Shown here: in pieces, positions 1 to 53,261 of the stretch | How the letters are laid out: each line of letters opens with the position of its first letter | Numbering within the stretch: position 1 is the first letter of the stretch | DNA from: a virus | Direction: 5' to 3' (one strand) | Length of the DNA stretch: 53,261 bases | Virus record (IMG/VR): IMGVR_UViG_3300031687_000019 | Span: 1-53,261 of that record | Program-made: the position numbers and the translations under genes | Notes under the pieces: model-generated | The model's input: the letters and a program-made list of their open reading frames with translations, nothing else | What the model was told of the DNA's origin: nothing | Database searches by the model: none

Positions 1-123
1 TTGAGCAATAGTAAATTTGAAAGAATGTTTTGTTTGAAAAGATTTGATTTGTCATTTGATATTTATTTAAGTTATTAATTATTATTTATTATTATTATTA
101 TTATTAATTTCTTTATTCACTTA

Positions 124-156
124 TATTATCTATTATACGTCGTATTTACTATGCTA
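124..156 (-). promoter_or_regulatory. Family B promoter, pointing off the left end
   Basis: Read on the - strand it has TAGCAT, then AAATACGA, exactly 8 nt, then AGATAATA followed by TAAG. The same layout, with the same 8-nt gap, occurs at 47868-47900, 51243-51276 and 52294-52326, each just upstream of a leftward gene. Here no leftward gene follows within the window. The first one would be 53253..53056 if the two ends are joined. Confidence 0.6.
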
Positions 157-364
157 TACACTCGCTGCGCTCGCGCACCGTTGTATTGTTAGTATGCCTA
201 AACCTTGGCCGTAAATCACGCGACAAAGGCAAAAGGTAAAGCCTAAACCCTAAAATCGAAAGGGGAGTGGGGTTTTTGAATTTTGTTTTCTTTTTAAAAA
301 TCATTTTTGTTTTTACTATATAGCCCTATACCTATAATTATGCAACAAAGTTTTTTTCCAGCCT

Positions 365-397
365 GTAGCTTTCTTGTAATTTGGGTAATAATATATA
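365..397 (+). promoter_or_regulatory. Family A promoter for the gene at 421
   Basis: GTAGCTT at 365-371, 20 nt, then TATATA at 392-397, with GGGTAATAA just upstream of the hexamer. The GTAG element and the 20-nt gap match the copies at 1679, 7287 and 18525. This is the most diverged of the family: it has GTAGCTT for GTAGTTT and GGGTAATAA for GTGTAATTA. The first start codon follows 23 nt after the hexamer. Confidence 0.5.
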
Positions 398-420
398 TTA
401 TAGTAATAAAATGCAAATAA

Positions 421-705
421 ATGGCTTCAAAACAAAAATTATCGCCTGCGGCGAGGAAGCGTAAGGCTGTTAGAGACCTAGCCTATGCTAAAACTGCGGA
501 CAGGAAAGCTAAAAAAGCCCATGCACAGAGAGAAAGGCGCAAGGCTGTGCGCAGAGGCGTCAATGTTAAAGGTAAAGACTGGGATCACAAAGACAAAAGG
601 TGGGAAACTATAGCTAGAAACCGCGCAAATGACGGTAAAGGCACTAAGTCGGAGGGTAAAAAGAGGTACAAGGTACCAAAAAGTAAATATAAGAAGAAAA
701 AATAA
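421..705 (+). CDS. Lys/Arg-rich conserved phage protein
   Basis: A 94-residue, very basic protein with about two fifths Lys plus Arg. It begins SPAARKRKAVRDLAYAKT, has a middle VKGKDWDHKD segment and a NRANDGKGTKSEGKKRYKVP tail. Proteins with this N-terminus and the DGKGTKSEG tail are familiar from marine phages, where they are hypothetical. The charge suggests nucleic-acid binding, possibly DNA condensation or packaging in the virion, but no catalytic motif is visible. It is the first gene of the rightward arm, 23 nt after a family A promoter hexamer and 5 nt before the next gene. Function is inference. Confidence 0.7.
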   Translation: MASKQKLSPAARKRKAVRDLAYAKTADRKAKKAHAQRERRKAVRRGVNVKGKDWDHKDKRWETIARNRANDGKGTKSEGKKRYKVPKSKYKKKK

Positions 706-710
706 AAATT

Positions 711-1649
711 ATGGCTAGATTAATAAGTTATCCAACCATTTCCACAATAGCATTAGGGGATTTGTTCCCTGTTACTGATATGTCTGATGTTGGGAAGCCG
801 CTAAAGAACGTTACGGCTACTAATTTACTCAGCTTTGTTGAAACTAATGCTGGTTTATGGAAAAAAATTCCAGGAGGGATAAATTATTCTGAGGGTAATG
901 TAGGTATTGGGGTAACTGCATTCACAGGATATTTAGAGGTGCTGAAAGTGAACATAGAAGACACCACTACTAGAGGACTACGCATTCAACTCGAAAAACA
1001 AACTACTAGTGCCGGAGGAGCCACCGCCAACGTGTATGGGGTAAGTACCTACGTAAAAGCAAACTCTACGGAAGCACTTTCAAACGCTCAAGCCTTATGG
1101 GGCAAGGCGGAACATATAGGTTCAAATACTTGTGACTTTATAGTGGGAACATCTGCAAGAGCACAGCATAACGGCTCAGGGGATTCAAATGGTGTTTATG
1201 GGGTATTTTCTGAGGGTGCAGTTATAGGAACTGGTGTTAGCACACAACAAAACATTATAGGTACGTACAATACAGCAAAGCTAGACAACACAAATGCAAC
1301 GGCAGAAAAAATGTATGGTGCATATATCTATGCAGTATTAAATGCCGGTACCGTTAGAGCTCGCTTGGTAGTAATGATCCTGGATTTTGATGACATCGGA
1401 ACAGGGGTTGTATCCGGGGACTTCGAATATTTAAGAATAGAAAACAACGTCCCATCTGCTGTGGGAGGTACAGCAAGGGCAATAAACTCTTTATCAACTT
1501 TGCCTTCTGAGTTTGCGGGTTCAGTTCAATCAGCAGGATCCATCAATACAGCAATAGCAGAACATGCAGACAATGCAGCGGCAATTACAGCAGGACTTGT
1601 AGTGGGTACCCACTACAGAACTGGAGACTTGTTGAAGATAGTTCATTAA
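711..1649 (+). CDS. Probable tail fibre or appendage protein
   Basis: 312 residues with no signal peptide or membrane segment. The body is rich in Gly, Ala, Thr, Asn and Val, consistent with a beta-rich fibre shaft; GNVGIGV near residue 65 is typical of phage appendage proteins. The last 30 residues, including AAAITAGLVVGTHYRTGDLL, resemble the common C-terminal module of marine Bacteroidetes phage tail and fibre proteins (recalled, not searched). The start has the AAAATTATGG context shared by many genes here. It lies far from the main tail module, beside chaperonin genes, and may be one of their clients. Host recognition is an inference. Confidence 0.6.
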   Translation: MARLISYPTISTIALGDLFPVTDMSDVGKPLKNVTATNLLSFVETNAGLWKKIPGGINYSEGNVGIGVTAFTGYLEVLKVNIEDTTTRGLRIQLEKQTTSAGGATANVYGVSTYVKANSTEALSNAQALWGKAEHIGSNTCDFIVGTSARAQHNGSGDSNGVYGVFSEGAVIGTGVSTQQNIIGTYNTAKLDNTNATAEKMYGAYIYAVLNAGTVRARLVVMILDFDDIGTGVVSGDFEYLRIENNVPSAVGGTARAINSLSTLPSEFAGSVQSAGSINTAIAEHADNAAAITAGLVVGTHYRTGDLLKIVH

Positions 1650-1678
1650 GTAGCTTTCCAATTAATAACTTAAATTGC

Positions 1679-1711
1679 GTAGTTTTTTTAAATTACGTGT
1701 AATTATATAAT
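1679..1711 (+). promoter_or_regulatory. Family A promoter for groEL-groES
   Basis: GTAGTTT at 1679-1685, 20 nt, TATAAT at 1706-1711, preceded by CGTGTAATTA. The block CGTGTAATTATATAATA is identical to the one at 7304-7320, with the same distance to GTAG. The groEL start codon lies 13 nt downstream of the hexamer, so the leader is very short. Confidence 0.75.
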
Positions 1712-1724
1712 AAAATTTAATCTA

Positions 1725-3263
1725 ATGAGTCAAATAGTAAAAAAGTTTAGCTTTGGAAACAAAGGTAGAGAAAAAGTATTTAAGGGTATTGAAACCCTAA
1801 CTGAAGCAGTGGCTTCTACACTAGGAGGTGGAGGTGAATGTGTTATTTTTGAAAATGCGCAAGGTGTGCCCATGATAACAAAAGATGGGGTTACTGTCGC
1901 GGAGCTAAGTGTTCTTTTGGATCCTGTAGAAAACATGGGGGCTTCTTTAGTTAAGCAAGCCGCTAGAAGAACAGTTGCGGAAGCAGGGGATGGGACTACA
2001 ACATCCACAGTGCTAGCTCACGCTATATTAAAAGAATTTGATAAATCCAAAAGTAAATTCACCAGCAGGGAAAAACGCGACGCTATTAGTAAAATAGTTG
2101 ACAAAACTTTAAAGCACTTAGATAAACAAGCAAAACCTGTTAACGGGGGCATGATTGACGAAGTAGCTACTATATCTACAAATAATGATGAAGAGCTTGG
2201 TAAATTAATAGCTGATGCATATAGAGCCGTGGATTTAACCGGCGTTGTAATGATGGAAACATCCCAAGACGGCAACACAAGCATTGAGGTGGTTGAAGGA
2301 GTACAATATGAAAAAGGTTTTACCAATAATCATTTTGTAACCAATGCGTCTGCAAATACAGCGGAATTAAATAATCCCAAGATACTACTTGTTGATTCAG
2401 CCGTAGATACCATTAGACAAATACAAACGATACTGGAACATGTAATTAAGAATAACACCCCCTTATTAATTGTAGGGGATGTTGATCCCAAAGTTGCGGC
2501 TGCCTTAGCCATGAATAAAAACAAGGGGTCTATAAAAATAAATATAATTCCCGCACCTACCCACGGTGTAAATAGAAAAGAAATATTTGATGACTTAGCC
2601 CTATTGACAGGGGCCACAGTTATAAGCGAAAGCTTAGGAGATGATCTAGACCTAATAGATCTATCGTGCTTAGGCACTTGTGTAAAAGCAGTGTCAACAT
2701 TTAGAGATACGGTATTTCAAATAGACGAAGAACAATCTGAGGAAGTTCAGGCTATTATTAACAACATTAAAAAGCAATTGCTAACAGAATCTCTTGCAGG
2801 CAAAGTAATAAAGCTTGAAAAAAGATTAGCAATGCTCGCTGCTAAGCTAGCAATAGTAAAAGTAGGAGGAAATTCAGATGTTGAATTAAATGAAAAGAAA
2901 GATAGAGTTGAGGATGCAATATGCGCTACTAAAGCGGCTATCAAAGAAGGTGTGGTTGCAGGTGGAGGTATCGCGTTGATTAACGCGGCCAAAAGCATTA
3001 AAGCAAAAAATTCTGCGGAAGAATTAGTTTTAGAAGCGCTATTCTCTCCATATAATACAATAATGAAAAATGCGGGCCTAGAGTTAAGGGACATCGACAA
3101 AAAGAATTTCGGGGTTAATGTAGAGACCGGGAAAATGGTTAATATGTTTACAGCAGGTATCATAGATCCTGTACTAGTTACAAAGTCGGCTTTAAAAAAC
3201 GCCGCTTCAGTTGCTTCGACTATATTGTCAACTAACTGTGTTATGTCTAATGTAAGAGAATAA
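1725..3263 (+). CDS. groEL: Phage-encoded chaperonin GroEL (60 kDa, Cpn60)
   Basis: A 512-residue group I chaperonin, which folds client proteins inside a ring cavity using ATP. The nucleotide loop GDGTTT is at 88-93, and the catalytic aspartate of RVEDA is at residue 397, matching E. coli D398. VVEGVQYEKGF opens the apical domain and GVVAGGGIAL the second equatorial half. The apical segment usually written GFGDRRK reads THGVNRK. The protein stops at SNVRE and lacks the Gly-Gly-Met tail of bacterial GroEL (E. coli has 548 residues). It has its own family A promoter and is followed 1 nt later by groES. All visible active-site residues are intact, so it is probably functional, likely for capsid or tail folding. 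Confidence 0.95.
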   Translation: MSQIVKKFSFGNKGREKVFKGIETLTEAVASTLGGGGECVIFENAQGVPMITKDGVTVAELSVLLDPVENMGASLVKQAARRTVAEAGDGTTTSTVLAHAILKEFDKSKSKFTSREKRDAISKIVDKTLKHLDKQAKPVNGGMIDEVATISTNNDEELGKLIADAYRAVDLTGVVMMETSQDGNTSIEVVEGVQYEKGFTNNHFVTNASANTAELNNPKILLVDSAVDTIRQIQTILEHVIKNNTPLLIVGDVDPKVAAALAMNKNKGSIKINIIPAPTHGVNRKEIFDDLALLTGATVISESLGDDLDLIDLSCLGTCVKAVSTFRDTVFQIDEEQSEEVQAIINNIKKQLLTESLAGKVIKLEKRLAMLAAKLAIVKVGGNSDVELNEKKDRVEDAICATKAAIKEGVVAGGGIALINAAKSIKAKNSAEELVLEALFSPYNTIMKNAGLELRDIDKKNFGVNVETGKMVNMFTAGIIDPVLVTKSALKNAASVASTILSTNCVMSNVRE

Positions 3264-3264
3264 T

Positions 3265-3525
3265 ATGAAAGCAATAGGTAGAAACATAATAATAAAAAAG
3301 TTAAAAGAAGGTATAACTGAAACTGAGGGCGGTTTGCTCTTAGCCGAAAGTCACAGAGAAGATATCCGATACGTAGAAGCTACGGTTGTATCAACAGGTA
3401 GCGAATGCGATGGTATTAAAAAAGACGACGTCATATACTACGATAGACATGCCGGCCATAAGATTGAGATAAATCGGAAGACACTCCATGTTATAAAGAC
3501 AGGAGATGTAGTGTTTGTTTTATGA
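3265..3525 (+). CDS. groES: Co-chaperonin GroES (Cpn10)
   Basis: 86 residues, the lid that caps the GroEL ring. MKAIGRNIIIKKL matches the first Cpn10 strand, TETEGGLLLAES is the mobile loop with the hydrophobic GGLLL tripeptide that docks on GroEL, and KTGDVVFVL is the final strand. A roof-loop counterpart is present around YYDRHAGHK. The intact GGLLL argues that it partners the adjacent GroEL. It starts 1 nt after the groEL stop and overlaps the next gene by ATGA, so the three are probably translationally coupled. Confidence 0.92.
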   Translation: MKAIGRNIIIKKLKEGITETEGGLLLAESHREDIRYVEATVVSTGSECDGIKKDDVIYYDRHAGHKIEINRKTLHVIKTGDVVFVL

Positions 3526-3968
3526 GAAAGCTAACAGGCGCAGATTTAAAAAACGCGGGTTTGTTAAAGCACTATAGGATTATACGCAAATGGGCTTGCA
3601 AAACAAACGGCATTACTGATGCGGATCTTGAGCTGTTAATATATTTTGATTGCTTAGATCAATTTAGAAAGCGCGATTTTGAAGACGGTAGCCTTACATA
3701 CTCTTGGGACAACAGGAGATGGAATAAGCTGCTCAAAGAAGGCTGGATAGTTAAATGGCGTGGCTATAATGGATCTGATAAAACTTACAGCATATACAAA
3801 ATAAGTTTTAGATGCAAATGCTTAATACAGCAGATGTATCGTATAATGCTAGGAGAGGAAGATATACCTACTTCAACCAGGCGTAATCCGGTTATGAAAA
3901 AAAAATCATACGGTGATAAAGTATACTCTGTTGCCTTTAATAAAGTTAATAACGATAAAACACGATAA
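3522..3968 (+). CDS. Conserved phage protein, winged-helix-like
   Basis: 148 residues. The region from 30 to 100 (GITDADLELLIYFDC, then SWDNRRWNKLLKEGWI, then KTYSIYKISF) has the helix, helix, hairpin look of a MarR-type winged helix. The tail GEEDIPTSTRRNPV is a strongly conserved stretch in related phage proteins as I recall them. It overlaps groES by 4 nt (ATGA). It may bind DNA or be a virion component. There is no enzyme motif, and I do not assign a function. Confidence 0.65.
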   Translation: MRKLTGADLKNAGLLKHYRIIRKWACKTNGITDADLELLIYFDCLDQFRKRDFEDGSLTYSWDNRRWNKLLKEGWIVKWRGYNGSDKTYSIYKISFRCKCLIQQMYRIMLGEEDIPTSTRRNPVMKKKSYGDKVYSVAFNKVNNDKTR

Positions 3969-3970
3969 TT

Positions 3971-4429
3971 ATGATAAACATGTTTGGAAGCGGCCCGTCA
4001 AGCGCGCAATCTAGGGTGGCAACTACTATGCAGGGTGCCCTAGAAATGGCCCGAGCTCAACAAGCTAAAAAAAGAAGCTTAATAGGCGGCGGAGAAGGTT
4101 TAGGAGGAGGTCATGGAATTGCCGAAGTAACAGCAGATAATCAAGTAGGTTCTTTAGCACAAAGCTCTATTCCCGGAGGAACACTAGGGGCGGGAGGCTT
4201 TGCGCAAGCCCCGGCTATTCCCGGCGGATCGCTAGGTCCAGGAGGCTTTCCAGTAGCAACAGCAAACCCTGAGATGGCAGCGGAGTCTTCTCCAGTTGCC
4301 TCAGAAACAATGGCAACTGCAGCGGCTGCCCGAGATCCTTATAATAATGCAATACGTACGCCTCAGCAAGATGCTGTAGGCCAAATACAAGGAAATGCGT
4401 TTATGCGTGATAGATCTCTTTACATTTAA
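3971..4429 (+). CDS. Gly/Ala-rich low-complexity protein
   Basis: 152 residues, mostly Gly, Ala, Pro and Ser, with a near-repeat IPGGTLGAGGF and IPGGSLGPGGF around residues 69-96. It has no membrane segment and no recognised domain. The composition suggests a flexible virion linker or assembly protein. It begins in the ATAATTATG context and follows the preceding gene by 2 nt. Function unknown. Confidence 0.6.
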   Translation: MINMFGSGPSSAQSRVATTMQGALEMARAQQAKKRSLIGGGEGLGGGHGIAEVTADNQVGSLAQSSIPGGTLGAGGFAQAPAIPGGSLGPGGFPVATANPEMAAESSPVASETMATAAAARDPYNNAIRTPQQDAVGQIQGNAFMRDRSLYI

Positions 4430-4452
4430 AAATAACGTTAAAATATAAAATT

Positions 4453-4713
4453 ATGGATCACACAGAAGAATATAGACTAGGAAGCGTTGCGAATAGACAA
4501 AAGACAATGTCTCAAAGCAGCATATCACCAGAAGGTGAAGGTGCCGTATGGGGAGGACCCTTAAGTCAAGAGGGTAGGCCTCACGTACCCGGAAACTCTA
4601 GGGGACCACAAGGAATTCAAGTACTAAAGTACCCTACACCATATACTTACGAGCCAATAACACAATGCGCTAAAAAAGGAAAATACTTTGAAGCTTACAC
4701 GAAATTTTCTTAA
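4453..4713 (+). CDS. Small protein of unknown function
   Basis: 86 residues, rich in Gly, Pro and Ser, with a central SQEGRPHVPGNSRGPQGIQV stretch. Its C-terminus contains Tyr and aromatic residues. I do not recognise it. It starts at AAAATTATGG and its last 26 nt overlap the start of the endolysin gene in another frame. Confidence 0.6.
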   Translation: MDHTEEYRLGSVANRQKTMSQSSISPEGEGAVWGGPLSQEGRPHVPGNSRGPQGIQVLKYPTPYTYEPITQCAKKGKYFEAYTKFS

Positions 4714-5074
4714 ATCAGAATTTGAATGTAAGTGTGGTTGCGAAATGCCGAGTGAAGTTTTTTTAAATATTCAAAAGCTTGCCGGTCAATTGCAATATAT
4801 ACGGGATTTTATAGATTGGCCTATAAAACTTACCAATGCATACAGATGCGCCGATCACAACGAAAAAGTAGGGGGGGTTTCTGATAGCCAACATCTATTA
4901 GGAAAGGCTGCTGATATACAGGTTAAAACATTACCTCCTAAAGACCTATACAAGGTAGTAGATACTTTAGCTGAATACGGTAGAGTGCTACAGGGTGGAT
5001 TGGGAGAGTATAATACTTTTGTGCATTACGATATACGCAAAACAAAAGCAAGATGGGATAATACAAAAAAATAA
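4688..5074 (+). CDS. M15-family peptidase, likely endolysin
   Basis: 128 residues, a zinc D-Ala-D-Ala carboxypeptidase-type fold that cuts the peptide cross-links of peptidoglycan to release progeny. The zinc motif SQHLLGKAADIQV supplies H69 and D76, and FVHYD supplies H113. TNAYRCADHN carries the conserved Arg. The N-terminal LTRNFLKSEFECKCG is the usual opening of this phage subfamily, so I accept the TTG start at 4688: the next Met (residue 20) would remove it. A TTG start overlapping the preceding gene may keep expression low. The holin gene is 1.8 kb downstream. Confidence 0.88.
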   Translation: MKLTRNFLKSEFECKCGCEMPSEVFLNIQKLAGQLQYIRDFIDWPIKLTNAYRCADHNEKVGGVSDSQHLLGKAADIQVKTLPPKDLYKVVDTLAEYGRVLQGGLGEYNTFVHYDIRKTKARWDNTKK

Positions 5075-5076
5075 TT

Positions 5077-5199
5077 ATGGCAAAAGCATTTAAAGTACAT
5101 AATATGTACAAGGGAAAGATTACTAAAAAAGTTAATACTATGGCTCAACATAATGCTTTAAAAGCAAAAGGCTATAGTCATAAAAAACCTAAAAAGTAA
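5077..5199 (+). CDS. Tiny basic protein (40 aa)
   Basis: MAKAFKVHNMYKGKITKKVN followed by a Lys-rich tail ending KKPKK. It begins at AATAATTATGG, 2 nt after the endolysin stop, and ends in TAATG, overlapping the next start. It is the first of a run of small Lys/Arg-rich proteins at 5077-6468. Function unknown; nucleic-acid binding is plausible from charge alone. Confidence 0.7.
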   Translation: MAKAFKVHNMYKGKITKKVNTMAQHNALKAKGYSHKKPKK

Positions 5200-5537
5200 T
5201 GGCCGTAGCAAAAAAGAAAAAAGCTGCCCCAAAGAAAAAAGCTGCCCCAAAGAAAAAAGGCAAAGCTCCTTCGCGTAAAAAATCAAAAGGAAATTACGCC
5301 GCAGTAAAAAAAGGCAAGGGCTCAGGCAAAAAAGCCGGGGGTGGTATGACTGCTAAGGGGGTTGCGAAATATCGTAAAGATAATCCAGGTAGCAAGCTAA
5401 AAACCGCTGTGACTAAATCGCCTTCAAAATTAAAACCGGGTAGCAAAGACGCTAAAAGACGTAAAGCTTTTTGCGCAAGATCTAAAAGCTGGAAATCAGA
5501 AAGAGGATTAGCTGCACGAAGAAAATGGAATTGCTAG
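5199..5537 (+). CDS. Basic phage protein with C-terminal FCAR...RKWNC module (DUF6321-like)
   Basis: 112 residues. The N-terminal 45 residues are almost all Lys, Ala, Pro and Gly and resemble histone tails. The C-terminal half, with MTAKGVAKYRKDNPGS, then DAKRRKAFCARSKSW, then the final RKWNC, matches a domain of unknown function (DUF6321, from memory) widespread in cyanophages and other marine phages. Two conserved Cys could bind metal. It overlaps its upstream neighbour by TAATG. The N-terminal repeats come from an 18-nt tandem duplication in the DNA. Virion DNA binding is a guess. Confidence 0.8.
   Translation: MAVAKKKKAAPKKKAAPKKKGKAPSRKKSKGNYAAVKKGKGSGKKAGGGMTAKGVAKYRKDNPGSKLKTAVTKSPSKLKPGSKDAKRRKAFCARSKSWKSERGLAARRKWNC
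5216..5255 (+). repeat. 18-nt tandem repeat inside a basic gene
   Basis: Two adjacent copies of an 18-nt unit (core AAAAAAGCTGCCCCAAAG) encode repeated KKAAPK. The copies look identical, which points to recent slippage or gene-conversion-like expansion of the Lys/Ala/Pro tail. Confidence 0.75.
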
Positions 5538-5538
5538 T

Positions 5539-5676
5539 ATGAAAAGAAACAAACCAAATTGCGGATGTCTTAGTAAATACATGAAGACTCCCCAGACAGG
5601 AGTCAAAGGGTCTAAAGGCAGAAATGGCTGGGATGCAAAACCAGTGTTTAGAATAACTAATCCAGGTAGAAGATGA
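5539..5676 (+). CDS. Small Cys-containing basic protein (45 aa)
   Basis: Starts MKRNKPNCGCLSKYMKTP and ends ITNPGRR. A CxC pair near the N-terminus is the only notable motif. It starts 1 nt after the preceding stop, and its stop overlaps the next start (ATGA), so it sits in a tightly packed operon of basic proteins. Function unknown. Confidence 0.65.
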   Translation: MKRNKPNCGCLSKYMKTPQTGVKGSKGRNGWDAKPVFRITNPGRR

Positions 5677-5786
5677 AAGCAAAAAAGAAAACAACACCCT
5701 GTTGGAAAGGATATATGAAGCAAGGTATGAAAAAAAAGGGGGGAAAGCAAGTTAATAACTGTGTGCCTATAAGAAAAGCAAAATAA
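5673..5786 (+). CDS. Small conserved phage protein, CWKGY motif (37 aa)
   Basis: Contains TPCWKGYMKQGMKKKGGKQV followed by NNCVP. This Cys-Trp-Lys-Gly-Tyr...Asn-Cys-Val-Pro pattern recurs in small or C-terminal modules of marine phage proteins, often beside FCAR...KWNC proteins like the one at 5199. The two Cys may pair or bind metal. It overlaps the upstream gene by ATGA. Confidence 0.7.
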   Translation: MKAKKKTTPCWKGYMKQGMKKKGGKQVNNCVPIRKAK

Positions 5787-5809
5787 CAATAACCTAAAAC
5801 CGAAACAAA

Positions 5810-6037
5810 ATGAACAAGTATGACAAAAAAATGATGCATGAGCGCGAGCTTATTTACGATGCAAAAGGACAACTTCACAGAGCTGATGAAAAATACAAGC
5901 GTGGAGACAGAGGGGCTAAGCAAACGATGATTCACGATCGTGAGTTGGTATATGATGCAAAAGGTGACATTCACAAAACAGACAACGCTAAGCATAGTGG
6001 GCATCCACTTAGTAAGCATTGGTACAAAAATCGCTAA
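5810..6037 (+). CDS. Small protein made of two repeats (75 aa)
   Basis: The sequence is essentially two copies of one unit: MHERELIYDAKGQLHRAD around residues 9-26 and IHDRELVYDAKGDIHKTD around 41-58. It then ends in a basic HWYKNR tail. No family recognised. The internal duplication, with His, Glu and Asp at fixed places, might form two equivalent binding sites. It lies within the basic-protein cluster. Confidence 0.65.
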   Translation: MNKYDKKMMHERELIYDAKGQLHRADEKYKRGDRGAKQTMIHDRELVYDAKGDIHKTDNAKHSGHPLSKHWYKNR

Positions 6038-6042
6038 TAATT

Positions 6043-6468
6043 ATGGCAGAATCAAACAAGCAAGAAAAGAAAAATCTTTTAAAAGATAATCCAATTGCCA
6101 AAAGAGCAGCGGTTAAGACAGCGCCGAAGGCAAAAACAAAATCTGCAAGATTAAAAGCAAAAGCGGCAGAAGTTAAGAAAAGAAATCCTGCAAGAGCTGC
6201 AAGATTAGAAAAACGCTCTGTAAGAAAAGCAGGTAGAGAGAAGAAGAAAGAAGTTAGAGTAGACGCCAGAACTAAGCGTAAGATAGACCGCAAAACCACC
6301 TCAGCGTCAACAGCTGCAGTGGATATGGGTAACGCAAAAAGCGGTAGCAGAAAAGAAGCAAGAAAGGGAAGGAAGATGGTGAAAAAAGTAAAGCAGCGAG
6401 AAAAACTTGAAGCAACTAAATCCGGTAAAAGAGTAGCGGCCGCTTCCAAAAAGAAGAAAAACTACTAA
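6043..6468 (+). CDS. Highly basic Lys/Ala/Arg-rich protein (141 aa)
   Basis: Almost entirely Lys, Arg, Ala and Ser, with a predicted helical KTKSARLKAKAAEVKKRNPA stretch and a Lys-rich end KKKKNY. The composition resembles bacterial or algal histone-H1-like proteins. A longer reading from a TTG at 6019 is possible, but the ATG at 6043 has the AATAATTATGG context used by neighbours, so I start there. Probable nucleic-acid binding, perhaps condensing phage DNA in the capsid. That is inference from charge. Confidence 0.7.
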   Translation: MAESNKQEKKNLLKDNPIAKRAAVKTAPKAKTKSARLKAKAAEVKKRNPARAARLEKRSVRKAGREKKKEVRVDARTKRKIDRKTTSASTAAVDMGNAKSGSRKEARKGRKMVKKVKQREKLEATKSGKRVAAASKKKKNY

Positions 6469-6508
6469 ACAAGAATAAATAACAGAATAGGACTGTATAA
6501 ACCTAGCT

Positions 6509-6545
6509 AAACAAAAACAATAACAAAAACAAAAACAAAAACAAA
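6509..6545 (+). promoter_or_regulatory. A-rich (ACAAAA)n translation leader
   Basis: About 37 nt of repeated AACAAA units run straight into the start codon at 6546. No other gene in the window has this leader. Long unstructured A-rich leaders favour strong initiation in Bacteroidetes, so the gene is likely highly translated. The repeats also make this a slippage-prone site. Confidence 0.55.
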
Positions 6546-6824
6546 ATGGCAAAATTTATCGCAATTAAGTCTACAGGTGCTGGATTAGCAGGTGGGGACG
6601 TATTATTAGGAGTAGAAGGAATTATCGGTGTAGGAGCAGCATCAGCAACAACAACTGTAGTTGAGTATGATGCTAAAAAAGCAACAATAACTCATTCAAC
6701 CGTAGGCACAACCCCTTCAGTAAGAGATGCAGTTAACGCAGCACTAACGGCTAACCCAGGTGGGGTTAAAGCTAGAGTACAGCTACCAGTAGGTATTACT
6801 GTAAGCGCAATAGCAATAGCGTAA
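6546..6824 (+). CDS. Small Ala/Gly/Val-rich protein, probably abundant
   Basis: 92 residues, uncharged and beta-prone (GGDVLLGVEGIIGVGAASAT, then TTTVVEYDAKK, ending VGITVSAIAIA). It has no signal peptide. It has the strongest-looking leader in the window and is closed by a terminator 11 nt after its stop. That setting suits an abundant virion protein such as a capsid decoration or minor head protein. This is inference; no family was recognised. Confidence 0.6.
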   Translation: MAKFIAIKSTGAGLAGGDVLLGVEGIIGVGAASATTTVVEYDAKKATITHSTVGTTPSVRDAVNAALTANPGGVKARVQLPVGITVSAIAIA

Positions 6825-6835
6825 TTATTTTTAAT

Positions 6836-6868
6836 AACCCTGCGGAGTAAAATTCGCGGGGTTTTTAT
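6836..6868 (+). terminator. Rho-independent terminator
   Basis: AACCCTGCG (6836-6844), a 10-nt loop, CGCGGGGTT (6855-6863), then TTTATT. The stem has one mismatch. It ends the transcript of the basic-protein cluster and the abundant small protein. Confidence 0.85.
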
Positions 6869-6880
6869 TAAACAAAGAAT

Positions 6881-7285
6881 ATGAGCAAAATAATTTCATG
6901 GTTAACTGGAGGGCTTATCAAAGAAGTAGGTAAGGTAATCGATAGTTTAACTACCACAAAGGAAGAAAAACTTGAGATTAAAAAACAATTGCAAGTTATT
7001 CTTGAAAAAGCCGAGGCTAACGCTCAGGTGGAAGTTACTTCAAGGTGGAAGTCAGACATGAGTTCTGATAGCTACCTTTCAAAAAATATTCGACCCATGG
7101 TATTAATATACCTTACGTTTATATTTTCATTATTAGCATTTACTGATGGGAATATTGGTCACTTTAAAATAGCGGAAGAGTACATACCTATCTTTCAAGT
7201 GCTATTGGTAACTGTTTACGGGGCGTACTTTGTAGGTAGGTCTTGGGAGAAAGGCAGGAAAATAATGAATAATAAAGATAAATAA
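6881..7285 (+). CDS. Holin of the 3TM (GTA-holin-like) family
   Basis: 134 residues. An N-terminal amphipathic part (SKIISWLTGGLIKEVGKVID) and a charged helix KEEKLEIKKQLQVILEKAEA precede NIRPMVLIYLTFIFSLLAF and IPIFQVLLVTVYGAYFVG, two clear membrane segments. The RPM...Y boundary and the final GRSWEKGRK are typical of PF11351-like holins. It would permeabilise the inner membrane and let the M15 endolysin reach the wall. It follows a terminator and has no obvious promoter of its own, so it may depend on read-through. Confidence 0.75.
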   Translation: MSKIISWLTGGLIKEVGKVIDSLTTTKEEKLEIKKQLQVILEKAEANAQVEVTSRWKSDMSSDSYLSKNIRPMVLIYLTFIFSLLAFTDGNIGHFKIAEEYIPIFQVLLVTVYGAYFVGRSWEKGRKIMNNKDK

Positions 7286-7286
7286 A

Positions 7287-7319
7287 GTAGTTTTATAAGA
7301 TTTCGTGTAATTATATAAT
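7287..7319 (+). promoter_or_regulatory. Family A promoter for the secreted-protein gene
   Basis: GTAGTTT at 7287-7293, 20 nt, TATAAT at 7314-7319, preceded by CGTGTAATTA. It matches the groEL promoter at nearly every position that is not plain A/T. The start codon follows 29 nt after the hexamer. Confidence 0.75.
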
Positions 7320-7347
7320 AAATATAATAACAATTAAATCTAATACT

Positions 7348-7692
7348 ATGAAAAATCTAATTATTGCATTATTTATTACGCTAACATCATTTGCAGCAAA
7401 AGCACAAGAACAGTTTAGTGGGATTTGGCAAACCGAGGATTCTAACTATTTAAAAACTATACTAGCATCGGACTATTCAGTATTGCAGTGTTTTAACACT
7501 TCATTTAAAGAATACAATGTTATAACAGAAACAATTGTTTTTGAAAGCAAAAACAAATTTACCACGGAATTATATAATCCAGATAATGGATACCGTGTTA
7601 CAATAGAGTACACATTAATAAACAAAGATTCAATTTCTAGTAAATACACCGGTGATGTTACCGGAGTTTACGGAATAAAACGATTATATTAA
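7348..7692 (+). CDS. Secreted or periplasmic small protein
   Basis: 114 residues with a clear signal peptide: MKNLIIALFITLTSFAAKA, cleavage before QEQF, the AxA-Q pattern common in Bacteroidetes. The mature part starts FSGIWQTEDSN and alternates hydrophobic and polar residues to the end (GVYGIKRLY), suggesting a small beta barrel or lipocalin-like sheet. There is one Cys, so it is not disulfide-rich. A promoter lies directly upstream, unlike most neighbours. A phage protein sent to the host periplasm could act in superinfection exclusion, envelope change or lysis. I cannot choose among these. Confidence 0.7.
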   Translation: MKNLIIALFITLTSFAAKAQEQFSGIWQTEDSNYLKTILASDYSVLQCFNTSFKEYNVITETIVFESKNKFTTELYNPDNGYRVTIEYTLINKDSISSKYTGDVTGVYGIKRLY

Positions 7693-7701
7693 AAAAAAAT
7701 C

Positions 7702-8451
7702 ATGGCTTATAAACAAAATTTTGGTAGAGACAATTTAACAAACCTAAACGTAGCTGCTCTCACTAACGGGGGCACCGACCCAACTGACCCAACTGACCCA
7801 AAACCAAATGGGGTGGTTGCTAGTTCAGATGACCTGACCTTTGGGGGTGGAGTCACCAATGAGCTAGAAGGAGTAACTCTTGGGACTGTTAAAAACACTA
7901 AACCAAAAGTAAACCGACCAAAAACTCTTCGTGACAGTATTCTTGACAACACAGCCGACGATTCGTACACTATGTATAATGCAGATACTAAAAAAACTAC
8001 AAAGCAAAAAGTTGATCCTATAAGTGGAACAAACTTTGACGAAACAACTTATAGTAACCCGGCAACTAAATATACTGCTTCGCTTACTAGCGGCAATAAA
8101 TCGGTTTCTACATCATCAAGTAGATACCCGAGCATCTCCACAATTAACGCTAACCACCCTTACATTAGCAGTGCTTCAAATTACGTAGGCACGATGCCCG
8201 CTGATCGCCAAGACGGTTTTCAAGAAACCTATACGGACAACAACTTTATTAGAGACACAAAAACCGGCAAACAAATCATAGGCCTTCCTAAAAATTCAGA
8301 GCCAACCCATCGAGGAAAAATAAATGCTCTGAAAAAACACAAAAAAGACAGCGTTAGTAGCAGGAAAGTTCGAATAAATGCGCAGGTTAGAAATGAACGA
8401 TCTCTAGATCGAGCAGGCTTACTAAAGGACTTGATTAAAAAAAATAGATAG
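7702..8451 (+). CDS. Unknown protein with TDP repeat, virion candidate
   Basis: 249 residues, polar and rich in Ser, Thr, Asn and Lys, with few hydrophobic runs. DPTDPTDPKPNG near residue 26 comes from a 9-nt tandem repeat (about 7777-7802). The C-terminus is basic (KKHKKDSVSSRKVRINAQ). It looks disordered. Position before the packaging genes suggests a virion-associated or assembly role, but no family is recognised. Confidence 0.55.
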   Translation: MAYKQNFGRDNLTNLNVAALTNGGTDPTDPTDPKPNGVVASSDDLTFGGGVTNELEGVTLGTVKNTKPKVNRPKTLRDSILDNTADDSYTMYNADTKKTTKQKVDPISGTNFDETTYSNPATKYTASLTSGNKSVSTSSSRYPSISTINANHPYISSASNYVGTMPADRQDGFQETYTDNNFIRDTKTGKQIIGLPKNSEPTHRGKINALKKHKKDSVSSRKVRINAQVRNERSLDRAGLLKDLIKKNR

Positions 8452-8476
8452 CAATTAACCAATAAAAAAAATAATT

Positions 8477-9007
8477 ATGGCATTTAAAATGACACCAGGG
8501 ATTAAAGGTAATTCCTCAAATAACTCGATTATGGGCGGAGGCTGTGGAGGAGACGGACAACCACCTTGCCCACCTAGATTTCAAGCAGAACAAACAATGG
8601 CGCCGGTAGCGGATAGGTCTTCTAGATCTAGATCTAATACATCAAAAAGGAAAGCTGCACCAGCACAAGCGCCACCAGTAAAGCTGCCGCCTAAGCTTAA
8701 AATAAATTTACCTGAGGGACATAGGTTTAGAAGTAAATTAGCAGAGGCTAGTTTTTATGAAAATATGCAGGAGGCCATTGATACTGGGGTGTTTAAGTCT
8801 CAGGAACAATTAGACTCGGCTGTAATTAAGCGACTTAAACTTAACGCTGGGCCCAAAGAACCTCCTATTTATGAGATTCCTGGAAAGGGACCTGTTCTTG
8901 ATGCCGGCCCTGTTTTGGAGGCACCTGAGAGACCTATTAGGGTTCCTGTTAAAGAAGGACCTAAAGCAGCGCCTGTTAGAGGAGTAGCGGCTGTAAAAGC
9001 AAAATAA
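8477..9007 (+). CDS. Pro/Ala-rich unknown protein
   Basis: 176 residues. It begins MAFKMTPGIKG, an opening I recall from other marine phage proteins, then a Gly/Cys patch (GGGCGGDGQPPCPP), a Ser/Arg tract, one ordered-looking segment LPEGHRFRSKLAEASFYENM at about 74-93, and a Pro/Val/Ala tail. It starts at AATAATTATGG. Likely a flexible virion or assembly protein; unproven. Confidence 0.55.
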   Translation: MAFKMTPGIKGNSSNNSIMGGGCGGDGQPPCPPRFQAEQTMAPVADRSSRSRSNTSKRKAAPAQAPPVKLPPKLKINLPEGHRFRSKLAEASFYENMQEAIDTGVFKSQEQLDSAVIKRLKLNAGPKEPPIYEIPGKGPVLDAGPVLEAPERPIRVPVKEGPKAAPVRGVAAVKAK

Positions 9008-9039
9008 AAATTAATAATTAACAATTAAATTAAATCAAA

Positions 9040-9297
9040 ATGAGTAAAGTAAAAAAGATGGAGGTAACTCCAAAGGCAATCACTAAAGACGAGTTAAAAA
9101 AAGTTACAGAACTACAAACAGAGCTGCAATCTTATTTAGCCAACATTGGTGTATTAGAAGTGCAAAAAGCTAAAGCTATTTTTCAGGTAAACATGCTTGA
9201 AAAAGAAATGGGCGAGATTAAAAAAGATATTGAGACTAATTATGGTCCAGTTAATATTAATCTTTCTGACGGAACTTACGAAGAAATTAAAGAGTAA
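9040..9297 (+). CDS. Small coiled-coil protein
   Basis: 85 residues, nearly all helix, with heptad-like spacing through ELKKVTELQTELQSYLANIG and VNMLEKEMGEIKKDIETNYG. It ends with a short NINLSDGTYEEI strand. Similar short coiled-coil proteins sit upstream of terminase genes in related phages. Possibly an assembly chaperone or regulator. It is followed 3 nt later by the next gene. Confidence 0.65.
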   Translation: MSKVKKMEVTPKAITKDELKKVTELQTELQSYLANIGVLEVQKAKAIFQVNMLEKEMGEIKKDIETNYGPVNINLSDGTYEEIKE

Positions 9298-9300
9298 GTT

Positions 9301-9528
9301 ATGGAAAGTGTTATAAGAAAAATTAGTATCGGGGCTGACTATAAAAACGAAGCAATGCATTACTCTGTTAAACAGACAGTTTACGGCGGTCACGAAATTT
9401 CTCATATAATGTTTGAAGAGTCTGATAATTCTTATAATATATTTATTAAGAAGGTAGATGAGATAATGCCATGGAAGAAGTTTAATTCTAACATGGCTAT
9501 ATCCGTTGAATATGACCTAGAGTATTAA
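9301..9528 (+). CDS. Conserved small phage protein (SVIRKISIGADYK)
   Basis: 75 residues: SVIRKISIGADYKNEAMHYS, then QTVYGGHEISHI, then WKKFNSNMAISVEYDL. I recall this pattern from a small conserved protein of uncultured marine phages and other Bacteroidetes phages; its role is unknown. Its stop overlaps the next start (TAATG), linking it to the double Cpn10-like protein. Confidence 0.7.
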   Translation: MESVIRKISIGADYKNEAMHYSVKQTVYGGHEISHIMFEESDNSYNIFIKKVDEIMPWKKFNSNMAISVEYDLEY

Positions 9529-10133
9529 TGCGAAGTATATATGATTTTATCATAAAGCCGGTAGGCAAAAGATATGATAACGAAGTTAAGGTTGGGGAGC
9601 ATACCCTTGTAACAAATAGCTCTATAGAAAGTTTTAAGCATGTTAATAATATCGCTGAAGTAATAGAAACACCCGTTGCGTTTGCGACTCCTATTAAAAA
9701 AGGAGATTTAATCGTAATACATCACAACGTTTTTAGAGTGTTTTATGACATGAAAGGAATTAAAAAGAACAGTAGGTCGTTTCTAAAAGACGGCTTATTT
9801 TTTTGTAGCATTGACCAAATATATTTATACAAGAGGAATAAAACTTGGAAATCATTTGGAGATAGATGTTTTGTTGCTCCTGTCAAAAATAAAGACATTT
9901 TAAGCAGCCAAAAAACCGCTGATCTTATTGGTATACTAAAAATAGGTAACAGCTCCCTAGAGAGCGCTGGAATCAACCCAGGCGACATAATAGGATTTAC
10001 CCCGAATAGCGAATGGGAATTTGTTGTGGATAATCAAATTATGTATTGCATGAAATCAAATGATATTGTTATAAAGTATGAACTCGATAGAAACGAAGAG
10101 GAGTATAATAGCCGCTGGGCACAAAGCAATTAA
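9528..10133 (+). CDS. Tandem Cpn10 (GroES-like) double-barrel protein
   Basis: 201 residues with two GroES-type halves. Half one (about 1-105) runs IIKPVGKRYDNEVKV, then IAEVIETPV, TPIKKGDLIVIHHNVFR and SIDQIYLYK, which match strand 1, the central strands and the last strand of GroES. Half two (about 115-190) runs RCFVAPVKN, LIGILKIGNSSLESAGINPG, DIIGFTPNSEWEFVVDNQ and MKSNDIVIKYE, which again match. Neither half shows the GroES mobile-loop GG-hydrophobic tripeptide clearly, so it may not cap GroEL conventionally. Two fused barrels recall chloroplast Cpn20. It sits next to terminase, not next to groEL. The fold call is by eye. Confidence 0.7.
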   Translation: MRSIYDFIIKPVGKRYDNEVKVGEHTLVTNSSIESFKHVNNIAEVIETPVAFATPIKKGDLIVIHHNVFRVFYDMKGIKKNSRSFLKDGLFFCSIDQIYLYKRNKTWKSFGDRCFVAPVKNKDILSSQKTADLIGILKIGNSSLESAGINPGDIIGFTPNSEWEFVVDNQIMYCMKSNDIVIKYELDRNEEEYNSRWAQSN

Positions 10134-10350
10134 AGAATTAGTAAAGGTAGCAGAGGAAAAGATCGTTGACTCAGAGGAAGATATATCCGCTGACAGACTT
10201 AAAAATGCTGCCGCTACTAAAAAGCTTTGTATACTAGATGCTTTTGAAATATTAAACAGAATACAGGAAGAAGAAAATATGATTGCGGATGCAACTAATA
10301 CTTCGGATAAACCTGCGTTTAAAGGCTTTGCAGAGGGGAGATCCAAATAA
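10078..10350 (+). CDS. Probable small terminase subunit or TerS-like protein
   Basis: 90 residues, all helical: KRSIIAAGHKAIKELVKVAE, then ADRLKNAAATKKLCILDAFE, then RIQEEENM. The order just before, and overlapping, the large terminase start (TAATG) and the small, helical, basic nature fit a small terminase subunit that recognises DNA for packaging. The sequence resembles a conserved protein in that position in marine phages. Its first 56 nt overlap the upstream gene in another frame. The role is inferred from position. Confidence 0.65.
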   Translation: MNSIETKRSIIAAGHKAIKELVKVAEEKIVDSEEDISADRLKNAAATKKLCILDAFEILNRIQEEENMIADATNTSDKPAFKGFAEGRSK

Positions 10351-12560
10351 TGGCTTACCAGCAACAATTATACAGTATAGTCAAAGACTATATTAGGCCC
10401 CAAGCAATTAAGAAAAAAAACCGATATGCAAAATGGGAATACGGCTATAACAAAGAGCACGATGTTGTAGTTATAAGCAGGACCGGCAAAATAGGAGATA
10501 TATATCTAATAAGTGGAGTGCACATTGCATTGCCGCTATTACAAGATAAACCTGACAAAGGTATAAATAAGTGGAAAGCCACTGCCTATCCAAAAGAATT
10601 AAGTAAAATAAAAAGTGAAGCAGATTGGATCAAGTACCCAGATGCTTTTAAAGAAAAATGGTATGGGTATATTGACGGGGAGTTTAACAAGCGTGAGGAA
10701 GGCTTTTGGTTTTGTAATCAAGATAAGCTTACTTACATTACTGGTACTCACTACATGTACTTGCAGTGGTCCAAGATTGACGTTGGGCAACCTGACTTTA
10801 GGGAATCAAACAGATTATTCTACATATTCTGGGAAGCTTGCAAAGCAGACAGCAGATGCTACGGTATGTGCTACCTTAAGAATAGAAGATCGGGATTTTC
10901 TTTCATGGCTTCCGGCGAGACCGTTAACCAAGCAACAATATCTTCGGATGCTCGATTTGGCATATTGTCCAAATCTGGACCCGATGCAAAGAAGATGTTT
11001 ACAGACAAAGTTGTACCAATATCGGTTAACTATCCATTCTTCTTTAAACCAATCCAGGATGGAATGGACCGTCCTAAAACAGAACTCGCATACAGAGTTC
11101 CCGCTTCAAAATTTACAAGAAGAAAACTTGACGCCAACGCGGTACCAGAAGAGATCGTCGGGCTCGACACAACGGTCGATTGGAAAAACACGGGGGACAA
11201 CTCATACGATGGGGAAAAACTAAAACTATTGGTACACGATGAAAGTGGCAAGTGGGAAAGACCAACTAATATACTTAACAACTGGCGAGTAACTAAAACT
11301 TGTTTAAGATTAGGTAGTAGAGTTATTGGTAAGTGTATGATGGGATCAACATCAAACGCTTTAGATAAAGGTGGTAAAAACTTTAAAAAATTATACGATA
11401 GTTCTGACGTAACCAATAGGAATAAAAATGGCCAAACAAAAAGTGGTTTATATAAGTTGTTTATTCCAATGGAATGGAATTACGAAGGATTTATAGATGA
11501 GCACGGATGGCCCGTATTTGAAACACCTAGAAAAAAAACAGAGGGGCCTCATGGAACACCTATTGAGGAAGGTGTTATAAATCATTGGGAAAATGAAGTT
11601 GAAGGTTTAAAAGACGACCCGGATGCACTAAACGAATATTACCGTCAATTTCCAAGAACAGAGCAGCACGCTTTTAGAGATGAATCTAAGCAATCTATAT
11701 TTAACTTAACAAAAATATATCAGCAAATAGATTATAACGAAGAGCTAAGAAACAATACAATGGTTACTCAGGGTAATTTCCAATGGAAAAACGGTATCAA
11801 AGATACAGAAGTAATATTCTATCCTAACAAAGACGGTAGATTTTATATTACATGGGTGCCTAATCAAAATCAACAAAACAATATAATAATAAAAAATGGT
11901 ATTAAATATCCAGGAAATGAGCACATGGGTGCCTTTGGTTGCGATAGCTACGATATCAGTGGTGTCGTTGGTGGCGGCGGCTCTAACGGAGCTTTACATG
12001 GATTAACTAAATTTTCAATGGAGGATGTACCTCCAAATCATTTCTTTTTAGAATATATTGCAAGACCTTCAACAGCTGAGATGTTTTTTGAAGATGTATT
12101 AATGGCTATGGTATTTTACGGAATGCCAATACTTGCGGAGAATAACAAACCAAGATTGCTCTATTATATAAAAAGAAGGGGATATCGAGGGTTTAGTATC
12201 AATAGACCAGATAGAACTTACAATAAGTTATCAGTAGCCGAAAGAGAAGTAGGGGGAATACCTAATTCAAGTGAAGATATAAAACAAGCACATGCATCCG
12301 CTATTGAAACCTATATAGAAGACTTTGTAGGCCAAAAAGTAGATGGTTACGGAGATGTTTATTTACAAAGAACATTACAAGATTGGGCTAAATTCGATAT
12401 AAACAACAGAACAAAACACGATGCATCAATAAGTTCAGGGCTGGCATTAATGGCTTGCAATAAGCACAGGTACACACCTAGAGCAGCTACACAAAAAAAA
12501 GTGTATGCTTTAGGCTTTAAAAAATACAATAACGAGGGAGCTACTTCAAAAATAATATAA
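10350..12560 (+). CDS. terL: Terminase large subunit (packaging ATPase/nuclease)
   Basis: 736 residues. The motor pumps DNA into the prohead with an N-terminal ATPase and cuts it with a C-terminal RNase H-like nuclease. The Walker A position reads LKNRRSGFS (177-184), lacking the usual GK[S/T]. Walker B is LKLLVHDE (291-298), and the coupling motif is MGSTSN (331-336). GCDSYD (530-535) supplies the first nuclease acid, with further acids near ED at about 583. Large phage terminases with Arg/Lys earlier in the loop are known, so the deviant P-loop need not mean loss of function. Overlaps its upstream neighbour by TAATG; portal follows 3 nt later. Confidence 0.9.
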   Translation: MAYQQQLYSIVKDYIRPQAIKKKNRYAKWEYGYNKEHDVVVISRTGKIGDIYLISGVHIALPLLQDKPDKGINKWKATAYPKELSKIKSEADWIKYPDAFKEKWYGYIDGEFNKREEGFWFCNQDKLTYITGTHYMYLQWSKIDVGQPDFRESNRLFYIFWEACKADSRCYGMCYLKNRRSGFSFMASGETVNQATISSDARFGILSKSGPDAKKMFTDKVVPISVNYPFFFKPIQDGMDRPKTELAYRVPASKFTRRKLDANAVPEEIVGLDTTVDWKNTGDNSYDGEKLKLLVHDESGKWERPTNILNNWRVTKTCLRLGSRVIGKCMMGSTSNALDKGGKNFKKLYDSSDVTNRNKNGQTKSGLYKLFIPMEWNYEGFIDEHGWPVFETPRKKTEGPHGTPIEEGVINHWENEVEGLKDDPDALNEYYRQFPRTEQHAFRDESKQSIFNLTKIYQQIDYNEELRNNTMVTQGNFQWKNGIKDTEVIFYPNKDGRFYITWVPNQNQQNNIIIKNGIKYPGNEHMGAFGCDSYDISGVVGGGGSNGALHGLTKFSMEDVPPNHFFLEYIARPSTAEMFFEDVLMAMVFYGMPILAENNKPRLLYYIKRRGYRGFSINRPDRTYNKLSVAEREVGGIPNSSEDIKQAHASAIETYIEDFVGQKVDGYGDVYLQRTLQDWAKFDINNRTKHDASISSGLALMACNKHRYTPRAATQKKVYALGFKKYNNEGATSKII

Positions 12561-12563
12561 TAA

Positions 12564-14975
12564 ATGAACGTAAGTACAAATATTAATAGCCCATTTCCTG
12601 ACCAGGTAGTTAGCGACGCTGAGAAAGCTACGCTAGAATACGGATTACAAGTGTCAAGAGCTATTGAGCAGGAGTGGTTTAATTACGGAGGCGCCGGATC
12701 AAATAGATATTCTATTAATTGGAATAGCTTTCACAATCTTAGGCTATATGCTAGAGGGGAACAAAGTGTGCAAAAGTACAAGGATGAATTAGCTATTAAT
12801 GGCGATTTGTCTTATCTTAATTTAGATTGGAAGCCAGTACCAATACTTTCAAAGTTTTCAAATATTGTTGCTAATGGTATTACACAAAAGCAATACGATC
12901 TATCTGCATATTCTCAGGATCCCCAGTCTTTAAAGAAAAGAACGGATTATGCGAATGACATGTTATTTGATATGCTAACCATAAACTCCAGAGCAAAAGC
13001 CAGCTCGATTATACCTATGGATTTAAGTAGGTCTGGTATACCCGATAGCGAACTCCCGGAATCAATGGAAGAAAGAGATCTTCACATGCAACTTAGATAC
13101 AAGCCCGCTATAGAAATCGCGGAAGAAGAGGCAATTAATACCATATTAGCTACAAATGAATATGATTTAGTAAGAGCTAGAGTCAACCAGGATTTAGTTA
13201 ATATAGGAATGGGTATAACGAAGGCATCGTTTAATCCAGCTGAAGGCATTGTGGTTGATTATGTAGATCCTGCTTATTGTGTTTGGTCATACACTGAAGA
13301 TCCCCACTTTGATGATATATATTATGTAGGTGAAGTAAAGTCTATAACTATACCAGAGCTTAAAAAAGAATTTCCTTATATATCTAATGAAGAGCTAGAA
13401 AAAATTCAAAAGTTTCCTGGAAACAAAAGAATGATTCAAGGATTTGAAAACTACGACAATAATACTGTTCAAGTATTATATTTTGAATATAAGACCTACA
13501 CTGATCAAGTATTTAAAATAAAAAGGACGGATAGCGGCTTAGAAAAAGCTATCGAAAAAACCGATATGTTTAATCCTCCTCCAAATGATAATTTTGAAAG
13601 AGTATCTAGATCTATTGAGGTATTGTACGAAGGTGCTAAGGTTATAGGCACTGACATAATGCTTAAATGGAATATGTCGGAAAACATGACTAGACCGTTA
13701 GCTGACACTACCAGAGTTGAAATGAGCTACTCAATGTGTGCTCCCAGAATGTATAAAGGAGTAATACAATCGCTTATAAGTAAGTGTATCGGATTTGCAG
13801 ATGTTATACAATTAACTCATTTAAAAATACAGCAAGTATTAGCTAGAATGGTTCCAGACGGAGTGTTTTTAGATGTGGATGGATTAGCGGAGGTTGATTT
13901 GGGCAACGGCACAAACTATAATCCTCAAGAGGCGTTGAATATGTATTTTCAAACAGGGTCAGTTGTTGGTAGATCGATGACACAAGAAGGAGACATGAAC
14001 AGGGGTAAAGTGCCTATACAGGAATTATCAAGTTCATCGGGTATAGGTAAAATACAGGCTTTGATTACTGCATACAATTATAATATGCAAATGATTAGAG
14101 ATGTAACGGGCTTAAATGAAGCCCGCGATGGCAGCATGCCTAGTCCAGACTCTTTAGTAGGACTTCAAAAAATGGCTGCTAATGCATCTAATACCGCTAC
14201 AAAACATATACAGGATGCTAGCATACAGTTAACCTTGAGTACCTGCGAGAATATTTCTTTAAAAATAAATGACGTTTTAAACTTTCCGTTAACAAAAAAT
14301 TCGTTAATGAATAGTATATCAACTTTTAACGTTGAAACTTTAAAAGAAATTGAAAATCTTAATTTACATGATTTTGGTATATTCTTAGAAATGGAACCAG
14401 ATGAAGAAGAAAGGGCGGAGCTGCAAAAAAACATACAGATATGTTTGCAAACAAAAGAAATTGATATTGAAGATTCAATAGATATTAATCAAATTAAAAA
14501 CCTTAAGCTGGCCAATGAAATGCTAAAGGTAAAAAGAAAAAAAAGACAGCAAAAAGCACAGGCTTTAGTCCAGCAAAATATTCAAGCACAAGCGCAAGCA
14601 AACGCGCAGGCGTCTGAAAAGGCAGCAATGGCTGAAGTGCAAAAACAACAGGCTTTAACTGCAGAAAAAGTTGCGATAGAGCAGGCTAAATCTAACTTTG
14701 AAATGCAAAGAATGCAGACCGAAGCACAGATTAAGAAAGAATTGATGGCTACTAAATTTCAATATGACTTGCAGCTAGAACAAATGAAAACTCAACAAAT
14801 AAAAGCTAAAGAAGACAATGCTGATGCCGCCAAAGTTAAAAGAATAGAAAAAGAGGGAACACAGCAAAGCCAAATGATAGAGCAAAGACAATCCAAAGGT
14901 ATGCCTAAAGATTTTGAAAATGCCGAACAAGGAGCTATAGGCGGTATGGATATGTCTCAATTTATGCCCCAATAA
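12564..14975 (+). CDS. Portal protein
   Basis: 803 residues, directly after terminase. The ring at the capsid vertex through which DNA enters and leaves. A portal core is visible in the middle (VDYVDPAYCVWSYTEDP, later MIRDVTGLNEARDGSMPSPD at about 512-531). The last 160 residues are a long Gln/Ala/Lys coiled coil (NIQAQAQANAQASEKAAMAE) that may form the inner barrel. The size fits the large portals of crAss-like and related Bacteroidetes phages. No frameshift or gap. Confidence 0.85.
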   Translation: MNVSTNINSPFPDQVVSDAEKATLEYGLQVSRAIEQEWFNYGGAGSNRYSINWNSFHNLRLYARGEQSVQKYKDELAINGDLSYLNLDWKPVPILSKFSNIVANGITQKQYDLSAYSQDPQSLKKRTDYANDMLFDMLTINSRAKASSIIPMDLSRSGIPDSELPESMEERDLHMQLRYKPAIEIAEEEAINTILATNEYDLVRARVNQDLVNIGMGITKASFNPAEGIVVDYVDPAYCVWSYTEDPHFDDIYYVGEVKSITIPELKKEFPYISNEELEKIQKFPGNKRMIQGFENYDNNTVQVLYFEYKTYTDQVFKIKRTDSGLEKAIEKTDMFNPPPNDNFERVSRSIEVLYEGAKVIGTDIMLKWNMSENMTRPLADTTRVEMSYSMCAPRMYKGVIQSLISKCIGFADVIQLTHLKIQQVLARMVPDGVFLDVDGLAEVDLGNGTNYNPQEALNMYFQTGSVVGRSMTQEGDMNRGKVPIQELSSSSGIGKIQALITAYNYNMQMIRDVTGLNEARDGSMPSPDSLVGLQKMAANASNTATKHIQDASIQLTLSTCENISLKINDVLNFPLTKNSLMNSISTFNVETLKEIENLNLHDFGIFLEMEPDEEERAELQKNIQICLQTKEIDIEDSIDINQIKNLKLANEMLKVKRKKRQQKAQALVQQNIQAQAQANAQASEKAAMAEVQKQQALTAEKVAIEQAKSNFEMQRMQTEAQIKKELMATKFQYDLQLEQMKTQQIKAKEDNADAAKVKRIEKEGTQQSQMIEQRQSKGMPKDFENAEQGAIGGMDMSQFMPQ

Positions 14976-15007
14976 ACAAGTATTTAATAATTATATAATA
15001 TCATATC

Positions 15008-16129
15008 ATGAGTGAAAAAACAGAAGGATCTTTTAAGATCAAGTCTAAGCTAACTGAAGAACAATTAGCGGCTAAAAACAGGGAACCTTTAATAGATATT
15101 CCCAGCAATGTAACCCGAGTAGTAATACCTAAAGAAGGAATAGATGCCATTCAAAAGCCAAGCACAGAGAAAGTGGATGTACATGAACCTTCCGAAGATA
15201 GCGAAGATGTGGTCCAAGATGTACCCGAACCAGTTATCAAAGAAATTACCGAAGAAAGTAAAAAAGAAGAAGAAATAAAGTTAGAACCATTAGCGCCACA
15301 ACCCGTATTACCAGAAAATATTACTAAGCTAGTATCTTTTATGGAAGAAACAGGCGGTACTTTGCAGGACTACATTAGACTAAACACTAATTACGACGAT
15401 GTAGATCGCGACGTTTTAGTTAAAGAATATTACAAAAACACTAAATCCCATTTAAGCGCGGACGAAATCGACTTTATGCTCGATGACAACTTTGCGTTTG
15501 ATGAAGAGGTAGACGAGGAGCGAGATATCCGAAGAAAAAAACTCGCATATAAAGAAGAGGTTGCAAAAGCCCGTAAGTTTTTAAATGATACTAAAGATAA
15601 GTATTATGACGAGATCAAGTTGAACTCGCCTAAATTATCTGGAAATCAACAAGAAGCTTCGGACTTTTTTAATCGATATAAAGAGGACCAGGAAAGAAAC
15701 ACCGCTAATCACGAAAAGTTTAAAGCCAATACTAATCAATTACTTAATAACGAATTCGAAGGTTTCGATTTTAATTTAGGGGATAAGAAATTTAGATATG
15801 GCATACAAAACGCTTCGCAGGTAGCAGAAAAGCAATCAGACATCGGTAATTTTATAGGGAAGTTCCTTGGAGAAGACGGTGTAATTAAAGATACCGCAGG
15901 GTATCATAAAGCGCTGTATGCAGGTGCTAATGCTGACAAAGTAGCAAATCACTTTTACGAACAAGGCAAAGCAGATGCTATTAGAGATGTTGTAAACAAA
16001 TCTAATAACACCTCTAGCACAGCTAGAAAAGCTGCGCCAGTAGACGGAGCAAGGTTCGGTGCATACAAAGTAAAATCAGTTTCTGGAGCGGACTCAACAA
16101 GACTAAAAATTAAAAAGTTTAAAAATTAA
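15008..16129 (+). CDS. Probable scaffolding protein
   Basis: 373 residues between portal and major capsid protein. The first 110 residues are acidic and low complexity (EEITEESKKEEEIKLEPLAP in spirit), the middle is helical and highly charged (EEVDEERDIRRKKLAYKEEV), and the C-terminus is basic, ending STRLKIKKFKN. An acidic helical body with a basic tail just before the capsid gene is the usual scaffold layout. No protease motif seen. Its start is only 8 nt after a TATAAT-like hexamer that lacks a family A upstream box. Confidence 0.65.
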   Translation: MSEKTEGSFKIKSKLTEEQLAAKNREPLIDIPSNVTRVVIPKEGIDAIQKPSTEKVDVHEPSEDSEDVVQDVPEPVIKEITEESKKEEEIKLEPLAPQPVLPENITKLVSFMEETGGTLQDYIRLNTNYDDVDRDVLVKEYYKNTKSHLSADEIDFMLDDNFAFDEEVDEERDIRRKKLAYKEEVAKARKFLNDTKDKYYDEIKLNSPKLSGNQQEASDFFNRYKEDQERNTANHEKFKANTNQLLNNEFEGFDFNLGDKKFRYGIQNASQVAEKQSDIGNFIGKFLGEDGVIKDTAGYHKALYAGANADKVANHFYEQGKADAIRDVVNKSNNTSSTARKAAPVDGARFGAYKVKSVSGADSTRLKIKKFKN

Positions 16130-16134
16130 TAACA

Positions 16135-17607
16135 ATGAGTTTATTACCACAATTTGGGGCTATTGTCCCTTCACAATCACAGCAAATACTTAACACTAAC
16201 TACCTACAATGGACCGCCAATGGGGGAGCTGGTGCAGTACCTGCTAATTTCGCTGACTTCGCTCAGCAGTATTTACCAGAAATTTATGAAGCAGAAGTAG
16301 AGCGTTATGGAAACAGAACGTTAGCTGGATTTCTAAACATGGTTGGCGCTGAAATGCCAATGACTTCTGATCAAGTTATTTGGTCTGAACAAAATCGTTT
16401 GCATATTGCTTATGACGATTGTACTTACGCCGGAGGAGCACCTACTGTATTAATTATAGGAGGGGGCGCTACCGCGCAAAACGTAATGTCTATTAACGAT
16501 ACAGTTGTTCTTTTGGACACAGTAACAGGAACAGAAGCTAAGGCTGTTGTAACCGCTACTGTACCTGGAGCGTCTGGTGTTGGAAGTGTTACTCTTCAGT
16601 TTTACAACGGAAACGTATTAAACACTGCTGGATCTGTATTCACATCTGGTGCTATTAAGGTTTTCGTATATGGATCTGATTACTCTAAAGGTACCACTAT
16701 TGGTACGGGAGCTGGAAATTCAGCTGCTAGAGTATCTGTAGAACCTGTGCTGACACAGTTTTCAAACTCTCCAATCATTATTAGAGATCAATATGTTGTA
16801 TCTGGATCAGATACCGCTCAGATCGGTTGGGTAAATGTAGCAACGGAAGACGGAACTGATGGATACTTATGGTACCTAAAAGCAGCGTCTGAAACTCGCT
16901 TACGTTTTCAAGACTACTTAGAAATGGCTATGGTAGAAGGAGAATTAAATACAAATGCAGGGGCAGGTGCTTATCAGGACCTACAGCAGCCAGGAACACA
17001 AGGTTTGTTTGCAGCTATCTCGGATAGAGGTAATGTACAAACTGGATTCACAGCCGCTAACGGACTAACTGAATTTGATGCAATTCTTAAAAACCTAGAT
17101 ACTCAGGGGGCAATTGAAGAGAACATGTTGTTTTTACAACGTCAAACTGCTTTGGACTTTGATGATATGCTAGCTGCGATTTCTAGTGGACAAACTGGAG
17201 GAGTTGCTTATGGTTTATTTGAAAATTCAGAAGACATGGCGCTTAACTTAGGATTTAGTGGGTTCCGTAGAGGATCTTACGATTTCTATAAGACAGATTG
17301 GAAATACTTAAATGATGCGTCTACTCGTGGAGGAATCACTGGAGTTAATTCAATCGAAGGTGTATTAGTACCAGCTGGAACATCAACTGTTTACGATCAA
17401 ATTTTAGGAACAAATATCAGACGTCCATTTTTGCACGTACGATACAGAGCTTCTCAAACTGACGACCGTAGAATGAAATCTTGGTTAACAGGATCTGTTG
17501 GTGGAGCTAGTACTTCAACTCTTGATGCAATGGAAGTAAACTTCCTATCTGAAAGATGTTTAGTAACGCAAGCTGCTAACAACTTTGTACTATTCAAAGG
17601 AATCTAA
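16135..17607 (+). CDS. Major capsid protein
   Basis: 490 residues. It starts MSLLPQFGAIVPSQSQQIL, has LPEIYEAEVERYGNRTLAGF (the N-terminal helix region) and ends in EVNFLSERCLVTQAANNFVL, a pattern typical of HK97-fold capsid proteins of marine Bacteroidetes phages. It follows the scaffold and is the last gene before a strong UUCG-loop terminator, as expected for a very abundant transcript. Codons look more uniform than in flanking genes (impression only). Confidence 0.85.
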   Translation: MSLLPQFGAIVPSQSQQILNTNYLQWTANGGAGAVPANFADFAQQYLPEIYEAEVERYGNRTLAGFLNMVGAEMPMTSDQVIWSEQNRLHIAYDDCTYAGGAPTVLIIGGGATAQNVMSINDTVVLLDTVTGTEAKAVVTATVPGASGVGSVTLQFYNGNVLNTAGSVFTSGAIKVFVYGSDYSKGTTIGTGAGNSAARVSVEPVLTQFSNSPIIIRDQYVVSGSDTAQIGWVNVATEDGTDGYLWYLKAASETRLRFQDYLEMAMVEGELNTNAGAGAYQDLQQPGTQGLFAAISDRGNVQTGFTAANGLTEFDAILKNLDTQGAIEENMLFLQRQTALDFDDMLAAISSGQTGGVAYGLFENSEDMALNLGFSGFRRGSYDFYKTDWKYLNDASTRGGITGVNSIEGVLVPAGTSTVYDQILGTNIRRPFLHVRYRASQTDDRRMKSWLTGSVGGASTSTLDAMEVNFLSERCLVTQAANNFVLFKGI

Positions 17608-17629
17608 GGATTCAAATTAATGTAGAGAT

Positions 17630-17664
17630 GAGGGTGCCTTCGGGCACTCTTACTTTACTTTTTA
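17630..17664 (+). terminator. Rho-independent terminator after the capsid gene
   Basis: AGGGTGCC (17631-17638), a TTCG tetraloop, GGCACTCT (17643-17650), then a T-rich tail. The stem has one G-T pair. A stable UUCG hairpin just behind the capsid gene would also protect its mRNA end. Confidence 0.88.
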
Positions 17665-17685
17665 ACTATTAAATTATATTATATT

Positions 17686-18525
17686 ATGGCTAACAAAAAA
17701 CCCGTAGCTAAAAAAGCTACACAAGTAGAAGAAACTGTAGAAAAAATTGCAATCTCTACTATAAAAGAAACAAAAGTAGAATCTAAACCCCAATGGGAAA
17801 TTAAAGATAGAGTATACTACTTAATAGGAAACAAATCTCCTTTAACATTAACAATACCTGGAAAGCACACAAGAAAACATTCTTTGTTGTATTTTGATCC
17901 AGAAAACGGAAAACAAAAAGAGCTTAGGTATGCTACTAATCATGATTCTCCATTTAAAGAAAATCAAAATGGCGAAGCAACCTTGGGACATATAATGTTT
18001 AGAAACGGAGACTTAAAAGTAACTAAAGAAAAACAAAATTTGCAAAAGCTACTTTCTTTGTATCACCCTTTGAAAGGAAGAATATACCAAGAATTTGATG
18101 CTGTAGAAGAAGCTTATGATGATTTAGAATTATTAGATATGCAAACAGATGCAGCCGTATTTGCTAGAGAAATGGATATTGACGATGCCGAGGCTATACT
18201 GCGAGTTGAAATGGGTACCTCAGTAAATAAACTATCCTCTAAAGAAATCAAAAGAGACTTAAGATTATTTGCAAGAAGCAATCCTTATTTATTCCTTGAA
18301 TTAGCTCAGGATGAAAATGTAGGTCTTAGAAATACAGCCATTAAAGCAGCGGAAGCTGGTATTATTGCTTTATCTCAAGATCAAAGAACATTTTCTTGGG
18401 CTTCTAATGGAAGAAAGCTAATGAATGTGCCGTTTGATGAAAACCCATATTCAGCAATGGCAGCTTATTTCAAAACCGACGAAGGTGGAGAAGTATTTAG
18501 ATCTATAGAAAAAAAGATTAATTAG
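17686..18525 (+). CDS. Conserved virion protein next to capsid
   Basis: 279 residues. A Lys-rich N-terminus (MANKKPVAKKATQVEETVEK) is followed by an ordered region (WEIKDRVYYLIGNKSPLTLT) and a helical middle (AVFAREMDIDDAEAILRVEM). It ends GGEVFRSIEKKIN. The position behind the capsid gene and before the tail operon fits a head protein conserved in related phages, but I know no function. It lies between a terminator and a promoter, so it may be transcribed only by read-through. Confidence 0.6.
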   Translation: MANKKPVAKKATQVEETVEKIAISTIKETKVESKPQWEIKDRVYYLIGNKSPLTLTIPGKHTRKHSLLYFDPENGKQKELRYATNHDSPFKENQNGEATLGHIMFRNGDLKVTKEKQNLQKLLSLYHPLKGRIYQEFDAVEEAYDDLELLDMQTDAAVFAREMDIDDAEAILRVEMGTSVNKLSSKEIKRDLRLFARSNPYLFLELAQDENVGLRNTAIKAAEAGIIALSQDQRTFSWASNGRKLMNVPFDENPYSAMAAYFKTDEGGEVFRSIEKKIN

Positions 18526-18557
18526 TAGTTTTTAAAAAAACTATGTGATTATATTAT
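18525..18557 (+). promoter_or_regulatory. Family A promoter for the tail operon
   Basis: GTAGTTT at 18525-18531, 20 nt, TATTAT at 18552-18557, with ATGTGATTA before the hexamer. This ATGTGATTA form is close to CACGTGATTA at 50240, while the groEL form has CGTGTAATTA. It overlaps the stop of the preceding gene and opens the tail and internal-protein genes (18627-39672). Confidence 0.7.
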
Positions 18558-18573
18558 AGATGGTGAATTAATT

Positions 18574-18603
18574 TTAGCCGGCTTCATCACTGGGGCCGGT
18601 TAA
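18574..18603 (+). promoter_or_regulatory. Hairpin in the tail-operon leader
   Basis: TTAGCCGGC (18574-18582), a 12-nt loop, GCCGGTTAA (18595-18603): nine pairs with one G-T. It lies downstream of the family A hexamer and 23 nt before the start codon, so it should be in the 5' leader. It has no T tract, so I read it as a stability or processing hairpin rather than a terminator. Confidence 0.55.
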
Positions 18604-18626
18604 TATTTATAATAAAAAGAAATAAA

Positions 18627-19544
18627 ATGGCAGTAAATGTAGATATAGTTTATAAAACAGTATTACTTATTCTGAATAAAGAACAGAGAGGTAATTTAAC
18701 TCCAGACGAATTTAATAAGGTTGCCACACAAGTGCAATTAGAAATTTTTGAGAGTTATTTTGATATGCTTAATATGCAGTTACGCAGACCAGATAATGAT
18801 ACAGAATATGCGGATCGTATTAAAAACATCGACCATAATATATCTATATTTAAAGAATACGGCGCAGCAACTTATGTGCCAGCAGGAGGGCATTTTACTT
18901 TGCCCACAACCTCAGGGGCAGGAGTAGCCACTCAAACACTCGAAGGAGATGGACTTCTTATATCGTTTCCTTTTACATCAATATCTTCTTCGCAATTACA
19001 AACAAGTGTAATAGCAGTTACAATAAATGGTGTATCTACCACTGCATTTACTATAAGTGGAACTAACATTATATTTGACGCTATACCAGCCTTAAACGAC
19101 GCTATAGTTATTACAGCGACCTCAGAGGACTTCTACAAGCTGGGTACAGTTATATATAAAGATTCTAATGAAGCGCAGCTATCTCAGCGAAACGAGCTTC
19201 TATACATAAACAACAATCCTTTAACAGCTCCAACAAAAACATATCCCATATATCTGTTTGAAGACCACAAGTTATACTTGTATCCAAAAACAATTACATC
19301 GGATGTGGACGTAAGCTATTTAAGAAAACCCGTGGACGTAACCTGGAACTTTACAATACCATCGGGTCAAAACTATTACCAATACAATCCAACTAACTCT
19401 GTAAACTTTGAACTATCAAAAACAGAACAAGCTAATATTATATTAAAAATATTACTTTATTCAGGAATTGTAATAAGAGATCCCTCTGTAGTACAGATAG
19501 CAGCACAGCAAGTGCAACAAGAAAATCAACGCTCAATAATGTAA
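18627..19544 (+). CDS. Head-tail connector / ring-type protein
   Basis: 305 residues. The N-terminus (DIVYKTVLLILNKEQRGNLT, then PDEFNKVATQVQLEIFESYF) is a helical domain I recall from connector or ring proteins of crAss-like and related Bacteroidetes phages. The middle (60-170) is beta-rich, and the end is helical. It is the first gene of the tail operon, behind a family A promoter. Exact place in the neck is inferred. Confidence 0.65.
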   Translation: MAVNVDIVYKTVLLILNKEQRGNLTPDEFNKVATQVQLEIFESYFDMLNMQLRRPDNDTEYADRIKNIDHNISIFKEYGAATYVPAGGHFTLPTTSGAGVATQTLEGDGLLISFPFTSISSSQLQTSVIAVTINGVSTTAFTISGTNIIFDAIPALNDAIVITATSEDFYKLGTVIYKDSNEAQLSQRNELLYINNNPLTAPTKTYPIYLFEDHKLYLYPKTITSDVDVSYLRKPVDVTWNFTIPSGQNYYQYNPTNSVNFELSKTEQANIILKILLYSGIVIRDPSVVQIAAQQVQQENQRSIM

Positions 19545-19547
19545 GAT

Positions 19548-20765
19548 ATGCCTATACCTAATGGTGGTTTAATAACCGAAACTAATGAACAATATTACGC
19601 TGGAGCACAGAGATTTATTTCGACTGGCGGTATGCAATATACAACTACATTTAATACGGATTTGGTTTTTGGATCTTTTCTTCCCGCAGATCCCGCCTAT
19701 GCATTAAACAACTTTAAATTATACACAAGTCCCAATGGCATTCCTGGAAACTACACTGAGTACGAATTCGCTTATACGGTAATAAATAACATTATAACTT
19801 TTCCAGCACTAGCGCCTCCAATTGCGGGTACTTATATAGCCGTACAGCTTAAAGCATTAAACGGAGGAAGTTTTGGAATAGAGGACGCCTTCGGAGATGC
19901 CGTACAAGAAAATTATGGAAGCTACGCTTATACATCTTTAAATGATGTTATTAATGGATTTATAGCAACGTATGTAGGGGAGCACAAATTAATAGGAGAT
20001 GTCAAAAGAACCGATGTAATATTTCACGCTAAGCGAGGACTACAGGAATTTAGCTATGATACTTTAAGAAGCATAAAATCTCAAGAGCTTACAATACCCC
20101 CAAGCTTAGGAGTTGCAATACCGCAAGATTATGTAAATTACACAGCTATATCTTACATAGACGCCTTAGGGGTTAAGCACCCCATATATCCCGCAAATAA
20201 CCTAACAACTAGTCCATACGAAATTCCGGTACAAGACAGCGCAGGGCAACCAACTCAGGATGCGCTAGGTGACAATATTGAAGGAACCTCTATAACAAAT
20301 GCCAGATGGGCCGAAGCAAATGATAGGCTTTTAAACGGTAATATTACTTTACAAGATTACTGGTCTTACGATAATTATTTAACAGGAAATCCTCTTTATG
20401 GGCAAAGATATGGTAATGAACCACAATACGCTCAAAGAAACGGTTGGTTTAATATGAATGAAAGAGACGGTACAATAGCTTTTTCTTCAAATTTAAAAGA
20501 CAGATTAATAGTACTCGAATATATATCAGACGGATTAGCGTACGATTTAGACGCTAGGATACCTAAGATGGCCGAGGATGCACTATATGCTCATATACTA
20601 TATTCTATATTAGCAGGAAGAATAAATCAACCAGAGTACGTTATACAGCGTTTAAAACGCGATAGAGCTGCTAAGCTAAGAAATGCTAAAATAAGATTAT
20701 CTAACATCAAGTTGAACGAAATAGTTCAAGTGATGAGAGGTAAATCTAAATGGATTAAATCATAA
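19548..20765 (+). CDS. Tail/connector structural protein
   Basis: 405 residues. FIATYVGEHKLIGDVKRTDV, then IFHAKRGLQEFSYDTLRSIK at about 150-185, is a conserved segment in uncultured marine phages, followed by PQDYVNYTAISYIDALGVKH. The C-terminal quarter is helical (IPKMAEDALYAHILYSILAG). Size and position fit the second adaptor between portal and tail. It follows the previous gene by 3 nt. Confidence 0.65.
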   Translation: MPIPNGGLITETNEQYYAGAQRFISTGGMQYTTTFNTDLVFGSFLPADPAYALNNFKLYTSPNGIPGNYTEYEFAYTVINNIITFPALAPPIAGTYIAVQLKALNGGSFGIEDAFGDAVQENYGSYAYTSLNDVINGFIATYVGEHKLIGDVKRTDVIFHAKRGLQEFSYDTLRSIKSQELTIPPSLGVAIPQDYVNYTAISYIDALGVKHPIYPANNLTTSPYEIPVQDSAGQPTQDALGDNIEGTSITNARWAEANDRLLNGNITLQDYWSYDNYLTGNPLYGQRYGNEPQYAQRNGWFNMNERDGTIAFSSNLKDRLIVLEYISDGLAYDLDARIPKMAEDALYAHILYSILAGRINQPEYVIQRLKRDRAAKLRNAKIRLSNIKLNEIVQVMRGKSKWIKS

Positions 20766-20769
20766 TTAA

Positions 20770-23700
20770 ATGGCACAAGAAATTAAAAACACATTTCTAA
20801 AATCCAAGATGAATAAAGATCTTGACGATAGAATATTGCCTAACGGCGAATATAGAAATGCTCGGAATATATCAGTTGGTAGATCTGAGGATAACGATGT
20901 TGGTGCTCTAGAAAACGTAATTGGGAACAATTTAGTTGCTGGTACCGATATTGAATCAGGATTAACCATTATAGGAATTAAAGAAAGCAATTCTTTAAAT
21001 CAACTTTTTGTATTTCTAACGGACTATAAAGATCCAAATCCCCTCAACCCCACTAACGCACCTACTACTTCAAAGCATTATATTTATTCGTATAATAATA
21101 CAACAGGAGCATATACTAGATTAGTGCAAGGGGAATTTTTAAATTTTTCGACTACAAATAGAATACTAGGTATAAATTTAATTGAAAATTTATTATTTTG
21201 GACAGACAATAGAAATCAGCCTAGAAAAATAAATGTTAATGTAGCAAGAGCTTTTACACCAGGTGGTTTATCTACTGTTAGTGGCGATTATTATACGGAG
21301 GAACACCAAATATCTGTTGCAAAGTATAATCCGTACCAAGCTATAGATCTTTACAATAGAGTTAATTTAAAAGTAAGATCAGGAGCAACAACGACTACTT
21401 TCACTTTAGAAGATACGAGTAGAGCAGAGCTTATTGAATTTATAGGAGCAACAGTTGTTTGCACAGAAACAAACCCTCCAACGCAAGGCGTTAATTTTGT
21501 TGAGGTTGTTAGCATTACTGATTCTTTCAGCTTACCTAATATTGTAACTATAACTGTTTCGCCGGCAATGCAAGCGGCCCCTGCGGTAGGAGATTTTGTT
21601 TCTCTTATACAGTCTACAATGACTAATAAAAACAACGATGCCCAGTGGCCTGGGGATCCGGATTATTTAGAGGACAGATTTGTTAGGTTTAGTTACAGAT
21701 TTAAGTTTGATGATAACGAATACTCTTTAATGGCTCCTTTTACGCAGATAGCATATATTCCAAAACAAAAAGGGTATTTTATTAATGGGGACGAGGACGC
21801 AGCTTATCAATCTACTATAGTTGGATTCATGGAAAACATGGTTCAAAATATAAGTTTAGTTATACCTTTGCCCGCATCTGCAAGTAAAATAATAGCTGAC
21901 TATAAAATTAGCGGAATAGAAATATTATTTAGGGAAAGCGACGGTCTTGCGGTAAAAGTACTTGAAAAAATTTCTGCAAATGAAATTTCAGGAGCGAGTG
22001 GTATAGATAGTTATTACACATACGAATATCAATCAAGAAAGCCATATAGAACTTTACCTGAAGCTCAAACAGTAAGAGTGTTTGATAAAGTGCCTGTTAG
22101 AGCCTTTTCTCAAGAATCAGCGGGTAATAGAATTATATACGGTAATTTTAGAGATCAGCATACTCCTCCTGCAAATATAAATTATAATTGTAGAATAACT
22201 AAAAAGTCTACAACTGGAGCATATAATAATTGGATAGAGTATCCTAATCATTCCGTAAAAAGAAATAGAAATTATCAGGTAGGATTTGTTTTAGCAGACA
22301 AGTTTGGAAGACAATCTCCAGTTTTGCTTTCATCCGTGGGATCGGGTAGCGAAAATAATGGTACATTTTATTCTGGGTCTACAATATACAGCCCTTATGA
22401 TTTACTAAAAACAGATACGGATGTAGATACTTGGTTTGGAGATGCAATACAAGTATTAGTAAATTCACCTATTGAATCTGAAATAGATAGTGCCGCAGGA
22501 ACACCTGGTCTTTATGCTTTAAAGCAACAAAATGCCTCCACCGGAGAAGGTTTTGCTATCACAGCAGGTCTTTCGGTCTCAGGCGCTTCACCTATAACAA
22601 ATAGTACTTGGACGTTCTTTTTAAAAGACACTGTATATCCTAACAACGTTAATATACCTGCTGTAGGCGATTATTTAAGAGGTGCTCGTCAAGACTTTGT
22701 TAAAGTTACAGCTATAACAAACCCTACTTTAAATCAATATATTGTTGTCACGGACGGCAGAGTAAGTGATACCTATTTAAGAACCTTGGAGTTATCCGCT
22801 AGCGCACCGGATTTAAAATTTGCTTACACCATAAACGATTTAGGGTGGTACAGCTATAAGATAGTTGTAAAACAAACCGAACAAGATTACTATAATGTTT
22901 ATTTGCCAGGAATACTTAACGGATACCCTGGACAGAGTGCCGCTGGGGTGGCGGAAGGACCTTTTCCAACAGACGAGGTAAATCTTACTGCCCATACTGT
23001 TTTATTTAATGACAACATAAATAAAATTCCTAGAGATTTAGCCGAGGTTGGTCCTGATCAAAAACAATTTAGAAGTTCCGCAACTCTTTACGGTGTTGTA
23101 TCTAATACAATGATTAATGTATCAGGAACTGGTACTGCTTCCAATACACAATATTACCCGAGGCTTCAGTCCATGGGCCCAAATGCTATTTCGCATACAT
23201 CGACAGCTATTGCTGCAGCAGACGAATTTGATATGGCTTTTACAGATCTTTCTTCAACAACCGGAACCACTGGTATTGTAGGGGGTGATAATGGAAATAA
23301 AGTTTTTTATCAAATAGATACAAAGCCATTAGTAGCAAGGATATCCACCACGGAAAAACCAATAGGGCAAAAAAATATCACAACTGGAGCGGGAACTCCA
23401 TACAATATGCTTCCTTATCTATCTGTCTATGAAACAGAGGCAGTGGAATCTCTTTTAGATATTTATTGGGAAACCACTTCATCTGGATTAATCGTTGATC
23501 TAAATCAAGATGTGGCTTCAACAAATGTTGGTGTAGTTGGTTTTGAAAACCTCAACTGGGAATTTAAAGAAGACACTGTACAAAATCAAGCTGTTACTCC
23601 TTCGTATTTTAGTGCTATAAATAATGAAGGAGATCCTTATTTGGGAGATTTAACGCCTTCTTTAACCAGTATAACAAACGGAGATAATTTAGAAAACACT

Positions 23701-25746
23701 GATTTTGATATTATAAAAGGAATTGCAGGTACTGTTAATGAAGGAAAATTTCAAATTATATATACAAAAGCTGAATCCCCTATTTATGAAGCAGTCAGCC
23801 CTACAAGGGATGTTTATTCCTTTCAAGTAACTCTTACCCCCCCAACTGGGGAACCTTTCGTAATACAGCTTAATGGTGTAGAAGGAGGTTTTGGGGCTTT
23901 AGAAAACATTCAGCCAACAATAAACCAGCCCGGCAATATAACTAACGCTACGCCTTCCACGGCAACGTTAATATCTGTGAGCGATATTGATGGTTTATCT
24001 CCTAAAAACGGTAGTGCTACAGCGGCTGGTGAGAGAACAGGCCTCCGGTTTTTCTTAAGAAAAAACACAAGTGTAGCCGGTAACTCTCTTCCTGATAATT
24101 GGGAAATGAATGAGACCACCGGAAAATTAACCCAACTTACCCCAAACAATGAGTTTGAGGGCAACGGGTTAGCTACATACAATGTAAGATTAACAGTAAC
24201 TGATGCCTTCGGATCAATTACTTCACCTCTTCAGTCTGAAGGATATTCTGCTCTTAGGACGGAAGTAAATTTTAGTATAACACTAAACCCCACTCCATTA
24301 AACACAGGGGCAAAAACAGTCCTTGCGAATTGCGTAGTAAATGGAGGAGGAACTTTTACAAACAACTTACCTACTCAAATATTTCAAGCTAATTATGATG
24401 CATTATTTTCCAATGCTGTAAATGGCATTGTACAGACCCTGCCGGGTGGTGTATTTGGACATTGGAAATGGGGAAGCCCTGACAATAGCCCTCTTGGCAT
24501 AGGCGGTATCAAAAGAGGGCAAAGCGTAACTAGCTGTATTTATTACATAGGAAAGAGTGACCCTTTAGTGGAAGGCAGCGGCGCTAGCAATGAGATACTT
24601 AGCACAAATAAGGGGCTTAATATAAATTTCACTCCTGCCAATAATGACTCTATACCTACGTTTTATCACAAAATAGGTACAGATTCCCATACAAGCGGTG
24701 TAATACATTTTACAATCAATACTTTCTCTCCTAGTAGATTTCAGCAAGTGCCTAATGTATTTGCGGTTCCAGCAGCAAGGTTTTACTACAGACAACCAAC
24801 AGCTGACGACTCAAACCCAGATTGGATACAATTACAAAGAAGTCAAGAAATGAACCAAGTAGGTTCTTCAGGGCCGGATTTTACAGTTTCCCCTAAAAAA
24901 GACGGACCCGCTTTGGTAGAAACTTTTTTGGCCTCTTCCCAAAACACACCATCTTCAGAAGTTACGGTAGATCGAACTATAAGTAATTCACAAGACCAAA
25001 GGGGTGTCTGGGTGCAGACAATGAGAGCATTTGATTTTAATGATTTATATGATTCTAATGCTAGTGGGGCTAGTTCAGCTGCGGGTATTGAATACGCAAT
25101 AACTCTTTTCGGACAACAACAAAATAAGCCTCATTCAAATGCACAACCACCAGGCACAAATAATGGTACTGTGAGATCTTATGTAATAGCGGACGATTTG
25201 AACTTTCCCACCTGTGCAGTATGGCAAGCTACAAATCTTTACACTGCAAATGGAGGAGTACCTGGCAAATTGTTTAAGTATGACACTAGCACTACTGGTA
25301 CCGATAGCCCCACGGCTTGGAGATACATAGACAACGATACTCAGCCAACTCACACCTATAGATTTGCTAGAAGCCCTTATGGTGATTACGTGACTGAGTT
25401 ATACACAAATGCTACAAGTAATGTTTTGTTTATACCCGCAGCAGAAAACCAGAAATGGATAAACATTAAATTAGATAGGGGCCTTTTAAGCCCTGTTCCA
25501 AATCAGTATAATAACTTGGTAGATACCGATGTTTACGGTAACACCGTTCCAGGTCAAAATACTATAGGGCAGGATCTTCAATTTAATGTAGGCTTTTCAA
25601 CTGTCGCAGGTAGAAAAATACCTAGCGGGTATGCTGAAGTTGGAGTAGCCGGTGTGAGGGTATTTGAAGAAGAAAGCTTGCAGTACAATCATTTACAAAA
25701 CTACAGAACAAAGGGAACTTTAAGAGTAGCTAAACCACTCAATTAA
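20770..25746 (+). CDS. Large tail protein, muzzle-like, with cadherin-like domain
   Basis: 1,658 residues. It opens KNTFLKSKMNKDLDDRILPN then GEYRNARNISVGRSE, an opening I associate with the tail 'muzzle' or stabilisation proteins of crAss-like and other podoviruses. WTDNRNQPRKINV near 145 supports this. A cadherin/Ig-like domain lies at about 1040-1175 (ISVSDIDGLSP, then YNVRLTVTDAFGS). The rest is beta-rich. It probably forms the bulk of the short tail nozzle and may touch host carbohydrate. It continues functionally in the next gene, which looks like the second half of the same complex. Confidence 0.7.
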   Translation: MAQEIKNTFLKSKMNKDLDDRILPNGEYRNARNISVGRSEDNDVGALENVIGNNLVAGTDIESGLTIIGIKESNSLNQLFVFLTDYKDPNPLNPTNAPTTSKHYIYSYNNTTGAYTRLVQGEFLNFSTTNRILGINLIENLLFWTDNRNQPRKINVNVARAFTPGGLSTVSGDYYTEEHQISVAKYNPYQAIDLYNRVNLKVRSGATTTTFTLEDTSRAELIEFIGATVVCTETNPPTQGVNFVEVVSITDSFSLPNIVTITVSPAMQAAPAVGDFVSLIQSTMTNKNNDAQWPGDPDYLEDRFVRFSYRFKFDDNEYSLMAPFTQIAYIPKQKGYFINGDEDAAYQSTIVGFMENMVQNISLVIPLPASASKIIADYKISGIEILFRESDGLAVKVLEKISANEISGASGIDSYYTYEYQSRKPYRTLPEAQTVRVFDKVPVRAFSQESAGNRIIYGNFRDQHTPPANINYNCRITKKSTTGAYNNWIEYPNHSVKRNRNYQVGFVLADKFGRQSPVLLSSVGSGSENNGTFYSGSTIYSPYDLLKTDTDVDTWFGDAIQVLVNSPIESEIDSAAGTPGLYALKQQNASTGEGFAITAGLSVSGASPITNSTWTFFLKDTVYPNNVNIPAVGDYLRGARQDFVKVTAITNPTLNQYIVVTDGRVSDTYLRTLELSASAPDLKFAYTINDLGWYSYKIVVKQTEQDYYNVYLPGILNGYPGQSAAGVAEGPFPTDEVNLTAHTVLFNDNINKIPRDLAEVGPDQKQFRSSATLYGVVSNTMINVSGTGTASNTQYYPRLQSMGPNAISHTSTAIAAADEFDMAFTDLSSTTGTTGIVGGDNGNKVFYQIDTKPLVARISTTEKPIGQKNITTGAGTPYNMLPYLSVYETEAVESLLDIYWETTSSGLIVDLNQDVASTNVGVVGFENLNWEFKEDTVQNQAVTPSYFSAINNEGDPYLGDLTPSLTSITNGDNLENTDFDIIKGIAGTVNEGKFQIIYTKAESPIYEAVSPTRDVYSFQVTLTPPTGEPFVIQLNGVEGGFGALENIQPTINQPGNITNATPSTATLISVSDIDGLSPKNGSATAAGERTGLRFFLRKNTSVAGNSLPDNWEMNETTGKLTQLTPNNEFEGNGLATYNVRLTVTDAFGSITSPLQSEGYSALRTEVNFSITLNPTPLNTGAKTVLANCVVNGGGTFTNNLPTQIFQANYDALFSNAVNGIVQTLPGGVFGHWKWGSPDNSPLGIGGIKRGQSVTSCIYYIGKSDPLVEGSGASNEILSTNKGLNINFTPANNDSIPTFYHKIGTDSHTSGVIHFTINTFSPSRFQQVPNVFAVPAARFYYRQPTADDSNPDWIQLQRSQEMNQVGSSGPDFTVSPKKDGPALVETFLASSQNTPSSEVTVDRTISNSQDQRGVWVQTMRAFDFNDLYDSNASGASSAAGIEYAITLFGQQQNKPHSNAQPPGTNNGTVRSYVIADDLNFPTCAVWQATNLYTANGGVPGKLFKYDTSTTGTDSPTAWRYIDNDTQPTHTYRFARSPYGDYVTELYTNATSNVLFIPAAENQKWINIKLDRGLLSPVPNQYNNLVDTDVYGNTVPGQNTIGQDLQFNVGFSTVAGRKIPSGYAEVGVAGVRVFEEESLQYNHLQNYRTKGTLRVAKPLN

Positions 25747-25754
25747 TAGAATAA

Positions 25755-27365
25755 ATGGCAGCAATAATAGAATTAAAATACTTTAATACGTTTTGGCTTA
25801 AAAAAATTAAATCCATTACAGACGTTGAGCCGGGATACACCGCTCAGGTTAATGAATTTGATCCGGCGACTAGGGTAATTCTTATGAATAATTCAGCGGA
25901 CGCAACTGAGATGAACGTAGGCCAGGAAATTACAATTAAATGGACTGTTTTCGGTACTGAGATTACGTATAAAACTAGTATAGTTGAAAGAATTGATACA
26001 CCATCATTTGGGTTTAGGTTTAAACTTGCTGACGATCCGCCGGTGCCTCTTCCCGCTAACCCACTTTCTGGTTACCCAGGTGGAGTAAATGCCGCTCTTG
26101 GCAAAATTATCAATTTTGATAATATACCCCAAGCCTATATAGCTACAGCAGATGTAGATACGGATTGGCTACTGGAAGAATCCAGAATACGAGGCGGATA
26201 TAATAATACGAGCGTAGATTTAGGAGTTAAGGCTTATTTAGTAGAGGAAGACCCTAGGCAAAAACATAGATTTAGTTCACTTATACATTCTGGCATATTT
26301 AATTCTAGAACAAATGTTAACCAAACAAATCAATTTTCAGTCGGCGAAGACATAACCCGTACAATTGACCCAGCTAATGGATCTATACAAAAACTATACG
26401 CGGAAGACACTAACCTAATTATTTTTCAAGAAAGTAAAGTAAGTAAATCTTTAATTGATAAGGACGCAATATACTCAGCTGAAGGAAACGCTAGCGTTAC
26501 TAGTCGTAATCTAGTTATTGGGCAAAACGTGGCTTACGCAGGGGAGTATGGCATAAGCACAGATCCTGGATCATTTGCAGTTAATGGATACAGAAAGTAC
26601 TTTACTGACAGAAATCAAAATGTTGTGTGCAGATTATCCATGGACGGCATTACAGTTATATCCGGCTATGGTATGGCAGACTTTTTTAGAGATAAGCTTT
26701 CCACCGCTAAAGATAATTTAGTAGGTGGCTGGGATGCCCATAACAAGCAATACATTCTATCTATACCTCAGTCTACTAGCAACTTCTCCTCAGAGAGCAG
26801 CTATGACACATTAGCATTCGACGAAACAGCTAAAGGCTGGGTAAGCCTTTATAGCTACAAACCTAATCAAATTGTTAGCTTAAATAACAATTATTTTACA
26901 ACTTTCGAAGGAAAATTATGGAAGCATTATGAAAAACCTCCAAATAACTCGTCAATGGTTCGATTCTACGGAGTAACCTACAGAGCGGAAGTAACTTTTG
27001 TTTTTAATGGAGGCCCTTCTGTATCTAAAAACTTTCAAACCATAAACTACGAAGGAGATAACGGGTGGAGTATGTCTGAATTTAAAACTAATACGGACAG
27101 CGCTTTACCTATATCACAAGCAATTTTTGCCACCACTTTGGATCAAATGCAAAACTCATTATTAATTAATAGTTTTAAATTAAAAGAAGATAAATATTAC
27201 GCGGATATTACAAATAATACATCGTCACAAAGAGGAGAAGTTGTATTTGGAAGATCCTCTTCAGGAGTAAAAGGATTTTTTGCCACTGTAACTATGTACA
27301 CCCAGAGTGGAAGTCAAAGAAAAGAATTGTTTGCAGTAAGCACAGGGTTTGTACAATCATCATAA
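25755..27365 (+). CDS. Tail protein, second part of the muzzle-like complex
   Basis: 536 residues. SVGEDITRTIDPANGSIQKL, GEYGISTDPGSFAVNGYRKY, FTDRNQNVVCRLSMDGITVI and GYGMADFFRDKL form the propeller-like repeat region that in muzzle proteins usually follows the part encoded by the previous gene. Here it is a separate reading frame, 8 nt downstream. No signal or membrane segment. Role in the tail tip is inferred from this resemblance and from position. Confidence 0.65.
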   Translation: MAAIIELKYFNTFWLKKIKSITDVEPGYTAQVNEFDPATRVILMNNSADATEMNVGQEITIKWTVFGTEITYKTSIVERIDTPSFGFRFKLADDPPVPLPANPLSGYPGGVNAALGKIINFDNIPQAYIATADVDTDWLLEESRIRGGYNNTSVDLGVKAYLVEEDPRQKHRFSSLIHSGIFNSRTNVNQTNQFSVGEDITRTIDPANGSIQKLYAEDTNLIIFQESKVSKSLIDKDAIYSAEGNASVTSRNLVIGQNVAYAGEYGISTDPGSFAVNGYRKYFTDRNQNVVCRLSMDGITVISGYGMADFFRDKLSTAKDNLVGGWDAHNKQYILSIPQSTSNFSSESSYDTLAFDETAKGWVSLYSYKPNQIVSLNNNYFTTFEGKLWKHYEKPPNNSSMVRFYGVTYRAEVTFVFNGGPSVSKNFQTINYEGDNGWSMSEFKTNTDSALPISQAIFATTLDQMQNSLLINSFKLKEDKYYADITNNTSSQRGEVVFGRSSSGVKGFFATVTMYTQSGSQRKELFAVSTGFVQSS

Positions 27366-27374
27366 TTAAATTAA

Positions 27375-27842
27375 ATGAACAAAGAGTTATCAAATAATTT
27401 TATAGAACAACTAGAAGTGTTACAAAATGTTTTCATAGAAAACAATGAGGTAGAGGGGATATACGGAGACGGTAAATCTTTAGTTAATAACGAGGAGTTT
27501 CCTATAACAAACAACTTTACAGATGGACTTTACATGAGACATCTTACTATGAAAGCAGATACCGTGGTTATTAGCGCGATCCACCATACAAATCATTTTT
27601 GGTTTTTACTTTCAGGTAAAGTAATAGTGGAATCAGATAACGAGGTTGTAGAGCACGTTGCGCCTTGCTGGTCTTATTCTATTAAAGGAACAAAAAGGCT
27701 CGTTAGATGTGTTGAGGATTGTGTTTGGATAAACGTAATAGCCAATCCTACAGATACAATGGATATGAAACAAGTAGAAAATAATTTTTTCTCAATGACA
27801 CTTGAGGAATATAATAAAAAAGAAAAATTATGTCAGGAATAA
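27375..27842 (+). CDS. Cupin-fold protein in the tail module
   Basis: 155 residues. VISAIHHTNHFWFLLSGKVI then VEHVAPCWSYSIKGTKRLVR gives the cupin motif 1 (HHTNHFW...G) and a motif-2-like region, though the second metal His is not obvious. NPTDTMDMKQVENNFF is a typical tail of this phage cupin family. Cupins often serve as sugar-binding or isomerase scaffolds. Here it lies between tail and internal proteins and may be structural. Its stop overlaps the next gene by 13 nt. Confidence 0.7.
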   Translation: MNKELSNNFIEQLEVLQNVFIENNEVEGIYGDGKSLVNNEEFPITNNFTDGLYMRHLTMKADTVVISAIHHTNHFWFLLSGKVIVESDNEVVEHVAPCWSYSIKGTKRLVRCVEDCVWINVIANPTDTMDMKQVENNFFSMTLEEYNKKEKLCQE

Positions 27843-28582
27843 TAGTGGCCGCGGGAATCGGCATATTAGGCAGTGTAGCCGGTGGAATTATCGGTGGCAA
27901 AGCCGCTAAAAAAGCAGCAGCAGCAGCGGCAGCAGATAAAGCAAGAATAGGCAGACAAATGGCCCAATTTGAAGCAAATAGGCAGGATGTAACAAATCCT
28001 TTTTCTGATGTAAACTCTTTATCTGGTTTAATAGACGATATGAGGGGTGACCTATCTAATCCCTTTGCTAATCTAGGTGTTGCTACGGGAGCCGCGGAAA
28101 TTCAGATGGAACAAACAGACATAGCGCTAGCTAATACTTTAGATACGCTACAAGCAACCGGCGCAAGTGCGGGAGGGGCTACAGCATTAGCCCAAGCTGC
28201 TAGAGCAAGTAAAAAAGATGTTGCTGCTAATATAGAACAGCAAGAAGCTCAAAATGAAAAAATGAAGGCTCAAGGAGCACAGGATTTGCAAGCAAAAGAA
28301 ATGCAGCTTACTCAAATGGAAATTAGCGAGGAAGGACGTGTGCAAAATGCTCAAGCTCAAGGTAAACAATTTATGTTTAATGCTCAAGAAAACAGGGATA
28401 TGATGACATTAGACAGAATGCAAGGAGGTATTGATCAAGCTAATCAAAACGCAGCAAACGCAAATGCAGCAAAAGCGCAGGCTACCGCGGGCATGATAAG
28501 TGGTATAACATCTTCAGTGGGAGGATTAATGGGATCCGGAGCATTTGCAGAGGGAGGATCTTTAGCACCACCAACCGGCTAA
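27830..28582 (+). CDS. Internal virion / ejection protein, T7 gp14-like
   Basis: 250 residues. The N-terminus GIGILGSVAGGIIGGKAAKK is a Gly-rich hydrophobic segment able to enter a membrane. The rest is Ala/Gln/Met-rich helix (LQATGASAGGATALAQAARA, then a long coiled coil). Proteins of this type are stored in the capsid and injected to form part of the channel through the host envelope. It is the first of three consecutive candidates for such a role. Confidence 0.65.
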   Translation: MSGIIVAAGIGILGSVAGGIIGGKAAKKAAAAAAADKARIGRQMAQFEANRQDVTNPFSDVNSLSGLIDDMRGDLSNPFANLGVATGAAEIQMEQTDIALANTLDTLQATGASAGGATALAQAARASKKDVAANIEQQEAQNEKMKAQGAQDLQAKEMQLTQMEISEEGRVQNAQAQGKQFMFNAQENRDMMTLDRMQGGIDQANQNAANANAAKAQATAGMISGITSSVGGLMGSGAFAEGGSLAPPTG

Positions 28583-28602
28583 TAAAATATAAAATATAAA
28601 AT

Positions 28603-30195
28603 ATGAGTTATAGAAATCCAAAAATAATCGACGACAAGTCTGGGCAAATACTTGGCCAGGCAATAGCACTAGGTGCGCAGAATATTTCTAAAGGTATTGT
28701 AGGTATGGAAGCCCAATACCAAGCAGCACAAAAGCGAAAAGAAGAAAAAGCAAAAGCTGACCAATTAAAAAGGGATAGAGAATCTGATGGAATGGTTAAT
28801 GCCATAGAAACAAATGCAAAAAATAGGACCGCTCAATATAAACGGCAGCAAGATTTAATGAAAAATGTTGGTAAAAATTTTACCAGCAAGATGGAAAAAA
28901 ACGTAGATGAAGGGGGCCAGCTAAGAATGGATAATGTTACGGACAAAAGCCCTGAAATGGTTGCTAAAATTAAAAAGAATGTGGAAGAGCAAGATAACTT
29001 AAATGGTTTTATGGGCAATGTAGGTTCTATAATGCCCGAAGCCGCTGAGCTATCAGAATTAACCGCTAGTCAGTTAAAAGATATTGTGTACTATACCCCT
29101 ATAAATGGAGATAAAGGTGAGTCTGCTCAGCTTATTCTTAAAGGCTTAATGGCTACAGAAGGATACGGTTACGACATAATGCAAGAAGATGGCATAAATT
29201 ATCTTCTTATAAACACCCCAGACGGAGGACAAGCTAGATTTAGCGAAGCTGAATTAGAGGCTGCAGGGACGCTTTTTGGGAAACGAAACCAGACTACTTC
29301 CCAATATCTAGATGCAACGCTTAAAGACAAAATATTAGTGGAACAGGAAGGAGAATCCGGCCTAGCACTAAATAAGGCGCTAGCAGATAGCGTTCCTATT
29401 ACCACAGAAAAAGTGGATGAACAAGGATATAAAATTGTTAGGCAGGAAGTCAATGCAGGTAAGCTTGATAAGTTATTGAACACGGAGATAATGGAAATTA
29501 ATGCTACTATAACGACTGCTTCCTCTGTCCCCCAAAGAAACCAGACTTTAAATGATCTATTAATAGATCCAGATGAATTCGATGCTCTTTCTAAAGACAA
29601 GCAAGAAGTAATGATTGGGGATCAGGTTAGAAATAACATATTGCAAAAATATGGTATAAAGCAAATGGAAGTTGATTTAGAAAACAATGGCAAAGAAACA
29701 CAATACTACCGTCAAAGCAGAGGACCTGCTGTAAGAAAAGAAGGGGTTACTACCACACAAAGACTTGAAAACTTTAATGATTTTAATGCAGGATTGAGTA
29801 GCTTAGTTAAAACGGCGGGAGATGCCCCGGTAGGCATGCAGTCAGCTATGAAATTACTCTCTGTTGGAGCAGGTAAAAAGTTAACTATAAATAGTAAAAG
29901 AAGGCCTATAAACGATGTTGTATTTAATGGCGACAGCATGACTGTAACATGGGATAGACCTAAATTTGCCCCTTCTGAATCGGATCTTAGCATAGAAAAA
30001 TTTTATAATCCAAACAAAAACATAAAAGGAATTAACGGAGAGCAAGTTAAGCCTGCTAAGAATATAAACTCCAAAACCTTCGATTTAAACAATTATGAAA
30101 CATTAACTAATTTTATTCAAGATGCAGGATATGTTTCGGCTACTCAAGCAAGAGAAATGGCTAAAGAAATAATAGAGGCAAACAAGGCTAGATAA
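28603..30195 (+). CDS. Internal virion protein
   Basis: 530 residues, mostly helical and charged. KIIDDKSGQILGQAIALGAQ opens it; a Lys/Glu-rich coiled coil follows (AQKRKEEKAKADQLKRDRES). No transglycosylase or protease motif is seen. Position between the gp14-like protein and the giant protein suggests a second ejected component, comparable in place to T7 gp15. Inference from order. Confidence 0.55.
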   Translation: MSYRNPKIIDDKSGQILGQAIALGAQNISKGIVGMEAQYQAAQKRKEEKAKADQLKRDRESDGMVNAIETNAKNRTAQYKRQQDLMKNVGKNFTSKMEKNVDEGGQLRMDNVTDKSPEMVAKIKKNVEEQDNLNGFMGNVGSIMPEAAELSELTASQLKDIVYYTPINGDKGESAQLILKGLMATEGYGYDIMQEDGINYLLINTPDGGQARFSEAELEAAGTLFGKRNQTTSQYLDATLKDKILVEQEGESGLALNKALADSVPITTEKVDEQGYKIVRQEVNAGKLDKLLNTEIMEINATITTASSVPQRNQTLNDLLIDPDEFDALSKDKQEVMIGDQVRNNILQKYGIKQMEVDLENNGKETQYYRQSRGPAVRKEGVTTTQRLENFNDFNAGLSSLVKTAGDAPVGMQSAMKLLSVGAGKKLTINSKRRPINDVVFNGDSMTVTWDRPKFAPSESDLSIEKFYNPNKNIKGINGEQVKPAKNINSKTFDLNNYETLTNFIQDAGYVSATQAREMAKEIIEANKAR

Positions 30196-30222
30196 TAATT
30201 ACTACAATTAAAATATATATTT

Positions 30223-33200
30223 ATGTACGAGTACTTAATCAACAAAGAAACAGTAATTTTTGAAAACGAGAAAGACATGCTCGCGGGTCTTAAAGCCGCG
30301 GAAGAAGCGGAATATAGTATAGAGCTAATCAGAGATGATAGCATGGCTCAAAAATCAGAGGATACTTCCACGTTTGGCAAGCCTCAAAAAGAAGACACAT
30401 TTGTGTTTGGGAATCCTACCCCAGAAGAGCAGCTACAAGCTACTCAAAGCGAAGCGTCACAAGGAAATTTTACACAAGACCCTGTAGAGAGTGCGGATGC
30501 GGTGTCGGAAACTGTAGCACAAGACGATACGGAATTACCGCAGGAAGATACTTCTTTGGATTTACCAGAAGATGATTTTCAAATTAAATTAGATAAGCTT
30601 AAAGAACTTAAAGACTTTAGAGCTAAATCACCTAATGGCACTCTGCCAACAGATGGAGAGGCGTTTCAAAAGTTAAAAGATTACGACTATAATAAAGATT
30701 TAGGAATAATAAATACTGAAACAAGAGAAAAAGACCCGATAAAACAAGCTGAATTACAAGAATTTAAAGACTTTTCGCAAAACAGTTTAAACTCAGGTAT
30801 ACTACAGCAGCTAAATGTCAAAGGGGTTTCTTTACCAGCTAAAATACAAAACGGGCTTGAAAAAGAATATAGAAAGTATATAAAAGATAATTATGAAAAT
30901 TTTATTACTACTAGAACTGTTGCGGAGGTAGCTGTAAATATTACCAAAGATAAGCAAATGCCAACGGATTTTGCTATTGATCAAATTGTAGCGGAACAGT
31001 TGCAAGGGCTTCAAGAAAAGCAAAATAATGAAGAAAAAGAAAAAGAACAAATATTAGGTAGAGGTGTATCTAAGAACCCTACGCAAAAAGTAATTTCGGC
31101 TATAAAAGGTAGAATAGATAATGCCCCTGCTAACCGAAAACTATTTGGGGCAACAAGCCAAAGAATTGATGCTATTGATAGAAAACTAGCACCCAGTAAT
31201 CTTCTGCCAGACAACGAAAGACTTGCTTTAGAAGATGAAAGAAGAGCGCTAATTATTTCATCTGCTGAGGCTTTTGAAAGAATGAATCCTGCGGGATCCG
31301 CAAACCCATATAGGGACGGGTTTGAGTACGCTGGTAAAAGCAAAAAAAATAAACTAACTCAATTTTTTAATTTAGAAACGGGAGCGCAGGTAATGCCCGC
31401 GGAAGCTGCTTTAAGCAATGAAAAGCTTATTACCGCGCCTCCGGAGATGATTGCTGAAGCTGAAAGATTAGCCAAGCTGGCTAGAGAACCATTAAAAGCT
31501 GCTTTTTATTACAATGTTCTGAAAGAGACCCAAATAAACGAAGATCTTAAAAAAACATTTGATTTTAATCCAAACAAAGCTTACGAGCGGAGAGTTAATA
31601 AAGGCGAAGGAATCGGGCAAGGCCCAATGGATAAATCCCGTTTAAGAGTGTACCTTGAATCTAAGGGTTATACGCCAAATGAGAACGGCTTGTATACAAA
31701 TGTAACAGCTGAAGATTTATTACCTTTAAAAGACATGAACCTATCCGGAAGGTTTGGTATATTTAGTGAAGACGGCGGCTCTATATTAGACGACGCATTC
31801 GTCCCACGAGAAGGAGAATTGTCTACCCCAGCTATGTTTATACAAAATTTAGCGGAGGAAAGAATGCAAAACTCAATAGAGGGTAATGCACTAAACAGGG
31901 CTTACTTGTTTAACATCGATCCCGGCTCAGAAAAACTAGACGCAGGAGACTACGTAGCAACTTTTGCTAAAAAAGCCGCGGCCGGCACATTGGATTTACT
32001 GCCTGACAGCATGACTTCAAGGTACATTGATGAATTGCCTTTAACTCAGCGAGAAATGCTAGATAATTCCGAACAAATGTTAATGAATGCTGGTATTGAA
32101 ATAACTGAAGAGCAAAAAGAAAATTTTGCTAGAGGCTATGGCATGAAGGCGGTAGAACAACTAGGTGATTTTGCTCCTATGCTTATAAATTTTGCTTTTC
32201 TTAATAAAGCAGCAGGAGCCGCTGGAATGACTAGAATGATCGGTACTTTAATGAAGGGAGGGCCGAAACAAAAAGCAATGGGGCTAATTTTTGGCGCTTT
32301 ACTTGAAGAAGTAAAATTTGAAGCGGCCACTTATGGTGAAGCTAAAACACTAGGGGGTACTGGATTTTTTGCAGGGGGCCAAGTAGCTAATGCTTTACTA
32401 AAAGGAAGAATGGGTGCGTTGGCTAGAAAAATATTAGGAGGAGCCGTCGGAGGTACAGCAGGTAGTGAAACTGCTAAAGTTGCTGAATCTATGGCAGAAG
32501 ATCTTATGGGTGACAAAGATTTTAAAACCAGTATGCAAGAATATTACGGTGATATTGACGAAGTTACCGAGAGGCTAATAATTGACGGTATAGTTTTTGG
32601 TGTATTAGGTATGACCCATGCTAAAAAAATAGACTTCATGAAGCAAAGTGCTAAGCAAAAACTTTCTTCAAAGCTAAATCGAGAGATTAATGATATGTCT
32701 TCCATACTTACTCCAAAAGAACTTAGTAAAAAGAAAAACTTGAAAGCTGAACTTGATCAAGACCTAGCGCTTGATAACGAGGCGTTTAGCAAATTAGCTA
32801 TAGGAGATCAAATAAAAAATGCTAAAGCTGCTAAAGCTAGACTAAATGAACTAGATGCGCAACTAAAAAGTGATCCTTTTGAAGGCGGACTAACGTCTTC
32901 TGCAGCTAAATTTGAGATGTGGGCAGAAAGAGGAATGCTGGAAAATATAATTTCTCGCGTTGACGCAAATAAAATGGCGGCCAGAAAGTCAATAAACGAT
33001 CAAGCCAATAACTTTAAAGAAAGCATAGGCAAGCCTGATATGCCTGTTATTATAACAGAGAATGGTGAGGGGATGGCCCTTGGTAACAAGGGTGAATTTC
33101 AGTTTGAATCAGTTAACGGCAAGCCGTCCATAATAGTAGATTTATCTTTATACCAGCCTGGTGTTCTAAGTCAAGAGGGCTTTCATGCACAAATGGCATT

Positions 33201-36200
33201 TGCTTTTGGGAAAGGATCCGGACTTAAAAATGTAAGCCTTGAAGTTGCTAAAAAGCTAAGAGAAAAAATAGAACCCGCTGTAGAAAAAGCTTTAGCAAAT
33301 GAAAGATTTGTTATAAGCGACGGTGAAGGCGGAACTAAAAATGGTACATTTAAAGAAGCTATAGAGGATGCTTACAGGGAAGATCCCGCTAAAACAGATG
33401 AAGAATACGTAGCTAACATTATAGAATTTCTGGGTAATAAAAAATACAGAAACCTTTTACTAGATAATTCTTTAATGGGTAAGCTTAATAAAGCTGTAAG
33501 GAATACCGCTAAAGATTTAGGCATAAGTAAACAAAATGTTGATCAGAACTTAACTACAGCTGAACAAACATTAGACTTCTTATATACTTTATCAGATTTT
33601 TCACAGGGCCCCGGAAGAGGTAAGAAGAACTTTGCTGCGTTTAAAAACCTTTCAATTGATGGGACTAAGCTGGTTGATATGAAAACCAATACGGAAATTA
33701 CAACTGCAAAGGAAATTAAAAAAGACATTTCAGCATCTAAAGAAATAAAACCTGAAGAGAAAAAAGATATATTTTCAAAAGCAACAAGTGTATACGAAAA
33801 GATGATGGCTGACGGAGAAAGCATGGACCAAATCGGTGTGATGGTTGGATACGAATTTCAACCTCTAGTAAGATCTAAGCTGAGGTCTTATCTTACTGTC
33901 AAAGCGCTAGACAATGTTTCGGATCAAGTTATAGAAGACATCGTTTCAGATGTTACATTGGGTGATGGAAAAGGAGGTTCTCAAAATATACCAGGACTAG
34001 TTAAATCATACAAAGAAAGTGGTGAAGCCAGTTTAACTTCTTATATTTTTGGTCAATTAAATAACAAAATATTAGGCGCACTTCAACAACCAGCATATCG
34101 CGATATATTCAACACTTTTTCTATAGATGCTAATCCGGGTCAAGCTGAAAGACTAGCCGAAGGAGAAGGTTTAGGAGGCGAAGGGATTTCTGATGGGTAC
34201 GTAGATTTATCTTCACCCGAACAAAATGTTAGGATAAACAGGATTAAAGCAGAAGTTACGCTTAAATTGCCTGCTGAGTTAAAAGAAGATATTAATAGCA
34301 TAGGAGAGCGTCTTTTAATGTCTACCCCGTTAAAAAATCTTGAAGCTAAACAGGAAGGTAGTATAAAATTACCAAGCGGTAAGACAGCTGAAATCGTTAT
34401 ATCAAAAAGTGAGCAAGCCACTATTGAAATAGAGGGGGAACCCTCTGAAACTGTAAGAGTTAGATCTCCTAAAATTCTAGAAGAAAAATTCGGAACAGGT
34501 AAAAAGTCTTTTGTAAAAAAGCCTACTACTAAAGAAAAGCTTTATAGAGACGGCATTGACTTAATATACCCTAAGCTAGAAAAAGCTGTTGGGGGATTAA
34601 AAGACAATTATACTGCTACCCCGGAATACGAGGCTTTTGTAGACAATGCATATCCTTTGCTTAAAAATTATCTAAGCCAATCGGCTATTAACAAAAGATT
34701 TGCAGACTTCAAAGAACCAGCTATAGATAAAAAAACAGGCAAAATACTTAAGAAAAAAACTTCCGCAGGAGGAACCGTATTTACAAAAAAAGATGTAAAG
34801 TTAGCTGAGTGGAGAGGATACTTTTTAGGAAATGGTAGCAAGCGTATAGACGGGCGTAGACGATCTATAATAGAGGCATTTTCAGGAGAATTTGTATTTG
34901 ATTCTGTAATGGAATCATTATCTAATGAAGCCATAAGAAAGCAAATAGAATCAAGACAAGAAGATATTGGTGTTGAGCTACTAGATAATTTTGTAACAGT
35001 TATTGCTAAAGAGATAGATCGTGGCAACCCAGGGGTTATGGCATCTAAGATAATAAAAATTGCTAATGAGTTTGGTGTAGACCCTTACAACATGCTTTTC
35101 GATAAAAACAATAACCTAAGACCTATAGATGAAATAGCAATGATGCCTGGTGGGCCTGAGGCTTTAGGTGAATTATATAGAGGGGCACAAGCTGAGCTTA
35201 CAAGGCAACTACAAAACAGAGCGAAGGATCAGGAAATAAACACGGTAGATAAACTTGATAAATACTATAAGGACAACCCTGAGTTATTTACTCCTGAAAT
35301 GCGAGAAGCGGTAAAAGAAGTAAGAACATTGTCAATGGAAGATTTCAAAAATTTTAAGGATCAAACCGACTTTTTAGTGACATTATTTCCAGAAAAATTT
35401 TCTGAATTTTCTTTAGAAACCGTGGATGTTGGTGTGCCAAATAGTTTTTTATCTCAAATATTTTCAGCAAACTCTAGAACAAACAAGGCTACGGAAGCTT
35501 TTTACATTAATAAAGGTTTATCAGCGGAAGCCGCAAAGAAGAAAGCTACCATTAACAGGGAAGAGTTTACTAAAAAAATTAAAGGCAAAATAGGCACAAA
35601 CTATAATGCACCTGAAATGAAGCAAGCTAGAGAGGCGTGGGAAAGAGTAATGGAATTAGCTGAGGAAAACAATATTGATCGAAAAATTACTAATAAAAGC
35701 GTTAAAGTACAAAGAGGTATTACCATACTTAAGCAGGCAAAAGAGTATCAGGATGCAGTTGAAGCTATAATTTACTTGACAACAAATTTAACTACAAAGC
35801 AAAGAAAGGCTGAAATTAGCAAAATAGAGGGTTACGATGCTTACAAAAAGGCTATGGAATTACAAGTAGCTACATTAGATGCGATTTTACTTACATTTGG
35901 GGCAGCTTCCAAGATGGTAAAAGGAACTGCTGCAGAGCAAAAGGCTAGTAGAGATAATATATTCAAGGCTTTAGGCACTATGCTTTTAAACAACGATAAA
36001 GGGTTTAGAAATTTGTCACCTGAAATATACTACGAAATAAGAGATGGAGGTATAAAGGATCCTAAAAACGAACATTTGTTATCTAAAGCGGAATTTGCTA
36101 CTAGGGTTTTAACAGCATTTAATGAAGGAAGATTAAATACATTAGAAGAAGTAAAAGAAGTTTCTTCTGAATACGTTAGTTTAGTTGGGGAGCGAGCAGT

Positions 36201-39200
36201 GCAAAAAGCCGCAGATGCTTTTATGGGACCTACTGCGGAAAACAACAAAGAAGCAAAAATGCTAGATTTTGTTAAAGGAGAAACGAACAGACAATTTTCT
36301 ACAGCAGATTTAATTAAGCTAGATTCCGTTATAAACTTAATAACAGGTAAATCCGCTTTGCAGGAAATGATAGAAGCTCAAGCTAGGAAAGCATTAAACA
36401 TGCCCCTCCGCAGTTCAACAGAAGCTCTGTCTAATAACAATAAAATTTTGCTAGAATCAGGAATGATGACCACGGACAGCAAAACTACAATTTCCGCTTC
36501 TAAAAAAATAATAAATCTTGACCAAGCTTTTGAAAACGGTAAAGATCCAAATAAAAAACCTAAAGGTATAAGTGTATTTGATTTTGATGATACATTAGCA
36601 CGTACTAATAGTAAAGTGCTATACACAATGCCTGACGGTACTAAAGGTAAATTAAATGCAACCGAGTTTGCAAAAAAATCTGAAGCACTTGAGGCCAATG
36701 GTGCTGAGTTTGATTTCAGTCAATTTAGCGAAGTTGTTAAAGGTAAGTTAGGTCCATTGTTTTCTGAGGCTAAAAAGAAAGAAGGTAAGTATACTAATAA
36801 AGATGTATTTGTTTTAACCGCAAGGCCAGCTAATTCAGCTAAGGCTATATATGAGTTTTTAAAATCGGAGGGGCTAGAAATACCAATTGATAACATTGTA
36901 GGCTTAGGCGACGGCGCCGCTAAAGCTAAAGCAGAGTGGATGATAGGTAAAGTAGCGGAAGGATATAACGATTTCTATTTTGCTGATGATGCCATTAAGA
37001 ATGTAGAAGCTGTCCGTGATGCTTTAGGATTGTTCGATGTGAAGTCCAAAGTACAACAAGCTATAATGGCTTCTAAAAAGATAACTCTCGAGCGAGGCTT
37101 GTCCGAAATGATTGAACGTAAAAAAGGGATATCTTCTAAAGAACCCTTATCCGCCGCAATAGCATCTAACCTAGGTAAAAAGAAAGGTCGATTTGATTGG
37201 TTTATTCCGCCTAATGCAGAAGACTTTGCTGGATTAATGTACAAATTTTACGGCAAAGGAAAGCAAGGCGATAAGGATATGGCATTAATTAAAGAAACTT
37301 TAATAAGACCATTCAATCGAGCGGAAAACGCAATAAGTACATATAAGCAAAACTTAGGTAATGATTACGCCTCTTTAGAATCTCAAATGAAAGATCTTAA
37401 AATCAGCATGACCAAAGAAACCAAAGACAGCCTAGAGCAAGCTAATGTGAACGCTGATCAAGCTACCCGGGTTTTTATATATAACAAGCTGGGATATAAA
37501 ATACCAGGATTAGAAAAAAATGAAATAGCAAACATATCTAAAATAGTTAATGGAGACGCAAGGCTTTCTGCTTACGCAAAAGGTGTTATGGGTATAACCA
37601 AAACAAAAGAAGTATTTCCTAGACCAGGTGAAACGTGGTACTCCAGTAATATACGCTACGAATTGTTTAAGTATTCTACCGAGGGAGTTAGAGGTCATTT
37701 CTTAAAAGACTGGCAAAAGAACGTTGATGAAATGTTTACTGAAGAAAACTTTAGCAGAATCGAAGCAGGGTACGGCAAGAATTACGTTAACAATTTAAAA
37801 GAAACGCTAGCCCGAATGAAAACCGGTAAAACAAGATCTGCTGATTTAGGTAAGGATGTTCAAGCTGGTATGGATTACGTCAACGGATCTGTAGGGGTTA
37901 TAATGTTTTTAAATACCAGGTCCGCTGTATTGCAGACAATATCCGCGGTCAATTATGTTAACTGGAGTGATAACAACCCATTACAAATAGGTAAAGCTGT
38001 TGCTAAACCAAAAGAGTGGGGTAAAACGTTTATGGAAATATACAACTCTGATTTTTTAAAGCAAAGAAGAGGAGGGCTTGAAATAAATGTGGAAGAAGCA
38101 GAAATCGCTAAAGCTGTAGAAAGAAGTAAAGGTAATGCTAGAAACTTATATGACAGCATGATAAAAATAGGATTTAAACCTACACAAATGGCGGATAGTT
38201 TTGCTATTGCATTTGGAGGAACTCCGTTTTTAATGAACAGAACCGCAACTTATGTTAAGCAAGGCTTATCCATGGAGGCCGCAAAGAAAAGAGCTTTTGA
38301 AGATTTTAGAGAGGTTTCTGAGGAATCGCAGCAATCATCAAGGCAGGATAGAGTGTCTAATATACAGACAGGTGTTGCGGGTAGATTGATATTTGCGTTT
38401 GCAAATACCCCAATGCAAATGTCTCGTATGACTAAAAAAGCTACGCTCGATTTAGCTAACAATAGAGGAGATGCTAAAACAAATATATCTAAGATGCTCT
38501 ACTATGGTGCTGTGCAAAGTTATATATTCTACGCGCTACAGCAATCTCAGTTTTTAAGATTGTTCGGTGGAGACGATGAAGATATGACCCAAGAGGAAAA
38601 AGATTTTAACAAAGCAAACAATGAAAAAAAGAATACTAAAATAGCAAGTAGTATGTTTGACAGTTTTATATCTGGATCAGGATCCCCGGGTAAAGTAGCA
38701 ATAACTGCTAAAAACACTATACTAGAGTATTATAAACAAAAAGAAAAAGGGTATAAAGCAGATTACGGTGATGTATTAAACGCAGCATTTTCTATATCAC
38801 CTCCGTTGTCTTCTAAAAGTAAAAAGGTTTACTCAGCTTATAAAAGCTATAAGCACTTTTCAACTAAAACAGGACAAAAAGAATTAGCAGAGTACGGGCA
38901 GTATGCTTTTGACAATCCAATGTTAATGGCTAACGCTAAAGTTTTTTCTTCCGTTAGTAATGTACCAGCCGATAGACTAATACAGAAAGTAAACAATCTT
39001 TATTCTGCGTTTACTGATGAAACTTTAACCCCTATACAAAGTATTGCATTGGCTGCTGGTTGGGACAAGTGGAGTTTAGGTTTATATGATCCAGACTTTA
39101 TGACTGCTGATGAAATTGCTGGGAATAAAGCAAAAAGAAAAGAACAATTAAAGAAAGAAAAAATAGCTAAAAAAGAAGCAGCTATAAATTCTTACGATAT

Positions 39201-39423
39201 GAAGATGAGTGAACCTGAAAGAAGAGACATACTTAAGGTGCTTTCAAAAAAGCAGCAGATGGACTCCTTAGGTGCTTTAGAGGTAAGTATAAAAAGAAAA
39301 AGAGAATTGTATAAAATGAAGGAGATAAATAGAATAGAAGAAATAATACGATTACAAAACAAAAGACAATTTTATATAGACACAAAAAACATAAATAAAA
39401 CTAGACAAGATTCTTTAAAATAA
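30223..39423 (+). CDS. Giant internal virion protein with embedded HAD domain
   Basis: 3,066 residues, 17% of the window. Residues 1-130 are acidic and disordered. 645-755 is Gly/Ala-rich and hydrophobic (AFLNKAAGAAGMTRMIGTLM). Near 980, LSQEGFHAQMAFAFG resembles a zincin helix with His-Glu changed to Gln-Glu. At about 2112-2300 there is a clear HAD phosphohydrolase-type domain: FDFDDTLA (motif I, about 2118), VFVLTARP (motif II, about 2195), KAEWMIG (motif III Lys, about 2234) and YFADDA (motif IV, about 2250). The last 500 residues (SAVLQTISAVNYVNWSDNNP, then FAFANTPMQMSRMTKKATLD) recall the C-terminal region of other very large phage proteins. It is probably packed in the capsid and ejected with DNA. 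Confidence 0.8.
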   Translation: MYEYLINKETVIFENEKDMLAGLKAAEEAEYSIELIRDDSMAQKSEDTSTFGKPQKEDTFVFGNPTPEEQLQATQSEASQGNFTQDPVESADAVSETVAQDDTELPQEDTSLDLPEDDFQIKLDKLKELKDFRAKSPNGTLPTDGEAFQKLKDYDYNKDLGIINTETREKDPIKQAELQEFKDFSQNSLNSGILQQLNVKGVSLPAKIQNGLEKEYRKYIKDNYENFITTRTVAEVAVNITKDKQMPTDFAIDQIVAEQLQGLQEKQNNEEKEKEQILGRGVSKNPTQKVISAIKGRIDNAPANRKLFGATSQRIDAIDRKLAPSNLLPDNERLALEDERRALIISSAEAFERMNPAGSANPYRDGFEYAGKSKKNKLTQFFNLETGAQVMPAEAALSNEKLITAPPEMIAEAERLAKLAREPLKAAFYYNVLKETQINEDLKKTFDFNPNKAYERRVNKGEGIGQGPMDKSRLRVYLESKGYTPNENGLYTNVTAEDLLPLKDMNLSGRFGIFSEDGGSILDDAFVPREGELSTPAMFIQNLAEERMQNSIEGNALNRAYLFNIDPGSEKLDAGDYVATFAKKAAAGTLDLLPDSMTSRYIDELPLTQREMLDNSEQMLMNAGIEITEEQKENFARGYGMKAVEQLGDFAPMLINFAFLNKAAGAAGMTRMIGTLMKGGPKQKAMGLIFGALLEEVKFEAATYGEAKTLGGTGFFAGGQVANALLKGRMGALARKILGGAVGGTAGSETAKVAESMAEDLMGDKDFKTSMQEYYGDIDEVTERLIIDGIVFGVLGMTHAKKIDFMKQSAKQKLSSKLNREINDMSSILTPKELSKKKNLKAELDQDLALDNEAFSKLAIGDQIKNAKAAKARLNELDAQLKSDPFEGGLTSSAAKFEMWAERGMLENIISRVDANKMAARKSINDQANNFKESIGKPDMPVIITENGEGMALGNKGEFQFESVNGKPSIIVDLSLYQPGVLSQEGFHAQMAFAFGKGSGLKNVSLEVAKKLREKIEPAVEKALANERFVISDGEGGTKNGTFKEAIEDAYREDPAKTDEEYVANIIEFLGNKKYRNLLLDNSLMGKLNKAVRNTAKDLGISKQNVDQNLTTAEQTLDFLYTLSDFSQGPGRGKKNFAAFKNLSIDGTKLVDMKTNTEITTAKEIKKDISASKEIKPEEKKDIFSKATSVYEKMMADGESMDQIGVMVGYEFQPLVRSKLRSYLTVKALDNVSDQVIEDIVSDVTLGDGKGGSQNIPGLVKSYKESGEASLTSYIFGQLNNKILGALQQPAYRDIFNTFSIDANPGQAERLAEGEGLGGEGISDGYVDLSSPEQNVRINRIKAEVTLKLPAELKEDINSIGERLLMSTPLKNLEAKQEGSIKLPSGKTAEIVISKSEQATIEIEGEPSETVRVRSPKILEEKFGTGKKSFVKKPTTKEKLYRDGIDLIYPKLEKAVGGLKDNYTATPEYEAFVDNAYPLLKNYLSQSAINKRFADFKEPAIDKKTGKILKKKTSAGGTVFTKKDVKLAEWRGYFLGNGSKRIDGRRRSIIEAFSGEFVFDSVMESLSNEAIRKQIESRQEDIGVELLDNFVTVIAKEIDRGNPGVMASKIIKIANEFGVDPYNMLFDKNNNLRPIDEIAMMPGGPEALGELYRGAQAELTRQLQNRAKDQEINTVDKLDKYYKDNPELFTPEMREAVKEVRTLSMEDFKNFKDQTDFLVTLFPEKFSEFSLETVDVGVPNSFLSQIFSANSRTNKATEAFYINKGLSAEAAKKKATINREEFTKKIKGKIGTNYNAPEMKQAREAWERVMELAEENNIDRKITNKSVKVQRGITILKQAKEYQDAVEAIIYLTTNLTTKQRKAEISKIEGYDAYKKAMELQVATLDAILLTFGAASKMVKGTAAEQKASRDNIFKALGTMLLNNDKGFRNLSPEIYYEIRDGGIKDPKNEHLLSKAEFATRVLTAFNEGRLNTLEEVKEVSSEYVSLVGERAVQKAADAFMGPTAENNKEAKMLDFVKGETNRQFSTADLIKLDSVINLITGKSALQEMIEAQARKALNMPLRSSTEALSNNNKILLESGMMTTDSKTTISASKKIINLDQAFENGKDPNKKPKGISVFDFDDTLARTNSKVLYTMPDGTKGKLNATEFAKKSEALEANGAEFDFSQFSEVVKGKLGPLFSEAKKKEGKYTNKDVFVLTARPANSAKAIYEFLKSEGLEIPIDNIVGLGDGAAKAKAEWMIGKVAEGYNDFYFADDAIKNVEAVRDALGLFDVKSKVQQAIMASKKITLERGLSEMIERKKGISSKEPLSAAIASNLGKKKGRFDWFIPPNAEDFAGLMYKFYGKGKQGDKDMALIKETLIRPFNRAENAISTYKQNLGNDYASLESQMKDLKISMTKETKDSLEQANVNADQATRVFIYNKLGYKIPGLEKNEIANISKIVNGDARLSAYAKGVMGITKTKEVFPRPGETWYSSNIRYELFKYSTEGVRGHFLKDWQKNVDEMFTEENFSRIEAGYGKNYVNNLKETLARMKTGKTRSADLGKDVQAGMDYVNGSVGVIMFLNTRSAVLQTISAVNYVNWSDNNPLQIGKAVAKPKEWGKTFMEIYNSDFLKQRRGGLEINVEEAEIAKAVERSKGNARNLYDSMIKIGFKPTQMADSFAIAFGGTPFLMNRTATYVKQGLSMEAAKKRAFEDFREVSEESQQSSRQDRVSNIQTGVAGRLIFAFANTPMQMSRMTKKATLDLANNRGDAKTNISKMLYYGAVQSYIFYALQQSQFLRLFGGDDEDMTQEEKDFNKANNEKKNTKIASSMFDSFISGSGSPGKVAITAKNTILEYYKQKEKGYKADYGDVLNAAFSISPPLSSKSKKVYSAYKSYKHFSTKTGQKELAEYGQYAFDNPMLMANAKVFSSVSNVPADRLIQKVNNLYSAFTDETLTPIQSIALAAGWDKWSLGLYDPDFMTADEIAGNKAKRKEQLKKEKIAKKEAAINSYDMKMSEPERRDILKVLSKKQQMDSLGALEVSIKRKRELYKMKEINRIEEIIRLQNKRQFYIDTKNINKTRQDSLK

Positions 39424-39433
39424 CCTAACTAAA

Positions 39434-39595
39434 ATGAATATAAGCGATTTGAAGATTTACCTATTAAACCTAGGCACATTTGCAATATCAATGACCCATG
39501 CAGATATGATACTTAAGCTCACCCTATTGGGTGTAAGTATAGGGTACACCGCTCACAAGTGGTGGTTATTAACAAAAAACAAAAATAAAAAATGA
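39434..39595 (+). CDS. Small membrane protein (53 aa)
   Basis: ISDLKIYLLNLGTFAISMTH, then DMILKLTLLGVSIGYTAHKW, ending in a Lys-rich tail. Two short hydrophobic stretches are possible. Similar small proteins with a SIGYT..KW end are found at the end of structural clusters in marine phages. It may assist the holin or be an antiholin. Its stop overlaps the next start (ATGA). Confidence 0.65.
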   Translation: MNISDLKIYLLNLGTFAISMTHADMILKLTLLGVSIGYTAHKWWLLTKNKNKK

Positions 39596-39672
39596 AAAAC
39601 TTTATAGCAAAATTAAAACATGAATGGAACTCGTTCTTATATTATTTAATGTTTAAGAACAGAACAAAATAG
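39592..39672 (+). CDS. Tiny basic ORF at the end of the late operon (26 aa)
   Basis: MKNFIAKLKHEWNSFLYYLM then FKNRTK. An amphipathic or membrane-touching helix is possible. ATGA overlap with the preceding gene and a terminator 41 nt later support it as a real, coupled last gene, but at this length it could be chance. Confidence 0.4.
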   Translation: MKNFIAKLKHEWNSFLYYLMFKNRTK

Positions 39673-39712
39673 AATTACTCAACAGGCAACCACACCTCGA
39701 AAATTCTATAAT

Positions 39713-39750
39713 AAAAAAGCCGACGCAATTAAGTGTCGGCTTTTTTTATT
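39713..39750. terminator. Bidirectional terminator between the two arms
   Basis: AAAAAAGCCGACG (39714-39726), an 8-nt loop, TGTCGGCTTTTTTT. The flanking A and T runs make it work on either strand. It ends both the rightward late arm and the leftward early arm, which converge here. Confidence 0.93.
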
Positions 39751-39762
39751 TTAATACACTTC

Positions 39763-41484
39763 TTAACCATCGCAAGCTAAGCAGTCTTCGTCCATTGCTT
39801 TTGCAGCAATATCACCACGCAATACAGATTCTGTCCGTGTATAATATAAGGTTTTAATACCTTTTTTCCACGCTTCAAAGTGAACTTTGTTAAGCCATTT
39901 AGGAGTTGCTACCGCGGGAAACGCTAAATTTAAACTAACAGATTGATCTATATACTGTTGTCTTAATCCGGCCTGGGTAACCAGTTCCAGCTGATTGATC
40001 TCTTTAAATGTTTTAAAAACTTCTTTGGCAGGTATGTCATGATCACCCACGGTAATATTATCCAGCCCGTCAATATCTTGAATTGAACCATAGTCATCCA
40101 ATATTTTATTCCACGTTTCTTCATTGTTTAAATTATGTTTAGTTAATACTTTAACAAGCGTCGGATTCTTTCTAATAAAAGTACCTTTCGCGCTTTGATC
40201 TGTAAAAACATTTGCAGCCCACGGCTCAATACCTGGCGAAACATTACCACTAAGCTTACTATTAGAAACAGTGGGAGCAACAGCACGTAAATGAGTATTA
40301 CGCATGCCAGTTCCAGCACACCACAAAGGCTCGCCATAAATCTCTGCAAGATCTCTAGATGCCCTCTCACTTTCAATTTTAATTTGCGAAAATATCTTCC
40401 TAGTTTCAAACTGAGAGAGTAAGCCTTCGAAAGGAATACCTTTCTCTTGGAGATATGTATGCCATCCAAGGACTCCCAAGCCCAGTGCTCTCCCTTTCTG
40501 CGCAGATCGAACAGCATTTTCGAATCCGCGTAACCCCTTGGCTCTTTGAATAAATTCCTCCATAACTCCGTCAAGAAACATCGTAGCGTCATAGATAAGG
40601 TTAGTATCTTTCCATTCTTCATATTTTGCTAAATTTAATGATGATAGGCAGCATACAAAGCTGTGGCTTTCATCTGTGTGTAATGTTATTTCACTGCATA
40701 TATTAGTCATGTGTACCTTTAACCCGTTATCTTTATATGCTTGTGGATTCGCTTTATTAACGTTTCCTTTAAACATAATATACGGCTCTCCAGTTGCCTT
40801 ACGTTTTCTAAGTAATTTACTCCATCGAGTTCTTGCTTCTCCATCTCCTTGTTCAAGTTTACGCATAAACTTATCACCAACAATTGCGCACTGATGTAGA
40901 TTAAGCGACTGTCTGTTAACATCCCCTTTAGGCTCTCGTATTTCCAACCACTCTTCGAAATCATCATGCTCAATATTAATGTTAACGGACGCAGCTCCTC
41001 TTCTGACAGATCCTTGATTGGTAGCGAGGATTGTGCTATCATAGATTTTGCAAAAAGGTACGACCCCATCTGATGTTCCATTTCCTGTAATTTTAGCGCC
41101 AGCGGGTCTGATCATATTAATTCCAATGCCAACTCCACCGCCATGCTTAGCGAGCAACATCATCTCTAAATTCTTTTGACCTATGTCCTGTATGCTATCA
41201 GCAACGTCAATACCGAAGCAGCTAATAGGCAACCCACGATCAGTACCTGTATTAGATAATACTGGCGAGGCGAGGCAAAGCCACCCACTCCAAATGTATT
41301 CGAAGAACGTTTGCGCCATTTCCGGCTTATATAATCTACGAGCAACTGTTTTAGCAACCCGTAAGTAAGCTTCTCGTGGCGTTTCTCCGTCGAATAAATA
41401 TCCCCCGGATATAGTCTTCTTGTACACGTCGTTGTCACCCCACGCAGGGTAATCCTTGTTTTTTTCCCAATTTTCATTCCACAT
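39763..41484 (-). CDS. nrdA: Ribonucleotide reductase class I, large subunit NrdA
   Basis: 573 residues. It reduces ribonucleoside diphosphates to deoxy forms with NrdB. The redox Cys is in LPISCFG (C89), the radical site is NICSE (N261, C263, E265), the second redox Cys lies in VCCLSS (278/279), the Tyr pair is LYYTRTES (547/548), and the C-terminal shuttle is DCLACDG (C568, C571). It is shorter than E. coli NrdA (761) and starts near the core, with no ATP-cone: dATP feedback through a cone is absent. It is the last gene of the leftward arm, 26 nt after nrdB. Confidence 0.95.
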   Translation of the reverse strand: MWNENWEKNKDYPAWGDNDVYKKTISGGYLFDGETPREAYLRVAKTVARRLYKPEMAQTFFEYIWSGWLCLASPVLSNTGTDRGLPISCFGIDVADSIQDIGQKNLEMMLLAKHGGGVGIGINMIRPAGAKITGNGTSDGVVPFCKIYDSTILATNQGSVRRGAASVNINIEHDDFEEWLEIREPKGDVNRQSLNLHQCAIVGDKFMRKLEQGDGEARTRWSKLLRKRKATGEPYIMFKGNVNKANPQAYKDNGLKVHMTNICSEITLHTDESHSFVCCLSSLNLAKYEEWKDTNLIYDATMFLDGVMEEFIQRAKGLRGFENAVRSAQKGRALGLGVLGWHTYLQEKGIPFEGLLSQFETRKIFSQIKIESERASRDLAEIYGEPLWCAGTGMRNTHLRAVAPTVSNSKLSGNVSPGIEPWAANVFTDQSAKGTFIRKNPTLVKVLTKHNLNNEETWNKILDDYGSIQDIDGLDNITVGDHDIPAKEVFKTFKEINQLELVTQAGLRQQYIDQSVSLNLAFPAVATPKWLNKVHFEAWKKGIKTLYYTRTESVLRGDIAAKAMDEDCLACDG

Positions 41485-41510
41485 ATTTTTTATTTATTTA
41501 TTTATTATTA

Positions 41511-42479
41511 TTACCAAATGTCTTCAAAGTCTTCTCCTTCGCCCGCTTTCGAGTAATCAGTCGGCCTAGTGACAAAAAAGTCAGTGTGAGTAACCCCCCC
41601 GGTAAGATGATAAAACCAATCCAAATTGCTCGCTGCTTGTTTGTCATACGCGAAATAGTTTCCCAAGTCAACGTAACCAAGTTCCACAAGTTTTTCATTT
41701 GTTCTTTTTTTAATGAAGTGCTTAAGATCATTTGATGATATACCTTTTATATCTCCCATCTCGAACATTTTGTCTATATACTTTACTTCTAGCTTAACCA
41801 TTGTTTCGGCAGCAGTTATTATATCTTCTCTACATAAGTTTAGTAATTGATTATCTTCTTCACACATGTGTCGGAATAATCTACAACCCATCTTGCTGTG
41901 CAATGATTCATCTCTTACTGACCACTTCATTTGTTGCCCTATGTTTTTAAGTAAATTCCGTAGCTGAAAAGAATACAAGACAGCAAAAGCAGAATACAAA
42001 CTGACACCCTCCGCGAAGGCACTAAATACTGCCAGCGACTTCGCAATACCAATAGTAGAATTGCCGCTGTATGCCACCAAGTTATCAAATCTATCTGCCG
42101 TAGCAGGCTCGTGTAAAAAGGCTTCATAGTCTTCTAGTTTTAAGGTTTCGTTTAAGTAACTGTAAGCTACTGCATGTATTGTTTCTTGCGATCCAAATAT
42201 CATAGCCATTTGTTGTATCTCATGCTTTGGAAACCATCCTACAACTTTCTGCGTCCAGTAATCTGACACGGCACATTCAGTCTGAGCAAAACCTAATAGT
42301 ATATTACCTACTAAGTTCTTCTCTTTAGCATCTAATTTTTCATTCCAATCTTTAATATCACTTTGCATAGGTATTTCAGTGTGTAACCAAAAGGCCTGTG
42401 CTTGTTTTAACCAACCTTCTGTGTAGTACTCTGGATACTCAAAAGGTTTATACGCTATTCTCTTATCAAATAATCCCAT
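41511..42479 (-). CDS. nrdB: Ribonucleotide reductase class I, small subunit NrdB, Glu-first-ligand type
   Basis: 322 residues, makes the radical used by NrdA. Metal ligands read as E68, E99, H102, E157, E191 and H194, with Y106 at the radical Tyr position (QETIHAVAY). The first ligand is Glu, in FAQTECAVSDYW, exactly 31 residues before E99, as D84 is before E115 in E. coli, so Asp is replaced by Glu. Glu here is a mark of subclasses Ic and Id; with Tyr kept, Id (dimanganese, described in Flavobacterium) is the better match. The subclass is inference. Confidence 0.93.
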   Translation of the reverse strand: MGLFDKRIAYKPFEYPEYYTEGWLKQAQAFWLHTEIPMQSDIKDWNEKLDAKEKNLVGNILLGFAQTECAVSDYWTQKVVGWFPKHEIQQMAMIFGSQETIHAVAYSYLNETLKLEDYEAFLHEPATADRFDNLVAYSGNSTIGIAKSLAVFSAFAEGVSLYSAFAVLYSFQLRNLLKNIGQQMKWSVRDESLHSKMGCRLFRHMCEEDNQLLNLCREDIITAAETMVKLEVKYIDKMFEMGDIKGISSNDLKHFIKKRTNEKLVELGYVDLGNYFAYDKQAASNLDWFYHLTGGVTHTDFFVTRPTDYSKAGEGEDFEDIW

Positions 42480-42482
42480 TTT

Positions 42483-42653
42483 TTATAATTGTTTTAAATA
42501 ATTTTTAACTTCTATCCAATACGGTGTGTTTGTCGGGCAAAGCGTAAGTATCGTTTCTACTGTAACTATTGCATGGCCTAAAGCCGCCGGGTAGTGTTGA
42601 TATACTTCCTCGTGTTCCTCTATTAACAACTCTGCTTTTTTTTCTGGTCTCAT
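42483..42653 (-). CDS. Small protein (56 aa), unknown
   Basis: MRPEKKAELLIEEHEEVYQH, later TVETILTLCPTNTPYWIEVK, ending NYLKQL. Acidic helical N-terminus. It lies in the 327-nt gap between nrdB and the endonuclease, on the same strand, with the AT-rich leader AAAAAATATG. No family recognised. Confidence 0.6.
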   Translation of the reverse strand: MRPEKKAELLIEEHEEVYQHYPAALGHAIVTVETILTLCPTNTPYWIEVKNYLKQL

Positions 42654-42664
42654 ATTTTTTATTT

Positions 42665-42820
42665 TTAATATATTTTCATGTTAAATTCATTTTGTTTTTT
42701 TACCAACTCTCTCCAGGATATACGACCAGTATTTTCCCAGGACCATTTTATCCACTTGTCTATTTGTCTTTCTCCATAAGCTTTCTTAGCTAAGTATTTA
42801 TTATATTTATTTTCTTCCAT
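42665..42820 (-). CDS. Small helical protein (51 aa), unknown
   Basis: MEENKYNKYLAKKAYGERQI, then DKWIKWSWENTGRISW and a Lys-rich end. Rich in Trp and Lys. Its start overlaps the end of the endonuclease gene by 14 nt and it runs 11 nt before the next ORF. Real by packing; function unknown. Confidence 0.6.
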   Translation of the reverse strand: MEENKYNKYLAKKAYGERQIDKWIKWSWENTGRISWRELVKKQNEFNMKIY

Positions 42821-43256
42821 CTAATATAAGTTTTATCATTGCCGCCACATCTGTTTGGTTTTGAGGTTTATACAGTGTTCTTGTTTCCCCGTTGTTTACA
42901 CACCATCTTTTAAATAGCTTCCAGCGTAAGGGGAATTGCTCATTAGCTCTTCCTTTGCATTCGATTATATAATCAAATCCTGTAAAGTCTGGAGTATACT
43001 TAATGCCTAGTATTTTTTTGGCGCCTCGATTTTTAAACTCTCCCTTGCCATTAGATTGCTTTTCAATAGATTCATTAGGAAATGTAAAGCCTTCTAAGGT
43101 TTTAAATACTTCATCTTCATACAGTTCGAATAAGCCAGCACTTTTTAATGCTAAATACGTATGCTTCTCAAGACCTGATCGGAATTGGATCCCGTCGGCA
43201 CTAGCTTTCTTAGCGCGGACAGGACCTTTCTTTTTTGATCTTTTAAAGGGTTTCAT
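42807..43256 (-). CDS. Endonuclease I-like nuclease (Holliday-junction type)
   Basis: 149 residues in the PD-(D/E)XK fold. FRSGLEKHTY supplies E30, KYTPDF supplies D90, and IIECKG supplies E99 and K101, the same order as T7 endonuclease I. The N-terminus is very basic (MKPFKRSKKKGPVRAKKASA). It would resolve branched DNA before packaging and help degrade host DNA. It overlaps the upstream gene by 14 nt. A related DUF1064 nuclease is the alternative call. Confidence 0.8.
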   Translation of the reverse strand: MKPFKRSKKKGPVRAKKASADGIQFRSGLEKHTYLALKSAGLFELYEDEVFKTLEGFTFPNESIEKQSNGKGEFKNRGAKKILGIKYTPDFTGFDYIIECKGRANEQFPLRWKLFKRWCVNNGETRTLYKPQNQTDVAAMIKLILDGRK

Positions 43257-44133
43257 TCTTCACAAAAGTTCCGTTAATCATCTGGCCAGTACGCTCTTTA
43301 ATAACACTATAAGCTGATGTTACACAATCTTCAATATTGTAGCCTTCCATACGAGCTAAGTTTGTTAATACAACAACCATATCGCCAATAGCATCAATTA
43401 TTTCAGGCTCATCTTCTTTTAATATAGCTTCGGCTAATTCACCTGCTTCTTCCATTAATTTTAAGTACTGAGTTTTTGAATCTCCTTTATCATATATGCC
43501 TTTATCGTTAGCCCACATTCTTATTAAATCAAAAACGTTTTCGTTAGGAATTTGAGGAGGTGTTGCTGATATATATTTATATTCCGTTTCCGCGGGAGCA
43601 ACGTGTATAGGTTTGTTTACTTCTAAACTCTTGTAGTCGTTTGATCCAACTTCTTCTTTCTGCTTACATATATCAATTAATTTTTTATTGTATATGTAAC
43701 ATCTTTCGTTTCTCCATTGAGAAGTATCAACGGCCTTCATAAATTCATCAACATTTTGTTTTGTTACGGTCGCTATGCTTTCGTTTGGAAGTTTTATAGA
43801 TAATGGCAATCTGTCTGTTATCCAGTTCTCTAGCTTAACAACAGGACACGGAAAAGTAACTGTTTGATTTGTTACATTAGGCTTATCCCCTGCATACGGC
43901 TGCTTTTCTCTAGTTACTTGCGAATAACTTTGTCTATCGGTTTCATAACCAAAACTTCGTTGATGATTAAATTCCATTTCAGAAATTACATCTTTATCGT
44001 CACTACTAGCTAGTATTTCATATTCACCTGCTTTATAGCCTTGCTGATCAATAACTCTTTTTTGTATGTTACTAGTCACTCCTATTTTTAAACCTGGAAT
44101 GTGGTATAAATAATATCTTTTTGCTTTACTCAT
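43243..44133 (-). CDS. Fusion: GIY-YIG-like N-terminus with MazG-like C-terminus
   Basis: 296 residues. Residues 1-70 (YYLYHIPGLKIGVTSNIQKR, then GEYEILAS) have the tyrosine, KIGVT and Arg pattern of GIY-YIG / T5orf172-type nucleases, with E53 a candidate metal ligand. Residues about 205-290 (YLKLMEEAGELAEAILKEDE, then IIDAIGDMVVVLTNLARM) carry the EExxE...ExxD metal site of MazG nucleotide pyrophosphohydrolases, which remove (d)NTPs or lower alarmones. The middle is unassigned. It lies next to thyA and the RNR genes, pointing to nucleotide metabolism. Confidence 0.75.
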   Translation of the reverse strand: MSKAKRYYLYHIPGLKIGVTSNIQKRVIDQQGYKAGEYEILASSDDKDVISEMEFNHQRSFGYETDRQSYSQVTREKQPYAGDKPNVTNQTVTFPCPVVKLENWITDRLPLSIKLPNESIATVTKQNVDEFMKAVDTSQWRNERCYIYNKKLIDICKQKEEVGSNDYKSLEVNKPIHVAPAETEYKYISATPPQIPNENVFDLIRMWANDKGIYDKGDSKTQYLKLMEEAGELAEAILKEDEPEIIDAIGDMVVVLTNLARMEGYNIEDCVTSAYSVIKERTGQMINGTFVKNETL

Positions 44134-44145
44134 AATTTAATTGTT

Positions 44146-44970
44146 TTAAATGCCAACGCTCAAAGGAGCTTTTATAGCTGGCAATGGATTATATTTAATT
44201 AATTTAATATCTTCAGCTTCTGGTATGTTAACTCCCTCTAGCGCATTATTACAAAGGCCTCTTTCTAATTCAAGTTTAGGTAATCCTCGCTTTGGTCTGC
44301 TTAAATACTCTTTAGCTTGATTTATATGATCGTTGTACAAATGACAGTCGCCAAGCTGTCCTATTAGCTGTCCAGGGATCAAATCAGAGCCTTTGGCTAA
44401 CATCTCTAAGAGTAAGCCATACATTGTAATATCGTACGGCAGGCCAAGAAAAACATCGGCCGATCTTTGCTGCCACATTAAGTCTATAACTCCGTTGTTA
44501 ACGTAAACTTGAAAGCCATAATGACATGGAGGTAAAACCATATCGCTTAGCTCACTAACATTCCAAGCTGACACCATCATACGACGACTAGTATGATCAT
44601 AGTGTATAGCATCGACTAACCTGTAAAGTTGATCTACATCATTCCAGCTTCGCCATTGCTTTCCATACACAGGACCAAGCGTTTCGTCTGTGCGACCTGA
44701 GCGTTCATAGTCTGGTCTCCAGTATTTAACGCCGTTATCTTCTAGATATTTAAGATCAGTTCGGCCTTGTAATATCCAAAGCAGTTCAGTTCTTGCAGCA
44801 TTAAAGCTTATCTTCTTTGATGTAAGTATAGGGAATCCCAGTGACATATCGTGCCTAATCGTTCTTCCGAAGACAGACTTCGTCCCTGTTCCTGTTCTAT
44901 CCTTCTTATCAGATCCTCTGTGGAGTATCTCTGACATAAGCTTTTTATATTCATCCTCTATGTTAGTCAT
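44146..44970 (-). CDS. thyA: Thymidylate synthase ThyA
   Basis: 274 residues. It methylates dUMP to dTMP with methylene-tetrahydrofolate. The phosphate-binding RTGTGT is at 25-30, GPVYGKQWR at 99-107, the nucleophile C149 is in LPPCHYGFQ, and QRSADVFLGLPYD binds substrate. All catalytic residues are intact and the length is normal (E. coli 264). It overlaps the upstream gene by 8 nt and forms a dNTP-supply group with nrdA/B and the MazG-like genes. Confidence 0.97.
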   Translation of the reverse strand: MTNIEDEYKKLMSEILHRGSDKKDRTGTGTKSVFGRTIRHDMSLGFPILTSKKISFNAARTELLWILQGRTDLKYLEDNGVKYWRPDYERSGRTDETLGPVYGKQWRSWNDVDQLYRLVDAIHYDHTSRRMMVSAWNVSELSDMVLPPCHYGFQVYVNNGVIDLMWQQRSADVFLGLPYDITMYGLLLEMLAKGSDLIPGQLIGQLGDCHLYNDHINQAKEYLSRPKRGLPKLELERGLCNNALEGVNIPEAEDIKLIKYNPLPAIKAPLSVGI

Positions 44971-45235
44971 GTTTTGGTAATACTTTTTTTAGTTTTTCAA
45001 TATAGTTAGATGCATCTAGTAGTTCTTCTTGTATGTGCTGTAGCCACTTATGAACGTCTTGTACATCTTCGTCAAGTGTTACACCATACTTTTCGTATCC
45101 TACATCAGATCTACTAACTAATTGATCGACTACGCTTTCAATTACCGGGTCTCTAAATGTTACTTCTTTTGTTTTCATTTTTAGTTGTTCAATTAGTATT
45201 GCATCGTTTGAATCCATTTCTTTTTTACTCATCAT
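44963..45235 (-). CDS. Small MazG-like or related helical protein
   Basis: 90 residues. GYEKYGVTLDEDVQDVHKWL, then QHIQEELLDASNYIEKLKKV, resembles the EEL.D...Y helix of all-alpha NTP pyrophosphatases, in a form common in phages. Only one half of the metal site is convincing. It overlaps thyA by 8 nt and the upstream gene by 4 nt (ATGA). Confidence 0.6.
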   Translation of the reverse strand: MMSKKEMDSNDAILIEQLKMKTKEVTFRDPVIESVVDQLVSRSDVGYEKYGVTLDEDVQDVHKWLQHIQEELLDASNYIEKLKKVLPKHD

Positions 45236-45486
45236 TGATTTGATTTTTTATAATAATACATATAATACTCATACATTTTAATCCACACTTCATTCTTGGA
45301 TAATTGATCAGGAGCATTAATTATTTTGCCATTAAGTTCTAATACTAATATCCATCTTGTGGGTGTTCCAGCGCCTACTGCCGAAGGTGATATTTTTATA
45401 TTATTATCAATACACCAACGTCTTGCAGCTTCTTCTTCTTCGCTTGGGTTATGCTTACCCATCATACTTACTTTAGCTTTAGCCAT
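45232..45486 (-). CDS. Small protein (84 aa), unknown
   Basis: MAKAKVSMMGKHNPSEEEEA, then RWCIDNNIKISPSAVGAGTP and a Tyr-rich end (YEYYMYYYKK). I start at the ATG at 45486, which overlaps the primase-helicase stop by 8 nt, rather than at 45540, well inside that gene. No family recognised. Confidence 0.65.
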   Translation of the reverse strand: MAKAKVSMMGKHNPSEEEEAARRWCIDNNIKISPSAVGAGTPTRWILVLELNGKIINAPDQLSKNEVWIKMYEYYMYYYKKSNQ

Positions 45487-47185
45487 TCTCCCAAGGCATT
45501 TTAATGTCATCCGGTTTATTAAGCGGTATGTAACAACCACTGTTCTTTTCCCAGGTGAAATGTGTTTCAGCTCCGTTAATACCTAGATTCTGAAACTTAC
45601 ACTTAAGTACTTTTACTTTAACAGTGTTAGCCTCGTAGTCTCTGTGTACTAATAGCCCATGATAACTAGCATCATACCATTCTCCTCCTCCTTTAATAGA
45701 ATACATTGTAGGCTCTTCAATTTCGCCTGTCTTTTGATTCTTATACATTTTAGTGGGGTGGGCAACAACGAATACAAGTACATCGTACTTCTTAGCGAAG
45801 ACTTCAATCTTAGTTAAGTAATCCATAGTATATCTGTTAACATCATCGCTAGCGGCATCTATATCTCTTACCTTGTTAAATGGATCTATAACTAAACACT
45901 TAATACCTTTACGCTTAACAAGCTCTGCACCTTTCTTAAGTACAGCTTCTAAAGAGTATCTTTCCATATCTATGTGAAAGTAATTTGCATTACAGTGATC
46001 AGCTATCTGATTCCACTTGTCTCCTCCGATATCATCTTTAGCAGGCATACCCTCCCAGTGCTTACGCATTAATTTGTGGGCGTGTAAAAAGGTCGGTACA
46101 TTTTCAGGCGAAGCATACGCTGTCTTCCAATTGTAACGTTTGTTATATCCCACAACCATTTGGTCCACAAAATCACTCTTTCCGGAAGAAGGAATACCAG
46201 TGACAGTAATAAATTGACCGGTATAAGTTGAAAAGATATTATCAAAGTCCTCAAGCCCAACCTGAAATCCTGGTGTAAAGCCATTGCGTACAAACTCGGT
46301 AATTTCGTCTTCGATATCCCTAAACGTCGTAACGTTTTCCATTGGCACAGGCTTCGCTCCCGTAATACGCTGTGATAGTTTCTCTTTTCCATATTTCTGT
46401 AGGTATTCGTTTGCGTCTTTACAGTCTTCAAACGTTGTTATAAAACAAACTTCAGATCCTAGCCTTCGTATTAACTCAGTTTGTAATGCTAATCCGGCAT
46501 CGTCTGTGTCAACAGCTAATATGATCTTCTCTTTGTCTTCAAAATAATCAATACAATTATCAAGATAATCAAGGTTGTTATTATTTAATGTTGCTCCGTT
46601 AGGTACTGAGATAGCGTTAGTAACACCTGCTTCATGCAGCGCTAACACATCCATCTCGCCTTCAACTATTATACAATACTCAAAGCCAACAGTAGCATCT
46701 ATGTTATAAAATACTTTTTCTGCACCAGACACAAGCTTAAAGTTTTTTCGAGCATCTCTGTATTTGATGTTCGTTAACTCGCCACCCATAAAATAATTAA
46801 AATGAATTGCATTTTCATTCTTTTGAGTTTGAGGCATGTAAGTTTGACCTTCCGTTACCCTAACTTCTTTTAATGTTTCACTACTTATTCCTCTGGATTC
46901 AAACCATTCAACTACCTTACTAGATACATCGGCATCTACAAAGGGTTTAGGTTTTTCGTATACTTTTTCTGCTTTACCTTTGCGTTTAAAGGTATGCAAT
47001 TGAAAAGGTTTATTGCAGTTGTGACACGTTCCAATACCTCTTTTCCAATCATAAGAAGCGCATTTAGCTTTTTGATTCTTAGGCTTACGATCGTGAGAGC
47101 ACATAGGACATACGCCTTGCGTCTTCTCTTCTAGCTTATGTACATTGTACTCGTCAATTACAAAGCCGTTAATTTCACTTACCAT
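45479..47185 (-). CDS. Primase-helicase, T7 gp4-like
   Basis: 568 residues. The zinc-binding domain has CPMC (26-29) and CHNC (54-57). The TOPRIM primase has VEGEMD (174-179) and DTDDAG (226-231). The hexameric helicase has Walker A GIPSSGKS (330-337), Walker B CLVIDPFNK and VVAHPTKM. It unwinds DNA and makes primers. A longer start at 47212 would put the start codon inside a hairpin terminator. The ATG at 47185, with leader CCTATATATATGG, is preferred. I see no phage polymerase beside it, so it may feed a host polymerase. Confidence 0.93.
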   Translation of the reverse strand: MVSEINGFVIDEYNVHKLEEKTQGVCPMCSHDRKPKNQKAKCASYDWKRGIGTCHNCNKPFQLHTFKRKGKAEKVYEKPKPFVDADVSSKVVEWFESRGISSETLKEVRVTEGQTYMPQTQKNENAIHFNYFMGGELTNIKYRDARKNFKLVSGAEKVFYNIDATVGFEYCIIVEGEMDVLALHEAGVTNAISVPNGATLNNNNLDYLDNCIDYFEDKEKIILAVDTDDAGLALQTELIRRLGSEVCFITTFEDCKDANEYLQKYGKEKLSQRITGAKPVPMENVTTFRDIEDEITEFVRNGFTPGFQVGLEDFDNIFSTYTGQFITVTGIPSSGKSDFVDQMVVGYNKRYNWKTAYASPENVPTFLHAHKLMRKHWEGMPAKDDIGGDKWNQIADHCNANYFHIDMERYSLEAVLKKGAELVKRKGIKCLVIDPFNKVRDIDAASDDVNRYTMDYLTKIEVFAKKYDVLVFVVAHPTKMYKNQKTGEIEEPTMYSIKGGGEWYDASYHGLLVHRDYEANTVKVKVLKCKFQNLGINGAETHFTWEKNSGCYIPLNKPDDIKMPWENG

Positions 47186-47196
47186 ATATATAGGGG

Positions 47197-47230
47197 TTAA
47201 AAAAGGGAGCATACATTTCTATATACTCCC
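47197..47230 (-). terminator. Hairpin terminator directly ahead of the primase-helicase gene
   Basis: On the - strand: GGGAGTATA, an 8-nt loop, TATGCTCCC, then TTTTTT. It sits between the small zinc-ribbon gene and the primase-helicase start (47185) within one leftward operon, and no promoter is visible in the 12 nt between. It would limit transcription from the SSB genes into the replication genes, acting as an attenuator. Confidence 0.75.
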
Positions 47231-47253
47231 GATAAATTTAATTAGATTAATTG

Positions 47254-47346
47254 TTATTCTCCGTCTAAGCATTCTGGACAGATGTCGCAATATTCAAAGT
47301 CACACTTAGTCATGACTTCATTACACATCTCACATTGCTCTGACAT
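47254..47346 (-). CDS. Tiny zinc-ribbon-like protein (30 aa)
   Basis: MSEQCEMCNEVMTKCDFEYC then DICPECLDGE. Six Cys in CxxC-like spacing (CEMC, CDxxxC, CPEC) suggest one or two zinc sites. It is acidic. It overlaps the SSB-like gene by TAATG, so it is probably coupled to it. It may bridge SSB and another replication protein. Function unproven. Confidence 0.65.
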   Translation of the reverse strand: MSEQCEMCNEVMTKCDFEYCDICPECLDGE

Positions 47347-47669
47347 TAGAAGGGTAAATCATCGACTGCTGGTCCAACAACAATTACTTTATTGCTATTC
47401 ATTTCCATGTTACCTCCCTCTCTGGGTGCTGCATCTACGTTCGTGCCGTTAGTCCAAACAATTTTTACATTACCTAAGTAAACTTTGTCTGCTTTAGCGT
47501 CGCGCTCGTCTTTTGTTTGCTCTACTATTATAGGACCATTGTCTCCATAATTTCCGAGCTCATCGTTAATTGTAATTGTAATTGGTAGGTAGCTACCTTT
47601 CTTTCCTTGATAGATCTTACTCTTAGGAATTTTACTAAGATCTATGTTTGCTTTCATAATACTTGCCAT
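47346..47669 (-). CDS. Single-stranded DNA-binding protein-like
   Basis: 107 residues. A beta-rich core (YLPITITINDELGNYG, VYLGNVKIVWTNG) suits an OB fold, and the C-terminus ends VDDLPF, the acidic-plus-hydrophobic tip that SSBs use to recruit partners. It lies beside primase-helicase, as expected of a replication SSB. It is much shorter than bacterial SSB, as phage SSBs often are. The core has no sequence motif that proves it; the tip is the best evidence. Confidence 0.8.
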   Translation of the reverse strand: MASIMKANIDLSKIPKSKIYQGKKGSYLPITITINDELGNYGDNGPIIVEQTKDERDAKADKVYLGNVKIVWTNGTNVDAAPREGGNMEMNSNKVIVVGPAVDDLPF

Positions 47670-47672
47670 AAT

Positions 47673-47840
47673 TTAATACGTTTGTAATTGGTTAAACATT
47701 CTTGCTAATTGTTCTTTTGTCGCGCCCGTGTTTCGTCGAATGTTATCAACGGCTTTTACATGAGTTTGGTTAGTGTAAAAATTCGTTGCTGCAGTTTTTA
47801 TACCTGTTACAGCACAGGTTTGTTTTGGTGTTCTTTTCAT
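47673..47840 (-). CDS. Small basic protein (55 aa), first gene of the SSB operon
   Basis: MKRTPKQTCAVTGIKTAATN, then a helical end KEQLARMFNQLQTY. A Met 30 nt upstream (47870) is excluded: it lies inside the family B promoter's AGATAATG at 47868-47875, so a transcript could not include it. Start at 47840. It may bind DNA or be a small regulator; no family recognised. Confidence 0.65.
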   Translation of the reverse strand: MKRTPKQTCAVTGIKTAATNFYTNQTHVKAVDNIRRNTGATKEQLARMFNQLQTY

Positions 47841-47867
47841 TTTTATATATTTAATTGGATTCATATT

Positions 47868-47900
47868 CATTATCTATTGGTAGTCGTTTTTGTTATGCAA
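47868..47900 (-). promoter_or_regulatory. Family B promoter for the SSB-primase operon
   Basis: TTGCATAAC, AAAAACGA (47891-47884), 8 nt, AGATAATG (47875-47868). It lies in the gap between the exonuclease stop and the small basic gene and fixes the start of that gene. TTGCAT to the AGATAAT box spans about 19 nt, so it looks like a -35/-10 pair. Confidence 0.75.
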
Positions 47901-48653
47901 TTATAATGTATCAGTTTTAACATAGTCTTTAAGATCAAATAAAGGATCGTTTATTAGTGTTTCGTAAGCTTCCATAGCTAACTTAACTTTATGCTTACCT
48001 CGTTCATAAAAGTCATCAGAACAACCATATATGCCGATCTGATGCGTCTTCTTGCATATAACAAGGAACACTAAGTCATATCCAAATATTTCTCTATATA
48101 TATAAGCTTGGCTGTCGTAATTATAGATGCTAGCACTTTTTCTAAAGCGATTTATATCACCTGTTGTTTTTATATCTACTATTAAGCCTTGATCTTTGTT
48201 AATGCAATCGGCTTTACCTTTCCACCAAGTGTTATTTATATTTTTGATACCAGGCTCTTCGTATATAACTTCTTTCCCTTCTAATAAAGATTGACATACT
48301 GAATTGTTTTTAATTTTGTTAATCATTTCGTTGCACTTATTAACTTCTTTGCGGGTGATCATCATCTTACCGTCGTTGTTTGCAACATCTTCTTTGTATA
48401 TTTTTGTAACTCTGCTAGACCCTTCTGACACAGGATAGTTAGCCTCCAGTTTATCTGGTTCTAATATAGCTGTGTGTATGTACCCGCCAATTACAAAATT
48501 TATATTTTGTTCCGTAGGTTTTCCAAACTGTTCAGGATCGTTCAGCAACTTATATATATCTGAGTTAGATCTGTATTTTCTACCTACTCCGTCATAATAC
48601 TCTGCGTCACTTCTAAGTAGTTCTACTACTTTACTCTGCTCTGCTTTAGTCAT
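47901..48653 (-). CDS. PD-(D/E)XK exonuclease, RecE/Cas4-like
   Basis: 250 residues. GGYIHTAILEP (H60), WWKGKADCI (D149), GLIVDIKTT (D160, K162) and YDSQAYIY (Q182) are the motifs of the DUF3799/RecE-type exonucleases that make 3' single strands for annealing. It partners the ERF gene with which it shares its boundary (stop/start at 48653). Together they form a two-gene recombination pair, as in many phages. Confidence 0.88.
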   Translation of the reverse strand: MTKAEQSKVVELLRSDAEYYDGVGRKYRSNSDIYKLLNDPEQFGKPTEQNINFVIGGYIHTAILEPDKLEANYPVSEGSSRVTKIYKEDVANNDGKMMITRKEVNKCNEMINKIKNNSVCQSLLEGKEVIYEEPGIKNINNTWWKGKADCINKDQGLIVDIKTTGDINRFRKSASIYNYDSQAYIYREIFGYDLVFLVICKKTHQIGIYGCSDDFYERGKHKVKLAMEAYETLINDPLFDLKDYVKTDTL

Positions 48654-49225
48654 TATAACGTTTCAGTTTTTATAGGAGCAGCTTCTTCCAGCCCCTTCTT
48701 AACTATAGCAGTCATTTTATACTTTTTAGATATAGCCTCTAAGTCTCCTCCTCCTTCAACAAACTTTAATGCTTTAGCATACAAAGGTGATTTTTTAGAT
48801 GTAATCTCTTCTTTAGCAGTCTTGCCAGAGTGATCATTAGAGGCATCTGCATCAGCTGTATCATCAATAAGTAATAAGTTACCTAAAGCATACTTTTTGC
48901 CGTAAGATGAGGCTGCTCCGTACTTCTGGGGCATAGACATACCTTTAGACATTAGGTCGACACCTACAATAGCATTAGAGTGTATAGCATCGTCAGATTC
49001 TGCATCATATATACTCGCAGTTGATTTAAGTATTGGCGGATCAAAAGATATTAATTCTTCGTTAATAATAACTGTACATTTCTCGTAGTCCAAGAAAGGT
49101 TTTATAGCCTCAAGTATATCTTCTGCAGCACGGTAATTGTACTTACCAAACCCATTGTATCTGGATTTTTTAGCTTTAAGATTAACCTGAATACTGGCTA
49201 ACTTCATTTTTAAATTTGATTTCAT
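48653..49225 (-). CDS. erf: ERF-family single-strand annealing protein
   Basis: 190 residues. It anneals complementary single strands during recombination-dependent replication. RYNGFGKYNYRAAEDILEAI and QKYGAASSYGKKYALGNLLL are the ERF signatures. A second ATG at 49207 gives a protein six residues shorter and cannot be excluded. It is expressed from the family A promoter just upstream, so it may be timed with the phage sigma factor, not with other replication genes. Confidence 0.88.
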   Translation of the reverse strand: MKSNLKMKLASIQVNLKAKKSRYNGFGKYNYRAAEDILEAIKPFLDYEKCTVIINEELISFDPPILKSTASIYDAESDDAIHSNAIVGVDLMSKGMSMPQKYGAASSYGKKYALGNLLLIDDTADADASNDHSGKTAKEEITSKKSPLYAKALKFVEGGGDLEAISKKYKMTAIVKKGLEEAAPIKTETL

Positions 49226-49262
49226 TTATATAGTTTTTATTGGTTTAAATACTTTGGTGTTA

Positions 49263-49295
49263 TATATATAATTACACGTTTTTCTAATAAACTAC
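49263..49295 (-). promoter_or_regulatory. Family A promoter for the ERF-exonuclease pair
   Basis: On the - strand GTAGTTT (49295-49289), 20 nt, TATATA (49268-49263), with ACGTGTAATTA before the hexamer. It is the only family A copy serving leftward genes. It lies directly downstream of the sigma-factor gene and 37 nt before the ERF start. Confidence 0.72.
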
Positions 49296-49315
49296 AGATT
49301 ATTTTTAGTTATAAA

Positions 49316-50086
49316 CTAAAGTAAATCAGGTAGTTGCGCGTCATTTGTCTTCTCAATTAACTTGTCGATAGCCTTGCGTTTTATCTCAGATATACGCACT
49401 CCTTTCTTCTTGTAAGATCCCTCAATACCCAGTATCTCACAGATTTCAACAGCATCGTGCTTATTGCAATCAAGACCGTAACTTAGCCTTACAACCTCTC
49501 TTTCGCGATCTGTTAGATGTTTATTAATTAAAGCTAAAAGATACTCATTCATAAATGTAACGTTGTAATCTTTTGAATCATCTGGTATTTCAAGTTCAAA
49601 GTTTGAATCGCTATCATTACCGGATTTAAAATCACCCATGTATAATGACTTAGATTTGCTTAACAAATTACTAATTGCCGGATCGCTAGGTTGCTTACGT
49701 ATCTCTGTGATCTTCCATTCAGGAATTTTAATATCACCCATGTTATGGTTAATGTATCTTCTTATTGTTCCTTTAATTCTTTTTGATAGAAAAGATTTTA
49801 ATGTTTGTTCTATATTATTAGATTGATTTAGCAGAACCCAATCAATTTTATCTATAGCATTGATTAATCCTATATGACCGGACTGTATAAGATCATTTAT
49901 AGATAGTATTCCAATCGCTTGATGTGATGTGGCAAACTTCCGTGCTAAGTTTTCTGTTAGGGGCATGAACTTAATTATAAGGTTGTCTCTGGTGTACTCA
50001 TCAAAAAATACACGGGGTAAATTACTTAATGTACGTTTAAGATCTTTTTGGTATCTTACGTAGTTAGTTATATTATATTTCTTCAT
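49316..50086 (-). CDS. Sigma-70 family RNA polymerase sigma factor
   Basis: 256 residues. Region 2 is at about 30-115: RDNLIIKFMPLTENLARKFA, then LIQSGHIGLINAIDKIDW and FLSKRIKGTIRRYI, matching the core-binding and -10 recognition helices. Region 4 is at about 190-250: HLTDREREVVRLSYGLD, then VRISEIKRKAIDKLI, the -35 helix-turn-helix. It is the natural candidate to redirect host polymerase to family A promoters. A short unassigned linker is at about 130-180. It overlaps a small gene at its 5' end. The sigma call is good; the promoter pairing is inference. Confidence 0.87.
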   Translation of the reverse strand: MKKYNITNYVRYQKDLKRTLSNLPRVFFDEYTRDNLIIKFMPLTENLARKFATSHQAIGILSINDLIQSGHIGLINAIDKIDWVLLNQSNNIEQTLKSFLSKRIKGTIRRYINHNMGDIKIPEWKITEIRKQPSDPAISNLLSKSKSLYMGDFKSGNDSDSNFELEIPDDSKDYNVTFMNEYLLALINKHLTDREREVVRLSYGLDCNKHDAVEICEILGIEGSYKKKGVRISEIKRKAIDKLIEKTNDAQLPDLL

Positions 50087-50186
50087 CGTTTATTTTTTTG
50101 TATGCTTCTGTCATAGCTTCGTTATCTGAAAAAAAGTTGTTGTTGATCTTTAACATCCACTCATTGAATTTTTCAATTTCTTCCAT
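50073..50186 (-). CDS. Small acidic protein (37 aa) upstream of the sigma factor
   Basis: MEEIEKFNEWMLKINNNFFS then DNEAMTEAYKKINDEEI. It overlaps the sigma start by 14 nt, so translation may be coupled. Such small acidic proteins next to sigma factors could act as partners, but nothing in the sequence shows that. Confidence 0.55.
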   Translation of the reverse strand: MEEIEKFNEWMLKINNNFFSDNEAMTEAYKKINDEEI

Positions 50187-50222
50187 AATTTATTTATTTT
50201 AAAAGTTTAGCATAATACCATG

Positions 50223-50255
50223 CAAGTTTGTCGTAAAAACACGTGATTATATACG
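50223..50255 (+). promoter_or_regulatory. Family A promoter pointing against the leftward genes
   Basis: CAAGTTT (50223-50229), 20 nt, TATACG (50250-50255), with CACGTGATTA before the hexamer, close to the copy at 18525. It points rightward, yet no + strand gene follows. A weak hairpin (CCGC...GCGG, 50328-50344) with a T-rich tail lies about 70 nt on. Possible source of a short RNA, or antisense over 50352 onward. Confidence 0.5.
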
Positions 50256-50351
50256 TATACTAAAACAATTTTAATTCTAGTTTAATATTTATTTTTAACC
50301 AAAAATAATAACATTTAGTTTTAATATCCGCAATAATTTAGCGGGAGTACT

Positions 50352-50573
50352 TTATTTTAATTTTTTAATTTTTGCAAAAACGTGTGCTGCTTGTACATAA
50401 TCTTCTAAGCTTTCGTAATGCTTTAAAAGCATATTTAATTCAGCTATTTGATCATCATTACTTGGTAGCGAATTAATAAACTCTTCATTCATAGCCTTGG
50501 CTTCTACATCCATGCGCTCGAACAATCCTTCTACAACCATATCTACAATTTTATTAATCTCTTCTTCTGTCAT
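50352..50573 (-). CDS. Small helical acidic protein (73 aa)
   Basis: EEINKIVDMVVEGLFERMDV, then DQIAELNMLLKHYESLEDYV, ending KIKKLK. Helical with possible coiled coil. It is the last gene of its operon, 3 nt after the next upstream gene. Similar short EEINxI...Y proteins are common in phages; unknown role. Confidence 0.6.
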   Translation of the reverse strand: MTEEEINKIVDMVVEGLFERMDVEAKAMNEEFINSLPSNDDQIAELNMLLKHYESLEDYVQAAHVFAKIKKLK

Positions 50574-50576
50574 ACT

Positions 50577-50864
50577 TTAATTTAAGTTAGTTAATTGGTA
50601 TTCACCAGATAGTATTTTATCTTTAGTCATCTCTTTGTACTCGCCAAGAAATTCATTGCGATATTTACCGGTAGTGCGTGAGTAATCCCATGTGTCTTCG
50701 TCTAATTGTATTTTGCCGTTGTGATCACGAAAAGCGATCGTGCTGTTGTAGCTTTGAAAATACATACCGTCAGATACGTATAGCAAAAACTGATTAGGGG
50801 CAGGATTACCACCCCTTGTATACATCTGTCTAACTTTAGGCTTCATCTTCATCTTCATCTTCAA
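50577..50864 (-). CDS. Conserved small phage protein (YSRTTGKYRNEFL)
   Basis: 95 residues. FQSYNSTIAFRDHNGKIQLD, then WDYSRTTGKYRNEFLGE, is a segment I have seen in small phage proteins of unknown function (DUF8033-like, from memory). A run of KMKMKMK at the N-terminus makes the exact start uncertain by up to three codon pairs. It overlaps the upstream gene by 29 nt. Confidence 0.65.
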   Translation of the reverse strand: MKMKMKMKPKVRQMYTRGGNPAPNQFLLYVSDGMYFQSYNSTIAFRDHNGKIQLDEDTWDYSRTTGKYRNEFLGEYKEMTKDKILSGEYQLTNLN

Positions 50865-51213
50865 TATTTACTATATTAAACAATGCACTTACTTCCTCGC
50901 ATATCTCTTCAGCTATCTCATCAGAGCCATTAAAGTCCATACTACTTATAGAGATGCGATTGTCATAGTCTATTTCAAAATCCACATCGTAATTATTAGA
51001 GTCGTTAAAGTCAGTATTCCTTATTACCTGCCAAATTGCATCTTGAATTTCTCTTATTTGATCAGGTGTAACTTTAGGTCTGTCTACAACAGCCATGCGC
51101 CGTTGCATATCTCCTAAGGCTTTTTTGCAGTGCTCTGTCTCGCTTTCGCCTCTTGCAAGATCTGTTGTTAACTCGTTTATTCTTCTTTGTAATTCTTCTT
51201 TAGTCATTTCCAT
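50836..51213 (-). CDS. Small protein with acidic C-terminus (125 aa)
   Basis: EELQRRINELTTDLARGESE (coiled coil), then VTPDQIREIQDAIWQVIRNT and a DEDEDEA tail. Family B promoter lies just upstream. The acidic tail could mimic DNA or contact host proteins, as many early phage proteins do. Function unknown. Confidence 0.62.
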   Translation of the reverse strand: MEMTKEELQRRINELTTDLARGESETEHCKKALGDMQRRMAVVDRPKVTPDQIREIQDAIWQVIRNTDFNDSNNYDVDFEIDYDNRISISSMDFNGSDEIAEEICEEVSALFNIVNIEDEDEDEA

Positions 51214-51242
51214 ATTATATATATTTAGTTATTATTCAATTG

Positions 51243-51276
51243 TATTATCTGTTAGTTGTCGTTTTTATTTTGTAAG
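51243..51276 (-). promoter_or_regulatory. Family B promoter for the genes 51213 to 50352
   Basis: TTACAAAAT, AAAAACGA (51266-51259), 8 nt, AGATAATA (51250-51243). It overlaps the last codons of the KTSC-domain gene and is 30 nt before the next leftward start. It lacks the exact TTGCAT of the other copies. Confidence 0.68.
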
Positions 51277-51492
51277 TTTAAAATCAAACTTCATTCGTAG
51301 GTGTTTACTTACAAATCCACCAACTGAATCGGTTGTTTGTAATCCACGCCATACATGGATCGGTACATCAACGTAAGTATAAATCGCACCGCGACTAAAC
51401 ATTACCATTAGTTCTTCTTCTCGGTGTTTATAGTGTGCATAAATCACCGCTTCTGATTCTACGATCAGGATTTCTTTAGTTACTTTACTCAT
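51265..51492 (-). CDS. KTSC-domain protein (75 aa)
   Basis: VESEAVIYAHYKHREEELMV, then FSRGAIYTYVDVPIHVWRGL and SVGGFVSKHLRMKF. This alternation (S..I..V.Y....L.V.F..G..Y.Y..VP..V...L) is the KTSC domain, a small fold found in phages and bacteria. The usual Lys-Thr-Ser-Cys signature is degenerate here. Role unknown; some are fused to nucleases. Confidence 0.72.
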   Translation of the reverse strand: MSKVTKEILIVESEAVIYAHYKHREEELMVMFSRGAIYTYVDVPIHVWRGLQTTDSVGGFVSKHLRMKFDFKLTK

Positions 51493-51497
51493 AGTTT

Positions 51498-51647
51498 TTA
51501 GTATATATATTCAATATTACTTATTTCTCTTACTATTATTTCATGTGAATGATCGCAATACATTATTGCCCATTGTCTTGCTTCGTCTAGCGTTTTTTTC
51601 AGTATAAATGTGACTTCATCTGCATTGTAGATCATAAATTTACTCAT
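51498..51647 (-). CDS. Small protein (49 aa), unknown
   Basis: MSKFMIYNADEVTFILKKTL, then DEARQWAIMYCDHSHEI. The start overlaps the previous gene's stop by 8 nt. It is one of a packed run of leftward small genes. No family recognised. Confidence 0.58.
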   Translation of the reverse strand: MSKFMIYNADEVTFILKKTLDEARQWAIMYCDHSHEIIVREISNIEYIY

Positions 51648-51780
51648 CTAGTTTTAGTTTTACATAGGTTAATCCGTCATACCCGGAGGCAGTCCATCGG
51701 AATAATTGATTTGGTGTTAGGTTATGCGCTAACGATTCTAATTCTTCAATAGGCATAAGGTCAATTTGTTTTGCTGTCAT
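51640..51780 (-). CDS. Small protein (46 aa), unknown
   Basis: MTAKQIDLMPIEELESLAHN, then QLFRWTASGYDGLTYVK. Leader AAAACTATG matches those of several neighbouring leftward genes (C/TAAAAACTATG). It is 5 nt after the stop of the gene at 51786. No family recognised. Confidence 0.58.
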   Translation of the reverse strand: MTAKQIDLMPIEELESLAHNLTPNQLFRWTASGYDGLTYVKLKLDE

Positions 51781-51785
51781 AGTTT

Positions 51786-52268
51786 TTAGTTAAATTGTTT
51801 ATGTTCAGTGTATAGCATTTCTTTTTTATCATTAGCACAGTGTGCTTTTTCACTTATGTAATAATTACGGTAAGCGGTTACGGAATCACCTGAAACTTTA
51901 TACTCATCTGGCATACATTGGGGCATGTCAGTTAAGCCGGTATTAAAGATCGGACCAGGTGTTTGAGACAGTACGTCTTCGCACTTAGTTATAGTCAGGT
52001 GTTTTTTACCGTAACGTTTAGTATATTCATCGCCAAGAGCTAACATGTGGTAGTATAGCCATGCATAGTTTTGAAGAGATGTACGTGTCCACACAGCACT
52101 CGGATGGTTTTTGTGTGTCAATTTGTAGGGAACATCTATCTCACTATCAAGCATGTGATGAGCTGAACACAGTAGTTGTGCTGACTCAAGTATCATCTTG
52201 ACGACGTGTTTATTGTATTGTTTTTCCGCTGCGATAACTGGATCGCTGTTTAAATAAAATATATTCAT
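51786..52268 (-). CDS. Conserved phage protein, possible pyrimidine-dimer glycosylase type
   Basis: 160 residues. NIFYLNSDPVIAAEKQYNKH, then VVKMILESAQLLCSAHH and KLTHKNHPSAVWTRTSLQNY. This pattern (DP..AA....KHVVKMILE..Q, THKNHPSAVW) is widely conserved in phages; from memory it is often annotated as pyrimidine-dimer DNA glycosylase/endonuclease V-like. The His-rich KNHPS may be functional. The family name is my recollection and not certain. It is transcribed from the family B promoter at 52294. Confidence 0.68.
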   Translation of the reverse strand: MNIFYLNSDPVIAAEKQYNKHVVKMILESAQLLCSAHHMLDSEIDVPYKLTHKNHPSAVWTRTSLQNYAWLYYHMLALGDEYTKRYGKKHLTITKCEDVLSQTPGPIFNTGLTDMPQCMPDEYKVSGDSVTAYRNYYISEKAHCANDKKEMLYTEHKQFN

Positions 52269-52293
52269 AGTTATTAGATTTTGTATTCAGTTA

Positions 52294-52326
52294 TATTATC
52301 TATAGTCGATCGTTTTTGTTATGCAA
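52294..52326 (-). promoter_or_regulatory. Family B promoter for the genes from 52268 leftward
   Basis: TTGCATAAC, AAAAACGA (52317-52310), 8 nt, AGATAATA (52301-52294), then TAAC. It is the best match to the copy at 47868: both have TTGCATAACAAAAACGA. It overlaps the stop of the gene at 52319. Confidence 0.75.
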
Positions 52327-52675
52327 CGTCTATTACTTTTTGTGACACATTGTCATATATTGCTAATTGTTTGTTAAATTTAGCTATTTTCATCGCCTGT
52401 TTAAGATCGCTTACACTTAAGCCGTAGTCAAGAAAATATATATCGTCTTCACTTAACCAACCGCCGAATAATTCGTGCTGACTGTTAAATGCATCATCTA
52501 CTATTTGCCACGTATTTTTTGAGAATAGCGATGGATTTGCAGTTTTAAGTACATTTTTTATACTAACAGTATAGCGCTCTAGTCTGGTGTTATTTACATT
52601 GTGAGTAAAATCTGCTTTTGCATTAATTTTGTTAACGACATCTTGCAGTGGTGATATTTCAATTAGTCTTCCCAT
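52319..52675 (-). CDS. Unknown protein (118 aa)
   Basis: VVNKINAKADFTHNVNNTRL, then LFSKNTWQIVDDAFNSQHEL and DLKQAMKIAKFNKQLAIYDN. Mixed helix and strand, no motif recognised. It lies just downstream of the tRNA-like cluster on the same strand, and its last codons are part of a promoter. Confidence 0.6.
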   Translation of the reverse strand: MGRLIEISPLQDVVNKINAKADFTHNVNNTRLERYTVSIKNVLKTANPSLFSKNTWQIVDDAFNSQHELFGGWLSEDDIYFLDYGLSVSDLKQAMKIAKFNKQLAIYDNVSQKVIDVA

Positions 52676-52693
52676 AGTTTAGTTTAAAATTAG

Positions 52694-52761
52694 TAACCAG
52701 TGAGGAATCGAACCTCATACTCGTCAGTAGTACGCTCGGTCGGAGCATCCATACCTGGTTT
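52694..52761 (-). tRNA. tRNA-like element A (68 nt), abnormal
   Basis: 5' AAACCAG pairs with 3' CTGGTTA (6 of 7), and a T arm TGAGG-TTCGATT-CCTCA is perfect. A stem GTACT-ACTGACG-AGTAT would place anticodon TGA with C at position 33, but another fold (ATGCT-CCGACCG-AGCGT) is equally good. There is no normal D arm or variable loop and no encoded CCA. A real tRNA of unusual shape, a decoy, or a remnant. Confidence 0.4.
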
Positions 52762-52763
52762 AA

Positions 52764-52823
52764 TAACCGCAGGGAGATTCGAACTCCTTCACTAGCTAAG
52801 TGAGTGGCCTTCCTATCGCGGTT
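52764..52823 (-). tRNA. tRNA-like element B (60 nt), D-arm reduced
   Basis: Seven acceptor pairs AACCGCG/TGCGGTT, a two-pair GG-AAGG-CC in place of the D arm, an anticodon-like hairpin TCAC-TTAGCTA-GTGA (T33 present, triplet AGC), and a T arm GGAG-TTCGAAT-CTCC. No variable loop. At 60 nt it is below the usual tRNA size. Shares its T arm and acceptor exactly with element C. Confidence 0.42.
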
Positions 52824-52839
52824 GTTCATATCTTATTAG

Positions 52840-52896
52840 TAACCGCAGGGAGATTCGAACTCACCTCACTAGCTAAGTGGCGTTCCTTTCGCGGTT
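52840..52896 (-). tRNA. tRNA-like element C (57 nt), duplicate of B
   Basis: Same acceptor AACCGCG/TGCGGTT, GG-AACG-CC, loop TTAGCTA in a shorter stem (CAC/GTG) and T loop TTCGAAT. The last 22 nt are identical to element B. The T stem is weaker (GAG/CTC plus a mismatch). B and C are a tandem duplication 76 nt apart. C may be the decaying copy. Confidence 0.38.
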
Positions 52897-52995
52897 AGCG
52901 GCTATTACGTGATCATTAATCGTATCTTTCGCCTAGTAGTTATCTTCGCGTGTTCTCTTTGAGTATTTTTAGGATTATACCTTGCATTATTACTC

Positions 52996-53054
52996 ATCAC
53001 ACTCGCGATCGGACTTGCACCGTGCCAGCGGTTAATTACACCGCCGCTCGTGAT
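52996..53054 (-). ncRNA. Possible fourth tRNA-like element D (59 nt)
   Basis: ATCAC/GTGAT ends, a perfect hairpin GCGGT-GTAATTA-ACCGC (T33, triplet AAT) and CGG-TGCAAGT-CCG resembling a T arm. The acceptor has only five pairs and no D arm is possible. Weakest of the four. The stretch 52900-52995 between it and element C shows no clear structure. Confidence 0.25.
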
Positions 53055-53055
53055 A

Positions 53056-53253
53056 CTACTTTTCTGTTAGTCCTGCTAATACTTCGTTATATGCGTAGTC
53101 CATAGCTTCTACAAATTGACTGTCATTCATGTTGTCTATTAGCTCGTCAGGCATCTGCCATGAAACAGTTTCACGCAGGTGATCTTCAATATAGTGTACA
53201 ATACCCTCTGCTACAGCATTGAGTTCGTTTTTTTGGTGTTCAGTTAGTGTCAT
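53056..53253 (-). CDS. Small acidic protein (65 aa)
   Basis: MTLTEHQKNELNAVAEGIVH, then EDHLRETVSWQMPDELIDNM and DYAYNEVLAGLTEK. Helical and acidic. The leader reads TTAACTATG, like the other small leftward genes. It lies at the right end; its promoter is not in the window to its right but could be the family B site at 124-156 if the ends join. No family recognised. Confidence 0.6.
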   Translation of the reverse strand: MTLTEHQKNELNAVAEGIVHYIEDHLRETVSWQMPDELIDNMNDSQFVEAMDYAYNEVLAGLTEK

Positions 53254-53261
53254 AGTTAATT

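Follow-up and report, generated by a model that had tools for sequence, protein, structure and literature searches.

The chaperonin locus

The window, that is, the whole stretch of DNA analysed here, comprises 53,261 bases and comes from IMG/VR, where it is a virus record. It encodes a GroEL and a GroES that are practically contiguous on the plus strand, and the GroES open reading frame lies directly downstream of the GroEL stop codon. The positions of these genes and of the other features considered below are given in Table 1.

Table 1. Positions of the chaperonin genes and associated features in the window
Feature	Position	Strand	Description
Promoter-like element, second copy	365..395	+	Upstream of gene 421-705
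Promoter-like element, GTAGTTTTTTTAAATTACGTGTAATTATATA	1679..1709	+	31 bp, upstream of GroEL; putative promoter role
Phage GroEL	1725..3263	+	512 aa, 54.7 kDa; group I chaperonin without GGM tail; ring-ring contact segment shortened
Phage GroES	3265..3525	+	86 aa, 9.6 kDa; mobile loop with GGLLL; roof loop of 9 residues
Promoter-like element, third copy	7287..7317	+	Upstream of gene 7348-7692
Second GroES-like protein	9528..10133	+	201 aa; GroES domain in the C-terminal half, its mobile loop shortened; GroES-like barrel predicted by the structural model for the N-terminal half
Terminase large subunit	10350..12560	+	Downstream of the 201-aa GroES-like gene; identifies the relatives of the phage
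Virion structural protein, probable major capsid protein	16135..17607	+	490 aa, 52.4 kDa; suggested main chaperonin client

Family searches assigned the first protein to Pfam Cpn60_TCP1 (7e-51), an NCBIfam GroEL subfamily (4.9e-131) and PHROG chaperonin GroEL (1e-129). The PF00118 match covers residues 25-509, which corresponds to a full-length Cpn60. The protein scored above the cut-offs of two NCBIfam GroEL subfamily models and under the strict cut-off of TIGR02348 (425.8 vs 582.1 bits). The second protein matched Pfam Cpn10 (PF00166, 7.5e-11) and PHROG GroES (1e-12). The intact pair of the original prediction was thus recovered at exactly the expected open reading frames. GroEL contains GDGTTT (residues 88-93), ITKDGV (residues 51-56) and a VEDAICATKAAIKEGVVAGGG block from residue 395. 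The key ATPase positions compared with E. coli GroEL (T30, G32, K51, D52, G53, D87-T91, D398, G414, G415 and D495) are all kept. The motifs read earlier from the DNA, namely GDGTTT, the catalytic Asp equivalent to D398, and GGLLL in the mobile loop of GroES, are all present. So is THGVNRK in GroEL, at a place where 59 of 60 bacterial GroELs have GFGDRRK. The absence of the GGM tail also held: a GGM-type tail occurs in none of the 120 GroELs of the window's phage clade, against 73 of 79 bacterial proteins.

The dN/dS of GroEL against seven relatives is 0.03-0.14, and those of GroES and the 201-aa gene are likewise low. GroEL and GroES are both under purifying selection and are therefore maintained proteins. 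The pair is intact, phage-owned and divergent, and it is probably specialised.

The region upstream of GroEL

The 31-bp element is kept before GroEL in 29 of 36 close loci, even though the preceding gene varies among them. Its pattern was built from its own three sites, which makes the chance expectation of zero flattering. The element could plausibly be a phage promoter common to at least three units. The dedicated late promoter of the original prediction stands in part: a promoter-like element is conserved before GroEL, but it is not dedicated to this gene, because near-copies precede other genes (Table 1). A scan for sigma-70 promoters was uninformative (31 matches, 34 expected).

A run of AATYW pentamers (e.g. 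AATTAAATTAAATTATG; window 1709-1726) lies directly upstream of the GroEL start in nearly all relatives (L036-L285) and recurs before some other genes of the window, for example at 9040 and 27375. It is perhaps a translation-initiation leader that replaces a Shine-Dalgarno site. The sequence shortly before GroEL (window 711-1649; the preceding gene in L002-L035) varies among otherwise similar phages, and the variation has a sharp border at the promoter-like element. This pattern suggests a recombination hotspot or an exchange cassette.

Distribution and origin

The original prediction held that phage-encoded GroEL is best known from giant myoviruses. This view does not fit the databases. A protein search found related GroELs in 287 GenBank phage records, including podoviruses of 60-78 kb, and relatives from the ocean have been known since 2017, when Nishimura et al. 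described GroEL in the phi38:1 group, in 36 genomes from the ocean (PMC5332604). GroEL together with a short GroES was found in phi38:1 (72.5 kb), Calle_2 (73 kb), elemo (60 kb), Panino (77 kb) and MW202828 (61 kb). The Panino paper notes both proteins (PMC11590407), while chaperonins go unmentioned in the elemo paper (PMC7077304). The GroEL protein of phi38:1 has been detected by proteomics in infected cells, and it also appears in a second table, apparently of free-virion samples (PMC13288928). The terminase of the window is closest to that of podovirus MW202828 (62.7%), followed by those of elemo, phi46:3 and its kin, phi38:1, Calle and Gundel_1. A search of IMG/VR gave 43 near relatives, and GroES directly follows GroEL in all 140 IMG/VR loci with room to tell, among the matches listed by two further profile scans. 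These relatives and the earlier reports mean that the phage GroEL-GroES pair is an already known phenomenon. Many related flavobacterial phages carry their own GroEL-GroES, and the phage of the window is a marine one.

The GroEL tree included 60 bacterial GroELs and 18 representatives of the window's clade. The clade forms one group (SH-aLRT 99-100), and the Bacteroidota form a group of their own (100) without phages. It is extremely unlikely that the phage took GroEL from its host in recent times as an auxiliary metabolic gene raising the stress tolerance of the host. The tree leaves such a capture some room, since a sister position of the phage clade to the Bacteroidota GroELs is not rejected (p-AU 0.614), and placing the phages with Flavobacteriaceae, though disfavoured (lnL 46 lower), also escapes formal rejection (p-AU 0.0785). 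Against it, the best identity of the window GroEL to a bacterial protein is 42% (80 bacterial loci), the fully supported Bacteroidota group contains no phages, E. coli has the two genes in the opposite order (groS-groL), and the pair is part of a phage gene order that is itself conserved. Recent capture was therefore rejected as the likely origin. The phage GroELs constitute an old clade outside the Bacteroidota, and the window GroEL looks like an old phage gene; it is not a gene copied very recently from a single host lineage and lacking phage relatives. Long branches make it uncertain where phi38:1, phi14:2, crAss111, MW202828, elemo and Panino belong in the GroEL tree, and no claim made here rests on their placement.

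Ring contacts and the apical face of GroEL

The segment of GroEL that mediates ring-ring contacts (Asn457 to the Gly of YGYN) comprises 19-20 residues in 78 of 79 bacterial proteins. In the window's clade it is 13-16 residues long in 114 of 120 GroELs, i.e. 3-6 residues shorter, and 19 residues long in the other six; such counts within the clade go back to a single ancestral event or a few, not to 120 independent ones. In E. coli GroEL, the missing stretch contains Glu461, Ser463 and Val464. Arg452 is present in 74 of 79 bacteria, whereas most clade members have K, N, E, F or Y at this position. The single-ring mutant SR1 of E. coli GroEL carries R452E, E461A, S463A and V464A (PMC12696368), and the losses in the clade coincide with these positions. 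Judged from the alignment, the shortened segment and the lost Arg452 predict single rings.

An ordinary, phage-owned double-ring GroEL-GroES has a considerable, if lesser, chance of being the correct description. In such a system, the shortening would be neutral drift, other contacts would hold the rings together, and the machine would work as in the host but under phage control. The catalytic core and the GroES partner are indeed fully kept. Moreover, the GroELs of elemo and MW202828, which are 35-37% identical to that of the window, have full-length contact segments; double-ring phage versions are therefore likely to exist nearby. The six full-length segments within the clade also count against a single ring, and the chaperonin of phage EL, despite its rebuilt ring interface, forms double rings until ATP is bound (PMC7185714). 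Neutral drift is harder to reconcile with a loss that is concentrated at the ring-ring contact positions in 114 of the 120 proteins and that occurs together with a change of the lid suiting single rings. Taking both sides together, we consider the chance that the phage GroEL is a single ring to be even.

The apical domain, which faces the lid and the client, is also altered in the clade. Among the hydrophobic apical positions for GroES and clients, Leu234 is replaced by Gln (119/120), Tyr203 by His (99/120), Val263 by Ala (108/120) and Val264 by Met (116/120), while Phe204 and Leu237 are invariant. These replacements suggest a private lid co-adapted with the changed face of GroEL.

The GroES lid

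The predicted model of the phage GroES is a clear Cpn10, matching 1wnr_G with a Z score of 11.8 (75 residues aligned, 1.3 Å). Its roof loop has 9 residues, as in 62 of 65 clade members; the commonest bacterial value is 13, and E. coli has 18. The mobile loop has 25 residues vs 22, and its Gly-Leu-hydrophobic-Leu binding tripeptide is kept across the clade. The position of E. coli Ile25 is Leu in all 65 clade members, against 13 of 78 bacterial proteins. Single-ring E. coli GroEL otherwise stays locked to its GroES lid, but at 37 °C the two appeared to work together when the E. coli GroES carried I25L or I25F (PMC5575113). The occurrence of Leu25 in those 13 bacterial GroES proteins and of a 9-residue roof in 4 of the 78 speaks against a lid tuned to a single ring; the bacteria concerned presumably have double rings in most cases.

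The lid can also be compared with gp31 of phage T4, which serves phage morphogenesis. gp31 has no roof and a longer mobile loop than GroES, and these features are believed to provide the space that the 56-kDa gp23 needs (PMC6318259). The window GroES, with its shorter roof and longer mobile loop, changes in the same direction, a likeness that we do not take as membership in the gp31 family. Its model matches the gp31 fold (2cgt_O) with a Z score of 9.4 (64 residues aligned, 1.6 Å). In contrast to gp31, whose partner is the host GroEL, it has its own phage GroEL and is nearer to Cpn10 in sequence.

The characterised GroEL homologues of phages EL, OBP and AR9 raise the question of whether the lid is used at all, since they work without a co-chaperonin (PMC9598537). 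OBP and AR9 form single rings, and EL splits into single rings (PMC7185714, PMC9598537). By analogy, the window GroEL could be a lidless chaperonin that merely prevents aggregation, its GroES being a leftover or serving the host GroEL. We regard this as very unlikely. GroES is always present in the window's clade and lies right behind GroEL in every one of the 140 loci mentioned above, its dN/dS is low and its binding tripeptide is conserved. The proteins of EL, OBP and AR9 are also far more divergent: in phmmer comparisons, the window GroEL matched an ancestral FCB GroEL at 5.6e-107, whereas the phage chaperonin structure 6tmt gave 4.2e-26.

A predicted tandem GroES-like protein near the terminase gene

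The 201-aa protein encoded before the terminase matches PHROG GroES family 13932 (8.9e-24). When its family was searched as a profile, 77 of 78 bacterial GroES proteins were matched through the C-terminal half (best 1.6e-9), with the mobile loop gapped. The N-terminal half had no convincing sequence match; its alignment to GroES profiles by hhalign (12%) is too weak for a claim of homology. A sequence search of the PDB gave no credible match for the whole protein, but a fold comparison did. In the AlphaFold model (mean pLDDT 84.5), residues 1-185 best match the Cpn20 chain 7ekq_R (Z score 9.7, 158 residues aligned, 3.9 Å). The protein is thus modelled as a Cpn20-like tandem co-chaperonin. The match with chloroplast Cpn20, a tandem GroES, extends over both halves of the 201-aa protein. 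However, the two proteins share 13% identity, the N-terminal half is undetectable from sequence alone, and the mobile loop of the C-terminal domain is shortened. A GroEL-binding mobile loop was not found in the 201-aa protein: the C-domain loop is gapped against GroES, and the long loop of the N-domain is without the Gly-Ile/Leu-x-Leu motif. That the tandem protein acts as a chaperonin cap is possible but doubtful.

In the window, phi38:1, phi46:3, elemo, Panino and MW202828, the long GroES gene comes immediately before the terminase gene or no more than a few hundred bases ahead of it. Among the IMG/VR matches listed, it is present in 91 of 96 GroEL loci with room for it. Conversely, 73 of the listed loci of the 201-aa gene extend over more than 9 kb upstream of it, and 72 of these have GroEL. 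The remaining locus (L061) is on the contig of L031, where GroEL lies further upstream. A "chaperonin cpn10" has been listed among the core genes of the Pervagoviridae (PMC8776804). Two Pachyviridae records were compared: phi46:3 carries two GroES-like genes but lacks GroEL, and Gundel_1 carries no gene of either kind. Since phi46:3 has the long GroES in the absence of any GroEL, the long GroES is independent of the phage GroEL and is not simply its lid. The long GroES of phi46:3 (L049, 18805-19407) keeps a mobile-loop-like SLIYIPEDNKEK in the C-terminal domain, where the loop of the window's clade is shortened. No link between Cpn20-type tandem proteins and phages was found in the literature searched, most subscription journals being outside the search.

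The same three genes are present in Cellulophaga phage phi38:1 (Callevirus, Pervagoviridae) as GroEL gp005, Cpn10 gp007 and co-chaperonin GroES gp089. This podovirus resembles the window in that the long GroES is just upstream of the terminase gene and the contact segment is shortened. It differs in that its GroEL is on a separate long branch, Cpn10 precedes GroEL with one gene between them, the tripeptide starts with Met, the roof has 16 residues, and the loop in the C-terminal domain of its long GroES has stayed longer. Flavobacterium phage elemo (Elemovirus) and MW202828, podoviruses of about 60 kb, share with the window a GroES directly after GroEL, a short roof and a long GroES near the terminase gene. 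They differ in the GroEL contact segment described above, and MW202828 also has Ile at GroES position 25.

Possible clients

The original prediction proposed that the pair is specialised for the virion proteins of 3,066 and 1,658 residues. These are the two largest proteins of the phage, and the EL chaperonin has been reported to fold β-galactosidase, a protein that GroEL is unable to accommodate (PMC5934643). However, their masses are 341 and 181 kDa, and T4 gp23 (~56 kDa) already slightly exceeds the GroEL-GroES cage (PMC6318259). The two proteins are therefore unlikely to be enclosed clients, and the proposed specialisation is implausible in this form, though partial or domain-wise action on them is possible. 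A machine that exists for folding these giants is highly unlikely. The 52-kDa probable capsid protein would be a better client, and we see about equal chances for and against its being the main one.

The N-terminus of the 1,658-aa protein (window 20770-25746) matches the muzzle protein family of crAss-like phages (PF25731, 1.5e-11), which suggests a crAss-like tail part in a podovirus. The 3,066-aa protein (window 30223-39423) has no Pfam match, and the Pfam and PHROG searches gave nothing useful for it; residues 2108-2267 weakly match a PHROG polynucleotide kinase (2.5e-4). The minus strand of window 39763-50086 carries an early-type module with the large and small subunits of ribonucleotide reductase, thymidylate synthase, a MazG-like protein, a primase-helicase, an ERF recombinase and a sigma-70-like protein.

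Proposed mechanism and implications

It is very likely that the phage possesses its own folding machine for its own proteins. The phage would make a group I chaperonin to fold its virion proteins, with GroEL and GroES probably co-transcribed from one phage promoter. The two proteins would form an ATP-driven cage with its own lid, as expected from their family and the intact active site. With the shortened contact segment and the replaced Arg452, GroEL would most likely work as one heptameric ring. Leu in place of Ile25 in GroES may loosen the grip of the lid, so that a single ring could release it with no second ring to give the signal. Together, the shorter roof and the longer mobile loop may enlarge the chamber in the manner of T4 gp31, probably to fit the capsid protein of about 52 kDa. 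The tandem GroES-like protein, derived from the same fold, would probably be a helper or an alternative cap in head assembly.

A phage GroEL-GroES machine altered in its ring contacts and lid is the best overall explanation, and we judge it somewhat more probable than its negation. The complete combination, a natural single-ring GroEL with a true GroES lid tuned by the Ile25-to-Leu replacement and a second, tandem Cpn20-like co-chaperonin in head assembly, as a three-part system widespread in marine flavobacterial-type phages, is rather unlikely to be correct in every part.

A group I chaperonin that cycles with one ring and a lid has been argued for mitochondrial Hsp60, and in E. coli it has been reached by engineering only. 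A phage lineage with trimmed ring contacts, a rescuing lid residue and an always co-inherited pair would provide a natural case to test one-ring cycling. The second GroES-like gene appears to be a neglected core gene of the Pervagoviridae, and the system in the window may represent a second phage solution to the problem that T4 solved with gp31.

What the first reader, a model, noticed from the sequence alone, without database searches (positions are those of the whole stretch)
52694..53054. Array of unusually short tRNA-like elements without normal D arms
Three elements of 57-68 nt (and a weaker fourth) on the same strand have clear T arms with TTCGAAT or TTCGATT and paired acceptor ends, yet almost no D arm and no variable loop. 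Two share an identical 22-nt 3' part. Bacterial and phage tRNAs are normally 73 nt or more; such shapes are known mainly from animal mitochondria. They could be minimal tRNAs, decoys for anticodon nucleases or tRNA-based host defences, or decayed copies. They would be cotranscribed with early genes.
Basis: partly seen in the sequence, partly recalled or inferred. Interest (0 to 1): 0.7.

Follow-up and report, generated by a model that had tools for sequence, protein, structure and literature searches.

The report
Phage tRNA-like RNAs lacking anticodon arms
The window holds three tiny RNAs shaped like the top half of a tRNA, with no anticodon arm; they belong to a large, apparently unannotated family of phage RNAs in which a constant tRNA-like shell is either empty or carries one of many swappable RNA inserts.

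Summary
Three of the four elements are real; the fourth is something else. E1 (52694-52760), E2 (52764-52823) and E3 (52840-52896), minus strand, each have a paired acceptor stem, a D-loop-like GG strand without D stem, and a T arm. Standard tRNA and Rfam searches miss them. They are not D-armless mitochondrial-type tRNAs: E1's apparent anticodon arm is, in 65 relatives, a GACG-tetraloop hairpin whose loop-closing pair covaries, so there is no anticodon.

A covariance model built without the window finds E1 at 79.3 bits (E 1.3e-19). Relatives show a constant shell around hypervariable, swappable inserts; one class is a shrunken flavobacterial tmRNA. A 40-43-nt insert-free form lies between phage genes in at least 120 IMG/VR stretches; 87 of 96 distinct hits have a perfect acceptor helix, against 5% in controls. 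Similar RNAs occur in cultured phages: Flavobacterium FL-1 and Lactococcus sk1 and p2. In Lactococcus phage Phi19 one is a tRNA-Trp that lost exactly its anticodon region.

Best mechanism (inferred, about 0.5): RNase P/RNase Z-recognised punctuation and end-protecting shells, like mitochondrial t-elements. The fourth element is a three-way-junction RNA module. No function has been measured.

The parts
52694..52760 (-). E1: class A tRNA-like element, 67 nt. Acceptor AACCAG/CTGGTT, D-loop strand GTATGG, insert hairpin ATGCTC-CGACC-GAGCGT in place of the anticodon arm, variable-arm-like hairpin TACT-GACG-AGTA, T arm TGAGG-TTCGATT-CCTCA, A73 then C74-T-A-A.
   Evidence: Model R2 trained without the window: 79.3 bits, E 1.3e-19, full length; the minimum-energy fold gives exactly these four helices; compensatory changes in relatives.
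52764..52823 (-). E2: class B tRNA-like element, 60 nt. Acceptor AACCGCG/TGCGGTT, ATAGGAA strand, hairpin TCACT-TAGCT-AGTGA, T arm with one A-C mismatch.
   Evidence: Sequence; counterparts L002 and L357 (AAAGGAAC form, perfect T stem) and L359 (close to E2, same T-stem mismatch).
52840..52896 (-). E3: class B tRNA-like element, 57 nt, duplicate of E2 sharing 23 nt at the 3' end; T stem with one U-C mismatch; its lowest-energy fold is not the tRNA-like one, so it may be decaying.
   Evidence: L002 holds a single B copy with a perfect T stem (AGGAG/CTCCT).
52936..53059 (-). E4 corrected: three-way-junction RNA module, closing stem GTAGT/ACTAC, arm with GTAATTAA loop, core GCACGGTGCAAGTCCGAT, variable third arm. 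Not tRNA-like; its 5' end overlaps the stop codon of the 65-aa gene.
   Evidence: Ten copies; closing stem GTAGT/ACTAC, ACAGT/ACTGT, ACGGT/ACCGT; fold z -2.3.
52900..52933 (-). Conserved hairpin GGCGAAAGATACGATTAATGATCACGTAATAGCC between E4 and E3, recurring in relatives.
53056..53253 (-). Flanking upstream gene, 65 aa, same strand, function unknown.
52319..52675 (-). Flanking downstream gene, 118 aa, same strand, start codon 18 nt after E1.

Best explanation
The elements are anticodon-less tRNA-like RNAs: the top half of a tRNA (acceptor stem, D-loop GG strand, T arm), the part by which RNase P, RNase Z and the CCA-adding enzyme know a tRNA. Shown here by comparison: the structure, its covariation, the absence of an anticodon arm, position between co-directional phage genes, and inserts that are exchanged while the shell stays constant. 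Inferred: in the polycistronic early transcript the host tRNA-processing enzymes cut at both ends of each element. This separates the neighbouring messages (punctuation) and releases a short RNA with protected ends. The empty forms are punctuation or end protection only; in the forms with inserts the shell also carries and stabilises an RNA payload (hairpins of unknown target). The shells come from tRNAs that lost the anticodon region and, for one class, from a tmRNA that lost its tag reading frame and pseudoknots.
For: On 28 elements of one length: 120 cells with double changes versus 33 in shuffles, but these were chosen for pairing. Inserts: 27 of 35 class C1 inserts are closed by >=5 bp versus 4.6% of shuffled inserts; 26 of 52 class C inserts share >=18 nt with places outside such shells. 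Class A: nearest D-loop anchor gives a 6/6 acceptor in 57 of 65. Position: 59 of 73 insert-free elements lie between genes on the same strand, 1 between genes on the opposite strand; 79% intergenic versus 31% for random 41-mers. 3' flank A73-C74-W75-A76 is 95-100% conserved per position in classes A and C1 and resembles the flank of the phages' own tRNAs. Origins: Lactococcus phage Phi19 has a 48-nt element identical to a skunavirus tRNA-Trp except for removal of 23 nt holding the anticodon arm and one change turning an acceptor G.U into G-C; class C2 scores 53.1 bits with Rfam tmRNA (cut-off 47) with 304 model positions bridged by 12 nt, and shares TGGTTTTGAC with Flavobacterium tmRNA. Precedent: t-elements cut by RNase P/RNase Z and CCA-tailed (PMC11658184, PMC4326828); RNase P also cuts pre-tmRNA and phage M3 and C4 RNAs (PMC11143913).
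Against: No expression, cleavage, CCA-addition or aminoacylation data were available for any of these phages. Punctuation alone does not explain the elaborate, swapped inserts, nor why only some gene junctions carry an element. E2 and E3 have T-stem mismatches. The insert-free model R1 finds only E1's T arm in the window, so the link between the window's classes and the 40-nt form is architectural, not detectable sequence homology. 20% of insert-free elements were not scored as intergenic with crude gene calls.
Confidence: 0.5

Rival explanations
1. Decoys: stable acceptor/elbow mimics that absorb host defence enzymes or toxins acting on tRNA acceptor ends or elbows (not anticodon nucleases).
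For: Acceptor, elbow GG and T arm are kept while decoding parts are lost; several copies per phage in the early region; hypervariable inserts would suit an arms race.
Against: No anticodon, so anticodon nucleases are unlikely as the target. Acceptor sequences are free to vary (59 different), so no particular tRNA is mimicked. Placement between co-directional genes is not needed for a decoy.
Confidence: 0.15
2. Payload RNAs first: the inserts are regulatory or protein-binding RNAs and the shell is only a stabilising scaffold with no role in cutting messages.
For: Insert modules recur with different closing helices, inside and outside shells; engineered tRNA scaffolds stabilise inserts (own knowledge).
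Against: The most widespread form has no insert.
Confidence: 0.15
3. Aminoacylated carriers: class C shells (G3.U70, A73) are charged with alanine like tmRNA and deliver alanine, or rescue ribosomes, without a tag.
For: G3.U70 and A73 are present in nearly all class C1-C3 shells; class C2 is a shrunken tmRNA.
Against: Most class M and all class A/B acceptors lack G3.U70, including the window's own; no tag reading frame; SmpB binding untested.
Confidence: 0.12
4. Decaying tRNA genes with no function.
For: E2/E3 T-stem mismatches; Phi19 tRNA-Trp anticodon deletion; presence and absence differ between close relatives (L002 lacks E1).
Against: Acceptor helices stay perfectly paired through dozens of different sequences, acceptor changes are compensated, and the sk1-type element is in 206 Lactococcus phage records.
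Confidence: 0.05
5. Integration (attP) sites that copy the 3' half of host tRNA genes.
For: T arm plus acceptor 3' strand resemble the part of tRNA genes used as attB.
Against: attP needs no paired 5' acceptor strand, yet it is present and covaries; several different copies per phage; the ten window proteins scanned include no integrase.
Confidence: 0.01

Closest known systems
t-elements (plant mitochondria; upstream of 5S rRNA in Haloferax)
   Same: tRNA-like elements lying between genes that are cut by RNase P and RNase Z and define transcript ends; CCA-tailed but not charged in Arabidopsis (PMC11658184, PMC4326828).
   Different: Those are tRNA relatives in organelles and archaea; here phages carry many, with a 40-nt insert-free form and exchangeable inserts. 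Cutting is not shown here.
tmRNA (SsrA), tRNA-like domain
   Same: Acceptor stem, D-loop without D stem, T arm, anticodon arm replaced by other RNA; class C2 matches Rfam RF00023 above its cut-off; G3.U70 in class C.
   Different: 79 nt instead of about 398 nt: no tag reading frame and no pseudoknots. The window's own elements do not match the tmRNA model.
D-armless mitochondrial tRNAs (nematodes, mites)
   Same: Short, no D arm, clear T arm.
   Different: Those keep an anticodon arm and decode; these have none.
Non-tRNA phage substrates of RNase P (C4 antisense RNA, M3 RNA)
   Same: Phage RNAs that are not tRNAs but are cut by RNase P (PMC11143913).
   Different: Individual RNAs; no family of shells with variable inserts, to my knowledge.
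Phage tRNA genes and arrays
   Same: The same region of relatives holds normal initiator-like tRNA-Met and tRNA-Gln genes with a similar 3' flank.
   Different: Those have all four arms and are found by ARAGORN; these are not.

Membership tests
Canonical tRNA | Cloverleaf with anticodon arm, found by ARAGORN/Rfam RF00005 | tested here: not met
   0 genes; no Rfam hit in the array at E<=10.
D-armless mitochondrial-type tRNA | Conserved anticodon arm with 7-nt loop | tested here: not met
   Hairpin has a 4-nt GACG loop closed by a covarying pair; insert-free forms have no anticodon arm; mitochondrial-mode ARAGORN unspecific.
tmRNA | tRNA-like domain without D stem | tested here: met
   Architecture of all classes; class C2 53.1 bits with RF00023. 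Met by relatives; the window's elements share the layout only.
tmRNA | Tag reading frame and pseudoknots | tested here: not met
   C2 is 78-80 nt, 304 model positions bridged by 12 nt.
tmRNA | Alanine identity G3.U70 and A73 | tested here: inconclusive
   Present in nearly all class C shells, absent from the window's A and B classes (C3-G70).
t-element | tRNA-like fold between genes on the transcribed strand | tested here: met
   59 co-directional versus 1 opposite of 73; window array between two same-strand genes.
t-element | Cleavage by RNase P and RNase Z | not testable with these tools
   No RNA data; only the tRNA-like 3' flank supports it.
attP in tRNA gene | Only the 3' half of a tRNA copied, with an integrase nearby | tested here: not met
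   5' acceptor strand present and covarying; no integrase among the ten window proteins scanned.

The most novel reading that the evidence does not exclude
Phages use a general class of anticodon-less tRNA-like shells, arising repeatedly from tRNAs and tmRNA, as a cassette system: host tRNA-maturation enzymes cut and trim the shells and add CCA, releasing a rapidly exchanging repertoire of structured payload RNAs that act on host functions or defences during early infection.
Probability: 0.35. Interest if true: 0.92.

Novelty: new variant of a known kind. Interest (0 to 1): 0.8.

Why it matters
A tRNA without its decoding half, kept under selection in many phage genomes and missed by the tRNA and RNA-family annotation used here, would show that phages use the tRNA maturation machinery for something other than translation. 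It is directly testable, because copies occur in laboratory phages (Lactococcus sk1 and p2, Flavobacterium FL-1). It also gives natural examples of the tRNA-scaffold trick used in RNA engineering, a minimal natural candidate substrate for RNase P, RNase Z and CCA addition (40 nt), and an apparent case of tRNA genes losing just their anticodon region.

Tried and rejected
Mitochondrial-type D-armless tRNA: rejected (no conserved anticodon arm; ARAGORN -mt gives 11 scattered hits in the window). E4 as a tRNA: rejected, it is a three-way junction. tRNA introns: rejected, because insert-free forms leave no anticodon arm. An upstream conserved stretch (CACAAAACAGGTAATACAATACAAATCGTC...) first taken for a large RNA core turned out to code for the end of a conserved 62-aa protein. 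Known Rfam RNAs in relatives: only tRNA and tmRNA stand out. Bacterial hosts by class A motif: none in 84,980 genomes; insert-free motif: 10 of 29 distinct bacterial hits with a paired acceptor, mostly in MAG contigs that may be phage. Closing helices of class A inserts: no clear excess at the very ends (8 of 55 versus 10%). A first class A search was wrong by a too strict pattern and was repeated. Sharing of 14-mers between inserts is partly chance and was replaced by 18-mers. Papers: ten searches of the open-licence PMC library found no description of such elements in phages; subscription papers and preprints were not searchable.

Full report
WHAT IS THERE. The window is an IMG/VR virus record of a phage with a T7-type primase-helicase, terminase, portal, GroEL, ribonucleotide reductase and a Crassvirus muzzle protein match above the Pfam cut-off, so probably Crassvirales-related. 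Between two minus-strand genes (53253-53056 and 52675-52319) lie, in transcription order, a three-way-junction module (53059-52936), a hairpin (52933-52900) and three tRNA-like elements E3, E2, E1. ARAGORN finds no tRNA and Rfam has no hit in the array.

RELATIVES. The helicase gene brought in 80 relatives. In the same early region they have ordinary initiator-like tRNA-Met and tRNA-Gln genes and many elements with a constant shell and a variable middle. Classes: A, AACTAGGTATGG...[insert]...TACYGACGRGTATGAGGTTCGATTCCTCACTAGTTA (E1 belongs here; motif in 71 stretches); B, AACCGCGAAAGGAAC...

IS IT MORE THAN CHANCE. The class M motif specifies only the D-loop strand and T loop. Of 96 distinct viral hits, 87 have an exact acceptor helix of at least 6 bp; exchanging flanks between hits gives 5.2%. 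There are 59 different acceptor sequences. In an ungapped set of 28, chosen for pairing, all six acceptor pairs and four of five T-stem pairs have changes on both sides. Class A: taking the nearest D-loop anchor upstream, 57 of 65 have a 6/6 acceptor; the pair closing the GACG loop is T-A 30, C-G 30, T.G 2; in a 13-sequence alignment 7 pairs have double changes versus 2.6 in shuffles. Model R2, trained without the window, finds E1 at full length with 79.3 bits. Class C1: 27 of 35 inserts are closed by at least 5 bp versus 4.6% of shuffles.

NO ANTICODON. The hairpin that might pass for an anticodon arm in E1 is TACY-GACG-RGTA in relatives; the Y-R pair adjoining the loop covaries, so the loop has 4 nt. 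In class B the corresponding loop is TAGCT or GACG. Class M has only 9-10 nt between acceptor and T stem. So the elements cannot decode. They are the top half of a tRNA with the elbow GG kept.

INSERTS. The same insert modules appear with different closing helices in different shells and free-standing: 26 of 52 class C inserts share at least 18 nt with places outside class C shells, e.g. AACCGCGGCGTAAGCAAAGGT in class A and class C. The insert is therefore exchangeable and the shell constant.

ORIGINS. Class C2 gives 53.1 bits with Rfam tmRNA, above its cut-off of 47, with 304 model positions bridged by 12 nt; in four bacterial genomes used for comparison all places other than the true tmRNA score 25.1 bits or less. 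Flavobacterium tmRNA begins GGGGTCGACTGGTTTTGACAG, C2 GGGGGTGATATGGTTTTGACG. In skunaviruses, Phi19 carries GCGAGCATAGTATAGTGGTAAACGTGGGTTCGATTCCTGCTGCTCGTG, which is the tRNA-Trp of related phages (e.g. RH6) minus 23 nt containing the anticodon arm, with one change that strengthens the acceptor. A second 48-nt element, AGCGGTATAGTCTAATGGTAAACGTGGGTTCGATTCCTACTACTGCTA in sk1, has 68-nt versions in phi7 and 30804 and homologues in 206 Lactococcus phage records. Model R1 finds a 41-nt element in Flavobacterium phage FL-1 at 47.2 bits.

POSITION AND ENDS. Class M elements lie between genes on the same strand in 59 of 73 cases and on the opposite strand in 1; 58 of 73 are intergenic against 31% of random 41-mers nearby. 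The 3' flank reads A-C-(T/A)-A in classes A and C1 at 95-100% per position; the phages' own tRNA genes have a similar flank. In sk1 the annotated 'putative terminator for middle transcripts' is exactly the T arm of a 54-nt element.

HOW IT MOST LIKELY WORKS. Shown: structure, covariation, position, exchange of inserts, lack of anticodon. Inferred: RNase P cuts before, RNase Z after, CCA is added; neighbouring messages are separated and the element survives as a small RNA, with its insert where there is one. This is how t-elements are processed in plant mitochondria and upstream of the Haloferax 5S rRNA (PMC11658184, PMC4326828); RNase P is known to cut pre-tmRNA and phage M3 and C4 RNAs (PMC11143913). 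In Arabidopsis t-elements are CCA-tailed but not charged, which I expect for classes A, B and M; class C, with G3.U70 and A73, may be charged with alanine (own knowledge of AlaRS identity). What the inserts do is open.

LIMITS. E2 and E3 carry T-stem mismatches and may be decaying duplicates. That class A/B and class M are one kind rests on shared architecture, not sequence similarity.

Noticed in passing
window 20770-25746: 1658-aa protein matches Pfam crAss_MUZ (Crassvirus muzzle) above cut-off; the phage looks like a small-genome relative of Crassvirales.
   Followed up: partly
window 30223-39423: A 3066-aa open frame with no Pfam match at E<=0.05.
   Followed up: no
L012 1486-1674, L043 2370-2558, L074 423-611 and others: A conserved 62-aa protein with a CxC...CxxC zinc-finger-like pattern and basic tail lies just upstream of the RNA region in relatives (132 loci); no Pfam family reaches its cut-off.
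   Followed up: partly
L360 3891-3909 (sk1 27890-27908): The annotated 'putative terminator for middle transcripts' of Lactococcus phage sk1 coincides exactly with the T arm of a 54-nt tRNA-like element.
   Followed up: yes
L365 695-742 (Lactococcus phage Phi19): A tRNA-Trp gene reduced to 48 nt by loss of the anticodon region with the acceptor helix kept.
   Followed up: yes
window 52936-53059; L357, L044, L154, L313: A three-way-junction RNA module with variable third arm, sometimes in tandem (L357); no Rfam match for the window copy. Other recurring RNA modules (GCGAATAAATAAC...; GATAATGCAAGT...CTAAAAACACTC; GGGATCGTTATGAACTC) occur nearby in relatives.
   Followed up: partly
L043 2805-2878, L073 2755-2827 and others: Phage initiator-like tRNA-Met genes whose anticodon stem lacks the usual three G-C pairs in several copies.
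   Followed up: no
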